Source of the DNA: Anadara kagoshimensis
Lineage: Eukaryota > Mollusca > Bivalvia > Arcoida > Arcidae
Direction of reading: 5' to 3'
DNA length: 64,000 bases
Assembly (NCBI GenBank): GCA_021292105.1
Contig: CM037871.1
Span: 33,806,997 to 33,870,996, forward strand
Part shown: positions 1 to 64,000 of the stretch, one piece after another
How the letters are laid out: the number at the start of each line of letters is the position of its first letter
How positions within the stretch are numbered: the first letter of the stretch is position 1
Position numbers and translations under genes: made by a program
Notes under the pieces: generated by a model
What the model was told of the DNA's origin: nothing
The model's input: the letters and a program-made list of their open reading frames with translations, nothing else
Databases searched by the model: none

Positions 1-125
1 TTGCCCTGAGTGCACTGCACAGGCAAACATTTCTGCCGCTTCAATTGTAGCTGGTGATGGCTCAATTAATGTGAAATATTCTTGACTGGAGGTTAAACCC
101 CATTCAATCACTAATAAATCAACAA
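1..125 (+). mobile_element. SINE 3' end, cut by the window edge
   Basis: GCACAGGCAAACATTTCTGC, GTGAAATATTCTTGACTGG and GGTTAAACCCCATTC match the tail of the SINEs at 29895 and 62105. Confidence 0.72.
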
Positions 126-739
126 GTTAATCGAATTATATTGGTATCTAGGATGGTTATTGTCAGAGCCGGTCTGTTTCTAACAATGAATTACGTCTTT
201 TTCCCATACAAAATCAAATAAATGTAAATAAAAATTCATATTAGCGCTATGGGGATTTTACAAAAATTTTGCGAAAATGGCAATGTTTACACCTGCAGTG
301 ATGTCCGTGGTGACGTTTTACGTCGTCCATCATTTGCCTTTTTTTCAACATGTTAAATCCACATAGTGCCAAAGTTTTGCTCTGTGCAGAAATATTCTAC
401 GCTAATAACGGATGCGCATACATATTTACTGTTACGACCAGGTACAAGTAAGTGAATATTATCAATTTTTATTTAGATTTATTTAACTTTCAATGGAAAA
501 ATGCGTAATTCACTATTACCGGCTCCGACAGTAGATATGGTACGACAATAATGTACAATATGTGCCTGGTGTCAATAACGATGTCAAAAAATACAAAATA
601 CATTTATATACTTACTTATTTAAGTATGTCCTGTGAGCAGTGAAAAAAACTTTACAGGACACGAAGCAATCGTTGATTTGGTTGTTGGTTGTGGGGGGAC
701 AAGGCGTGTCCAAATATATATATCTCCGGTTTTCTCAAG

Positions 740-782
740 AACACACACACACACACATATATACATCTCCGGTTTTCTCAAG

Positions 783-819
<37 letters not shown>

Positions 820-863
820 TCTTATTGATTTCGAAAACATCAATAAAAAAAAAAAAAAAAAAA
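740..863. repeat. Two (AC)n runs in a duplicated 43-bp unit, then poly(A)
   Basis: ATCTCCGGTTTTCTCAAGAA followed by (AC)n occurs twice (722 and 765); poly(A) at 845-863. The short open frames here on both strands are simple-sequence artefacts. Confidence 0.9.
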
Positions 864-1410
864 AATCACGTTGCCAAAAATGACTGGCGATGTCGTTAAA
901 AATAAAACGTCATTTGTGCCATGAAAGAAATGAACAAATGTGTATTACGATGACAATTATTGTATTTTACCAAAATTTATAATAATGGGGATAGACTTCA
1001 TTCAGAATTCAACATATAATATTGGAATTAGTAAAAACAAATCCGCATCTTACAACAAACGATGCAATTAAAGAAATCCCTAGATTTAATATCACTGTCT
1101 ATAGTGTTACACATTTAATTAACATGCTTTTTTTATAAAAATTGTCTGTCAGACGGTTTCAATACAAATACAAATTTACCTGTTTTTGTATGACGCCAAT
1201 TCCCTGGAAACCACATCAAGAAAAATGATTAAGTTTCCAGGTAAGGCAGAGAGTATCTAGTTTACCCACATACATCAGCGATTGTAATTAATTTGTGTTG
1301 AACGTTTGAAAAATATAAAACGCTATTTCTAATTAGAAAAAATAATTATATGAAATTATATATGACACTCAAGTTATTTTTGTAAAAACTGAAATGTAAA
1401 TTTCATGAGA

Positions 1411-1590
1411 CACGAGTAAAACAATATGATGTAATCGCTTTGATACTTTCTTTAAAAACGGAACAGAAATTAAAATTAATGTTAAAAACCGAGCACAAGA
1501 ATCCGATACGATCACTTTGATGCTTTCTTTTAAAAATTAAACGCGGATTTTTTAGGCCACGAGTAAAACAATACGATGTTATCGCAATAT
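1411..1590. repeat. Short direct duplication, ~147 bp apart
   Basis: CACGAGTAAAACAATA followed by (C/T)GATGT at 1411 and 1558, with related sequence between. Minor. Confidence 0.55.
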
Positions 1591-1727
1591 ATGGGCACTA
1601 TGAATTTAAACCAACACTAGAGGTATCGAGCACTTTTATAAGATTTATGTTGGGGAAACTTCAAATAGACGTTTAATGCATGTCTTATTCTAAATCAAAG
1701 AGTAATTATATCGAAACTTATTACTTA

Positions 1728-1932
1728 TCGTATCGCCGGCTATGTATTTAATGTTTCGACACTGGTCACCATCACGGTACCAAAGCAGCGTCACGGCATC
1801 TAATGACGTACGAGTGTCAGTGATGGTCATTAAATGGCACAATTCAGGCGAAATTTTCATTCTTTTTGTGTTTAATTCAAGCATGCCGGACCTTTGTCGG
1901 AACATTGTGCCGGGTCGTTGCCGGCGATACGT
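1728..1932. repeat. Possible small MITE with CGTATCGCCGGC ends
   Basis: CGTATCGCCGGC near 1730 and GCCGGCGATACG near 1920 are perfect inverses about 190 bp apart, with higher GC between them than around. Single copy in this window, so only tentative. Short open frames here on both strands are not convincing genes. Confidence 0.4.
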
Positions 1933-2260
1933 CAATTGAAATGGAACGAGAAGATCAAATACTGTTGAATATAGAAGTCTGTACTCGCAGTACTCGCACC
2001 AATATCAATATAATATGTAAATAAACAATAGTACAGGAAATTTGCATAAAAGGACCCACGTGTTATGTTTAAGTTCCTCAAGGAAATTCAATATACTCCT
2101 TTTTATATATAAATCCTGTTTTTTGAAAGATGATTAATATTCACCTATTTTATATTGAAAAATACCAGAAATGAATTTAAATTTAATATATTAATGACAA
2201 AATAGAAATGTTAAAATGTTTGCTGTAAGCTAACTCCTCCTAAAATCAGATTTGAACAGC

Positions 2261-2430
2261 ACAGACCTGAGCTGATTTACCGAATGCTGGCCGAAATATG
2301 GACAGCTAGTGTCCAAAAATATGCCGAGAGATGGATAGCAGCTGTCCCGATCTAGCCAACCACCGACCGAGATGAGCTTCCGATTCGATACTAATGCGTT
2401 AGCTTAGTGAGAAACTTTCGACAGGCCTGT
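2261..2430. mobile_element. MITE of the ACAGGCCTGTCGAAAGTTT family
   Basis: Left end ACAGACCTGAG, right end GTTAGCTTAGTGAGAAACTT then TCGACAGGCCTGT, with an internal GATGGATAGCAGCTGTC block shared with the copies at 8058 and 63705. Confidence 0.65.
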
Positions 2431-2743
2431 ACTTTATTTTACAAGGAAGTCGTAGAATTTATATTCAATTCATATCTTCCATTTCGTTCTGTTGCATTGT
2501 ATAACCTTTCTGCACTATGTGTGACTCCAAAGTTTAGTACGTATCGCCTTGTACATTGATTTAATAACACCACGAACTTTTATTACATGAATGCATTTTA
2601 ATGCTTTTTTTGCCACATGCAGTTATACAAAAAGGCTATAAAAATAGCGGTATCTTGCAGCCACAACTGTATAACATCAGACGGATGTCAAAATTATATT
2701 TGCACGGATTATCATAAGCAGCTTTTCATTTAAAATAAACAGC

Positions 2744-2815
2744 ACAGGCATGTCGAAAATTTAACACTAAGCTAACGAACTAATGACGGATCGGTAGCAT
2801 CGGTGTGAAGCTAGC
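2744..2815 (+). mobile_element. Same MITE family, left end only
   Basis: ACAGGCATGTCGAAAATTTA then ACACTAAGCTAACGAAC; the right end is not seen. Confidence 0.6.
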
Positions 2816-3011
2816 CCACAATTCCAGTCTGCAATTTTTTTAGAAATACGCCAACCTGTAATTCGGTTTTCTTTTTAAACATTTAGGAGTAATATCATTT
2901 AAATTATTATTATTAAACAAATAAGGCGACCTGGCATTATACACAACTTTTAATTATGACCACCTGTATGTTAAGACCACAGATACGGTAGCTCATCCCG
3001 GCCCCTTGTTA

Positions 3012-3153
3012 CAGTCCAACCTGTCCTATAGCTAAAGGCCACCTCTACACAAGTGTCACCTGCCTATAAAGGCCAGTATAATTGTATCCTAATTGTTCTT
3101 TATTAATATTATTTGAACCTGTATATAAAGGCCACCTGCCCATTAAGGTCACT
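3012..3153 (+). mobile_element. Pogo-like TA MITE, left part (split by the foldback-like element)
   Basis: TA then CAGTCCAACCTGTCC, followed by the internal AAAGGCCACCTCTACA and ATTGTTCTTTATTAATATTA blocks of the family, stopping at GGTCACT. The missing right part is found 3.1 kb away at 6294-6341. Confidence 0.78.
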
Positions 3154-4239
3154 TGTCGAACCCTTATATGTAGTAACTACGCTATATGTAGTAACACCGT
3201 TATATGTAGTAAGAAATATACGTCAAATGTAGTAAGGACACGTTATATGTAGTAAAAAGCTCCGTCATATGTAGTAAGGACACGTTATATGTAGTAACAT
3301 TTTTGTACGTTATATGTAGTAACTGCTAGGTCACATTATATGTAGCAACATTTTTATACGCTATATGTAGTAACTTAATGGTTATCACTGAAATGTTCAA
3401 AATTTAATAAATGGATTCGACTTTACTAAATAAAAAAAAATTAATAAGAAATAGTGGTTGAGTGAATTGATAAACCGACAGACAGACTACAGACGGTCAT
3501 TCAGGCCCGATACTATAATATAATTGTCTAATTATTGAAGTTTTTCTTCATACCGGGCCACTGAATTGACATCAAGTGTCGTCGGAGCTGCAAACATTTG
3601 TGCCGTCAGCGGAGTATGGTGTCATCATCATCATAATAATAATTTTATTTATTATTTTTCGCAACAAATTTTAAACAAAAAAAATAACATGAAACACTTG
3701 AAAAATCTAAACTCTTAGGTTACCTATAGTCGGCGGGACGGGCGACGTCAAAGTAGTTTCCAGATGACAAATTTAACAGTTACATACATTTTCCAAAATA
3801 ACTTTGCCTGTAGATACATCGTTTCAAGATATCGGTGGGGGTTACTCTGTTGGTCAACAGTCGGGTCATCACGACAGGCAATTTCAATTAAGAACATATG
3901 GGTCCCCAGAATATATATACATGTAATTGTGCTTCGAACCCGTCTACAGGTTTGGAACAATTGTTTTGAAGCTATGAAAGAAGGTGTTTTACTTATGACT
4001 AGAGAATGCTGTGTACATTTTCTACAGATAAAAAACACGGCTGCCTGGATTATATACGGCCGTTCGCACGTTCAATGTTAGTTGTTTTTCTACAAAAATT
4101 TAAATATATCCAATATATGTATTCTAGGGACCTGTATGTTCTTAATTGAAATTGTTTTGTCACCGGCACCATGACATCAAATTAAGGGTTCAATACTGAA
4201 ATTTATTTAAACAAAATCACCACATCGCACAATATACAT

Positions 4240-4460
4240 GTATGTGGAGACACTTGGATAAAGGGTTCAATGGTCGTGGGTTCAAAACCCAGTATAGCTG
4301 CGTGTTATGCCTTTATAATGTCATATTGTTCTATCCAGCTGCACCTGAATGTGTACCGACAAATTGATGGACTAGTTAACCGACAATCCATGTGGGGTAT
4401 TGTACTCCCATACGCATTCGCGTCATTGAAAGCAGGATAAACACTAGCCTGTAGAACCTA
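4240..4460 (+). mobile_element. Different tRNA-derived SINE, inside the foldback-like element
   Basis: B-box-like GGTCGTGGGTTCAAAACCCA at about 4272, then a body ending AAGCAGGATAAACACTAGCC. The A box is poor. Unlike the 29895 family. Confidence 0.5.
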
Positions 4461-4704
4461 TAGACTCGGGGTGGACTGTAATCCGCTCAATGAATATTGC
4501 AATAGAAGAATGTATTTTGTTCTCTAAAAATACAAAAGATTTTGTTACAGCTCTGATATTATTAGTGTTTTAATCTAATATAATTAAACAAAAGATGGAT
4601 AGTAAGTTTGGAATTTCACCAAATTATTGAAATCCGCTCTTTCAACTGCAAATCTAAATTCGGGCTAGGTTATCTGGATGTGGCTATGTGTGTGTGGAAG
4701 ATAT

Positions 4705-4830
4705 TAGCGTTCAGCAACGCTACCTCAACGAGACAGTTCCTGCCCACATGTCCATTTACTAGACTGTGGGGGACGGCGGTATCATGGCCTCGACGTGATT
4801 CAAACACAAGGACCTTGCAACTGGAGGTCG
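4705..4830 (-). mobile_element. tRNA-like SINE head, tentative
   Basis: Minus strand has GTGTTTGAATCACGTC, a B-box-like word, preceded by CGACCTCCAGTTGCAAGGTC. A box unclear. Confidence 0.35.
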
Positions 4831-5679
4831 GTGCTTATTTTGTTTTATGTGTTTTCCGAATTATTCCCAGTACTAACGTTTTTGCAACTAAATAACTGTT
4901 GTAAACTGTGTCTGGCGCAAGGCATTTGAATAATAAATCCCGTGAGTCCAATTTAAAACTATTTAACTCAAGCCTGTAGTCATTTGTAGACGAATGTTTT
5001 TTCAGAAAAAGTGGATTTTAAACTGAAATGTTATTGAATTTGGCCAAAATTAACGAATTTTTGTTTGATTTACCCAACTGAACTAGAACCGACCTGCCAA
5101 TCTGTAATAATTGCATATCTACAATCATGTAGTTCCGAATTAAGCAATCTAAACATCTTGAATTACGTCACTAAAATATTTATTTCTTTTTTTAATAAAG
5201 AAAAGCAAATAATGCACAATCGCTGATCAATACTTAGAAAAACTTTTTTTTAATTTGACTTAAATCAGTCACAGCCACCGGTGCGCCACCGCGAATCAGC
5301 TTTCAGTTGATGAGGACCGGATCGATATGAATGCCACCTGGAAACAGGTGAACATAACTGAATCAGTAAAATCACAAATGTTTCCCAGAAACCTCTTTTT
5401 AAATAAAACTTATAAAGTCATGCACGCATATTCCATAACGCTTTCACACAAGAATTTTAGAGTCATGAACGTACATGTATATTTCATTACTTTATGGAGG
5501 TTAAATGCTACTTTCTATTCATCATAATTTAAAAATTTAGAAAACTGGTGCTGCAACATTCCACATCAGAATATTTTTAAAACACAGGCTTAAGCCTCTA
5601 GAGAAGACAAATATAACAACAGAACTTGCTTTCATGCATAGGTATCAGTGAAGATTTTCAGCCTCTGTGACATCGTGAC

Positions 5680-5810
5680 TTGACTGTTGATCCACTGACC
5701 CTAAAAGGAATCCCTGACTAGATCTTTTAACAATGTATTCGCATGCAAAGTTATCATGTTGAAAATTTTCTGTTACAGTTCAAGTTATCATCCGGAAACT
5801 ACTTTGACAT
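5680..5810 (+). repeat. Possible fragment of an unnamed dispersed repeat
   Basis: GATCCACTGACCCTAAAAGG ... CAAGTTATCATCCGGAAACT resembles, from memory, repeats widespread in molluscan genomes. No second copy here. Confidence 0.3.
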
Positions 5811-6293
5811 CGCCCGCCCAAATGCTTCAGGTTTATAATGTTGCTGTGTTGCAAAATCTAATAGACAAGAATTATTGTTATGACACCTTACTCCGCTCAC
5901 GACGCAAAAATTGCGGCGCCTATGATGTGTGAAGTCAATGAAGTGGTCAGGCATGAAAAAGTAATAGATTAACCATTAGATCTATTCTAGGACCTGAATG
6001 TCCGTCTGCCGTCGTCTGTCTGTCGGTTTATCAATTCACCCAACCACTATTTCTTATTTAATTTTCTAGTAATGTCGAATCCATTAACATTTTGAACATT
6101 TAAGAGATAATTATAAAGTTACTAAAATAGCGTACAAAGGTTGCTACATATAACGTTACCTAGCAGTTACTACATATAGCGTACAAAAATGTTACTACAT
6201 ATAACGTGTCCTTGCTACATATGGCGGAGATTTTTAACTACATATAACGGCGTTGCTACATATAGCGTAGTTACTACATATAAGGGTTCGACA

Positions 6294-6341
6294 CCACTTT
6301 TACTGGTTCCTTTGGGTGGCCTTTATAGACAGGTTTTACTG
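6294..6341 (+). mobile_element. Pogo-like TA MITE, right part
   Basis: CCACTTTTACTGGTTCCTTT, GGTGGCCTTTATAGACAGG and TTTTACTG followed by TA: the right terminal part of the MITE whose left part ends at 3153. Confidence 0.75.
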
Positions 6342-6354
6342 TATTTATACAGTA

Positions 6355-6562
6355 AAGGCCTGACGAAAATTTAAGCAAACGAACTGATAATAAATGGGCA
6401 GCCCATCCCGACCCCTTGTTACTAATATCTCGGAAGCTTTTCGGCAGGTGTAACCGACAGCTTTTTGGCAGTTTGTTTTACCAATAGCTATCCATTTCTC
6501 GATCATTCGATTCGGTAACCGAACTTTGTTAGCTCAGTATTAAAGTTGTTATAGGTCTGTAC
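6355..6562. mobile_element. Same MITE family, diverged copy
   Basis: AGGCCTGACGAAAATTTAAG, internal CTCGGAAGCTTTTCGGCAGG, and end TTAGCTCAGTATTAAAG then TAGGTCTGTACTG. Confidence 0.65.
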
Positions 6563-6828
6563 TGTATTTAGGCCAAAAGAACAGGATTAAAACAATTAAA
6601 AACATTTTAGTTTTAACATGATACCAATGCGTTGGATGATTATTTGAAAAAAATGAGGCTTATTATATTATTTAATGTTTATGCCTGTTTAGTTATAGGC
6701 ACCTCTGGTTTGAAAGTAAGTGAAGAGTAGTAATTGGACCACACCACTGGATCTGTATAGTACTTTGTCATTCTATAAACCACATGTCGAATGTCGATTG
6801 GTTTATAACCTGTAATCTTATATATGTA

Positions 6829-7005
6829 CAGTCCAACCTGCCTTAAATGCCATCTCTATATAAGGGCCACCTGCTTATAAAGACCAGTAGAATGTATCGC
6901 AATTGTTCTTTATTCATATTATTTTTACCAGTATATAAAGACTACCTCCCCATAAAAGCCAGTTTTAATAGCTCCATTGGATGACCCTTATAGGCAATTC
7001 GACTG
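6829..7005 (+). mobile_element. Pogo-like TA MITE, full length
   Basis: TA, CAGTCCAACCTGCC ... GGCAATTCGACTG, TA. Terminal inverted repeats and TA on both sides fit Tc1/mariner/pogo mobilisation; 177 bp, no coding sequence. Confidence 0.8.
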
Positions 7006-8057
7006 TATTTATTTCAACCATGTCTTTTTTAGCCTTCACAGGTCTTTTTTGAGGTTACTAAAGTACCATTTATCAGTTTTGAACTTCTCTATTTTAACTT
7101 TGGACCACGCGAATATTAGTGTATTATCATTATAATAGTTGACATGAGCAAACGTTTCAAACATGAAAAAAAACCTGCAAAAAGAAATATGTCAACAACG
7201 TGCATTTGTGTAATGTGAATAAATGAATAAAAAAAAACGAAATGCCAAGCGCGTAATTTCGGCTACAAAGGGTTTTCTCCAATTTCAAGGGGTTAGCCTC
7301 CTTGCTATAACCGAGTTTAAAAAATATACATGTATCTGTCATGAATTTTTATTAACTGTCATGTACTGAGTTTCAATGCATTATTTTAAAAAATTCAAAA
7401 TCAGCACATGACATATCTGTCAACAACGAAATGAAGCGACAAAAATTAGAATTCAGATGGAATTTTTTTCTTACAATTGGAATTCAGATAGAAAAATTTT
7501 TTTTTTTCTTAAAAGTTAAATAATAACTAGTTATAATCATTGAGATTTTGGTCATTGCCTAATGAGTGGACTGCTAAGGTATAGGCAACCTTCTGGCACT
7601 GCGCATCAAATGATTAATTTGTTCCAGCACGGCGGGATGCGACTTCCTTCTATATTAATAATGTTTAATTTTACAGTCATATAACTTTATTTCTCATGCT
7701 TGTCTGATGAATATATTTTATAATAATTTACAACTTTTATATTCGTTAGAGTTGAGTGCCCTGTAATGTTCATTATCACCAGTAAAAAAATATGACAAAT
7801 TAGAAAACAGTTAGAACAAAAGCAATTTATTTGTTAAATATGTTTCTATCATACATAATGGAGCCTTTACTCCCATGAGTGCGTAATGCAAGGTATACCG
7901 TTGTTCTTTTATAAGGTAGCTTCGTGTTGAAATATCGCAAAGAGACATTCAATCTATTTCTTTATACACAAGTGTAATATACCCATAACTCGTTGTCCTA
8001 GGGCTGTTAATTATTTTGTGTTTTTATTACCATAATAATTTTCATGGCATGTAAAGC

Positions 8058-8264
8058 ACAGGCCTGATGAACATTTAACACTAAGCAAACGAATTGGTGC
8101 CAAACCGACAGCTCATATCGGCCCTCGTTAGCGATAGATTGACAGCATTTTGCAATTGGCAGCCACTTTCTATCTCTTGATAGCTTTTTGGCCACTAGCT
8201 AGTGAAATCTGGCCGAATTTCGACAGATTGTGATGGCTCATTCTTAAACTTTCGACACGCCTGT
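8058..8264. mobile_element. Same MITE family
   Basis: ACAGGCCTGATGAACATTTA then ACACTAAGCAAACGAA; ends CTTAAACTTTCGACACGCCTGT. About 207 bp; no coding sequence. Confidence 0.7.
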
Positions 8265-8269
8265 ACAAT

Positions 8270-9460
8270 ATATGGGTTTTGTTTTAATAAAACGTAAATT
8301 TGTACACAGTATCTGAATTCAGATTAGGAAATATTATCATTAGTTTGAGCCCCGGGTACACATAATTGGTAAATATTTGCTAAATTAATGAAATTTACTT
8401 TTTGATTCCTTGGTAAACAGATTTGGTTGGTTTCATTAAATCACCATATAATTTAATGCAAAAGTGATTACATGAAATAAAATATTGTCAGTAATTCGTC
8501 GTTAAACACCTTGATAGCATTACCGATGAGCGCTAGTCTTCTCTTCGACCAATGAGTGCCCAGAGGCAATGATGCTGTAGCGATATTTAATCATCATGGA
8601 CTCTGAATAGGTTGTAATCAAACACGGCCCGTTGGCTGCACCATAAACTAATCAATATCTAAGCTTAAAGGGTTTGTATAGACAATTTGTAACCTTTTCA
8701 CATCACTTGATGTATTTGGAATTGATGCGTTTAGAATGAACGTTGAAAGATTTTCTCTAGGGAGATCTGATATTGGGAACAAGAGATTCTTCGTCAAATG
8801 TCGGCGATTTTAAATTTCCTTTTCCAGGTAACACATAGGGTTTATACCTGTGCATTTTCACCCTCCGTGACAGACAATTAATTAGTACATTAATGCAGTA
8901 CCGTATCAATTAGTCTTGCCTACACTGTATTTTATATTGTTTATTCTGAAGCTAGCTTTATGTGTTTTAATCAAACCTGGACATAACCTATCAGAATTAT
9001 TGTTTCACTGAAATTATATACATCCATTATGAACTTCCATTAAGTTTATTTTAATTAATTATTTGTTTTAGTCATATTTATAGCTTTAAGCATTATTATT
9101 GAAATTGAAGCTACTTGTCTCAAATTGACATTGCGTAAATGAAGGATTTCATTCCAATTCATAAGGACATTTACTGCTTGATTAGGTGACATTTTGTATT
9201 GAAATATGGTTAAGGCAATGTTTTAACAACACAAAGGTCGTTAACTGACAAAAAACACCTACGCCGACCTGATAAACGAATTATCACGTAAACAATCACT
9301 AAATTCTTTCCAGTTTGTACCATTTTATTTTTTTAATTGAAAAAAAGTTTTAAGGATCTTATTTTTTTTAATTAAAAAAAATTATGGCCGTCATCAAAAT
9401 ATTAATAAGCGTAATATCTTAAACGTACGGATATATTTGGCGCCTTCTACTTCCGTGTCC
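8270..9460. other. Anonymous AT-rich DNA
   Basis: No convincing frame, splice structure or repeat family recognised. The stretches 7010-8055 and 9930-10820 are similar. Confidence 0.5.
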
Positions 9461-9464
9461 CTTT

Positions 9465-9660
9465 CGACTTCAAGTCAAACGTAGTAGACGTAGCTAGCGA
9501 AACAGGGGTACTTATTTTCTGGAGCACCCGGTCTCACTTCCCTGGAAGAAGTACACGTGTTTAACTTAGCTAATTTGCCAGTTTCAAAGTTTGAACTGTG
9601 CTTTGGGATTTTGATTTGGACATGGATAAATATGTTCGTTTTTATCAACAATGGTAATAG
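9465..9660 (+). repeat. Solo tail repeat
   Basis: GTAGCTAGCGAAACAGG, GGAGCACCCGGTCTCACTTC, CACGTGTTTAACTTAG and GGACATGGATAAATATGTTC are the family blocks in order. An inverted decayed copy lies at about 9825-9925. Confidence 0.7.
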
Positions 9661-9717
9661 TGACAAGATAAATTGTAAAGAGCTCAACAAAAATTAAGGT
9701 ACTAGTATATCAAATAA

Positions 9718-9718
<1 letters not shown>

Positions 9719-9768
<50 letters not shown>
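9719..9768. repeat. (GA)n microsatellite
   Basis: About 25 GA units with one interruption. Confidence 0.95.
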
Positions 9769-9771
<3 letters not shown>

Positions 9772-10828
9772 AAAATAAATAGCCCGGTATTAGGCAATAT
9801 CAACCAACTACAAATATATCGGTCCATATTCAAATGATAAACCAAAAACTGGCAAAGTATGAACTTCCAGCGAGAAAACGAGGCCGGGTGCTCCGGAGTT
9901 GTAAGCACCACCTGCTTAACTAGATTTTAATACATATTTATTACGATATAATCGTACGATAGACATAAGTCAACCTTGTCTTAACTAGTCAAAGAGAGAG
10001 AGGGGGAGAGAGAACCAGTTTTTTCTGTTTTGTTCATACCCTCTAACTTAATTTTTTTAAATAATTGTTTCTAATAATTGTTTAATAGCGATGAATAATC
10101 AAGACCCTGATTAAGGCGGGTCTTAAAAACCTCAAATTGTTCTTTACCAGTGTCTCCATAAAAGTTCTTAATTTTGAAAAAATGCCTTATTCACAAAATA
10201 TCAGCATTTATGTACATATTTCAAGTCCCTTTTCAATAAGAGGAACTGCTTATTCTGATGAATTTCCGTGCCTAGGGAATTTTTTTTTAAATGTAATTTT
10301 CAGTATTTTCAGGTTCAAATTTCAGGTACAAACCGTACTTATCAAAAAAGTATTATAGATTTATTCAAACAGTGCTTCTTAACTTGCGTCCTTCAAGTAC
10401 AGGACTTCTCTGTAGTATGTTATCTAATTTATACTTTTCAAAAACATGACGTATCTAAAATATTATATATGGACAACATATACCTCGTTCCTTTGCCATA
10501 ATTTGTTCAGCCAAATGCAAGTCCGATTGTGGCGTAAATGTGTTTGGCTATATAGATTGAGACCTGGGTTATCACGAAAAACAAGCATAAGCTTTTGGAC
10601 TTCATTATACAAGTCGAGTTGACAACGTCCTTGAGGGACATTATTATGAAGGTGTCATACAGGTCTTTCATGGTTTTTTTTTAAATTGAATTAAATATTT
10701 TGAAACAATGACCTATGACAATCATCAGGTACCATTTTGTTAAATGTATTTAAAAATTAAAAAAAAAATTTTACAAACAGGATTTGATTAAATAAAGTTT
10801 TGTTTCACAATTTTCATATTCTAATTTC

Positions 10829-10847
10829 AATGGCCGTCTAGTGCTGT
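10829..10847 (+). ncRNA. Hammerhead repeat, 3' half only
   Basis: Only the GGCCGTCTAGTGCTG part and the following repeat body remain; the CTGATGA half and stem II are gone. A fragment of the same dispersed repeat. Confidence 0.5.
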
Positions 10848-11299
10848 AAAATTTAAACTGATATAATATGGAATTTGATCATTGTTTGGTAAATTGTTGA
10901 GTGTGGGTACTTATGGTTCATAAGTTATAAGATAAGTGGTGTTGTTATGTTCCACGTAACGTTATCACTAAACCAACGCTGGATATTTCAAGGAAAACTA
11001 TTTGCATACAAAGCTAGATTAAAAGTAATTGAACAATATTACTTCATACCGTTGCGTCATTAAATCTACCATCGAACAGGTTACTGTCACGAGATTTCAA
11101 AGTGCGTTTACTAAGTCTTGCCTCTTGGCTGATAAATAGTCTTTTTTCCATTGCCATTTTGTTAATTACATGTGTTGACTAGAATCGCTTTACTCTGTGT
11201 TATATCTGCCTTAAGTACTATACACTATATTATATTACTAAACCTGTTTTAATTTTAATATCGTAATTAAACTTCATCATTAATGCATGTATGTGCAGT

Positions 11300-11513
11300 A
11301 CAAACCGATCAAAAGTTTAACTCTGGGCTTAGGAATTAATGCTTCATTAACAGCTCATTTCTGTTAGCAGTATCCCAGTACAAGTGGCTTCTCGCCAACT
11401 GCTGTCGATCTCGCGGTAGGATTTCTCACCATGAACTATTCATGTTTCGGTCACTTGGCAACGGATCTTGACTGTTTTTCGTTTGCTCAGTGCTAAATTT
11501 TCGTCAGGTTTGT
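11300..11513. mobile_element. Same MITE family
   Basis: ACAAACCGATCAAAAGTTTA then ACTCTGGGCTTAG; ends TTTGCTCAGTGCTAAATTTT then CGTCAGGTTTGT. Confidence 0.68.
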
Positions 11514-11740
11514 ATTGTACCATAAAAACCAAAATGTTTAATTTTTGTGGTGCTAATGGATATATTCCATTTAATATTCATTAAATGAAACATTTCATTT
11601 TGTTCTAGAACTAGAAACCAAATCTCGTTAAATAGACATTTCATTTTGTTCTAAAACCAAATCTAGTTAAATTAAACATTTCATTTTGTACTAGAAGACA
11701 ACTCTCGCTAAAATACATATTATACGAGTTTTAATTTTAC

Positions 11741-11786
11741 ACCACTAGACGGCCGTTTCGGAATACAATTCCTCATCAGTAGCGTT
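11741..11786 (-). ncRNA. Hammerhead ribozyme motif, type I, core intact, weaker stem I
   Basis: Read on the minus strand: CTGATGA, stem II GGAAT/ATTCC, GAAA, CGGCCG and GTC are all intact. Stem I is weaker: the five pairs nearest the core hold (one G-U), then a mismatch. The surrounding repeat spans about 11724-11905. It lies downstream of an RT fragment on the same strand (12356-12880), with a MITE between them. Confidence 0.78.
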
Positions 11787-12120
11787 TGGATCAAAGTTAT
11801 GAAACCAAAACTTTTTTTCAAGACGTTAAAAGAAACCTAAAGGACCAAAATATATTTTACCAAAATCAGCTAAGGAAATACTTTGTATTAGGGAGTATAT
11901 CTTTATTTTTTTTAGGAATTTCAAATTGTAACTAGCATCAAATTTAGACAATAGTATATTTCTGACAAAAATAAATAAAACCTTTCATTTTGTACTTAAA
12001 AGACAAATCTTGTCAAATAAATATTTTATTTTGATCTAGATTAAAATTATCTTGCAACGAATTAAATGCGAGTTCGGGATTCCAAAACAAGTGTGTTGAC
12101 ACAGTCTTGATAGGATGTGT

Positions 12121-12361
12121 AGGCAAACAACATTGATCTGTCCGTTTGACCTTTCATTAAGAATACTCATAAAGAAGAGTCCATTCTATACATAGGCAGT
12201 AGTAGGATTCGCAGTTAATACTGTGTATAAAAGATAAATGATTAGTATTCTCATTATGAATACATGTACACAAACACTGTATGATTCCTGTATATAAATG
12301 CAGTCGTCCATGACAAATATTTAAATTAAAGGTCAAACGGACAGGTCAAAGTATTTTACCT
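12121..12361. mobile_element. MITE with AGGCAAACAAC..CTGTCCGTTTGACC termini
   Basis: Left CTGTCCGTTTGACCTTTCAT, right TAAAGGTCAAACGGACAGG, with an outer AGGCAAACAAC that is degenerate on the right. It lies at the 3' end of the RT fragment 12356-12880. Confidence 0.72.
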
Positions 12362-12880
12362 ATAATACCTATTTGTCAACAAAATATTTGTAAGTAGCGA
12401 GCTTCGTTGTATAAAGTTCCCATAGTTGGAACAATCTCTTTCTAGCCTTTCGTGTGTGTCATAATTTATGTATAAGTCTAAATACGACACAGAGCTTGAG
12501 AAATCAGTCATGTCTTTTGTTTGAAAGCCACTAAGATAGATGGCATTCATAAAGTATCTTAATTTGGGATCGTTAAGAAATAGAATTTCATCTATGTATC
12601 GGTATGTGGACTTTTGGCGACGGTCATTTCTCCAGCTTCATACGAAAGTTATAAACAAATCATCAAGCAAAGGAGCACAGTTTGTACCCATTGGTATACC
12701 GATTATTCGTTGGAAAATTACCAAACACAAATAATATTGTTTTTATTATCTTCAGTATATGTTTGTTTGAAGTCCGTATGGTGCTTTCCAAATAACCAGA
12801 ATACCTGTTTAACATTAGATATTTGTATCTTAGCTTATCGTTTTTGTAAAAGAATGACAAATCAATAATCTACCAGGTAA
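12356..12880 (-). pseudogene. Reverse transcriptase fragment, internally deleted
   Basis: Minus strand reads a Y-I-D-E-I-L-type block with stops, then SSVSYLDLYINYDTHERL, which jumps straight to RDCSNYGNF. The intervening Y-D-K-R-D-D and S-Q-L-I segment of its relatives is missing. Same family as 20467-21390. Confidence 0.72.
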
Positions 12881-13149
12881 TGTTTTCATTTCCGCATGAT
12901 TATTTTTCATTCAGCAATCATTATTTTTTTTACCTCACAGGTAAGTTTACGAGTTTTAGGGGAATTGTTTTCATAAGGCGATCATGCGTTCACTCAGTAT
13001 ACATGTACCAAGCATACGTTAAACATAGAACTTACGTTTTCGGGGGGCATTCATCCCATCTGTCGAGCATAGTCTGTAATAATTATAAAATTCTGTCCCT
13101 AAGTAAAAGGTGGAACATTTCTGTATGTAGGAGCTTTTAAAAGTAAACA

Positions 13150-13350
13150 TATCAATTAAGTGTTCTCAAACATATTAACACGTGGACATTATATTGCCAA
13201 AACAACAAATATGCTATCAAAAACTTTAAAAATTTATATTGCATCTTCTGGGTTTTTTTGTTTGGAGTTTGTATGGTTCTTGACAAAATAAAGAGAATCT
13301 CTGTTCAGTACAAGATATTTATATCTTGCCTCACCATACAGCCATTTATT
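13150..13350 (-). pseudogene. Reverse transcriptase fragment
   Basis: Nucleotide similarity to 21255-21385 (an ACCAAACACAACAAATATG-like stretch, then a TTTTTGTTTGGA-like stretch and TTGACAAAATAA). Too decayed to translate. Confidence 0.55.
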
Positions 13351-13467
13351 TTTATTACAATGTCAACAAAAATATATATAAATAAACCTACCATTATAAT
13401 GCAAAAAAGTAAAATTTTTGAAAACATTAAAAATTTTGTTAAACACGTAAACTTAGATAAAAAACTA

Positions 13468-13513
13468 AAAACTACTGATGAGAAATTGTGTTCCGAAATG
13501 ACCGTCCAGTGCT
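13468..13513 (+). ncRNA. Hammerhead ribozyme motif, decayed
   Basis: CTGATGA, GAAA and GTC are present, but stem I (AAACTA against CAGTGCT) and stem II are largely mismatched. Likely inactive relic of the same repeat. Confidence 0.62.
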
Positions 13514-14433
13514 GTTAAATTAAAACTGGTATAATTTGTAATAGATATAACAATATTATTTACCTTCTGTTACCTATGGTAAATTTAATAGCATTTTCCC
13601 GTTAATTAATCTGCATTTCCGTAATCGATAAACTTTACTTAACTGTATCTATATAGACAAAATTGAATGTTAAACATCGGATATCCCCGTGTGTACAATA
13701 CTTAATATAAACGGATTTGTAAAGCGAGGGACAGGTACCATTAATGCGTAAATTGATACCCTTCATTACTATGAATAATATTCTAAATGTGTTGTACTGA
13801 AATAATATCAACGTTAATAAAACCTTGCTTAAAAATGAATAATTATCTCCCTTGAGATAACTCTTTCAACAAAAGAGGATGATAGATTTGTTCTGTCGTT
13901 ATGAAGATGCCCATGTTATAATTAACTCTTCACAAAGACACAGTACATATTCAATATTCTTTCGCTGGAGTGGAATTATAAAAATGTTTAAATACAAACA
14001 GTAATTGAATAGTTATTGAAAATTCGTTTATTCATTTGCAGATCTGTAGCTCAAGAACAAAGATATTACAAATTGATCTCATATTCACAGATCAGGTACA
14101 TTGCACCCTATTATATCTGTTGACAAAATGCTTCAAATTGTTTCCAGTTCATGATGTAAGTTTTAATGATAATTATCTATGTATTTGCTTTCCAATTTGT
14201 CCCTTGACACATCAAAATACCTTGTAATAAGAGCATTTCGTATAATAGGATACCAACGCTTTTCATTTATAACAAAAGCGTTTTTGAATTAATGCTATCA
14301 GGTGCGCTAATGTTCTTCTATATCCAACTTACTTGTAATATAGGCTCATAAAGGATAAATGTTAAATACAAATTAAATGGTTAAAACACATTCAAAATAT
14401 CTAATACCATTAATTTGAAAGTTGAATATATAT

Positions 14434-14572
14434 AGAATAATACATGGTGAAATCCATATCATATGCCATATCTGACCGAGACCCTCATATCAGACCGAGG
14501 GCTTTAGCCCGAGGTTTATATTGGTCGAGGTCTGATATAATATATTATATGGATTTTACCATGTTTTATTCT
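14434..14572. repeat. Near-perfect inverted repeat, ~139 bp
   Basis: Left AGAATAATACATGGTGAAAT then CCATATC; right TATATGGATTTTACCATGTT then TTATTCT. The centre holds CTGACCGAGACC and GGTCGAGGTCTGAT words. Related fragments lie at 14805-14890 and 17651-17800 (both with CGACCGGGCG). Confidence 0.65.
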
Positions 14573-16227
14573 GTTTATCATAAACTTAAATTTTACTATT
14601 TAAAACAAATACATGCATTAAATACAGACATTTTTCAAGAATATAACACAAAATTCAATTAGACTATTTAGACTAGTTTAAATGCATTCCACCAAATAAT
14701 CCCATTAGCATAATATTCCTTCGCGGCGACCTTTATTTATAAGGCTAAGGAAGCCATCGAATAATTTAATTGATATAGTGATTAGATCTATTTGTTCTGA
14801 GTAGCCGGTCTGATATCGACATCAGACCGGTGATACGGCTTTTTCGACCGGGCGCGTGCGTTCGGTGATATGGATGACGTCATTTTAGCCGTATCTTAGC
14901 GTGCAGAAACTACGTATTTACTACATAGTATATATAAATAACATATATTTGTTATAGCTCCATCTTAAAATATGGTTTGTATTTTCATAACGCAGCTATT
15001 TAAAAAAAAACGATTAAATTACAGTTCAATTCTGTTTTCGTGATGCTTCATATAAAATACACGCTACATTTGCAACAGACTTACATCAGTGTTAGAGTTT
15101 ACTTCTTCTAAAATTCCCCGTTTCCTGCAATTGTGGTTATTTATTTATTATAAATTGGTAACAGGCACATTTACCATTAAGTAGTACTCATTACTGTGGT
15201 GGAAGTTCACGTGTAAGTTACCAGTTTTACTTTGGTTTGGGAATGTCATGTGGACATGGAATTATATATAATTTGTGTTAAATATTTATGAAAAAACTTT
15301 TGAATTGCAATTTATTATGTTAAAGTTTTAAAATAATTTTTTTTTTAAAAAGTGACGATAGTATATTTAAAGTTTTTGTTTTAAATTTGGTTTCAGAACT
15401 ACCGGGTAGTGGTTAAGAAACTCCGGTGCAAATAAGTTTTCATGCAGCATAAAGTCCCTGAATTAATTAACTCATATGAAAAACACAGTACATATTTGAT
15501 AGACTTGCACTGGAGTGGAAATATAGAAATGTTTAACTACAAACAGTAATTGAATCGTTATTCATCTTCTGTTTACCCAGTTGCAGATCTGTAGCGCAAG
15601 AACAAAGATATAACAAATTGATCTGCTATTCAGAGATCAGATACATTGAACTGAGTTATTTCTTTTGTCAAAATGCTTCAAATTATTTCTAGTTCATAAC
15701 GTAAAAGTTAACGATAATCATTTGTATATTTGCTTTCCAATTTGTCCCCCGACACATCACAAGGTTTGATTGCATAAAGGTTGTAAGTCAAAAACATCAT
15801 CGCAAAGAAGAATATTTTAATGAAACATTTGTGTTGACTTTCTGGTATTGTGAGCATTCACAATCTTCTTCAGATCGCGTAACTCAAGATATGATCATTT
15901 CTACAATATTTAATATTAGTTAAGTTTGATTTAAAAGCAGCTGCGAATGTAATACATTTTAAAACTTAGAAAAACTTACTGCTCAACTGAAATTATTTGC
16001 AAAATAGCCCTGAAGAAAATGTTCATTATAAATCAAACTAATACTGAATTTAATTAAATTTAATTTCTACTTAATTACTGTTTCAGTGCATCCTTTAACT
16101 TTAATGTAATTAAATTAATTTCTGAGGAATTTTCAAATGCAATCTCAATATTAATTCAAACATGATCCATTGTTGTTTTGAATTCAAATTTAACATAAAT
16201 TACATATTATACCAGTTTAAATTTTAC

Positions 16228-16273
16228 AGTACTAGACGGCCGTTTTGGTATACAATTCCTCATCAGTAGTGCT
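16228..16273 (-). ncRNA. Hammerhead ribozyme motif, decayed
   Basis: Minus strand: stem I and CTGATGA are kept, but GAAA has become AAAA, stem II pairs badly and stem I has one change. The flanking repeat runs from about 16203 to 16380. Confidence 0.68.
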
Positions 16274-16529
16274 TGGACCAAAATTATGAAACCAAAATTG
16301 TTATCAAGATGTCAAAAAGATACCCAAAGGACGAAAATATATTTTACCAAATTTAGCTTAGGAAATCTTATTATTCACTTGTCCTCAGTAACCACTGTTT
16401 GAAGGCCTTTTAACTTTTTACTTACATATTTAGAGTATATTTTATATTTCTTATACTCGATTGTCCATTGGTGGTTTTTATAGAATGGTTTCACTGAATC
16501 TATTTAATCCAAAGGAATATATTTGATGT

Positions 16530-16835
16530 CCCATAGTTCCATTTTCCTACCATTCTTACTATTGTGTGTGTCTAACCTGATTTGTCAGTTCCAAAGTTTT
16601 TACTTTGCAGCTGGATTGTGATTCGGACATGGATAAGTATGTTTATTTTTTATTTTGATTACATACGCAGCGGGTGTAGCTAGCTAATCAGGAGGTGCTT
16701 ACTTCCCCAAAGCTTCGGTCTCACTTTCCCGATGGAAGTTCACGTGTTTAACCTAATTTGCCAGATTCATTTTTTACTTTGCTTTGGGATTGTGGTATGA
16801 ACATGGATTGGTATGTTTGTTTTTCATTGAATTGA
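16530..16835 (+). repeat. Two tail repeats in tandem
   Basis: The first copy is partial (GTCAGTTCCAAAGTTTTTAC ... GGACATGGATAAGTATG, 16590-16645). The second is nearly complete (GCGGGTGTAGCTAGCTAATC ... ATTGGTATGTTTGTTTTTCA, 16670-16832). Confidence 0.7.
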
Positions 16836-16899
16836 CTTAACTTTTATCTTGTTTGAATCTTAAAAACAAACATGTAGTAATCATTAAACAAAACAGATA

Positions 16900-17300
16900 G
16901 GTCCATGTCGAAATCTACACTGGGAATTAAAGTAACACTAAACTATGGGAACTATGGGATGTAAATATATCCCGGATAATTCTCATACTTGTCAACAATA
17001 TTAAAATGACGGCAAAAACTTGTTAAAGGTTGTAAAATCATTGCATAAAAACTTATTTGTAAGCAGCTGTGTAAAGTTCCCGTAATAGGAACAAGATCTA
17101 CTATAGCACATTAACTTTGAAACAGATACACCATAAGAAGGAGAAGCATGTATATCGATGCATAGATAAGGAAAGTTGAAAATAGACTGTTATCAAGTTT
17201 GCCAAACTGTTTCAATGTAGCCTTCGTTGGTGTCAAAATTGAGATTCAAGTCCAAATATAAAGCATAACTTGAAAAAGCAGCCGTTTCTTCTATGAAACG
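16900..17300 (-). pseudogene. Reverse transcriptase fragment with part of the tail region
   Basis: It matches the middle of the 20467-21390 copy at nucleotide level (ACTATGGGA, TTGTCAACAATATT, AAGTTCCCGTAATAGGAACA, ACACCATAAGAAGGAGAAGC) with many changes and no useful frame. It faces the plus-strand tail copies at 16530-16830. Confidence 0.65.
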
Positions 17301-17804
17301 GTTTTAAAAATTCAACCAATGGCGTCTACTGTGCGTTTAAAAAATCGCAACTTATAAAATGCAGTCTTTCTCTTTTGTTTCTTCTGTAGGATTTTCCTGA
17401 TTTCCAGAATATGCTCATCAGAGTATATAGATAAGTTCAATCTAATGATTTTTTTTTCCAAAATGCCATGTCTCTATATGAGTCTCTAGTAGATGACTGT
17501 AAAGGCTGCTTAGGTGGCTACAATTGAGACTGCCAAGAACAATAGGAGGTCAAATATATCCAAGGTAATTTTATATACAGACACATCATACTTATTATCA
17601 AGAAGTTGCATGAAATTGCTATAAATCAATAGGGCAAACTGAATGATCAATATAGAATAATACATGTTTAAATCCATATTATATACCATATCTGACGGAG
17701 ACCGCTATATAATATCAATATCAAACCGGGTGATACAGCTTTTCCGACCGGGCGTGTGCAGTCAGTGATATGGATGACATCATTTAAGCCGTTTCAAAGC
17801 ATTC

Positions 17805-19465
17805 AAAGTATACTACAAAGTATATGATAAAACTTGTTATTTTAAAATATTAACATCCTTCTCTAGTACACATCCAGTTTCATTGATGATATCATTGTGA
17901 CATTATATACATTTAAATGTATGGCTATGATACCGCATTAATGTTTTAGTTATTGACCACTTAGTACTAAATACTTTCTATTTATATTTTTCATAATTTA
18001 TACTGATAATTGTCCTATTGGCTAAGGTGGTTATATTTATTTTTAACATTTTATGAAAACACATTATTAATTGTTATTTTTTCCATGTCTATAAAATATT
18101 CATTACCAAAGAAACATTTTAGTACTAAATATACCATTATTGATATTATTTTCATTACAGTACCGACAAGATATCAAGAAAATATATCCCATACACTAAA
18201 ATATATAAATATTTTCATACAGAAGAGTTTGTTTTATTTATGATATAAATAAATATATAAAATCAAAAACAAATATAACTTTTACGAAAATCAGACCACA
18301 ACCATCAAAGTTCTACTTCACTAAACATTATTATGACTATTATTATTATTATTATTATTATTTTATAACTACAGGGATATATATATATCTATGGCTATAT
18401 CTGAAGTTTAAAAATGTTGATTTTTGAAACGTGCCTAGGGTAGGCACAGTGGTCAATATTCAACATTTCTTTGAATCACTCCCTTGAGGTCTTTTTTACC
18501 GGACCATCTACCTTCATTTCTGAATGCCAATTTTGTTTTTTGACGAACAGTCACTAATTTAATAATTTTAAGTCTCAATCAGACCCGCCCGGGATCTCAA
18601 TCAGCAATTTTCCATTTATGGAGCAAACACTCTATGTTTCACAATGCACGAATTGTTGCCAGGAAAACATAGACAGCAATAAACAATGCGTACATGACAC
18701 CGGGACTTAGTAATTGAGGCCAACGTTTTTTGTCTCACTGAAGCAAACTTAGTCATACCGAGTAACTAGCTTTGACGTCTTTGTTAATGGAACTACATAG
18801 ACTGATACATCAAATATCTTTTAATTATTCACAAAAACCTTCAACAAAATGCAATGATGTTATTACAGATTATTTATTAACGCTGACAAGCTTTGAATTA
18901 ACAGCTTAAAAACGATACCATTTTCTACGTAATTACTAAAGGCGTAATAAGTTATTCAGTGCCATAATATTAATGGGGTGCTTATCATCATGCTCACATA
19001 AACCGTATGGGATTTTTATTTTAAACATCCGTGTACTTAAACTAAATACACAAAATGGCGTGACTAATTAAAAGTCACCTTTCCCAAGGGAGTCCCTGAA
19101 TGTATACGTTTCCATTTAGGAATTAAATATTAAATACATTCGAACACGTTTGTAAGTTAACCATATCCATTATCGCTCATCTTTAGAGTTTTTATCTATT
19201 AATACCTTTAATTACAACCATAGAACATACTTTACTTAAACAATCCATAAATGTTATGTTTAATAAATAAATACTTGCTAAATAAGCCTGGGTACAGACG
19301 AACTAGACCGTTCATCTGTTAAGTTATACCCCGAGCAATACACGTAGCTTGAGCGGAAATTACGAAAATGATATATGTAGTTATGAAATAAGTTCGCTGG
19401 ACCAGTTTTTCTTTGAATTTGTAAATATAAGAAATATAAAAATCAACAAAAATATGTTCATAGCC
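17805..19465. other. Anonymous AT-rich DNA with a short (TTA)n
   Basis: The longest open frames are under 80 codons, low-complexity and unlike any family I know. Stretches 14895-15180, 21395-22110, 23050-24160, 26160-26870, 27090-27885 and 28280-29880 are likewise empty to me. Confidence 0.5.
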
Positions 19466-19469
19466 TGTT

Positions 19470-19590
19470 GAATGTAGCTAGCAAAACAAGAGGTGCCTAC
19501 CATTCCAGAGCTTTCGGCCTCATTTCCCTGGTGGAAATTCACGTGTTTAACTTACATGTAACGGTTCCTCTTGTAATCCATACAATTCTT
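19470..19590 (+). repeat. Tail repeat, 5' two thirds, immediately before a hammerhead repeat
   Basis: GTAGCTAGCAAAACAAGAGG through GGTGGAAATTCACGTGTTTA, then a short gap, then the hammerhead repeat at about 19605. Confidence 0.65.
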
Positions 19591-19622
19591 TTAAATAATT
19601 TTGGTTTCATAATTTTGGTCCA

Positions 19623-19668
19623 AGCACTACTGATGAGGAATTGTATTCCGAAACGGCCGTCTAGTGCT
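19623..19668 (+). ncRNA. Hammerhead ribozyme motif, type I, core intact
   Basis: AGCACTA and TAGTGCT form a perfect 7-bp stem I. CTGATGA, stem II GGAAT/ATTCC over TGT, GAAA, the CGGCCG stem III and GTC are all present without a change, so this copy equals the family consensus. A tail repeat lies just upstream (19470-19590) and another just downstream (19765-19920). Confidence 0.87.
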
Positions 19669-19764
19669 GTAAATATAAAACTGGTATAATATGTAATTTA
19701 AACTCATTTAATATGGTATAATATGTAATTTAAACTAATTTAAACTTTCATTCTCAATTTTTAT

Positions 19765-19925
19765 AACAAACGTGGCGGGCTTAGTTAGCTAAACAGGAGT
19801 TGATTACTCTTCAGGACCATCCGGCCTCACTTCTTTCGTGGAAGTTCAACTATTTTTACCTAATTTGTCAGTTTCAATGTTTGAACTTCATATTTGTGTT
19901 TGTGATATATACATCGATTTGTATT
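19765..19925 (+). repeat. Tail repeat
   Basis: ACGTGGCGGGCTTAGTTAGC, CATCCGGCCTCACTTCTTTC and AATTTGTCAGTTTCAATGTT, the family blocks in order, moderately diverged. Confidence 0.65.
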
Positions 19926-20466
19926 TTTGTTTTTTATTATAAAAAGACAAGGTTCTACTGTGCTCTCAGGAACACTATATAGTCGATCTTTTATTTTTAT
20001 TTGATTATAACGAAACGCTTTTCCTTCAAATTATGAAAATTGTATTTAAAATTTCTGTACCCAACAGGATTTTGGCTTTCTTTCAATAAAGTGATTGAAT
20101 GTTTGCCCATCATATTGAGAAATTAGTTATTTTTTCCAACTTAAGCATGTTTATATGCCCTTAAGTTGAATCAAACAATAGATTGTTTAAAATTTTGACA
20201 TAGTTTTTTAGGGTATGGTCCCCATTCGTACGTGTAAAAAGTAGATCTATATAGTAAACAGGTACACACCTGGGGTGAAAGATTCAAATATCATTCAGGG
20301 TTTAATTCAAACAATTCGGTCTCTCGTTTGCATAGAGGTTCTGTCGAGGCTGTATGTAATGTATAATTATCTGAAAAAGGTCATTTTCTCTATAAACAAC
20401 ATAGTTGGACTGCTTGTAAAACATAATAAAAATAAATGGGTTGGGTACAGATAATTTGAACACATA

Positions 20467-21390
20467 ATCAAAAACAAACATTCTAATCCATGTCCGAATC
20501 ACAATCAATAAGCAAAGTAAAAACTTTGGAACCGACAAGTAATGTTAGACACGTGGACTTCCACCAGGGAAGTGAGGCCAGGTGCTCTGGAAGGGTAAGC
20601 ACCTCCTGTTTATCTAGCTACACCCGTCACGTGTGTAATCAAAATTGTGTGAAAGGAACATGGAACTATGAACTATGAGACGTCAATTATATCCAGGACA
20701 ATCCTGGACACAGAGACATCAAACTTATCAACAATACTGTGATGACGGCCTTAAAACTTTTTGAGGGCGTTGATAAGCCTAGGCTTGCAATATCCATGAG
20801 TCAACAATTTATTTGAAAGCAGCCTACTTCGTTGTACAAAGTCCCCGTTGTGGGAACAAGCTCTAACCATAGCGTATTAATTGGGAAACAAATACACCAT
20901 AAGCAGGAGAAGCAGGTATATTGCTGCATAAAAAAGGAAAGTTGACAATAGAAAAATTGAAGTCATCACGTTTGTCATAAAATTTCAAATGTAGCCTTTC
21001 GTCTGCGTCATAATTCAGGTATAAGTCTAAATGTGAAGCAGAACTTGAGGAATCAGTCGTGTTTTTTATTTCAAGCTCACTAGGATAGATGACATTTACA
21101 CAGTCTCCAAATTTAGGATTGTTAAGAGACAGAACGTCATCTATATATCTGTATGTTGAGTTTACAATGCTTTTAATGCTTAAATTCTGCTTCATAAGAA
21201 TAAAGAAACAAATCAGCAAGCAATGGTGCACAGTTTGTACCCATTGATATACCGATTGTTTGCTGAAAAACTATATTACCAAACACAACAAATATGATAT
21301 CTATCAAAAACTCGAACATTCTGTTGATGGTATCTTCAGTATATTTTTGTTTGGAATCCGTATGATGCTTGACAAAATAACCAAATCCCT
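20467..21390 (-). pseudogene. Penelope-like reverse transcriptase fragment with catalytic block, plus tail
   Basis: A 122-codon open stretch (21231-20863, minus) reads TYRYIDDVLSLNN, the catalytic Y-x-D-D region of a reverse transcriptase, then YDKRDDFNF and AYGVFVSQLIRY. Upstream (to about 21390) lies a frame-broken stretch matching the preceding RT block; downstream is a complete tail repeat ending near 20467. Truncated at its 5' end, so not autonomous. Same family as the copy at 57420-58960. Confidence 0.82.
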
Positions 21391-22117
21391 GGCAAATTCA
21401 TTACCATTTTCCTATAATTAAACTTTGAGGGCAAATAGATCGCCAATAATATAGTATTTTGAAACTACAGTAGATATGTTATAAATTAAGATACTGTGTA
21501 AAAAGAATATAAATATTTTAACAACGCATATAGTTGAAATATTAACAAGTTTCAAGTTTCTTTATTTCTCATATTGCAAAAACATACAAATTGAAACCAT
21601 TTAAACTGAAATATGACATATAATACACATTTGTTTTAAATGACAGCGAAAATAACAGTATCTGAAAAATAGGCTTAGCAGAGCATGCTACAAATATCGG
21701 TTTTGTTTGAAATGTCATTCAGCACGTAATCACAGGCATATGAACTTCATGGGGGGCATCAGAAAACCCGTGAATGGTAAAAATATTATGAAAGAAGGTA
21801 CTTTAAAATGTTAACTAATCGCAAAGTTTTTTTTAGAATTTGTTAATTCTTTTAGACAACATTCTAATTTGCTTTTGGCATTTAAATCTGTTCTTAACTC
21901 AAACCAAAATAATGTTCGAGTCTGCGTTAAAGCGTCACATGATTAATCCTTGTTTGATAAATGTCAAATCTAGAATAGCTAAACATTGTTGATATTTTCA
22001 AACAAAATGCAATCAACTAGTTCTGTATTTGAACTTGGACTGCAGTGGGTGAAGTCGTAATAAGTTCCGTCCGAATTCGGGTATTAAATAGACGAGAAGT
22101 ATATAATACAGTACAAT

Positions 22118-22250
22118 CAAAAACAAACATATTAAACCATGTCCCAATCACAATCCAGAAGCAAAGTAGAAATTTCAGAACTTACAAGTCAGGTAAGACA
22201 CGTGAACTTCATCCAAGGTAGTGAGACCGGGTGCTCCGAAAGGGTAACCT
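22118..22250 (-). repeat. Solo tail repeat
   Basis: AATCAAAAACAAACATATTA through CGTGAACTTCATCCAAGGTA to GGTGCTCCGAAAGGGTAAC; truncated at the CACGTGGCGG end. Confidence 0.65.
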
Positions 22251-22339
22251 TTCACTTATACTGCCCTTTTAGTGGGTATTTACCACTACTATCTTTATCA
22301 TATGAACTTATAACTTGCTCAACACGTTTTTAATGATGG

Positions 22340-22540
22340 TTTACGCTCAAGTCAACATTCGTGGAGTTGAAATCGTGGAAAAACCCGTATTACTTGGATA
22401 ATCAGAGACCTTGGGCAAGTGAGTTAAAATTGCTCATAGTGGGATATTTCCAAATAGGATTCAAACGTAGATGGTGTAGAGATCGGTGATCAGTAAGTAG
22501 GTGTTTAAGACCACTGGGCCACCGATGCCACTTTTGAGTA
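22340..22540 (-). mobile_element. tRNA-derived SINE-like sequence
   Basis: Minus strand: GGTGGCCCAGTGGTCTTAAA (A-box-like, near 22530-22510) and ACGTTTGAATCCTATTTGG (B-box-like, near 22465). The spacing suits a tRNA-like head, and the body follows toward 22340. Confidence 0.55.
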
Positions 22541-22899
22541 AGTATATAATTGCAATAAGTCCATAGTATTTAATTTTCCTTGATACGTTCATGCCGAGTA
22601 CACAAGAACGGACAAGGAAATCTCTGGTACTTAGGCCAGGACTATATTAAAATCAATATTAGGAACCAAAGCAAGGCCAATTTAAGAATTAATGTAGAAA
22701 AATTCTCTACATACTGTACGAAAATGGCAAATTTCGGTAACCAAAAACGTACCAGTACAAAACTCTTCAATGATATAAGTTTATGTCATTTAAGCATGTA
22801 TTTTATACAAGTACCGTACTTGTTTTTTAAATGTAGTTAGTACATGTGCATATTTGACGTCCCAATAGTTTTATGTTTATTTCAGTCTTTATTCTTAAC

Positions 22900-23045
22900 A
22901 ACCTGGCAGGTGGAGTTAGCTAAACAGGAGTGTACCCTTCTAAAACACGGCCTAACTTTCCTTGTGAATTCACATGTTTTACACTTTATTTCCAGTTTGA
23001 AAGTTTTTACTTTGATTTAGCGTTTTGGTTTGAACATGGATTTTT
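22900..23045 (+). repeat. Solo tail repeat, diverged
   Basis: GGCAGGTGGAGTTAGCTAAA, GTGAATTCACATGTTTTACA and GTTTGAACATGGATTTTTG follow the family order. Confidence 0.6.
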
Positions 23046-24164
23046 GTTTTGGTTCTGTTCTTCAAGTTCTGTTTCAACTGTTTCATTTTAATAAAGTATC
23101 TGTAGAATACCAAGTATCAACTCGTTTTATTTTAATATAAAGCAAATTATATTAATACTTTTACTCTTTCTAAAAAATCAAATATTAAATATTGCATCAA
23201 AATTTATTGTTTCAAATTTTGCAGAAATGCTGCGTCACACAAACAATTTAAATAATGTTCATATTCAAAATAAACTAATGTTGGAAATGTTTTTCCAATA
23301 TTCTAAGCTAGCGATTAGCAATCTATTCTCTATACATCTTCATATATTTGATGTCTAAAAAAGATGAAATACAAGATCCAAAGTTTTTTTTGGTTTGCAG
23401 ACTAGTTTAATCTTAAAAGTAATAAAATGATATAGGAAACCAAATATAAAATTTGAATCCGATTCAATTTGCCAATGTTTTTCTGAAGAAGTATCAAAGA
23501 AAAAATCTTATTCCTAGATGCCGTTTATTGCTTGCGGTAAAATTATGCTTCATATTTGATTTACAGTTCATGTTTGTCATTGAATTAAGGCTTAATTTTT
23601 TGTTTTATAAATGTATTATCTGAATTTTATTAAATATATCTATATGTAACGGATATATATAAAGCCGTAAAACAATGATCTTTTATTAATAAATAATTTT
23701 AATATTATTATAGATATTTTTGCTTCTAGTAATGTATATATCATAATGGTTTAAAAAAGGTTATCATTTGCATACAATAATGGGTAGATATGATATTTTT
23801 TTTATAAATTCATCAATTTGAAGTAAGTAATATTGATATACCAAAATACTTGAAATTAGAATTAAAAATCTGCAGGCCAATATTATTAACTTTACAATAG
23901 TCATCGGTATATACAAAGTACATTTGACACCCATGGTTCAGAGAAGAAACAAATATAAAATGATGGAAAAAAATCGTTACAGGTACTCTTTAATTAGGTA
24001 TAAAATATTTATCATCTGTGTATAAAAAATATCGACAAACATTTGACATTATGACTAAATGGTAAAGGGTCGTATGATTTAGCACTTTGGCAGATTTACG
24101 AATTAAGTAACCAGAGGTAATGAAAATCCTGTGACTTAACAATCCAACATGTATGAACCTTTTT

Positions 24165-24310
24165 CATAAAAAAATAAACATACTAATCCGTGTCCGAATC
24201 ACATCCCGAAGCAAAGTGAGACTTTCAAACTGACAAGTTAAGTTAAGCACATGAACTTCTACCAAGGAAGTGAGGTATGGTGATCCGGAAGGGTAAGCAT
24301 CTATTGTGTA
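24165..24310 (-). repeat. Solo tail repeat, diverged
   Basis: AATAAACATACTAATCCGTG, GAACTTCTACCAAGGAAGTG and GATCCGGAAGGGTAAGC, minus orientation. Confidence 0.6.
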
Positions 24311-24974
24311 GGTAATAGACATCGATTATTATTATTGTTTGCATCTAACAACGTTATATAGAAGCGGAATACTTTGACGATTCTCTGACCTTCATATTGT
24401 TGTCATTTCATAATGACATATCACATGAACATACTACATTTTTATTTACAAGTGGCTCTAGAGAACACAAATTTAAAGATAATAATAAAATAATATCTTT
24501 ATTACTAATCCGCGATTCCAATGTAAGTGAATGTAAATATTGTAAATATTGTAAATGTTGTTAATGTTTCTTGTGATTTTGTCTCTTAACAGTAACGAAT
24601 GAGTCTGAATCAACAATTCATCAATGACATTATATGTTTTCCGTGAATATCAAATTAACTCTTTTTGTTTTCCTCGATGATGTTTGGATATAATTCACTT
24701 CCTGTATAATCGCCAATACGACAAGGCGGTCTTTAAGGTGCGCTGAGACATTAGACATCCGAACTCTTTGCTTGAGGTGTAAACGTACACTGTTTATTCG
24801 AAACACTTCAGAATACTAATAGGTTAGCGTCATATATTCTTGGAATGAGCAAAAAAATATAAATATGATTGAATTTGGATGCAAATGGGATGGATGGCGT
24901 TTTGCATTAATTCTTATTTAAACCCTTCGTAGTTCTGTTTTTTAATAGATCCAGTTTTTGAAATACCGTGATTA

Positions 24975-25870
24975 ATCAAAAACAAACATACTGATCAATG
25001 TCTGAATCACAATATTTAGAGCAAAGTAAAAACTTTGAAACTGACAAATTAGGTTAAACACGTGGATATGTTCAGAATGATTTCTTTCTAATAAGAATTC
25101 TTTTGACTCCTGTAATCTAATGCTAAGTGTATGTTTTTTCTGATACCATTCTGCAGAGTCTCCTAGCTATACTAATTTCAATGTGTCGCGGATGACATGA
25201 CTCAAATGTGAGATATTGTTTTGTGTCCGTAGTTTTCTAGAAGATAACTGTTTAGGTTTTTGTTTACGATCTGTTTACTAGTACATCTAAGGCGGTAATT
25301 GAATGAGATCAGATTCCATTGTAAAAGAAATTGCAGGATGAAGTTCATTCAAGAAAGAATAGAATGAGTTTAGTGAATCTCTACCTTTTTTCCAAATGAT
25401 AAAACAGTCATCTAGGAATCTTTTCCGATTTGTTTCAATATAAGTTCTTCCAGACCGAATACTAGTAATAATTGTATTTGCTCATACTTATTTTCTTCCA
25501 AATATGCTAGGGTTAGTGTTGCATATGTTAGAACTAATTGTTTGTTTATTTTTTGTTATGGTTTTACAATTGAAACAAATAACGCCATTTACACACTCGT
25601 ATGCTCACACAAATTTTATTCCCATGACTGTTCCCATCTTTTGCTTGTAATGGTTATTATCAAAATTTACATAATTATGTTTAAAAATGAATTTTAGACA
25701 GTTGATGATGAAGTCTTTTTGTATTCTATCAGGCAAAAGTTGTGGGTGTTTGTTAAACCAATATTCTATGGTTTTTATTCCGAAATCATGCGGTATATTT
25801 GAATAACGATTCGTTACATCTAATGAAACTTAATGGAATTTCCCTTGTACAAACTCATGAACGAAACCAC
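24975..25870 (-). pseudogene. Second, divergent Penelope-like reverse transcriptase, decayed
   Basis: Minus-strand translation gives DVTNRYSNIPHDFGIKTIEY, then a block like G-T-x-M-G-x-K, then RFLDDCFIIW, the RT catalytic region, with stops between. It is clearly a different subfamily from the Y-I-D-D copies: the catalytic block reads L-D-D. It nevertheless ends in the same tail repeat (about 25070-24975). Confidence 0.75.
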
Positions 25871-26067
25871 AGATGGGCAAAGAGAAATCAAAGGGTCCCT
25901 TTTAAAACAAACTTAAGAGCCAAATGAAATGCAAACGAAGGAGTAGAACAATTCTCGATTATGACGTCATAATTACGTCATGTAAATTATATACAAAAAC
26001 AGATATATTCCGATAGTACTTTCACGATTATGGTGTTGAGGCTTCATATTTACTGTTTTTACTTCTT

Positions 26068-26155
26068 TAATATAATATAATATAATATAATATAATATAA
26101 TATAATATAATATAATATAATATAATATATATATATATAATATAATATAATATAA
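26068..26155. repeat. (TATAA)n microsatellite
   Basis: Pentamer array with an internal (AT)n patch. Confidence 0.95.
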
Positions 26156-26879
26156 TGATCAGAATTTAGTTTTATCACACCAAACTTCTATATATTTTAT
26201 TTGGGTAAAGAAGTTTTATTTATACCCTGTGTATATGATTGCTATGGAGACCATTACTTTACATCGATATAATTTAAATTCTGATCAGTAATGATTTGAA
26301 CAATCTTTGGTTTTAGTGGGTATACCTAACAGATTGCATAACCTGTTTTCAATTACCGGCGGCTGTCAAAGTCTCGTTGAGGATGTAATTCAATGCCACA
26401 AACACTCGTAAAGATGTAAATTCCTAAAATCCCTTCAAATAATGATCCGAATGACAATTACTACTTTGATGGAAACAAGATTAGTCGTTATAACAGCAGA
26501 CCTAATCTAATTACAATAACAGTATTAGTTTAAATCTAGAAATGTTGAACCTCAGTGTCATGACGATCATCTTAATACATAGAAAACCATCTTCAGAACA
26601 TAGTTCAAGGCACGTGTGTTTGTAGATATTCCTCCCGGTTATACATCTGCTCATGTATTTAGTTAAAACTACCCTCTGTATCATCTTGTTAATATTGGAG
26701 TTAATGCTGCTTAATTAAATATAATCTTATTTGTGAAACAAAGATTGCTTTTGGTATATTATGTATGTATTGCCAGAAGTCTGTTATACTGGACTTTTGT
26801 TATTCACTCTGATTTTGAATAAACACCGATGACAATTACAACCTTGAACTATAAACCACCAGTAAATAAAACAATAAAA

Positions 26880-27000
26880 ATAAAAAGATGAAATAAATAA
26901 ATAAATAATTAATTAATTAATTAATTAATAAAAATAATAAATAAATAAATAAATAAATAAAATAAATAAATAAAAATAAATAAAGTAAAGTAAAATAAAA

Positions 27001-27056
<56 letters not shown>

Positions 27057-27085
27057 AAATAAATATAGATAGATAGATAGATACA
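26880..27085. repeat. (TAAA)n-rich tract ending in (GATA)n
   Basis: AAAT/TAAA/TTAA tetramers for about 180 bp, then GATA units at about 27066-27082. The minus-strand hydrophobic frame here is an artefact of the repeat. Confidence 0.9.
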
Positions 27086-27889
27086 CACACAAGTAAATCT
27101 GATTGAACTTGACCCGATTTTAATCGTGTTTGTCATTCTATCATACAAAGATAATCAGAATATGAAGGCTTAGTAAGGAGAATAAGAGGTATAGATTGTA
27201 AAACTATTTATATTAAATACACAAACAATGACACGATCACCGTCCACGCCAGACTTAATAAATTAAAACAACCAATACCACTACATAATAAAGCAAAAAC
27301 AAAATAAATAAACGAACACAACACTTGACCAGATCAAAGCTACAACAACAAGAGCACTACAGAAAGATGCCAACATATTAACGCGAACATCACCATTTCA
27401 TGACAAAACGAAAAATTAAAACGGACCAGATCACTCCAAAATATAAGAAAAAATTAAAAAGGTCAAGCCATCTCGAAAGCAAAGCCAACATATTAAATCA
27501 TACAACAAGACTCCACAAGAAAGCAACTAAATAAAATCAAACAAGTCCATTCCAAAACAAATCGCAAACAAATTAAAAAACAAGACCCTTCCGGTCCATT
27601 CTAGAAAACAAGTGGATTAATTAAAACCAACATCACTCCGGTAAAATGCGAAGAAATTTCGACAATTGCGAGGCCACGACAGAACAACTTGGCGGAAAAA
27701 TTAAAAAAATATATGATGAAACTACGAAGACACCATATATGATAAAATGATCACTTTTGTAAATACGCAATCTGTTTATCTTGGTTCATAAACTGTATCA
27801 AAATACGTAAATCATGCGCTGGAAGCACCAGTTTCAGTTAATTTGTACTTCTTTTCTTCATGTTTTGACAAACACTTGTTTGAGGTTTT

Positions 27890-28020
27890 AAAATATGGCG
27901 TATGTATCTAGTTAAACAGAAGGTCCACCCGGCCTCCCTTTCGTGTTGGAAAATAAGTATTTTACTTTATTTGCTAAGTTTTTAATTCACTTTTGAGATT
28001 GTGATTTGAAGATGGACATT
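27890..28020 (+). repeat. Tail repeat directly upstream of a hammerhead repeat
   Basis: ATGTATCTAGTTAAACAG, CACCCGGCCTCCCTTTC and GAGATTGTGATTTGAAGATG, diverged. About 30 bp later the hammerhead repeat begins. Confidence 0.6.
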
Positions 28021-28196
28021 CAAGCATCTTTGTGTATAATAAATTTGCTGCAAGTTAAAACTTAAAATTCCTCGAAAACTAAGGCATACTGCCTCATGCA
28101 AAGTATTTCCGTACCTAAATTTGGTAAAATGTATTTTGGTCCTTTGGTATCGTTTCAACATCTTGAAAACAATTTTGGTTTTATTATTTTGGTTCA

Positions 28197-28242
28197 AGCA
28201 CTACTGATGTGGAATTGTATTCCGAAATGGCCGTCTAGTGTT
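28197..28242 (+). ncRNA. Hammerhead ribozyme motif, decayed (core change)
   Basis: Stem I, stem II and GTC are retained, but the core reads CTGATGT instead of CTGATGA and GAAAC has become GAAAT. Probably inactive. The surrounding repeat (about 28050-28275) follows directly on a tail repeat (27890-28020), which suggests the order tail then ribozyme repeat within one larger element. Confidence 0.72.
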
Positions 28243-29894
28243 GTAAAATTAAAACTTGCATAATATGTAATATATTATACGTTATACCTTTTTGTCCGCG
28301 CCATAAATATAGGTGTTTTGTTTTATAAATGAACTGCGATAAAAGCTAAAACTACGATGGATGCTATGTTTAATTATACATAACAAACAGAGAGGAAGAA
28401 ATAGAATAAGTAATAGGATAGATTTATTATTTTATCCGTATTAAAGCTGTTTTCGTTCCGAGCTTTTGTTTTATGCATGCCTGATAAAACTAGCTTTTAG
28501 TTAACTATTTTAATGGGTACATGTCAAGCGTGTCACGACGTTTGAGTCAATTAGGATTCCTTTGATCTGGTGGAGATGCCGCTTCTCAAAGATTTTATTT
28601 ACAGAGTATCCATCACTATCTTGATTTTCTCGCTAAAATTTCCATTTAAAACTAATGCTTTTCTGCTACAATATCTTTTATTTAACATCATTAGTCGAGT
28701 GTTATTTGTTTTATCACAATTTATGTTTTATTTTGTTTCACTTATCGGAACAAAACTCCGGAATGATTCTATGTCCAGGTAGTCAATTACGTACAGGTGA
28801 TTTTACAGTAAAGCTAGTGTGATTGCTATTCGTCACCAGAAATCTCTGGGGAGTACTTGGAATATAAAGTGTGTTTTCTACAGACAAATAAAATATTTAT
28901 CTATATTGTCATTTTAACATTGTCCAACAGGGACAAAATTGGCATTTAAAAGCTTGTATGTCATCACTGTTAACTGTGAGTAAACGTTACGCATTACCCT
29001 CAGAAAACAGCCGGCAATACCTGTTCTTATAATTAATTACGGTAATGACACTTTTATAAATATGACCAACAGAAATCAAATGTATGGATGGCGTTGTGAG
29101 CCACGTGGCCTTGTCTCTGGAGTAATCAGACAATGGAAAAAATAAGAAATTAACTCTATAATTGCTTATCAAAATCATGCAGAGATATAAGCAATAAGCA
29201 ATGATTAAATGAGACAATTCGACAGTAAAAATCTCAGACTATTCAGACTTACTGTAGAAAATTTGTCATGAGAAATCCTAAGGGGGGAGAAAAATTTCAA
29301 ATTACCATTCCTAAAACTTATCTGATAGTGGAAGAAATCAATTCATTTCAATATGTCAGCACTTGACTCAAATTAAAAGGCTTTGAGTTAAAATATGCCT
29401 TTTTTGAATCATCAATAATGAAAACCTGATACAAACCAACTTTATCATTCAGATAATGTGACAAAATCATCCAATTACCCTTAAAATTTAACAATTTTGA
29501 CAATTTAACCATATGGCGAGTTTAAATGATATCAAATGCAATTTACATAATCCGAAAAGGCGTCAAGTTACAAACCTTACATTTGTGAATTAATTTTATG
29601 CTTGAAAACATTCACATATAATCCTTCAATTTTGTGTAAAAACGTAAAATTAACCGTTAAATTAACCTGTAAACTTTCTTGAATTTAAAGGGAAATTTAA
29701 ATACCTTAAGAGATTTTTTATTGACTAAACTGTATTTTAAACTAAAATTATTTTATCTGATGTTTAAATAGGGTTGTTTTTTAAAACTGCACTTGTTTAG
29801 TTAAGTTAACATAATTTTATAATATCACAGTTTGCTGTTTTATGGAGGACATGTAGTTCAACAACACTGATCAACATAAACCTCCTGCTTTAAA

Positions 29895-30220
29895 GACCAC
29901 CACGGTAGCTAAGTTGGTAGAGTGCTCGCCCCGTAAATGGGAGGTCGTGGGTGCGAACCCCGGATGGGTCTGACCCAAGACTTGAAAGTGCGTAGTGACT
30001 GTTCTTTTGCCAAGCAATCGGCATTACTAAATGAAAGTCACGGTTCTTTCGGATGATTGAAATAAAACGAAATCTCTTTGTACTGGCCTGTCACGATAAA
30101 GAACCAGGCACATGCAAAATTCCTACACCTTCGTCTATATCTGACGACGTCTCGATATAAGTGAAATGATCTTGACGGGACATTGAACACCATTACTCAG
30201 CTCAACTCAACTCAACTCAA
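29895..30220 (+). mobile_element. tRNA-derived SINE with 10-bp target duplication
   Basis: tRNA-like head with A box (GTAGCTAAGTTGG) and B box (GGTGCGAACCC), a conserved body (AGTGACTGTTCTTTTGCCAA), a tail with CTCGATATAAGTGAAATGAT, and (CTCAA)n at the end. A perfect CTGCTTTAAA lies on both sides (29885-29894 and 30221-30230). Not a tRNA gene: the cloverleaf is imperfect and the body follows. Confidence 0.9.
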
Positions 30221-30255
30221 CTGCTTTAAATTTGATTTCAATTTGAATAACAACA

Positions 30256-30515
30256 GGCCCCGGTTTCACAATCATTCCTTTACTAAGATTTTCCTTAACT
30301 TAAATTTAGCAAATTTTGTTAATCTCATTTTGGAACTACAGGTGAATACTTTTTTTCAAAACTAAATGCAAATGTTTTAATCTAGTAGTTATCTTAAAAA
30401 TGACACCTTAAATTCCTGAATTTGTTGAAAATTAACAAAATTATAAAGATTTGAAATTTTGCAAGATTTAAGTTAAGGAAAATCTTAGCTAAGGAATGAT
30501 TGTGAAACCGGAGCC
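30256..30515. mobile_element. Foldback MITE with GGCCCCGGTTTCACAATC termini
   Basis: Starts GGCCCCGGTTTCACAATCAT and ends with the inverse, ATGATTGTGAAACCGGAGCC. Complementarity runs about 55 bp inward (CTAAGATTTTCCTTAACTTA). No coding sequence. Confidence 0.82.
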
Positions 30516-30663
30516 AGGATATTTATTATTTTTACTCATTAATTAAACCAATGCTGTTTATTGTAATAAGCACATTATTTAATCATTCTGAAATTCCTGA
30601 AAAATTAAGGTATGCTCCCTCATTTGCATGAAAAGTGTTTCCTTAGCTAAAGTTGGTAAAATA

Positions 30664-31717
30664 CAGTCATTCCACAAAGAAACGGCTTACGACACCCCCT
30701 AATTTCCAAAAATAAACGCCACTCTTAATACAATAATAGTAAGAGCAAGAATACAAATAAAACAAAATGCATTTCATTTAGAAGTGATTTTCTTAGAATC
30801 GGTGACATCGCTTGGTGTGGACACAAGCTAATTTACAGCTAGTATTTTGTAGAAGCACCTTTAGCTTGCATCACAGCTCTAACACGATGAGGCAGTGTAC
30901 AATACACATGTTGATTTCCTGATTTCTTGATCTGATACCAGTAACTCTTAACAGACTGTCAAAGCTCTGTTGACGATATCGGGCCATCCACGGCTACTTT
31001 CTCAACCTTACCCTGTGACAATGATATAAAAAGAATCATGATTAGTCGTCAAACACATGAACGCTTTCGCAGTTCTTGTACGCAAATTACATTTAAAAAT
31101 CGTGCCCAAGTTCTTGTCTGAAAAATTATTTCATATCATTGTGTAGGTGTACTCAAGAAGGTTACTGACACTTTGAATGTCACGGCTAGCATACAAATAT
31201 TATAAATGATTTACAAATTCAGTAAAAATGCTTCGTTTTCCTCGAAAAACAATTCATACTTCAGCAAGATCTTGTTGTCGATTCATCTACATTGACTCAG
31301 TAGTTTCTTGAAACGATTAACATTTCTATCCTTGATCGGCCTAGAATTTCTCTTTATATGAGTCAAATTGAAAATTGTGGGACTCCCTTAAAATGAAAGT
31401 AGCCGAAAATAGTCCAAAATCGTCAACAGAGTCTGTTAAGAGACACTGATATTAGATCAAGAAAACAGAAAGACAAAATTTGTATTTCACATAACCTCAT
31501 CGTGTTAGAGCTGGCATTTAAGTAACAAGTGCGTCTACAAAATACCAGCTGTAAATTAGCTTGTATTGATACCAAATAATGTCACAAAATCTAAGTAAAT
31601 CACTTTTAAATGAAACACATTTCGTTTTATTTGTATGTTCGTTCTTACCATTATTGTTTTATGGGTGACGTTTCTTCATGGAAATTAGGGGGCAACGTTT
31701 CTCTGTGAAATGATCTG
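30664..31717. mobile_element. Tc1/mariner derivative with ~330-bp inverted arms
   Basis: Starts TA/CAGTCATTCCACAAAG and ends TGTGAAATGATCTG/TA, so TIRs with a TA duplication. The left arm (to about 31000) and right arm (from about 31400) are inverted copies, each holding the 3' end of a transposase gene. The middle, about 31010-31400, shows no recognisable transposase. It splits a hammerhead repeat. Confidence 0.82.
30839..31003 (-). pseudogene. Tc1/mariner transposase, C-terminal fragment
   Basis: Minus strand reads QSVKSYWYQIKKSG and then LPHRVRAVMQAKGASTKY followed by a stop at 30839-30841. This is the standard C-terminal end of Tc1/mariner transposases (M-P-x-R-x-x-A-V-I-x-A-K-G-G-x-T-K-Y). 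One in-frame stop (TGA, probably from a Trp codon) precedes it. The catalytic DDE residues are not in this fragment. A second, more decayed copy lies inverted at about 31420-31560. Confidence 0.82.
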
Positions 31718-31784
31718 TATATATTTGTCCTTTGGATATTTTTTCAACATCTTGAAAAAAAAATGGTTTTACAATTTTGATCAA

Positions 31785-31830
31785 AGCACTACTTATGGGG
31801 AATTGTATTGCGAAACGGCCGTCTAGTGCT
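31785..31830 (+). ncRNA. Hammerhead ribozyme motif, decayed
   Basis: Stem I AGCACTA/TAGTGCT is perfect and GAAAC..GTC is kept, but the first core segment reads CTTATGG and stem II has a mismatch. Expected to be inactive. The host repeat is split by a Tc1/mariner derivative (30664-31717); its left part is at about 30585-30663. Confidence 0.7.
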
Positions 31831-32084
31831 GTAAAATTAAAACTAGTATAATATATAATCAAAACAATCAAAATGTACATGACATATATATTTTACTTTT
31901 AAACGGTAAAAGTAGAACTACATTTTTAAATTGTTCCAGAATTACCTCTAAATATTTACATTTTAAGACCAGTATGCTCCAGACATCGTGTAGAATAAGT
32001 AACATTATGATACGATTGGCTAAATGCAGGGCCTTGGACTTAAGTGCGAGATCACTGATCACAATGTCTCTCATCGCTTAGGTT

Positions 32085-32220
32085 GGAGGCGATCGTAGTG
32101 TAGAAGTGTCCGTTTGCTTGTCTGAGGTCAGTGGCTTTCCTCCAACACTAGGTTTACTTCACCATCCAAAACTGACCGCCTCGATATAAGTGGCAGAATT
32201 AAACCGGGTCGTAAAATCCA
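32085..32220 (+). mobile_element. SINE-like fragment
   Basis: CCGCCTCGATATAAGTGGCA and AACCGGGTCGTAAAA resemble the SINE tail; the head is not recognisable. Confidence 0.45.
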
Positions 32221-32459
32221 TTTCTAATTACTCATCATTCCTATCTTCTTTTAACCTTTATCTTCTCTGTTGTTTAATTTATTATTGATTTTATTTTGCG
32301 CTTACATTACTTTGCAACTTGCTAGACTAGGGGATGTCTAGTCGCTTGCTTTGAACTGCACTTATATGTCTAGAAGATTCCATATGGAATGACAAGATGA
32401 ACATCTCGGGACCAATCACCGCATGTTGTTAGCTATTACTTAGCCTCCGGTGCATCAGA

Positions 32460-32815
32460 AAAGGACCCTTCTTTGTTTAATTGCTATTAAGAACTTTATA
32501 CAATGAAGCAAGCTGCTTGTAATGGTATTGAATCAGGGATATTGCAAAACTAGGCTTATCACAGACCTTAAAAAAGACATTGCCTTTATAACAATATTGA
32601 ATGATGTCTCTGTTTTCAAATTATTCTAGAAATATGAGACGTTCCATAGTTCTCTATTTTGATTCCACACATCGACTATAGGGGTTATAGGTAGATAAAC
32701 AGGGGTTTACCTTTTCGGAGCACCAAGCCCCTCTTTCTTTGTGAGAGTCTACATGTTTATCTTAATTTGCTTGTTTTAATGTATGTTTATGTTTGTTTAT
32801 CTGCATGTTTTTATG
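32460..32815 (+). repeat. Tail repeat with adjoining RT 3' sequence, decayed
   Basis: Plus-orientation relative of 36960-37275: GAAGCAAGCTGCTTGTAATG, ATAACAATATTGAATGATGT, AGATAAACAGGGGTTTACC and GTTTATGTTTGTT. Many substitutions. Confidence 0.6.
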
Positions 32816-33189
32816 GGTAAGTTAATAAATTTTAATTGTCGGTTTGATAAAGAATAAAATGAAAAAAAATTTATTAACTTTTAGGAATCTTTTTGGGAAC
32901 AGGGATAGCATGGTTAACTATACAATGTTCATAGCATTCAATATTAATCCCTGGAGACTGCTTTACACAGGAAATAATAGGATAGTTCCAGAAGAATTCC
33001 TCCTAGTTTCTTTTTAAAAAGCATAAATTCTAGAAATACAGTTCACTTTTTAGCTCCGTTTCTGTTTTAATAGCATAATAAAGTTACTTTCTGATTTTAT
33101 TATAATTAATGTTGTGATCAGACACAGTCTTGTGTCTTGTTTCTTTGTACATCTGCTTCTCCTACTAACAGTGTACTAGTATTTGTTCT

Positions 33190-33560
33190 ATAATCAAAAA
33201 CAAACATACTAAGTAAAAACTCTGGAACTGACAAGTTAGGTTAGACACGTGAACTTCCACCAGGGAAGTGAGACCGGGTGCTCCGGAAGGGTAAACACCT
33301 CATTTTAGCTAGCTACACCCGCCACGTGTGTATTCAAAATTGTGTGAAAGAAACATGGAACTATGGGACGTCAATAAGTTTTGACAGAACTTATTCCCAC
33401 TTCTTATCTTTATATAAGCAAGCTGGTTTGAAATAAATTGTTGACTTGGAGATATTGCAAGCCTATGATTACCAAAGCCCTGAAAAGGTTTTATAACCGT
33501 CATCACAATAGTGTGTATAAGTATTATGATCTCTGTATTCAAAATTTTCTTGGATATTTT
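33190..33560 (-). repeat. Tail repeat with adjoining RT 3' sequence
   Basis: AATCAAAAACAAACATACTA, CACGTGAACTTCCACCAGGG, GCCACGTGTGT and TTTTATAACCGTCATCAC are recognised in order. No open frame of interest. Confidence 0.75.
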
Positions 33561-34420
33561 AGCGTCCCGTAGCGCTATATCCCATTAATTCTCAATTTGT
33601 TTTTGCACATGGTGGATGTAAATGAAGTTAGATAGACAACTTTCAGTTTTTGGTGCACTTAGCATCATTAACTTGATCGAAGTTTTTTATTTTATTTAAA
33701 ATATTTTAATTTAAGCGTTTTTTAAGTGTTTGCTTGTTCTGGAAATTTTATTTGGACCTGAACACTATGTTTCTTTTTTATATGTGTGGTATATTGATTT
33801 TTAAAATCTAAATCTTATTTTATTCGAAGTACATTTCTTCATTTCATCGCAAATTACAGTTTACTGAATGCCTTAAAAACTATGCGTCATTTCACGTGTT
33901 GATTGAAATTAATAAGGGAATGTGAAAATAAAACACCATACCAGGCATTCGCATATTGAGCATTTTCGCCTGTGTTCTTTCCAGCATTTTACCTACACCA
34001 GGCGCAAATCGTTCAAATTCAATATATATAAAATGCGCTTTCAATTGATGCCAGTTCGAGACATGTGACAGGTAAAAGTATAATAAAACACCAACTCATG
34101 TTTTTTGTTTTAATATAAATTATTTTACCACTGGATTCCACATATTAACAATTAAAATAACCTTTTAACAAAGTACTATATCTATAACAAGATAAAAAAA
34201 CTTATATAAAGTAAAATAAAAAATAATAAGTATAGCACAAGTTATGAACATAACATAAAATACATATTAAGTATATAAGAAATGCATGAAGGGGGAAGTA
34301 AGCATGTGTATAAGGTTTGTCCTCAAAAAGGAATCTGGATTCAGCTGCCCGTCTAGAATAGCGTCTTAATCTTTTATTATTCAAAATAGCCTAAATTGGA
34401 TTTTTTATAGTACACCAAAT

Positions 34421-34736
34421 CCCAGTTTCACAAACATTCTTTAATACCAGTCTTAATTTTACAGCACTAGACGGTCGTTTCAGAATACAATTCCTCATTA
34501 TTAGTGTTGAAAAGAAGCCCAAAGGACCAAAATATAAATTAAGATTTTCCTTAAATTTAGAAAATTATTTGGCAATCTCTGATAGAACTATGGATGATCA
34601 TGTTTAAAGGAACTAAATACAGATGTTAAAAGCTTGAATTAATATTCAAATGGCACCTAACATTCGCCGAATTATTAGGATTTCAAATTTGCCATATTTA
34701 ATTTTAGGTATAAGGAATGATTGTGAAACCGGGACC
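34421..34736. mobile_element. Foldback MITE interrupted by a hammerhead repeat
   Basis: Ends CCCAGTTTCACAAACATTC and GGAATGATTGTGAAACCGGG as in 30256-30515. Between about 34447 and 34546 it carries a minus-strand hammerhead repeat, after which the MITE resumes at AAGATTTTCCTTAAATTTAG. Confidence 0.78.
34463..34508 (-). ncRNA. Hammerhead ribozyme motif, decayed, nested in a MITE
   Basis: Minus strand: GAAAC..GTC and the 3' strand of stem I are retained, but CTGATGA has become ATAATGA. The repeat copy (about 34447-34546) interrupts a foldback MITE (34421-34736). Confidence 0.65.
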
Positions 34737-35199
34737 AGCCATCATCTAACTGTGAAATTTTGTTTTACCGAGTAACAGGCCATACAACAATACGTCAATA
34801 ATTCATGCACTTCTGAGTAAACTCTTGTTTAATTCTAGAAAAAAAGAACAACATCAAAGCGCCATAATTTTAACCAAATGTTGGAGGTAATTATTTTCAA
34901 ATAAAGATCATACATGTAATTATTACAATATGATACAAAGTAAAGTCATATTTATTCATATTCTTAATATGAATTTATTGTACACATCATTTATGGTCAT
35001 TCATGGACATATCTTTTTTTATTTTGCTATCTGACCCCGTCATGATGCATTACATAAAATCTAACGCAATGCGATACGCTGGATGCATTGTCAATAAAAT
35101 TGTCAACCGAATGTGTATGCACTTGCACAATACTGCCATGACGAGAAAGTAATATCTTAGACGTAGTCGACACTTTTGCATCATGGACATCGGCATGTC

Positions 35200-35575
35200 T
35201 TCATCTATATGAGTGGTCTATTAATGAGGATTATGTTTCGACTTTTGGCGTAATTTCTTTAATGAAGACACAGTTTCAACATTGACATAATATATTCATC
35301 TTTGAGTGGTATTTTAATGACGAAAGTATTTGGTCTTAACGCAATTTATTCATGACGACATAGTTTCATCATTGACGTTTCATCTTCATCTTTGAGTGGT
35401 CTTTTAATTATTGAGGTTAATTTTTTTCTCCTTGACGCAATTTCTTCATGAGGACACATATTCATCATGGCATATGTTTATCTTTGAGTGGTATTTGACC
35501 TCACAATGGAGATTATGATCCTCTTTGGTGTAATACTTTCATGGGGACACATTTTCATCTTTATATGTACATTCA
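35200..35575. repeat. Four ~92-bp degenerate tandem units covering the SKOR stop codon and 3' UTR
   Basis: The word GAGTGGT recurs at 35211, 35304, 35394 and 35486 (spacings 93, 90 and 92), each followed by a related GACGCAATTTCTTCATG-like segment and a GACACA..TTCATC segment. The unit nearest the gene includes the SKOR stop codon and final codons. A minus-strand AATAAA at 35345-35350 lies within a unit and is a candidate polyadenylation signal. Confidence 0.75.
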
Positions 35576-35633
35576 TCACATTGTTTTGATGCTAACATCT
35601 TGCAGGAGAAATTATGAAGAGCATCATGGGCCT
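35539..35633 (-). CDS. SKOR: SKOR terminal exon with stop codon
   Basis: Acceptor ATTTTAG on the minus strand, then 2 bases completing a phase-1 codon and 31 codons to a TGA at 35539-35541. It encodes AHDALHNFSCKML, the most recognisable part of the SKOR C-terminus, then a short Cys-containing tail (KQCDECTYKDENVSP). The last ten or so codons lie inside the first (transcript order) unit of a roughly 92-bp tandem repeat that continues into the 3' flank, so the present C-terminal end may have been shaped by that repeat. Confidence 0.93.
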
Positions 35634-38600
35634 CTAAAATATAACATCAATAGAACATATGATTACAAATCAAACACACACACATACAGGCACAATCCCA
35701 AAACTAAAACTTTGAAAACTGACAAAATTAAAAACTTGACCTTCCTATTAGGGGTTAATATCGGATGATCTGAAAGGCAAATATTACCAATGCTCGCTCC
35801 ATATATAGGGGTGATTCTAACCAAGATCTGACAATTGTTGTTTCTTTTCGCAAAGCACTCCGCATTCAGAGATGAAAGTCATCGTATACTTCGGAATAGA
35901 CCTTAAAACCCGATAGCCCGTGTCACGGTAGGTTTCGCTCATTAAATACCCCCTTTCTGCGTATTGCCATAAGCGCATTGCAAACGTCAAAATCTCTGTC
36001 ACTTATATCTGGTGAAATAATCAAAAACAAACATACTAACCCATGTCTGAATCACAATCCAGAAGCAAAGTAAAAACTTTGGAACTGACAAGTTAGGTTA
36101 GATACCTGAACTTCCACCAGGGAAGTGATGCCGGGTGCTCCGGAAGGGTAGGCACCTCCTGTTTGGCTAGCTACAACCGCCACGTGTGTATAAATAAAAT
36201 ATTTTTGACTTGGACGTTAACCCCATTTGATCAATCATTGACTAGTACCACATTTGTTTTATGCCTTGCACTCTTCATCTGAGACGATACTCTTTACCAA
36301 ATAAAAATTAAGTATATGTCGAATGAGCAAGAAATGCTTATGCCTAAACATTTGAAGTGTGGATTTTTTTAATTAGTCTAGAAATTCCCATACATAAAAA
36401 AGGTTTCATTGAGTTAATGCTGCATTGACATGTCTTGTAAGTTGTTAGGCAACACGAAATTCATCACCAAATAAAAATTCAAATGTTCATGCTTAAACGA
36501 TTACAATTGATTAAACTATAGCTGAGCATTTCCCATATGAAAATATGCAAAAATCACTCAAGGTCAAAATGCAATAATTCGATTCTAAAAAAACTCAAAG
36601 TAAAAATGCAATTAAATCATGTTGTTCTATGTTCCCTTATAGAGAAGCACTGATCCTGATACCGGTAATAAATCTCCCGATAGTACTTCTAACTCTAAAT
36701 CATATATATTAATTACCTTTTAATTTCTGTTGTAAGGAATATCTTACTTGTCGTTCTTTTTCTAGTTCGTTATTCATTGATTCTGTAACAGATAAAATAC
36801 ATAGATAAAGACTTACTTCTTTTTCTTCACTGTATCCGTTTGTACAAATTGTTAGATAACCGACAAATAAATGTATAACACTTCACTTCATAAACCAATG
36901 CAGCAAGATCACAAATAACAAACAAACATACCAGTTCATGTTCAAATCACAATAAAAAAAATAAAATGACAAATTTATCAAGGCCCTCAAAAAGTTTTAT
37001 GGCCGTCATCACAGTATTGTTGACAAGTTTGACGTATCTGTGTCCAGGATTGCCCTGGAGATTTTTGACGTCTCATAGTTCCATGTTCCTTTCACACAAT
37101 TTTGATTACACACGTGGCGGGTGTAGCTAGCTAAACAGGAGGTGCTTACCCTTCCGGAGCACCCGGCCTCACTTCCCTGGTGGAAGTTCACGTGTATCAC
37201 CTAACTTGTCAGTTCTAAAGTTTTTACTATGCTTCTGGATTGTGATTCGGATATGGATTAGTATGTTTGTTTTTGGATAGTTATACACATCAACTTCTAC
37301 CATAAAAGTAAGACCTTGTGCTCCGGAATGAAAAGAAAATGGTAAAACTATGAGACAAAACAAATATTCAGGATAATTTCGGATAAAGCGAGACATAATA
37401 TTTATCAATAATATTGTGATAAAAGCAATACAAGAGCCTTGACAAATATAGGCGTGAAACATCCCCAAGTCAACAATTCATTTGTGAGCAGTTTGCTTCC
37501 TTGTATAAAATTCCGATCTCTACAATAACATAAACCTATAAATCAACTTTATTTGCCATGATAACGATCCTACAATTAATGCTTGTCATTTTATTTCAAT
37601 AGTTTTAAATTCTAAGTGTATGCATTTCATACAACGGCAATAACACTTGACGTAAGTCCTACGGACATAAAATTATTTTAGTCCCAATAACTAGTAATTT
37701 ACTATTTAAAAATCTTTTATATTTTACCTTTCATTAATTCTATATTTCTTTCCACAAATTTTCTTGTTTCAATTTCTTGTTTTAACTGTTCTTGTAATTG
37801 TTCTAAAAAGATAAGGAAATGTTATTATTTATAATCCCTCTTTCCTTGACAAAAAATAGATATCAAGATTTAAAAAGTTTGCTTGAAAACTGTATCGCTG
37901 AGTAATTTGCGATAAATATTATTATGATTACACCATTCTATATTTTTTTTAGAACATGTCGGTTCAGAATCAAAATCAAATCCAAAGCTTTTAAAATTAA
38001 CACCCTTTTTCATCCTGCCTTGAAGGGAGATTCCCACCGAATAGTAATGATATAATCAGATGCCAATGTTTGACCTAAGAGAGTACAGTCAAACCTGTCT
38101 ATAAGGGCCACCTAAGGGAACTAGTAAACGTGGCCTTAATAGGTATGTAGAAAACCCCTGAACTCAGTGAACCAGTGGTTTTCTGTTGTGTTTTTTTCCC
38201 TTAGCCACAGGTTCCAGTTATTTGAGGCGCCGGAGACTCGCCTATCACCACTGTCACTCAGCTGCAATTGCATTTCCAGGGCCACCAGGCGTGGAGGTGT
38301 GACATGTGTTTCGCTGGCAGAACCTTTTTGAAACTGTTAGCATCACTCAAGATTTTATAAGGTGAAACCTAGTGAAATTGGAAACGCCCCTCAAGACCGT
38401 ACCATCATTTGACCCTACATCAAACACACAATACAATGTAAATGTTAAAACCAGTCAAAAGAGACATACAGAACAAGACAGAACATACTAGGGTCACTAG
38501 TTAAAAAATCATCAACTTTGGACGGGCAATGAAGTAAATGTCTAGCAGTGTGATAATATAGTACCATACCACTTTTTATAACATCAGGGCTCGGTTTCAC

Positions 38601-41600
38601 AATCATTTATTAACGTAAGATTTTCCTTAACTTAAATCTGACAAATTAAAAACCTTTATAATTGTTAAGATATAAGGAAAGTTAACATGCCATTTTAAAG
38701 ATTTTATCAAGCTTATGACATCTGCATTGAGCTTTGACAAAAAAATTTATTGTAGTTCAAAAAAGAGCTTTTTAAAATTTGCTAAATTTAAGTTAAGAAA
38801 AAATCTTAGTTAAGGAATGATTGTGAAATCGGAGCCTGGTTCTTAAATATTATGTACTATATTTACCTTTTGTGTATTCGTTGATGTCTTCTTTATTCAA
38901 TGATGACCCATTAAAACAAAGATCTGAAATAGCAAGACATAGTTGTATTAGTCGTTAAAATCTCGATTAAACACTTGGTGGGTGTAGCTGGAGCTCTGAA
39001 GCACCATGCCAACCTTCCTCCCTATTGGAAATCCGTGTGTTTTACTTAAGTTCTCAGTTCTCGTGTTTCTTTCATTTTCATTTTTTCCTAAACACGTGGT
39101 GGGTGTAGCTGGAGCTCTGAAGCACCATGCCAACCTTCCTCCCTATTGGAAATCCGTGTGTTTTACTTAAGTTCTCAGTTCTCGTGTTTCTTTCATTTTC
39201 ATTTTTTTCCTAAACACGTGGTGGGTGTAGCTGGAGCTCTGAAGCACCATGCCAACCTTCCTCCCTATTGGAAGTCCGTGTGTTTTACTTAAGTTCTCAT
39301 TTCCCGTGTTTCTTTCATTTTCATTTTTTTTTCTTAAACACGTGGTGGATGTAGCTGGAGCTCTGAAGCACCATGCCAACCTTCCTCCCTATTGGAAAGT
39401 CCGTGTGTTTTACTTAAGTTCTCAGTTCCCGTGTTTCTTTCATTTTCATTTTTTCTTAAACACGTGGTGGATGTAGCTGGAGCTCTGAAGCACCATGCCA
39501 AACTCCCTCCCTATTGGAAAGTCCGTGTGTTTTGCTTAAGTTCTCATTTCCCGTGTTTCTTTCATTTTCATTTTTTTTCTTAAACACGTGGTGGATGTAG
39601 CTGGAGCTCTGAAGCACCATGCCAAACTTCCTCCCTATTGGAAGTCCGTGTGTTTTACTTAAGTTCTCAGTTCCCGTGTTTCTTTCATTTTCATTTTTTC
39701 TTAAACACGTGGTGGATGTAGCTGGAGCTCTGAAGCACCATGCCAAACTCCCTCCCTATTGGAAAGTCCGTGTGTTTTACTTAAGTTCGCAGTTCTCGTG
39801 TTCCTTTCATTTTCATTTTTTTAAACACGTGGCGGTTGTAGTTATATAAACATGAACTGCTTACCCTTCCAGGGCGCCTTGACTCATTTCTTTGGTGGAC
39901 GTTCGTGTGAGTAACTTTATTTGTCAATTTTCAAAGTTTTTTTTCTTGGCTTTAGCTATAGGTTGTGATATGGACATGTTGTTTTTGACATTTATATAAT
40001 GTAAATGAAAAGGGTTTTATATAAAGTTTTGCCTAATGTCAGTACATGTATCATGGTATCAATGGTTTAAAAAAAAGAATGGGATATAGAAGGCCTGAAA
40101 ATCTTAAACTTCTTCTTGAAATAATACTCATGGCTAAACCTAAATTTGCTTATTTTTTCATGGTTTCAATGCCTGTCTTTGAGTTTATGTTTTGCTTTGT
40201 AATACTGTGTGTGACTATGATTTATCAAACATTTTATTTCCATATTCATTTGTCTACCGTATACAGTTCTATTTTTTCTTGCTATTACTTGTCATCTTAA
40301 GTTCGGAAAGCTAATAATTAATATTAAAGGTTAAAAATAGAATAACAGTGTCTGGCAGTTCGTATTTTCAAAACCATTGAATAAAATATATGCTCATATA
40401 TTTACTGACAGACGTCTGGGGAAACGCAATTACATGTTTTTCCTGGAATTAATCAAATTGCATTGTGTCATTGTATGTTGTATAATAATTATTTATGAAC
40501 CAATTGATGGAGGCCCACTAGAGTCAAATGTATGTATTCTATGGATGTTTGCGAGGCATTATTCATTATGAATTCTATATCTGTTCTTTGAATCATGAAT
40601 AAGCTACAATGTAATTATTACAGTCAAACTGTCTTAGAAGGACACCAGTAACCAGTGGCCTTTATGAGTAGGTGGCTTTTATATACAAGTTTAAGCAATA
40701 TGAATAAAGAACCATTGGATACAATTTCATTGGCCTTTATAAGCAGGTGGTCCTTATATAAAGGTGGCCTTTAAGGCAGGTTGGACTGTATTAACTATGT
40801 TTTAATTTTGCATTGTTAGACGGTCGTTTCGGAATAAATTTCACATTATTAGTGCTCATACCAAAAATTGTGGGCATCCATATTTTTTTAAAATGTTAAA
40901 ATCAGCAAAAAGAAAGATCAAACATTGAAGCTAATCATAACGAAGATATATACAACAGTGGTTACTAAGCAAGCGCAACGAATTTTTTATTTTAATATAA
41001 ATTATATTATCATGAAATGGTAGTTAATTGAATGAGCGTTTAATTATAAAACAAGTTCGGGTAAAACACACTTTCGAATGTCGAAAAAACCGTATTCTTG
41101 TTGTAATGGCATGAGACTGGTGTCTTGCTTCGATTTTAAATTAAAAACAATCATACCGATATATTTTCAAATCACAATCCTAATTTAAAAGTAAAGTCTT
41201 AAAGGTAGTGCAATTTTCAGAATACTGACATACTAAAAAATAAAAAAGACTTACTGAGTGTTGATGGAATGCGAAGCGTTTCCTTTTTAGAGCTGAAGTT
41301 TTCGTTTACATCTCTTTCCTCAGTTTTATTTTCGCTTTTGTGTTCGCTTTCATTATCATTGTTGAACTTGGATTCGTGTTCTGAAAAAATAAATAAATAT
41401 TGAATTTTAAACTATCAATATAACAATTCAATCAGCCTTTTATTGTGTCATGCGCATGCGCTGATGTATTTGAAATATGATCAAAAAAAGAATTTTCAGA
41501 AACTTTGACAAAAATTTTATTAATGGATATCAGAAAATTTGCGGTTGACTCTAAAGACATTTGTGTAATCTTGAACATTTTTTTAAAATCATCAATAGTT

Positions 41601-41704
41601 ATTGCGCCAAAAAACTAATGCCAAAGTCCAGGTGATGCAAAGATTGCCAGCAATCTATTTAACGATATTTGATTTTCATCAGTTTATTTTAAAAAAAGTT
41701 TCAT

Positions 41705-41739
<35 letters not shown>

Positions 41740-44655
41740 GCTAGGTATCATGTTGTTTGTTGTAAAATATAGATAGACTTTTGTAATCATTCGAGTTTCA
41801 CTCATATTCGATGAACAATACCAGTTAAACTGTGCATGTTAACTCTCATAATTCGTAATTTCGAATCAATAAAATCCATCATTTTCAAGAATTTTTAATC
41901 CACTATTTGGTGTTCGTCCAAAGTCGTGGGTTGAAAATAAATCTACATAAAAGACGATTGTAATGTTAGTTACAACTATGGTAATCAAAAACAAACATAC
42001 TAATCCATATCCGAACACAATCCAGAAGCAAAGTAAAAACTTTGGAACTGACAATTAGGTTAGACACGTGAATTTCCACCAGGGAAGTGAGTCCGGGTGC
42101 TCCGGAAGGTAAGCACCTCCTGTTTAGCTAGCTATACCCGCCACGTGTGTAATCAAAATTGTGTGAAAGGAACATGAACATGAGACGTCAAAAATATCCA
42201 GGGCAATCCTGGACACAGAGACATCAAACTTGTCAACAATAAAGTACATCAAATTTAATTGCACTGAATTTTTATATTATTCTCAAACTGCTTTTACTGT
42301 CGAAATATGCGACACTTAAGCTTGTTGTTTGAAGTAACATTTATGTAATCTTACCTCCCGTTTCATGTTCGGAATCTAAATTTTCTTCCTGGAATAAAAA
42401 AAATCATTAAGTTTTAAATTTCTATTTTATTTGTAGTTTTATTTCAGCGAGCTTTGGTAGGCTGAACCATGTTCTACGGTTGCCAATCAAATCTTGAGTT
42501 CAGTTAATGACTTTAGTTTTATATAAATCATCAACTATCAAATTGACACTATTATTTTCTTTCTGGGTTTCTTGTTGCAGTTTAACATAACTTTTCATGA
42601 GAATTAATATTGTAAAATACCTAATATATGTTTCCTTGATTCTGAAACATTAGTCAATCGTTATTAACGCCTGTTTACATTTCTAGACAAACAACTTTTA
42701 CCTGTTCGCTTGACCTTTCAGTTGGACTATTCATACATGGCGATCCACCTGGTATATGGGTAGTTTTAGATTCGTAATTAATACATAATCAATGCATGGT
42801 CCTAAAGATGAAATAAACACATTTGTTCCCTAAATATGAATGTTCTATCCATAATAAATATCTAAAAATAAATAAAGGTCAAGCGGACAGGTCAACGTTG
42901 TTTGCCTATATATAAATACCCAGATGGTTTATGGTTGCATGGTGTTATATATGCCTTCGGGATGCTTTCTAGTTTATATTCAAAATGGAGGACCAAATTA
43001 ATACATATCCAATTCAACTAGATATTTATTAACCCATTTATAGTTTATTACAGAAATCCTTTATTCGGTTTAGAATATCTGTTCTTTATTAAAAATTGTG
43101 ATTTAAGGATGGGCTTTTTTATATTCATTTACCTTTTTGCTCAGATGTGTTTTGTCTTCATCCTTGACACGCTCTTTTTTCTTATCTGATTCTCCTGTTT
43201 TACTGTTTTCTGATTCATTCTGTGAGTTTTTAGATGTCTCGTCATGTTCTACATCGTTCTCGTCACGAATTGATATATTGTCTCTATCACTATATTCATC
43301 GATAATGTTAATTTCTTCGCTTTCATCTTCAGACTCGTCGTGGTTGTCATTGTCAATCTGCGACTTTTTGTCACTTTTATTTTTCCCTACAAGACGAAAA
43401 GCTGAAAATCTTTCTTATTTTCGCTACGAGATGGACTACTTCCGGGTGATGACGTAACAGAGTCATTTTCATGTTCATACATTTCTGAATCATTGTGATT
43501 TTTCATTTCGTTGAACGAATAACAGGAACCGTTTACCCCGTTCCTTGATTGTCTGTTAAGAGGGTTATTCCAAAACATATTGTATGTTGGTAAAATACTC
43601 TGAAGACCCCAAGCTGTGTTTGTCGTATGATGACTGCCTTTCGATGCATCGATGCTACCATCTTTTGCAAATGGGAACCCGATCCCAAATGGAGGCGAGT
43701 GGTTTAACTGTCCAAACTGATATGGCTTTCCCGGAAATGATAACATGGGAAAAGGTGGATACTGGGATTGATACACGGGTTTTGCAACATCCGGTTCCTC
43801 ATACTCAAAACGAGACTTTTTGGTTTGTTCCGCTTCTGGTCCATGTGATGATCTGGAAACTTGAGAAATGATTCGTTTTCTACTCCCTCCATTAAACATG
43901 GCTTTCACATCTTCCCACATTTGCAAAAGTCATCATTTTCAGAGCTACTTGAAAGTTTCAAATGACGGCGCCATGAATTAAAGTTAGCAGCATCAGGATG
44001 ATTGTACTTTGCGTTTGGAGTTCGATGAAAATGAAAAATGAACTTGTTTGGTGAAAAGTACATATTACAATAGGTGCATTTTATACATTTTGCCCTTGAA
44101 CTGTTGTATCTGGACGGCTCAAAGTTGCCCTGGCAACCCCAACCACAGTCATGCTGGACTTCAAAGCAAAAGTTTTCTGGTAACTTTGGTGGTAGTGGGT
44201 CTTCTAGAAATGATTTCACAAGTCGTTCAGCTTCCCGTTTGGTAATCATGCCACATCTCCTGGATGAAATAGGCATTGCGCCTGCGCGCCTTAATATTTC
44301 TAATTGGACTGGTGTACATTGAACACATGTGATACCAAGAGCAACCCGCCTATTGTGAATTTCGTTATAACTGTAACTCTTCAAAAGTGTATTTGATATC
44401 TGAGCCAAGCAAAGTCTCTCTTTACCATCAATAAATAAACAAACAATCTGTACACCGTGAAGTGTTACTGTTGACACTTGGTTTTGACGAAGAGTATAGG
44501 ACCCGTATGTAGCAGGCGTTTTACATCCATTTGATGGTGGTGTTCTTGGAGGGATTTCCAAAACTGGTGCGGATGTGCTAGCTGGAGAACATGGTTGCTT
44601 CAGTATTTTCTTGCAATGTTGGAGACATTGTTCCGTTATCTGTGCTTATTTCACT
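35539..44655 (-). CDS. SKOR: SKI-family transcriptional corepressor (SKOR/CORL/Fussel type), multi-exon gene, 5' end unresolved
   Basis: Nuclear corepressor of the SKI/SNO/DAC family; vertebrate SKOR proteins bind SMADs and LBX1 and repress transcription in neurons (family knowledge). Seen here, in order: a SKI/SNO/DAC domain with the near-invariant run HNRRVALGITCVQC and the run MPISSRRCGMITKREAE; a SMAD4-binding domain with RYNSSRAKCIKC, YFSPNKFIFH and FNSWRRHLKL; WEDVKAMFNGGSRKR just after it, a SKOR hallmark; an acidic Ser/Glu-rich linker; a coiled coil; and a C-terminus reading EAHDALHNFSCKML, very like vertebrate SKOR. Seven exons are visible. The first junction is phase 0 and the other five are phase 1. 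The visible protein is about 630 residues, shorter than vertebrate SKOR1/2 (about 950-1000). Two 1-base deletions break the large exon. No in-frame ATG precedes the DAC domain in it, so at least one upstream exon is expected. Family assignment is very secure; the exact 5' structure is not. Confidence 0.95.
35788..36014 (+). mobile_element. SINE, left part, interrupted by a tail repeat
   Basis: GCTCGCTCCATATATAGGGG, AAAGCACTCCGCATTCAGAG and CCCGTGTCACG are SINE-body words, decayed. It resumes after the inserted tail repeat at about 36190. Confidence 0.65.
36017..36188 (-). repeat. Solo tail repeat inserted into a SINE
   Basis: It runs from AATCAAAAACAAACATACTA to CCGCCACGTGTGT. Flanking sequence on both sides is SINE: the left part at 35790-36014 and the tail TATTTTTGACTTGGACGTTA at 36196-36245. 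So this unit of about 170 bp moved, or was left behind, as a discrete piece. Confidence 0.75.
36190..36245 (+). mobile_element. SINE tail, right part
   Basis: AAATATTTTTGACTTGGACG then TTAACCCCATTTGATC: the terminal part of the SINE interrupted at 36014. Confidence 0.65.
36717..36782 (-). CDS. SKOR: SKOR exon, coiled coil (66 bp)
   Basis: Minus-strand borders CTGTTACAG and AAAG|GTAATT, phase 1 to phase 1. It encodes NELEKERQVRYSLQQKLK, close to the N-E-L-x-Q-E-R-K-A-R-Y-x-x-Q-Q-K-L-K segment of vertebrate SKOR. It is followed directly, in phase, by the terminal exon. Confidence 0.92.
36960..37275 (+). repeat. RT 3' end plus tail repeat, in a SKOR intron
   Basis: Well-preserved copy: GGCCGTCATCACAGTATTG..., then CACGTGGCGGGTGTAGCTAG..., ending TAGTATGTTTGTTTTTG. 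Short frames on its minus strand are repeat artefacts. It abuts an inverted, more decayed copy at 37285-37525, making a tail-to-tail pair in the intron between the exons at 37728 and 36717. Confidence 0.8.
37285..37525 (-). repeat. RT 3' end plus tail repeat, inverted partner, decayed
   Basis: Contains CTTGTGCTCCGGAATG, then ATTTATCAATAATATTGTGA and CAAGTCAACAATTCATTTGTG, in the minus orientation of the same family. Together with 36960-37275 it occupies over half of this SKOR intron. Confidence 0.7.
37728..37802 (-). CDS. SKOR: SKOR exon, coiled coil (75 bp)
   Basis: Minus-strand borders CTTTTTAG and AAAG|GTAAAA, phase 1 to phase 1. It encodes EQLQEQLKQEIETRKFVERN followed by IELMK, a heptad-rich helix matching the start of the SKOR coil in spacing and charge. 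The next conserved segment of the coil was not found in the following intron. Confidence 0.9.
38086..38150 (+). mobile_element. Pogo-like MITE fragment in a SKOR intron
   Basis: TA, CAGTCAAACCTGTC, TATAAGGGCCACC, then AACGTGGCCTTAATAGG; shortened internally. Confidence 0.65.
38588..38836. mobile_element. Foldback MITE in a SKOR intron
   Basis: GGCTCGGTTTCACAATCATT ... AATGATTGTGAAATCGGAGC with long inverted arms; ends 30 bp from the exon at 38867. Confidence 0.8.
38867..38923 (-). CDS. SKOR: SKOR exon, start of coiled coil (57 bp)
   Basis: Minus-strand borders CTATTTCAG and AAAG|GTAAAT, phase 1 to phase 1. It encodes a run ending KEDINEYTK, which lines up with the D-M-T-K-D-E-L start of the vertebrate SKOR C-terminal coiled coil as I remember it. 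It sits between a 122-bp tandem array (upstream in the transcript) and a MITE (downstream). Confidence 0.87.
38970..39823. repeat. 122-bp tandem array (7 units) in a SKOR intron, most units with CACGTG
   Basis: Units begin with AACACGTGGTGG (first unit AACACTTGG) at 38970, 39091, 39213, 39337, 39459, 39583 and 39704, with a spacing of 120-124 bp. They are over 90% alike by eye. Short open frames across it on both strands are repeat artefacts. The unit is a derivative of the dispersed tail repeat: a complete but divergent tail copy abuts the array at 39824. Canonical CACGTG E-boxes are present in units 2-7. It lies between the 41255-41380 and 38867-38923 exons. Confidence 0.9.
39824..39990 (+). 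repeat. Tail repeat bordering the 122-bp array
   Basis: ACACGTGGCGGTTGTAGTTA, CTTACCCTTCCAGGGCGCC, GGACGTTCGTGTGAGTAACT and TGATATGGACATGTTG. Its first third is continuous with the last array unit, which shows the array arose from this repeat. Confidence 0.7.
40621..40788 (-). mobile_element. Pogo-like TA MITE, full length, in a SKOR intron
   Basis: TA, CAGTCAAACTGTC ... GGCAGGTTGGACTG, TA; 168 bp, in the opposite orientation to the others by its internal blocks. It lies beside a decayed hammerhead repeat. Confidence 0.8.
40812..40856 (-). ncRNA. Hammerhead ribozyme motif, strongly decayed, in a SKOR intron
   Basis: Minus strand, so sense to SKOR: GAAAC..GTC survives, but the first core segment reads ATAATGT and the 3' strand of stem I is lost (TAACAAT). 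It would not be expected to cut the SKOR pre-mRNA. Confidence 0.58.
41255..41380 (-). CDS. SKOR: SKOR exon, acidic/charged linker (126 bp)
   Basis: Bordered by TTTTTTCAG and CTCA|GTAAGT on the minus strand. It is open through 42 codons in the phase set by the 34-bp exon (phase 1 in, phase 1 out). The sequence is rich in Asn, Glu, Ser and Lys and ends ETLRIPSTL. Both splice sites are strong. This linker is poorly conserved between phyla, so phase and borders carry the call. Confidence 0.85.
41980..42245 (-). repeat. Tail repeat with adjoining RT 3' sequence, in a SKOR intron
   Basis: A clear copy from AATCAAAAACAAACATACTA through CCACCAGGGAAGTGAG and GCCACGTGTG to ACACAGAGACATCAAACTTG. High similarity to 20467-20740 suggests recent spread. 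Confidence 0.8.
42355..42388 (-). CDS. SKOR: SKOR exon, acidic linker (34 bp)
   Basis: A micro-sized exon flanked on the minus strand by ATTCCAG and GTAAGA. It starts in phase 0, matching the phase-0 donor at 43133, and ends in phase 1. It encodes EENLDSEHETG, continuing the acidic character of the preceding exon. Support comes from canonical borders and phase on both sides; the protein sequence itself is low-complexity. Confidence 0.82.
42684..42907. mobile_element. Same MITE as at 12121, in a SKOR intron
   Basis: Left AGACAAACAACTTTTACCTG, right AAGGTCAAGCGGACAGG then TCAACGTTGTTTGCCT. The inverted termini are about 35 bp. It lies between the large exon and the 34-bp exon. Confidence 0.75.
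43133..44655 (-). CDS. SKOR: SKOR large exon: DAC domain, SMAD4-binding domain, acidic region (two frame breaks)
   Basis: Read on the minus strand in three frames. Frame 1 runs from a TAA at 44646-44648 to a TGA at 43905-43907 and encodes the SKI/SNO/DAC domain (about 44490-44210) and the SMAD4-binding domain (about 44190-43945). Frame 2 is open from about 43926 to a TAG at 43387-43389 and resumes exactly where SKOR proteins continue, with WEDVKAMFNGG. Frame 3 is open from about 43410 to the splice donor AAG|GTAAAT at 43133 and encodes a Lys/Asp/Glu/Ser-rich stretch. Each shift has the same direction, and each can be healed by one extra T in a T4 run (near 43928 and near 43403). The upper boundary is uncertain. 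One candidate acceptor is TTTCAG at 44656-44661; another is GTTCTCCAG just before about 44582, which would avoid the stop and the missing ATG. Confidence 0.9.
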
Positions 44656-44734
44656 CTGAAATATATGATGTGATTTCATAATGTAAAATCAATAAGTTTT
44701 GATTAATGCATTGTCCAATGTTCCTTTCGTTTTC

Positions 44735-44900
44735 GGTTTTTGATTATACACGTGACAGGTGCACTGGCTGAACAGAAGGAGTTTACCCTTCCGGAACGCC
44801 CGGACTAGCTTTCATGTGTTTAACTTAAATTGCGAGTTTCAAAGGTTTTGCTTTTTCTTTTAGATTGTGATTTGGACATAGATGGTATGTCTTTATTTAT
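44735..44900 (+). repeat. Solo tail repeat, just upstream of the SKOR large exon
   Basis: ACACGTGACAGGTGCACTGG, TACCCTTCCGGAACGCCCGG and TTGTGATTTGGACATAGATG in order. About 80 bp from the candidate splice acceptor. Confidence 0.65.
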
Positions 44901-44904
44901 TCAA

Positions 44905-46885
44905 AAATATGACTTAAGTTTCCTTTAAAATTTTGAATAAAAAATTGAATTGAACATTAAGCTTTGTAATATGTGTTTACGTCTGCATTGTATTTATATT
45001 TATTGAAAGAAAAAAATGTACTGTTAAAATAAAGATTTTGTAAACAATACACGGTATTTAATAGTAAAGCAACATTGTGACAATCACATCATGTAAAAAA
45101 ATAATTTCATATGAGATTAAAAAAAAATTCGCAACAATCCAAAAAATAATAAAAACAGAAAAAACAGAAAACCAGATTATTGTCATTTAAGGCAATAACA
45201 ATTGTTACTAAACGCTTGACGATATCCTTAACGGTATCCGATGTCTAATAAATTAGTTTGTATTATTAGACAAAACTGAAGTTGTGTTAACTGATTTAAT
45301 TGCCGTGGCTGCGATAACGCTGTTGGATACAATATGGTACAATCGATAAAATATATTAGCTTACAGATTTATTCATTAACATCTTTAAGTGAGGTTTATA
45401 TGCGGGTTAACAGTCAAAAAATTGATATTTGATTCTTTTAAGTCAAGCTCATTTAGAATTAAGTAAATTAATCTAAAATCTGTTCTTTACCGTTTGAAGT
45501 CTTTATTGTCAAATTTGTCTTTCAAAAATTAAAAATGTACTTTTCTCTAACAAAAAGATTCAGGACAGTGGATATTGCTTTAAAATTATGAAGATATATT
45601 TATCCCTTGTCATCACTCTTTATTTTATGTGGCATTGTATTCCAAATTATAATGATTGCTGAATATAATCAGGGACGGGTTGATGTTCATTGTGTTAGAT
45701 GATCACTGTATTTCAAATGATTTTGATACCAAAGATTAGAGGTTTCAGCTTCTGACATTTTGTACAATTCAAATACATGGTGATTTATGGCAGATTTTAA
45801 TTCCGTCGTGTCGTTTATTCAAACCTTAATACCGATTAGAAATAATTATCGTTTCCAACACTTAATTAATTTCATTCCAACCATATGGTGTATTTTAATC
45901 TTTTCTTTAAGAATTCTATGAGGCCCCTTCCATCATTTGGTGTATTCAACCTTTTCTTTAGGCCGCTTCTATCATTTCTAAAACTTATATTGTTTGAAAT
46001 CTAAGCAAGAACTGTAATCAAAAGAGTCTGAAGCATTATAGTTTACTTCAATTGTATTTAAGATGGATCTGGCGGATAATAATCCGTTAGGGTTTAAGGT
46101 TGATTGTCCCTGAATGTATAAAATAAGGAATGACTGATTACGGATAAATATCATAAAAGGTCGATAGATAAAACGATGTAGTTATGAAAATTGAACATCA
46201 TTGTTTGAACGTAGGAGAAAAAACAAGTCTTTTGATATTTAGAAATTTTACCTAGAATAAACCAGTCTAATTTCTATCGCAATTGCGTGCAGATAATAGA
46301 TTTGCTGGATAATAATCATAAAATGTGTTTCTTGTGCCATTTCAGTATTTCATCATGTTGTTTACACCACTAATTATGCTCCGCCATTCAGAAAACAGGA
46401 GGAAGCGTAAAAATAATTTTACACTTAGCGTGTAGCATCTTCTTAAACTTCAAAGACTCTATTCTTCAGATTAAGATATTAAGATTATCATCTTTATTTA
46501 CCGTATCTCAAACGTGACAACTTATATTAATAAGTTGCGTGTTAGGAGTAGCATCAATTTGAACAGTAACACTGGATAATGATGGCGTATTGTCTCCTTT
46601 TTTCAAAAGATGTCCATGACTTAAAGTAATTAAATTGGATAACTTTAAAATTAATATTTGATTAGATGATGCTTTCTAAGAAAAAAAAACAAGTTTGATA
46701 TCAAAAGAATACAATGTGTGTCTGTGCAATGTAATCTGCGTTTATTTTCAGGACCATTGGTTCCAATTCAAACGGTATGGTAAAAGGTCCCTAGACACAA
46801 TTTGAATCATACCTACGGGTACTATTTTGTATTTTGTCATTAAGTAAAATGGTCATTCAAAAACACTAGTTTTATATAATTAGTC
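44905..46885. other. Anonymous AT-rich DNA upstream of the SKOR large exon
   Basis: If SKOR has upstream exons this is intron. No exon could be recognised. Confidence 0.5.
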
Positions 46886-46889
46886 CCCA

Positions 46890-47050
46890 TGTTTTGCCTT
46901 GTAGCTAGCTAAGCAGGTGGTGATTACTCTTCCGGTGCATCCGTTCTCACTTTCAGTTTTCTGGTCGTGTGTTTAACTAAATTTGTAGGTTTTCAATGTT
47001 TTTACTTTGCTTTTGGGATTATGAATTGAACATAGACAACTTTTTTAGTT
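46890..47050 (+). repeat. Solo tail repeat
   Basis: TTGTAGCTAGCTAAGCAGGT, CTCTTCCGGTGCATCCG and TTGGGATTATGAATTGAACA in family order. Confidence 0.6.
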
Positions 47051-47190
47051 TCGTGTTTTATGTTTCTAGTGAAATCGGCAATTTCCAAATGAAATTTTTT
47101 TCATCTATATATTGCTTTAATCCATCCAGCATCAATTCGTTTAAGTAACAGATTTTCATGTATCACCTTTATTTAAATAACGACAGTTAA

Positions 47191-47455
47191 TATTTACTGG
47201 ACTGGCATGAATATTTTCAAGTGGAAAGTCTAAATTTTCATCTGAATGTATCAAAAATGTAATTTAGTGAGCATTCAAGTAGCATAAAAGAAAGAGATGG
47301 TCAGGTTTTTATAAATAATAAATATATATTTTACCGGACTGACATGAATATTATTAAGTGGCAAGTCTGAATTTTCATCTAAATGTATAAAAAATGTAAT
47401 TTAGTGAGCATTCAAGTGGCATAAAAGAAAGAGATGGTCAGGTTTTATAAATAAG
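47191..47455. repeat. Two tandem copies of a ~137-bp unit
   Basis: GTAATTTAGTGAGCATTCAA and AAAGAAAGAGATGGTCAGG occur in both halves, about 137 bp apart, about 90% alike. No coding sense. Confidence 0.85.
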
Positions 47456-48561
47456 ATGTATTGTTCTAGTCCCTATGTCTATCGGTTATTTTAGAACTGT
47501 ATAATTTCAATATTTGTTGATAAACGTTTTGCTATTAAACGCTGTTGATTATGTCCAATACTATCTGATGTTAATCTGCCTTCGCATTTAAAAATAAAAA
47601 AAATAATAAAAATTCATGATACATACAGACTGGTTCATTGTTTCACTATGTATTCAAATTCAAATTTGTGATGTTAGTTTTAAAATGAAACTAGTTAGGT
47701 AAACGGTAATATTAAACGGATATAAAATAGCTTTGTCGTGTGCTACTTTTGATTTTTTTTTATAAAATAATATGATTCAAATGTAGCACATGACAGCTTA
47801 AACGAATCAAGTACCACTATGTTTTAAATATTACAGCCTTGATTTTATTATTTAAAAATTGTTTGAACGAGGGAAAATGCTGCTTTATAAACTTTTTATT
47901 TAAAAAATTGTGTGCAATGAAGATTTTGTAAATCAACTACTGTCAAACCTGTTTGACAATTACTTTGTTTGATATAAAGTTATTTTGGCTTAATTAAGTG
48001 CCTTACAGGTGGCGAACGGCCATGCCAACGTCCAGACTACCATTGCAATACAAACTGCCAATAAAATGCATTGATAAAATCTGAATAGCAGTATTACGCC
48101 AGGGCACGACACCATGTAGAACAAATTATACTTAACGGATGAGTTATTACACAACACCAGCGACAGCTTGAAATCCGTGTACATTTCGATTATCATGGTA
48201 ATGAATTATTTTCTATAATAAAAAACATCTTCAGAATTTGGAAACATTAATACATGTATTAGACAGTTAATCCACAATGTAAGAGGACGTTGTCCAATGT
48301 GATGCAAGCCTTTTATTTAAAACGAAACGCAAAATGACTTGGATTAACAAATTTAAAATTCATTTGATTTGAATGAAATTGTATTCTATATCAAGTTGCA
48401 TAAAATGCATTTTTTTATTATTTTATTTTATTTTATTTTATTTCATTTGCTATATTTAAAATAAGAATTCTGCAAATTATACAGACATCAAAGTCTAAGC
48501 ATTTTATTCATTGACCAGTGAGAAAAGGACGTTATTTATATTTAACATTAACTGTAACAAG

Positions 48562-48563
<2 letters not shown>

Positions 48564-48620
<57 letters not shown>
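48564..48620. repeat. (TTA)n microsatellite
   Basis: About 19 ATT units. Shorter arrays of the same kind are at 18338-18363 and 41709-41740. Confidence 0.95.
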
Positions 48621-48621
<1 letters not shown>

Positions 48622-48706
48622 TGTCTACTAAAATATCATAAATTAATTCCAAACTCAATACCATTCAGCAAATATTTTACCTCTAAGAAATAAAGATAGA
48701 ATATTA

Positions 48707-48908
48707 CGAAAGCTTGTTCGTGCCACTTTGTAATCTGATTTTTTTTTACGAATTAAAAAATCGTACCAACGAATTTAAAAATCGTTAAAAATCGTACATG
48801 CGAATTTTAAAATTACACACACTTTTAAAAGTCGTATATACGATTTTAAAAATCGTACCTGCGGTTTGAAAAAAAATTAGATTACAAAGTGGCACGAACA
48901 AGCTTTCG
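48707..48908. mobile_element. 202-bp palindromic MITE with 29-bp perfect inverted ends
   Basis: CGAAAGCTTGTTCGTGCCAC ... GTGGCACGAACAAGCTTTCG, complementary through TTTGTAATC/GATTACAAA. The interior has repeated short (T)ACGATTTT/AAAATCGTA words. No coding sequence; target duplication unclear. Confidence 0.78.
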
Positions 48909-49483
48909 AAGAATACTGGTGAAAGCTAAATTATCAATCTTTTTTAGATTTATATATTTATAAGATTTTTTTTTAATAAGGACTTATTCACGTTTTAACT
49001 ACTTATCTGTTTCATCAATAATTTGTTAAATATTTAAGTTCTTGATTCCATCATATTTTTATTTTATTTTATAGAAAAAAATTGTTGACTTTAAATTGGA
49101 GAATGCGCATTGCACAGAGGCTTGTTAGTAGAAACTGACCAAATCCCTGGTCATACTGCATTGGTTATTATTGAACTAAACTGCTATTTTATTTTGCCTA
49201 ATATACTTGAAATAAAAAATATAAGTAATACCTACGTCAAAATATATTAATTTTATGCTATATTTAAATGGTATTCTCATATCTTAATTAATTGATTCAT
49301 TTTGACAGGATTTGGTAAAAATGACCATTTAAACTACATACAGTTGTACATATTTAATGATCAAAATAGTTATAAAATTCATTCAGTGTTCTTGTGTAAT
49401 TGTACACTGGTACAAATATTGTTTTGTTGCGTTTTATCTATTGATGTATGGTACATTTACTGTGCGGTATAATACGTACAATA

Positions 49484-49828
49484 ACCACTATGGTAGCTCA
49501 GTTGGTAGAGTGCTCGCTCCGTATGTTGAAAGTCGTGAGTTCGAACCCCGGTCGGGTCTGATCAAGACTTAAAATATGTAGTGACTGTTCTTTCACCAGG
49601 CACTCAGCATATAAAAATAAAGTCACGGGGTCCCACGGTGGAGACCTTAAAACCAATGTTCCGTGTCACGACCTGCTTTGTCTGTTAAAAAAACCACCCA
49701 CCCTTGCACATTGTCCCGCGCGCACTACTAGTAAAAATTTCGGTCACCTCACCTTTAGCTGCTGACGTCTCGATATAAGTGATATATTTTTGACTGGGAC
49801 GTAAAACCCGTTTAAACAACCAATCAAC
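49484..49828 (+). mobile_element. tRNA-derived SINE, older copy
   Basis: Head ACCACTATGGTAGCTCAGTT, B box GAGTTCGAACCCC, body AGTGACTGTTCTTTCACCAG, tail CTCGATATAAGTGATATATT then TTTGACTGGGACG. No clear target duplication. Confidence 0.85.
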
Positions 49829-50820
49829 CTCTATGGTATAGAGCGAATGTCGTAGACTGAATCTTACACCACCTCTGCCGTAGACTGAATATTACATCAA
49901 CGGTACCTCCGTTTTAGAACTTGGGCTTAATTTACTGATATATTTCGATTCATAAAGAAGGACTATGTTTATTTGGTTTTGTACGTTGTCATACTTGTAT
50001 TTCAAAAAGCTCATTTGGGATTAAACGTTAGAGCGTTTTATTGCATATCCTTGATGCGTCTAGCTTGAATTGACAATTAGACCTTTGCTTTTGTTCTTCG
50101 ATAACAATCTTTTGTCGTTACTGTATGAAATACAAATGTACGATCATTAATTTGTACCACACTACCAAAATCATAAATAATTCACATCTACTAATGCATA
50201 TTGGGTGATATTTTCTATGTAACGTTTTGTAGTGGTTCATTATGGACAGACAAATTAAAAGATTTTATCTGATATTTAAACATTGTCCAATACATTATTA
50301 TCATTAATATTTCCAGTAAATCAGAAAGTGCTCTATGAAATTTAATCTTATTTCAATATTAGTTTTAATTTTGGTATGGTTGGCATTAATTTTTAATTCC
50401 AATGTTTTTGAAAATGATTTTAAAAATAGTTTCGTACAATGTAACAATGATGATATATTTATATGCCATTCTATCTTAATTAAACTTTTTTTTTATTTTT
50501 AGATATGGTGTACATTAATATTTAATATCTTTTTCAAAACAATTGTTTAATTCCTGCTGTGAAATATAGTTCATTTAAAATGTTAAATTTTAATTAAAAT
50601 GAACATCTGTTTGGTTACTCCTTTTAATTTTATCCTGATTAAATTTTGTTATTTTTCTGCAGAATCCTTAAAAATACTGTATATTTTACCAAACGTAAAT
50701 CTAATAATTTAAATTTTCTATAATTCATTGGTGTACTATAAATAAGTGAGTGTGGAAACATTTTTGCTTTCGTGAAAATTTGTCAGTAACAGTCAATAAC
50801 AGGTGATCAAATTAACACAC

Positions 50821-50825
<5 letters not shown>

Positions 50826-50873
<48 letters not shown>

Positions 50874-51002
50874 ATGTATTATTTCCAAAAGAGAACGATT
50901 TTGTAAGTTTAAAGACTTTTTGTGTGGTCTTTGGAGAGAGAAAGAGCATGTATTATTTTTAAGAGAGAACCTCTATTTAAGTTTAAAGTTTTTTTGTGTG
51001 GT

Positions 51003-51053
<51 letters not shown>
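50826..51053. repeat. Two (GA)n arrays around a duplicated ~60-bp spacer
   Basis: (GA)n at 50826-50872 and 51004-51053. Between them the stretch GCATGTATTATTT ... TTTTTGTGTGGT occurs twice (50874-50930 and 50947-51001). Confidence 0.9.
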
Positions 51054-51056
<3 letters not shown>

Positions 51057-51229
51057 GTTATGCATATATAGTTACTAATAGTACTTGGATCATTGCTTTT
51101 TCTGTTATGATATTAATATTTATTCCTTACTGTCTCGTCACGATAGTACTAGTGTACTGTATGCTATAACACTACCTTTAAATGTATGTTCAAGGTAAAG
51201 GTAATAAAGACGATGATGGTGATGATGAC

Positions 51230-51271
<42 letters not shown>
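51230..51271. repeat. (GT)n microsatellite
   Basis: About 20 GT units. Confidence 0.95.
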
Positions 51272-51273
<2 letters not shown>

Positions 51274-52184
51274 CAGACTTCGGATGGACACTCGCTATAC
51301 TAACATAATGAATACAATTAACAGGGTATAAATGTCATGTTAATATTAAATTCCCTTAAATACCCTTGAATTCAAGTCTTATTTATAAATAAATATCTCT
51401 TAAAGTCTGAATAATGACTCGATTTTATTAGATATATCAGCGACATTTAATACAGACTGTATTAAATGGCGCTGGATATATATATGATATACAAATACAC
51501 ATTAATTTATATATCAATTGACTGTAGCTGTTTGTGATGCCTGTGCTAATTACGCATTTTTCTCATTATCTATCTAAAAATAGACGTGGTCGATTTCAAA
51601 TTTAAGACAACAAGACATAAAATGCACATGCATTGTGATTCACGTTAAATTCTAATTCATTGGAACATGAATGGAGCGAAAAACTAAAGCACGAAGATGA
51701 AAATGCAAAATCATAAAAATTAAAATACGTAAAGCAGAATACGGTATATTAGTGTGAAATATTAAATTTAAAATAAATAATCATCAAATATTTTGTTAAA
51801 AATTGCCACGAATTAAAACAAACTTGTATAAAGTGACGTGATGAAACATCTTTTTGGCAAGTTTTCTTTATCCTTGCATTTTGCATTTTGTGGCTCTAAA
51901 TATTAAATATTCATACATTTTTGGAATTGTATATAAAAAAACTATAGGAAATGTACATCAATATATTTAAAATGTATCAATTAACTTCTTAAAACATAAT
52001 GTATTTTTACCATAGTCATGAAATTTTATTTCTTTCTCGGAAATAAATTTGTAAGTATTAATTTTAAGCAAGAAATGCATAGCAAACATTAGCACTTACC
52101 TGTATGCAGAAAACATCAAATATATGTATATGTTAGCTTAGACAGTAGGGTGGATTTATATTGTGTTTAGCTTTTAATTCTAGT

Positions 52185-52500
52185 TGTATTAGTTTACAAA
52201 TATTGAGTTGGGTGAGGCAAATAATTAGTGACACAAAACGTTTTGAATCATTCTAAGGCAATAAATATATGTTTTAATCAAACACCTCCTTTGCTAAAGC
52301 TTTAAATTTTAATTTGAAATTAAAAAAAATATTTTGTCTTACCAACATTTTCACCATGTATATCGTATTATTTTACAAATGTTGAGTTGGATGAAGCAAA
52401 TAATTAGTGACACAAACGTTTTGAATCATTCTAAGTCAATACATGTATGACTAAATAAAATAACCTTCTAAGCTGAAGCTTTAAATTTTAATTTGATGTC
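52185..52500. repeat. Two tandem copies of a ~178-bp unit
   Basis: CAAATAATTAGTGACACAAA and GCTTTAAATTTTAATTTGA recur at a spacing of about 178 bp. A CTTACCAACATTTTCACCAT word lies between the halves and again at about 53121. Confidence 0.8.
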
Positions 52501-52762
52501 TTGCGTTTGGACTTAGTAAATTCAGAAACTGAAAAATAGGTAAGTATGATGCGGTAACAGGTATTCGACAGGTAAAAATTATTGATTTCCTTTTATCGAT
52601 GGCGTGGTCATTTTCCATTCGAAAAGTGATATGCATGATACTTCACAATTTAATTAACAAGTAAAATTTAAAAAAAAATTAGATGAATTTAAATTATCCA
52701 TCTTAAGCTTAAGAACTAAAGTTTTCTTATACAATATTTTTTTAATGTTTTCAGTTATCTGT

Positions 52763-52765
<3 letters not shown>

Positions 52766-52833
<68 letters not shown>
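52766..52833. repeat. (TAA)n microsatellite
   Basis: About 22 TAA units; shorter arrays at 53088-53118 and 54306-54347, the latter passing into (GAT)n. Confidence 0.95.
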
Positions 52834-52834
<1 letters not shown>

Positions 52835-53169
52835 TATGACACATACTAAAACTGGTTGTAAATAATTTAAATTTAAATTTAATTAAACCAGTAATTGATG
52901 AATAAAATATTTGAAATTATTTAAAAGGAGTAGAATTCTAAAAAATATTGCAAAATATATAAACAAACAAAATGTCATACCATTTTTCTTTTAAACAAAT
53001 TATCCTATGTAATAATGCCATATACCCTTTTTAAATGTATTTACTGATACATTTTTTTTAAATTGTAAATGACTAAATAAAAAATTAATATATAATAATA
53101 ATAATAATAATAATAATTTGACTTACCAACATTTTCACCATGCCTTTGCCCGTCTTCTGTGTTTGTATC

Positions 53170-54302
53170 TATTATAAAGTTGATGTTTACTATTGTTTGT
53201 ATCTATTTAACCTCATATATATTTAGTCATTATAAGTCTGATGTTAAATCAATTAATCGGTAATAATAAATTGACGATTTACTTTGATACAGCTGTGAAC
53301 CTTTACTGGTGCGCTAAATAAATACCATCTCTATTTATACACGGGGTAGATTGCTCGTCATATTTAATGATGAACGTTTCAATTCCAGCATATGGCAATC
53401 GAGGTTCTGGGTTTAATTTAACTCGTGACTCCAGAAAATTACATTGTAATATTTTTAAAAGTAGCGAAAATGTTATGATTGTCAAAGAAAACAAGGTGCG
53501 AATCGGCAGTTATAGGCGTGTCAAGCCTAATCCTGGATAAAAGAAAGAATGTCATTGGCTGATACGATGTGACAATTGCCAATCATGAATTCAGGCGAAA
53601 CGAAAATCATAGAATTATCATATGCCAGTCTATCATTTTGTACGGTACGTTGAGACCAATACTGTAATTCAATTTTCACTTTTATGAGCTACAAATTGGA
53701 ACGTTTGATAAATCGTAAACGTTCATTCATTGAACCATATTAAGCCGATGTGACAACATAACAAATATTTTTTCAATAAAACCCGCCATCTAAGGCAGGA
53801 ACAATGAGTACAAAGATGTGACCTGATCCGTGAAAATAAGGTACAGATAAATGTATCTCTATCACAATGCTTAATATTAAGTAAAGTCTAAACCCATAAA
53901 ATTTCTATAATAACATGGTTTTTATACTCAAATTCTACACATCTATCTTCAAACGTTTACTTAAAATACTCGCATATCAGTTTTATTACCGAAATACATA
54001 CCCATGGAAAAATCTTTCTTTTTATAAAGAAAAATATAAATTTTATGACAGTATATTATATCTTAAGTTCAAAGAAACTCAGTTAAAGAAAAAGGGAGAA
54101 TGTTTTTAATTTCCTCCAATGAGTAATGCATAGTTTTGAGGGGTGAAACCTTTACGGTTAGGACTCTCATGTTTTGTGATGTAATTTTAAAATAACGGAT
54201 GAACTCTAGATAAAAGAGCAAGTTTTTGAGAAAAATAACCTTGAATAATAGTATTTTATTTGAATATTATTTTTTTGATGGTCTTCTGATTAATATTTTT
54301 GC

Positions 54303-54334
<32 letters not shown>

Positions 54335-57140
54335 TGATGATGATGATCCACCTTATATATTTTTCTTTAATTTTTATTTTACACAATAGTTTTTTTTTTA
54401 AATTAGAACGTACATACTGCAAAATGAATTGATTATTTAAAATCTGAAGTTAACTAATACTAATACATGTAATTTCTGCTTATATCTATTAAATGTCCAA
54501 GGTATGAAAAATCTCATTAATACATTGAAACATGAAGTACGTTCAAATTGAATTTATTTATTACATATGTCAAGCAACACCTTGTTGTTTTGAAATAACA
54601 CGTTTTATTGTTTGTAAAAAATAAAATAAGTTTAAAATATTAAAGGAAGTCAGCTACAGTTTTCTATATTTTTTAAGAAAAATGTCATAGTGGGAAAATA
54701 TATTTTAAAAATACTGACTGACCAATCAAATTTATTTATTTGTTCAGATAGGTACATTCTTAGTGCACAAGGTTGCCATTTACGTACTTTTTTATCGTTA
54801 AGTTTTTGATTTTGGTACAATTTCCACACAAAAAGTCCGAATTTTTTGTACTTTTAATTAAAAAACCCCGTCAAAATGGAAAATTCGTCTAATTTGACCT
54901 TTTCGTTTTATCCATAAGTTTATCCATTTTTATCGTACAAATCCGTAAAAAAAACCCGGATATATCCGTCGAATTGGTCAGCCTCAATACTCCAGAGAAA
55001 AAAGCGATGTAAAAGAATGAAAGATTTCTACTTAAAATAATAATTATAAAAAAAAACCAAAAAACAAATTAAACATCAGTTTAAAAAAAGCGACAGAGCA
55101 TCTCCAGAGCTATATCAATTAAAACAAAGAATCAAACCAGAAAACAGTTTGAGACACGGTTTCGTAAATTAGAGGCTGATAGAAGACTTAGCAGAGAAAT
55201 CAGCTTTGAATGTTGACTGACAGTCAAGTCACTCATTCTAAACATATGGAATATCCGCTTGAAATCTGCTGTCTTTTCCGTCCTTTCAAGCATCCAGTTT
55301 GTTGATTAATTCAACTGTCAATACTTAATCCCCCTGTCCTTTCCTTTGATTTTCTATTAACTGTCCCGCTACCTCATCTTAACTAGACAAAAATAATGCA
55401 TTCTTTTTTCCCAACAACACTGAGGCGATTAAATATGATTGCATTCTTCTATATCCTCATCTGACCTTTTCAGAACTTTGTGTAAACCATGGCTTTCTTT
55501 CAGTAAAAGTAATAACACTTCTTATAATGCTAAGAATGACATGAAATAATGCGAAGGTGATAAGTTTCCGTCGAGTACAGTTAAGCCATTACTTCTTTAC
55601 GTTGAATATTGGCGATGTTTCTAATTTTATGATGTCGACTAGGAAAAATAATTGTGTATTAAAAAATGCAATGAAAATTAAAAAAAAATCTTATTTGGTA
55701 AAATGCATTTGCATCACGATAATTAAACATATATTATTATTTATATTTATTTTATTTTATTTTATTTTATTTTATTTTATTTTATTTTATTTTATTTATT
55801 TTATTTTATTTTATTTTATTTTATTTTATTTATTTATTTTTTTTGCATATTAATTATTGAATTAAAAATACAAATAAAGTGTGTAATAATAGATTTAATG
55901 AATTTATTAATTACGTTCAGCTTTTTAAATTTTCTCGAATATTTCAATTCCTTTATTTACTTACTGTTTGATGTAAAAGAATCACAGGAAAAATGTAATT
56001 AAATTCAATATTTAAATAAAGAGAAGCATGCTGAAGTTGGTCTGGATTTTTTCGAGGAAGGCGGGCCACAGAGAGGATAAAATTGTGTACTAAATGCTGA
56101 GTATGAATTACTATTAACAAATTCAAATGTGTTTTTGCAGCTTCTAACGTGCTTCCCAAAGGGAGATTTAAGTACCTCTTTTCAATCAACATTAACCGAC
56201 TATCAAATTAATTAACGAGGATAAAACCTGCAACTGAATTATATCTACATGTACATGTAATTTGCAAAACCCAGAATATAAGGGAAAATATAACAAACAT
56301 GCACAAAAAGCACTACCGTGATTTATGTTTAAACTATTATATACAAGTACAAAACACTTTACACAAGGACCACACACAGGATATAACCAACGCTGGACAC
56401 ATGATCAATAGCCAAGATGGCGGAGTAAACGTTGTTAATGATTACGAGCTCATTATGTCAGTTGACGTCATTTGTATTCATATATGTACCATGTGACGGT
56501 GGCAATTTGAATATAAAGTTTTGAAAACATTTAATTGTGATTAAAATTACAAATATCTAGTACTGAATAGGGATTCTGGTTATTCTGTCAAGCACCATAC
56601 GAATTCTGAACATAAATATCCTGAAGATACATATAATATGAGCAAAATATTAGAGTTTTTGATAAACAACATATTTCTTGCATTTGGTAATATTATTTCC
56701 AACAAGCAATCGGTATATTGCTTCGTGGTGTTATACAGTTTGTAACCGGCTTTGGGGATTAAAATGATAAACCAAAAAATATATCAAAGTTATTTCTTAA
56801 ATAGTCCACAGATTTAAAATACAGTTTACCGCCACAATTTGGTATGTCAAATGCGTCTCGCCAGTGTACCACATGATACACCATAACGTTTCTGTGGAAC
56901 AAGTACATATGCATTTACAAAGGGAATGGAATGGCTTCAGTTGACGTTTTCCCGTAAACATGACGCTACGCCGGGAAATTTTCAAAAGTTTCAAAAACGT
57001 TCCACATAAAGGTTAAACGGTATTGATCAAGTGGTACGCTGGTGAACTACGTTGTGGTGCTATGAAGGGATCTGGCGACAAATCGAGACTTGGAAGTAAT
57101 GGGTTTTCGGGATAGAAAAATATATTGGTCTTAAGCAATG
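53170..57140. other. Anonymous AT-rich DNA with microsatellites
   Basis: Apart from (TAA)n/(GAT)n at 54306 and (TTTTA)n at 55744, nothing recognised. Short open frames up to about 98 codons are low-complexity. The stretches 49830-50820, 51275-52080, 58965-60315, 60480-62090 and 62440-63034 are similar. Confidence 0.5.
55744..55838. repeat. (TTTTA)n microsatellite
   Basis: About 18 pentamers; a shorter array is at 48421-48441. Confidence 0.95.
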
Positions 57141-57419
57141 CTATGTGTGAAGTTAAAACTTAGAATAAAAGGAACATGGAACTACGGGACGTTAAACATA
57201 TCCGGGATAATATATAGACAACAATCTGATTAACAGCTATATAACAAATACTGGGCAACAACAGTCATTTCTGCAGCGATTTAAGATGGTCACTGAGCTT
57301 TACGACAAATGGCATACAGTGATATGACTCAAGTACTTTTCTAGAAATAATTGTTTCCTACTTATTCCGCAACTAGTGTCTTGCAAATATACGCATGTTT
57401 GATAGTTATTCAATAATTA

Positions 57420-58960
57420 AACGTATTAATCCATGTTCAAACAACAATCCACATACACGCAAAGTAAAAATTTTGTAGTTGACAAATTAGGTTAAACACG
57501 TGAACTTCGACCAGGAAAATAAGGCCTGATGCTCCGGAAGATAAGCGCCTCCGCCAGGTGTCAAAACTGAGCGAAAGGAACATGGAACTATGAGACATAA
57601 AATATATCCAAGCAATCCTGGTCACAGAGACATCATACTTATCAACAATATTGTAATGACGCCCATAAAACGTTTTGAGAGCCTGTATAAGCTTAGGCTT
57701 GCAATATCCTTGCGTCAACAATTTATTTGTGAGCAGCTTGCTTCCTTGTATAAAGTTTCCGTAGTGGGAACAAGCTCTACTATAGCGTTCTAATTGTGAA
57801 TCAAATACATCATAAGCAGAAGAAACAGGTATATATATTGCTGCATAGAAAAGAATAGTTGACGATAGAAAACTTGAAGTCATCACGTTTGTTATACAGC
57901 TTGAAATGTAGTCTTTCGTTTGCGTCATAATTGAGATATAAGTTTAAATATGACGCAGAACGTGTCCTTTAAGTTTCCTGGAATAGTTGATATTCACACA
58001 ATCTACAAAATATAAACATTAAAAGTATTAACAGATAGAATGTCATCTTTATATCTGTATGTGGAGTTGAATGATTTGGCAACAGTCTTCTCTCCAGTCT
58101 TTAAAAATAGTATCATTTAGAGACAGGAACGCCATATGTTTAACTGTATGTGGTCAGCCTTCTCTGTCAATCAAATATGAATTCCAAACAAAACTATACT
58201 GAAGATAACACGAAGATAATATTAGAGTTTTTTTTATAAACAGCATATATTTCCAACAAAATATCGGTATTTTCCATTGGGTACAAACTGCGTACCATTG
58301 CTTACTGATTTGTTTCTTTATTCGTGATTGACAGAATAACTAAAATTCCTATTCAGCATTAGATATTTGTATCTTGGTTTACCATTTTTGTATAGGAAAG
58401 TCAAGTGAATAATTTGACATGAATTAGCATCTTTGTTTTTTTGTTGTTGTTTTAGACGTTCTTTTAATTTTGAGTGAGGGATAGTGGTGGAAAGTGTAGA
58501 AAAATCAAAGGTTTTCATACTTTTTACACAGAACAAAGTATAAGAAGCAATATTTTCAAGTTATTCTTAAAAAATGGAATCTACATTTATTTGATACCAG
58601 ATGTAGAATAGAGACTGAAGACCATCTATAAAGACTGTCCAAGTTTGTGTTAGAACTACTAGTAATGATCTAGTTGTCTACCTAGAGTAACCTGTTACAT
58701 ATCGTTCCTTGTATGGATTTTTTGTGAAGTTTAGGAATCCAATACAAATAAGGAAGATCAAGTTCTTTCTCTTTTTTATTGATACCAAAAGACTCGAGAA
58801 CTCTTTTATGATTGGGAAGAATTTTACTGGTACAACAACATATTTGTTGTGTATGTCTGTGAAGATTGCCGAAATCTGTGGGTTCCTGAGTACTGAAGAG
58901 GGTTTACTACTCATAGACCCTTTAAATTTGGAAATCCTTTGACATTCAAGCACGTTATTG
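57420..58960 (-). pseudogene. Penelope-like reverse transcriptase, decayed, longest copy in the window
   Basis: Read on the minus strand, scattered frames give RT-family segments in the right order: KYVVVP and NPYKERY (58953-58678), KTFDFSTL and TIPHSKL (58536-58318), and RYSRACSHYGNF and KTFYGRHYN (57928-57590). Stops and frameshifts separate them, and the catalytic Y-I-D-D block is not readable. The 3' end passes into the tail repeat (ending near 57420). The order and motifs resemble the RT of Penelope-like elements and related animal RTs. That class is my best guess from memory, not a search result. Confidence 0.75.
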
Positions 58961-60316
58961 TATTTTTAGAAGACTTAGCAAAGCTACAGCGTAACAACTT
59001 ATGAGATGCTTAGGAATAAAAAGGAACGGACGTCCAATAGAACAATATTGGAGACATGGAGGACGCCACATAGAAACGACCAACATGAAATGGCTAGTTC
59101 ATAATTAAACAGAACAGAAATGATTTCTGTCAGCCATATGCTTTATATATTATAATTTGAATTAATAAGGTACCTTGGGAACATGCTCAAAGGCAATTGA
59201 GAAACAATACATGTGCCTTTGTATGTTTGTCGAACTTAAAAACTTAACAGTTTCGTATTGCAATTGGTGGTCAAAATAAATAAATAAACGTTATCGGTAT
59301 TATCTACACCATTGACAGGTTTTGGAGATATTTGTGTTTTTTTTAACACGTATACATGTTCTTGTAAATGGATCAAAACTTACAAGTATATAAACATATA
59401 CTTTATTAAGCAACAGGTTAATTGTAAAAATAATTGTTAGCATAAGAAGGTTGACTACCTTACACGCACTTATATTTTGTGTAACCGCACTTGTTGCACG
59501 GTGAAACACACGAAAAGCGAATTTCAACACTAGGGTAACAGAACATTTAGTAAGCTCACTAACGCACATTAACTACTGTATATATTTCCATAAATTGATG
59601 GCACATGGTTTTTATTCTTTATTTCTTTTAATTGAAAACGTTTCCATTAAACTATCAATAAAATGCATTTAAAATGCACTGACCTAACCAAATTATATTT
59701 TTAATTAAAAACATTATTGTTCAGTTCTTCTGTACATAGAGAAATTTTGTGAACATTTTGGAAATTTGATCAAGTTTATACACCAATTGGGCCTCATTCA
59801 AAGTTACATCAGGGCATTCGGTCATATTCAAATTATGACATAACGTTTATAGTTGTTCCTAGTAAAAAGATACAGAAGGGATAATTTTGACATAGTCATA
59901 TTTGTTGTTTTGTTAAAAAGTTAAAAAAGTACTCTATGTACAGAATTAAGTTCACTTTTTCATGAAGGAAATATTTTTTCCTATTAGATCAGTATATTTT
60001 GTATTAAGTTTTGACAAAGTTTTTGTTTTTATTCTTGTATTTTCCATGTGCACTGAATTTGTGGAAATACAGTACATGTATTAATATTAAGATGAGACTT
60101 TTCAATGTTTTATCTTAAATTGGAGTTTGTTTATGCTCATATGTTTATGCGACCGCGGTTTTATTTTTAACACTGCGTTAATTCGCAGAAAATGTTGCAA
60201 ATGATTGCACAACCATTGCATAATTTAAAAATTTATCAAATGAAAATCTCAAATAAAACACTGGTCCATATATTTTTATTGTTTGTTTGAATATTTTTTT
60301 CATATATTTTTTTTTA

Positions 60317-60479
60317 CAGTCCAACCTTCCTAAAACACCACCTCTACATAAAGCCCACCCGCTTATAAAGGTCAATAGAGTTCTTTTTATATCATTTGAA
60401 CCTGTATATAAAGGTCACCTGCCCATAAAGGCCACTTTCACTGGTTCCCTTGGGTGGCCTTTAAAGACAGGTTTGACTG
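60317..60479 (+). mobile_element. Pogo-like TA MITE, full length
   Basis: TA, CAGTCCAACCTTCC ... GACAGGTTTGACTG, then CA (a decayed TA). Internal blocks as in the other copies; 163 bp. Confidence 0.8.
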
Positions 60480-62104
60480 CATGTGTTTAATTTTTTTTTA
60501 TTTTATTTGTTTATATCTATGGACTTCAATAACCGGGCTGTTTCGAGGACTTTTCTAACCTTCTACTAAACTTGGGAGCAAAATCAAATCTACTTGGTCT
60601 GATAAAATACCAAAAGAATTCTGTTATGATTATGTAAAATAGCAAACAAATTACCACAAAACATATGTAGCTGTATTGAATCTTTCACTTCAATTGACAT
60701 CGATCAGTTTTTAGTTCATCGACACAATAATCATTGTGTGTAACGTCAAGCAGAGTCAGTTGATGGTATGACCAATTACTTAAATTTGTTGAAATGAACA
60801 ATTCATCTAATTACAAAAAATACTGCAATCAAACAACATATTGTTCCATTGTCCATATGCTTGATCAAATTCAAGTATAGAATTTTTCACCAAATGAAGT
60901 ATTTCATCAAATTCTGTAAATCGCTATTTAAAACAGAAATCGTTGGTAGTCTAATGCAATAGATTCCTATATGCGGTTTGAGTAATCATCTCGTAATTAG
61001 CTACGATTAACTTAAGATTCATTTCGGGCGGACATATAACGGAAGAAATTGAATCGAAATAATATCAAAACCGGTAATTATAGTCAATTACACGGATTTA
61101 ACGGAAACATCACTTGCAGTATTGTTAGGTTGAATGGCTACTAAAAATGATCCCATATGTTTGAGTATGAATTTCAACAATCTTCATCAGTACTTGACAG
61201 GAAATCATGTATGATTACCGCTTTGCTTTTACAAATAATCACAAAGGACACCTATTTAAGGATTTCTCTGTTAGTTCCACAGACGTTAATTATAAGATCC
61301 GCGCAGATTCTTTACCCAAAGGGTGTTAATAAAACATTGTAAAATAAAGCTATCATTATGGCTCGAAGATTTTCAATGACATTTTGAATATTTCTGCATT
61401 CCAAAATATTTCAATAAGTTCTAATTAGTCCATTCTTGTAAATATGATATTAATTTCTTTGACATGAAAATGCAAAATACGCCAAAACAGAAATGAGTAT
61501 TAGAATATCTGGCATTTTATAATCTCGAAATATAAAAAAGCCTTTTATTTCGGATCCTAGATTTTCAACTACATTTTGAACGCCTTTAAATTTTAAAACA
61601 TGTTACTAATTAGTAAATATGATATTATAATTTTTTTTGTTTGACTGAAACTGCAGATTCTTGTATTGAATGCGCTATAACGAGTAAAAACTTTAAGATT
61701 TTTAACATTGTAAAATGTCTTGAAATGAAAAATTAATCCCGTAGAACTGCTCGTGGTTGTCATCTTCTCAAATAAACGATTTAGTTTCACCACAGTTTAG
61801 ATGAGCAAAACATGTTTAAAACCCTTTTTTTAAAAGTATCTAATTTTAATTGGTTAGAGCAGATAAAAAGATTAAAGCGCGATTTAACCGCTAATGCTTG
61901 AGATACTAGGAAAGTAACAGAATCCCTATTGTATCCAAACAAGTCCATGCCAAAAACTATAACCACTGATATAAATATCTGCTCGCGAATCGTATCTTAC
62001 TGCTAACAATATATTTTTACACCAGAAAATTGGTCCCGATTAAAATATATTTGCTGTCCATGTATTGTTATTATTTTTTATAATTCAACGTTCTATGTTC
62101 GTAT

Positions 62105-62423
62105 GACCACTGCGGTAGCTCAGTTGGTAGAGTGCTCGCTCCGTAGGTGGGAGGTCGTGGGTTCGATCCCCGACCGGGTCTGACCTTATACTTAAAAGTG
62201 GGTAGTGACTGTTCTTTTGCCAAGCACTCGGCATTACAAAATAAAAGTTACGGTTCCTTCGGATGGGAACTTAAACTAAGGTGGGATTGGCACGCTAAAG
62301 AACCCTGTTGAATAATGCCATTAGCGCAACGCACAGGCAATTTCTGCACCTTCGACTATATCTGGCGGCGTCTCGATATAAGTGAAATATTTTCGACTGG
62401 GACGTTAAACACCATTATTCAAC
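62105..62423 (+). mobile_element. tRNA-derived SINE with 13-bp target duplication
   Basis: GGTAGCTCAGTTGGTAGAGT (A box) and GTGGGTTCGATCCCC (B box), then the same body and tail as at 29895. Flanks TCTATGTTCGTAT (62092-62104) and TCTATGTTTGTAT (62424-62436) are the duplicated target with one difference, so a fairly recent insertion. Confidence 0.9.
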
Positions 62424-63034
62424 TCTATGTTTGTATGTTAAGGAAAGGAAGAAATATATTAAAATATGAAATAATGATTCTCTAATTTTTAATTTTGCGG
62501 AGATGAAAGTTAATTTGAGTAATTACTTAGTATTTTATTCATCATCAAAACATTAGTTTTCAATCTAAAAATGTACATTTGTATTTTCAACATGCAAAGA
62601 ACTAAAAAATTCTGTTTGATTTGCGATTGCAATTTAGTTAACTTTTAATTGCTAATGATACCCACATTTGCGTTTTAAACAACAAACAGAATTTCTCATT
62701 TGTTTACAATTTATCAAAGAGGGTGGCATCAGTTTTTCAATGAAATCTGGACGGGATGCAATTTATGTTTTTTTTTTGTCTACCCGTATGTATCGACTGA
62801 GTTGAATTGGTGATATTGAATATATAAACAAATGAAAACTGATGGAATAAACTGGCTTTTTTCTAAAAAAAAAAAAAAAAAAAAATATTAAAAAGTACAT
62901 AAAATAAAAGCAACATATTCATCTCAATTTGTTAGTATGTTGCAAAGATTGAAAAACAATTGAGATGACCTGTTGGTACTGTCATATACATTTTTTTTCA
63001 ATTTATCATAAAATACATTAAAAAAATGGTATTG

Positions 63035-63272
63035 TCTAAATTTCCTGCAAGTTAAAATTTGAAATTTTTCAAACACTAAGGTATACTCCCTTATGTAAAG
63101 TATTTTCTTAGCTTAAGGTAAAATATATTTTGGTCCTTTGGGTAGCTTTTCAACATCTTCAAAATAATTTTGGTTTCATAATTTTGGTCCAAGCACTACT
63201 GATGAGGGATTGTATTCCGAAACGGCCGTCTAGTGCTGTAAAATTAAAACTGGTATAATATGTAATATGACA
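63035..63272 (+). repeat. Best full copy of the hammerhead-bearing dispersed repeat (~225-240 bp)
   Basis: It begins near a TTTCCTGCAAGTTAAAATTT stretch, has an internal TTTTGGTCCTTTGGGTAGC block, then the ribozyme, and ends ACTGGTATAATATGTAAT. The same blocks in the same order are found at about 28050-28275 and, interrupted, at 30585-31860; other copies are shorter. No protein is encoded. Confidence 0.8.
63192..63237 (+). ncRNA. Hammerhead ribozyme motif, type I, core intact
   Basis: Stem I strands AGCACTA (63192-63198) and TAGTGCT (63231-63237) are perfectly complementary. Core CTGATGA is at 63199-63205, stem II GGGAT/ATTCC is closed over TGT (one G-U), then GAAA, a minimal stem III around CGGCCG, and GTC at 63228-63230. 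All residues usually required for hammerhead catalysis are present. Predicted cleavage is after C63230. It lies in a ~225-bp dispersed repeat (about 63035-63272). Activity is inferred from the motif. Confidence 0.85.
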
Positions 63273-63704
63273 ATATATGACAGTACGCTCAAAGTAAATA
63301 TCTCTATGTGGTCTCAACATGTGTTTATCTCGGGACTCATTGTAGCCTTGGTTGTCATGTTTATGGCCAAGACTTTATTTTACAACTTCAAATGTATACA
63401 CGATCAATCCAAATAAAAGTTTAGATGTAGCAAAACAGTACGCCCAAAGTAGATTGCTTCATGTGGCCTCAGTATGTTTTTCTCGCGCGGCCTCAATGTG
63501 TTGTTCTCGTGCCGGTCTTTTTGAAGTATTGGTTTTATGGTTACATATAATTTATAAATGAAGAAAAAATTATTTTTTTTTCTGGAGAAAAAACTGCACG
63601 TTTAGAAACAAATCTACTAATGATAAAGCGTTTTAGCGTTAAAAATTTCGAAACCGTATACATTAGTCAGTTACTTCTCTGTTCCGGATAGTTTTAGTAC
63701 ACGT

Positions 63705-63918
63705 ACAGACCCGTCGAAAGTTTAACACTGAGCTATCGAAAATGTGGCGGCTGTCGTGGGCGAGATATGAATATCAGGTGACGAAAAAGCTGCAGAGAGA
63801 TCGATATAGATAGCAGCTGTCGATACGCTGTCGAGATATAGCTAACGAGGGGGGCGAAATGAACTATAGATTCATCACCAATGTTAGCGTAGTGTTAAAC
63901 TTTCGACATGCCGGCACT
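63705..63918. mobile_element. Same MITE family
   Basis: ACAGACCCGTCGAAAGTTTA then ACACTGAGCTATCGAA; ends TTAGCGTAGTGTTAAACTTT then CGACATGCCGGC. Internal CGATATAGATAGCAGCTGTC. Confidence 0.72.
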
Positions 63919-64000
63919 GTTCATGTCAATATGATTATCACTTGCTAACAAGTAAATCGATTGGCTCGCATTTATTATTTAACAATTTTCTTACCAACAG

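Follow-up and report, generated by a model that had tools for sequence, protein, structure and literature searches.

What does a hammerhead ribozyme do for a dispersed repeat in the genome of the bivalve Anadara kagoshimensis, and what copies that repeat? The question arises at positions 63192–63237 (+) of a 64-kb stretch of DNA, hereafter called the window, where the letters AGCACTA-CTGATGA-GGGAT-TGT-ATTCC-GAAA-CGGCCG-TC-TAGTGCT form a minimal type I hammerhead with cleavage predicted after C63230. The motif has the core CUGANGA / GAAA / NUH and three helices, with stem I open. Stem I has 7 bp (63192–63198 with 63231–63237), stem II has 5 bp (63206–63210 with 63214–63218), and stem III has 2 bp (A63222–T63229 and C63223–G63228) closing GGCC. 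An 8-nt palindrome, ACGGCCGU, runs across stem III, so that pairing between two copies is possible. The frame running across the motif has no protein relative.

Judged by its sequence motif, 63192–63237 is a genuine hammerhead and not a chance match. The core pattern with correct spacing occurs three times in the window (63199 and 19630 on the + strand, 11779 on the − strand) and in none of 100 shuffles. A descriptor that includes the stems finds the same three places, and in 5,000 simulated order-1 Markov windows it matched seven times in total, never with 7 + 5 bp; we therefore reject a chance origin. An earlier note on this DNA had named a hammerhead here and called chance unlikely; every letter of the motif is found at that position, and the shuffles and simulation agree with the second judgement. 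Stem III, given there as CGGCCG, is indeed very short, but it comes down to an A-U and a C-G pair. The note's compensated pairing in stem I did not hold up, with none of the 14 pairs double-changed among the nine window copies that have a full-length motif, and with paired cells at 88.8% in these copies versus 89.2% in shuffles.

Rfam reported no hammerhead in the window at gathering thresholds, and none on 2 kb with E up to 10. Given 71 nt alone, Hammerhead_1 (RF00163), whose consensus shares the short palindromic stem III, aligned over model positions 1–45 with 28.1 bits (E 1.1e-5), so the covariance check proposed in the earlier note yields an end-to-end match but stays under the gathering score of 34. 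A second window copy, at 19623–19668, scores equally. A covariance model made from the nine window motifs recovered all nine; its two extra matches (E 0.9 and 2.2) were taken as chance. An Rfam scan of 19 genomic loci (61 kb) likewise missed the family. The Rfam hammerhead model, at gathering level or on whole loci, thus overlooks an abundant ribozyme family.

Within the window the repeat is present in ten copies, all single, truncated and below one unit length, with a common 3' end near TATGTAAT and differing 5' extent. Nine of the ten have the full-length motif. The core and all 14 pairs are kept in two: c63 (63031–63266, +), a 5'-truncated unit that holds the hammerhead described above and spans unit positions 99 to ~338 up to the fixed 3' end TATGTAAT, and c19 (19587–19699, +; hammerhead 19623–19668), whose 46-nt motif equals the window majority. 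The core is also intact in c11 (11710–11973, −; hammerhead 11741–11786), where stem I is weakened, and in the short copy c13 (13468–13543, +; hammerhead 13468–13513), where the stems are impaired. It is changed in five motifs: c28 (28040–28271, +; hammerhead 28197–28242; A14T), c16 (16197–16369, −; hammerhead 16228–16273; G28A), c31 (30589–31859, +; hammerhead 31785–31830), c34 (34444–34536, −; hammerhead 34463–34508), which has an internal deletion, and the diverged c40 (40789–40901, −; hammerhead 40812–40856). The tenth copy, c10 (10829–10878, +), is a 3' fragment with the 3' part of the hammerhead only. The copies c34 and c40 have identical core changes (C8A, G10A) and are perhaps a dead subfamily. 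An inserted element at ~30665–31715, by eye a DNA element with inverted ends, splits c31.

Measured against the copies' own majority, divergence is 9.2% upstream of the motif, 7.5% within it and 6.0% in the tail, so old copies decay without special protection. The copy at 63192 had been called catalytically complete, which is right for its core and all 14 pairs but not for the insertion, which is solitary and 5'-truncated and hence itself unable to yield unit-length RNA. We regard c63 as a truncated and probably inert insertion whose ribozyme has not yet decayed. The repeat had further been seen both with and without reverse transcriptase (RT) remnants. A piece of an RT element, from a list merged by hand, does lie on the same strand and no more than 2 kb upstream of five of the ten copies (2.4 expected at random, P 0.066), but similarity between the RT pieces and the hammerhead repeats is not continuous and we do not read them as one element; a single element joining the two in the window was rejected on these grounds. 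The window also holds a tRNA-headed SINE-like repeat (62103–62425, +; pieces at 29895–30203, 49481–49820, 2–104 and 36189–36227) and an exon of a SKI-family transcriptional corepressor (43107–44645, −), of which the part at 43905–44645 has its best named match in Lottia (85%).

Copies elsewhere in the genome reveal the full unit. We searched the 1,115-Mb assembly (36 contigs) and scored the best 40 of 1,587 first-look candidates; all 40, the window itself included, match at 94–100% identity. The 39 best matches besides the window were all fetched, a sample that favours young, query-covering copies. The repeat unit is ~340 bp long with one hammerhead each, and two or three units stand head to tail in 18 of the 39 copies; beside these, L158 has an additional 26-nt remnant of another unit. 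In 20 of 21 junctions the step from one 3' end to the next measures 301–346 bp; in the remaining one (L175) the last unit is cut off. Insertion lengths range from 173 to 937 bp and exceed one unit in 17 of 39. All five units analysed have a GC content of 0.33–0.35 and a longest ATG frame of 22–66 aa. In reading the copies we noticed neither an LTR nor a primer-binding site or polypurine tract.

The ends of these insertions are asymmetric. The insertion ends at unit position 336–340 in 37 of 39 loci (the exceptions are 112 in L175 and 321 in L171), ~36 nt past the cleavage site. The two letters after position 336 are shared by most of the 37 (A by 35, then T by 32) and agreement fades beyond them, so the 3' end is fixed to ~1–2 nt. 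The 5' ends, by comparison, are scattered over unit positions 1–292 across the 39 loci. There is no target-site duplication signal in the 39 loci (mean shared word 2.23 versus 2.06 in the control). The 5' flanks are 73.8% AT, above the null range of 62.8–70.7%, and the 3' flanks, at 68.9%, fall inside the null. Twenty bystander copies in 225 kb around the focal copies are all below one unit; extrapolation from this non-random DNA gives a very rough copy number of ~99,000.

Units within an array differ by 3.8% versus 4.1% between arrays, and 11 of 200 matched samples were as low. Array units are thus barely more alike, so copying from one circle is not favoured over copying from a multimeric transcript. 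L150 and L179 have the same two-unit pattern at nearly equal lengths and are perhaps one duplicated locus. Upstream of the hammerhead, CpG sites in the units (L142–L180) change at 6.1% versus 2.6% for other sites, about twice the rate, as if methylated.

These features allow a comparison with known hammerhead elements. The earlier note had placed the repeat among the kinds found in Penelope-like elements (PLEs) and animal retrozymes, a placement that the genome copies support, and between the two they point to a retrozyme-type unit. As described for Mytilus galloprovincialis (PMC7229834), the mussel retrozyme likewise carries one type I hammerhead per unit without the usual loop-loop contacts, in head-to-tail units with low GC and no long shared ORF; its units are 350–390 bp versus ~340 bp here, and the ~5,000 hammerheads reported there are exceeded by our rough copy estimate. 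Unlike the mussel element, the one here has at most three units per array among the 39, has documented fixed 3' and ragged 5' ends and is not more self-paired than shuffles. Its unit may have sequence kinship to the mussel unit. Set against what defines animal non-LTR retrozymes, a hammerhead in each head-to-tail unit of ~150–450 bp is found in 18 of 39 genome copies, while none of the 10 window and 20 bystander copies exceeds one unit; all five units are non-coding with low GC. The exception is the self-paired circle: circularized, none of the five units is more self-paired than its shuffles (z −1.14 to 0.01). The literature, on the basis of predicted folds, calls retrozyme circles highly self-paired, and we know of no z-score threshold for this property.

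Minimal hammerheads of PLEs offer the other comparison. By the accounts in PMC7761336, PMC6155905 and PMC11167929, they resemble ours in a very short stem III, absent loop-loop contacts and a likely need for dimers, and also in an insertion 3' end that lies past the ribozyme with an apparent internal start of reverse transcription. They differ in that the unit here is without a PLE ORF, and the PLE copies that we read are without a hammerhead of their own.

Is the ribozyme intact where the family is young? Allowing up to 9 substitutions and excluding units that start beyond position 250, the 39 loci contain 52 full-length motifs. The core is intact in 39 of these, and 30 also keep all 14 pairs. 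At non-CpG sites, 1.6% of motif positions are changed versus 2.5% in the rest of the unit (Fisher P 0.012, relatedness ignored); within the motif the core is no better conserved than other positions (2.0% versus 1.8% changed). On its own, neither c63 nor c19 is predicted to fold as a hammerhead, with minimum free energies (MFE) of −14.2 and −13.4 kcal/mol versus −8.4 and −8.9 for the hammerhead. With two strands, the MFE fold of c19 is exactly a double hammerhead (−36.7); for c63 the double hammerhead reaches −35.7 versus −37.5 for the best fold, with a stem II probability of ~0.2. Dimer action is known for hammerheads with a weak stem III (PMC6155905, PMC7229834).

A non-coding unit would require a helper for reverse transcription, and the RT remnants of the window lead to a candidate. 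One decayed remnant lies at 20511–21270 (−); its best named match is from Tegillarca granosa (62%). A genome protein search with the RT relative P0130, in which the best 150 of 60,289 first-look candidates were scored, gave matches at the 76–77% identity level among those listed, two of them with a stop. The one frame examined, in L185, runs 1067 aa from stop to stop and contains both a GIY-YIG domain (aa 203–292, E 1.7e-4) and RVT_1 (aa 814–917, E 2e-4), the combination that marks a PLE; both domains fall under their Pfam gathering scores (22.2 against 22.6 bits and 21.6 against 29.6 bits). The N-terminal ~49 aa of the frame are encoded upstream of the DNA common to other copies. The window remnant is 95% identical to this frame over 99 aa (20863–21270). 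A PDB profile search with the RT gave no useful match, and none of 23 pattern matches among viral contigs was confirmed as an RT carrier.

In placing GIY-YIG before RT, in the ragged 5' and fixed 3' ends of its copies and in their head-to-tail arrangement, the L185 element resembles PLEs with an N-terminal GIY-YIG domain, and it is probably of the Naiad type. Its copies end at GTTTTTGAT in four of four compared and have ragged starts. We fetched 14 PLE starts chosen from 50 matches, ten more diverged and four close; in 13 of the 14, the PLE 3' end lies directly upstream of a 5' hairpin, and among complete starts this upstream 3' end is present in L189 and absent in L186. No hammerhead belonging to the PLE itself was found in the few copies read; this element is a candidate helper and not the hammerhead element itself. 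Three observations stand beside these. L188 has a decayed retrozyme array at 450–872, 650 bp upstream of a truncated PLE start. At G000:C4:52466340-52467434, a short array repeats the opening 79 nt of the PLE 5' query in ~125-bp steps. The window holds a tandem array of 122-bp period at 38967–39841 that by eye looks like the RT element's 3' region.

The link between the two elements is the hairpin and its distance from the 3' end. The hairpin of the retrozyme unit has the form CTGAG-CG-GATATCTC...GAGGATATC...CTCAG. It (TTAAACCC) begins 8 nt past the end of TATGTAAT in 16 of 21 junctions; the other spacings (L147, L154, L159, L163, L167) come from indels or alignment. In the PLE, the distance from 3' end to hairpin is exactly 8 nt in 11 of the 14 fetched starts; the gap is 0 in L196 and 12 in L197, and the PLE 3' end is absent in L195. 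L186, with no PLE 3' end upstream, is likewise without the 8-nt spacing. Unit positions 7–101 align with the PLE 5' region of L186, just after the junction, with a score of 28, against a best of 19 in 500 shuffles and 17 in 1,308 control stretches. Outside these positions there is no clear similarity to the PLE, whose 3' part scores 14 while shuffles reach 20.

Pairing in the hairpin shows covariation. In 13 sequences (11 retrozyme, 2 PLE) with the structure drawn by eye, double changes occur at 3 of 16 pairs, and none of 500 shuffles reaches either this count or the covariation score. RNAalifold, unprompted, returned the same outer stem, six middle pairs, an inner three-pair stem and the three double changes, differing from our drawing in the link from middle to inner stem. 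With 25 sequences (11 retrozyme, 14 PLE), 94.4% of cells pair, and the 31 double-changed cells exceed a shuffled mean of 12.6 and are reached in 0 of 500 shuffles; the double-changed pairs, 3 in number, do not exceed shuffles (306 of 500), and neither do the pair types. Because the double changes mostly split two sequence groups, they may represent few events. Folded singly, the PLE hairpin is stable, with a z of −2.4, and two retrozyme hairpins, at −0.03 and −0.74, are within chance. The matching hairpin, its covarying stems and its spacing suggest that this PLE is the helper.

We consider it likely that the hammerhead serves a retrozyme of the animal non-LTR kind as its processing ribozyme; this retrozyme would be a non-autonomous unit of ~340 nt without coding capacity, and we propose the following cycle for it. 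Multi-unit loci would be transcribed, and hammerheads of neighbouring units would cleave the transcript, probably acting as a double hammerhead joined by the palindromic stem III. A host ligase would circularize the unit-length RNA. The PLE RT would then bind the hairpin and, at a new place in the genome, start to copy from TATGTAAT, 8 nt upstream of the hairpin. Running backwards, sometimes for more than one round, and dropping off at random, it would leave insertions of one, two or three units, fixed at the 3' end and ragged at the 5' end. The motif, the family, the head-to-tail units, their two kinds of end and the hairpin with its spacing in the PLE are what we observe; cleavage, the circle, hairpin recognition and use of the PLE are steps that we infer.

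The proposal that the larger PLE may be what copies the retrozyme can be put in terms of template recognition. We lean, with some reserve, to the view that the retrozyme and the N-terminal-endonuclease PLE share a template-recognition element: ~53 nt that fold into a three-stem hairpin, 8 nt downstream from the point where reverse transcription starts. Lying beyond the 3' end that is copied, the hairpin could be presented only by a circular or head-to-tail RNA. There is precedent in the lizard Anolis, where an internal start of reverse transcription by a PLE is established and the needed RNA lies within the first 172 nt of the ORF (PMC11167929).

Three other explanations have to be weighed against this one. 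The template of the insertions might be linear multimeric RNA transcribed from older arrays and left uncut, with the hammerhead as a passenger and no circle. We hold this to be unlikely, yet it is the rival with most in its favour. Units of one array do not clearly resemble each other more than random units do, and insertions run through the cleavage site, which means that the template was not a cut linear unit. In addition, Anolis PLE RNA with a dead ribozyme matched the wild type in insertion in vitro (PMC11167929); the ribozyme is thus dispensable for lizard PLE insertion in vitro, which counts against a strict need for it. A passenger, however, accords poorly with 39 of 52 motifs being core-intact, with the lower rate of non-CpG change in the motif (P 0.012, relatedness ignored) and with mussel retrozymes of similar size being abundant circles (PMC7229834).

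It is improbable, in our judgement, that the repeat is instead the solo terminal part (a pseudo-LTR with tail) of a hammerhead-carrying PLE rather than a separate retrozyme. PLE pseudo-LTRs are reported to contain minimal hammerheads (PMC7761336), fixed 3' and ragged 5' ends are also PLE-like, and the hairpin region is common to unit and PLE. The units nevertheless stand head to tail at ~340 bp with no ORF between them, no PLE copy read has a hammerhead as its own part, and clear PLE similarity is confined to unit positions 7–101; a PLE ORF joined to the hammerhead repeat was not found in the window or the genome copies. We give very little credence to the remaining idea, an ordinary SINE-like element whose hammerhead shape is accidental or long dead. 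Core changes in five of the nine full-length window motifs and single-copy folds that are not hammerheads would suit it, but chance is excluded by simulation, the close genome copies are mostly core-intact, and Rfam found no tRNA-like match inside the arrays in 19 loci, its one such match lying outside the array in L179. The processing ribozyme of a retrozyme is the reading that we retain.

We also looked for relatives beyond the family. A search of phages for relatives outside the host genome gave no match, and the unit hairpin stretch occurs in no viral contig. A loose core pattern hits at least 120 stretches in viral contigs; as relatives these were rejected: among 126 matches in the fetched loci, a stem I or a stem II of 4 bp or more occurs in 19, and never both together. 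A tight pattern hits one stretch in viral contigs, judged by eye to be chance, and matches 12 prokaryote stretches by pattern. In 242 kb of fetched genome DNA, no other hammerhead type was found besides this family and an odd parse in L161. Separately, hammerhead-like motifs whose stem II has 4 bp and whose stem III is short recur in several viral contigs (L115, L023, L021, L007 and others), three of them in L115 and two in L023. Across L115, L023 and L021, one place only, in L023, scores with Rfam Hammerhead_1, at 28.8 bits and below gathering.

A retrozyme with a hammerhead is a known kind of element; the link to a helper is possibly new. For animal non-LTR retrozymes, a 2020 review (PMC7761336) states that there is no conserved motif that would reveal an autonomous helper. 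A literature search, which covered mostly work outside subscription journals, found no title naming a helper for an animal retrozyme. The shared hairpin and its 8-nt spacing offer such a motif, and with it the helper question would be open to compensatory mutation. If the proposal is true, it explains the worth of carrying a circle-making ribozyme and names the helper of an animal retrozyme.
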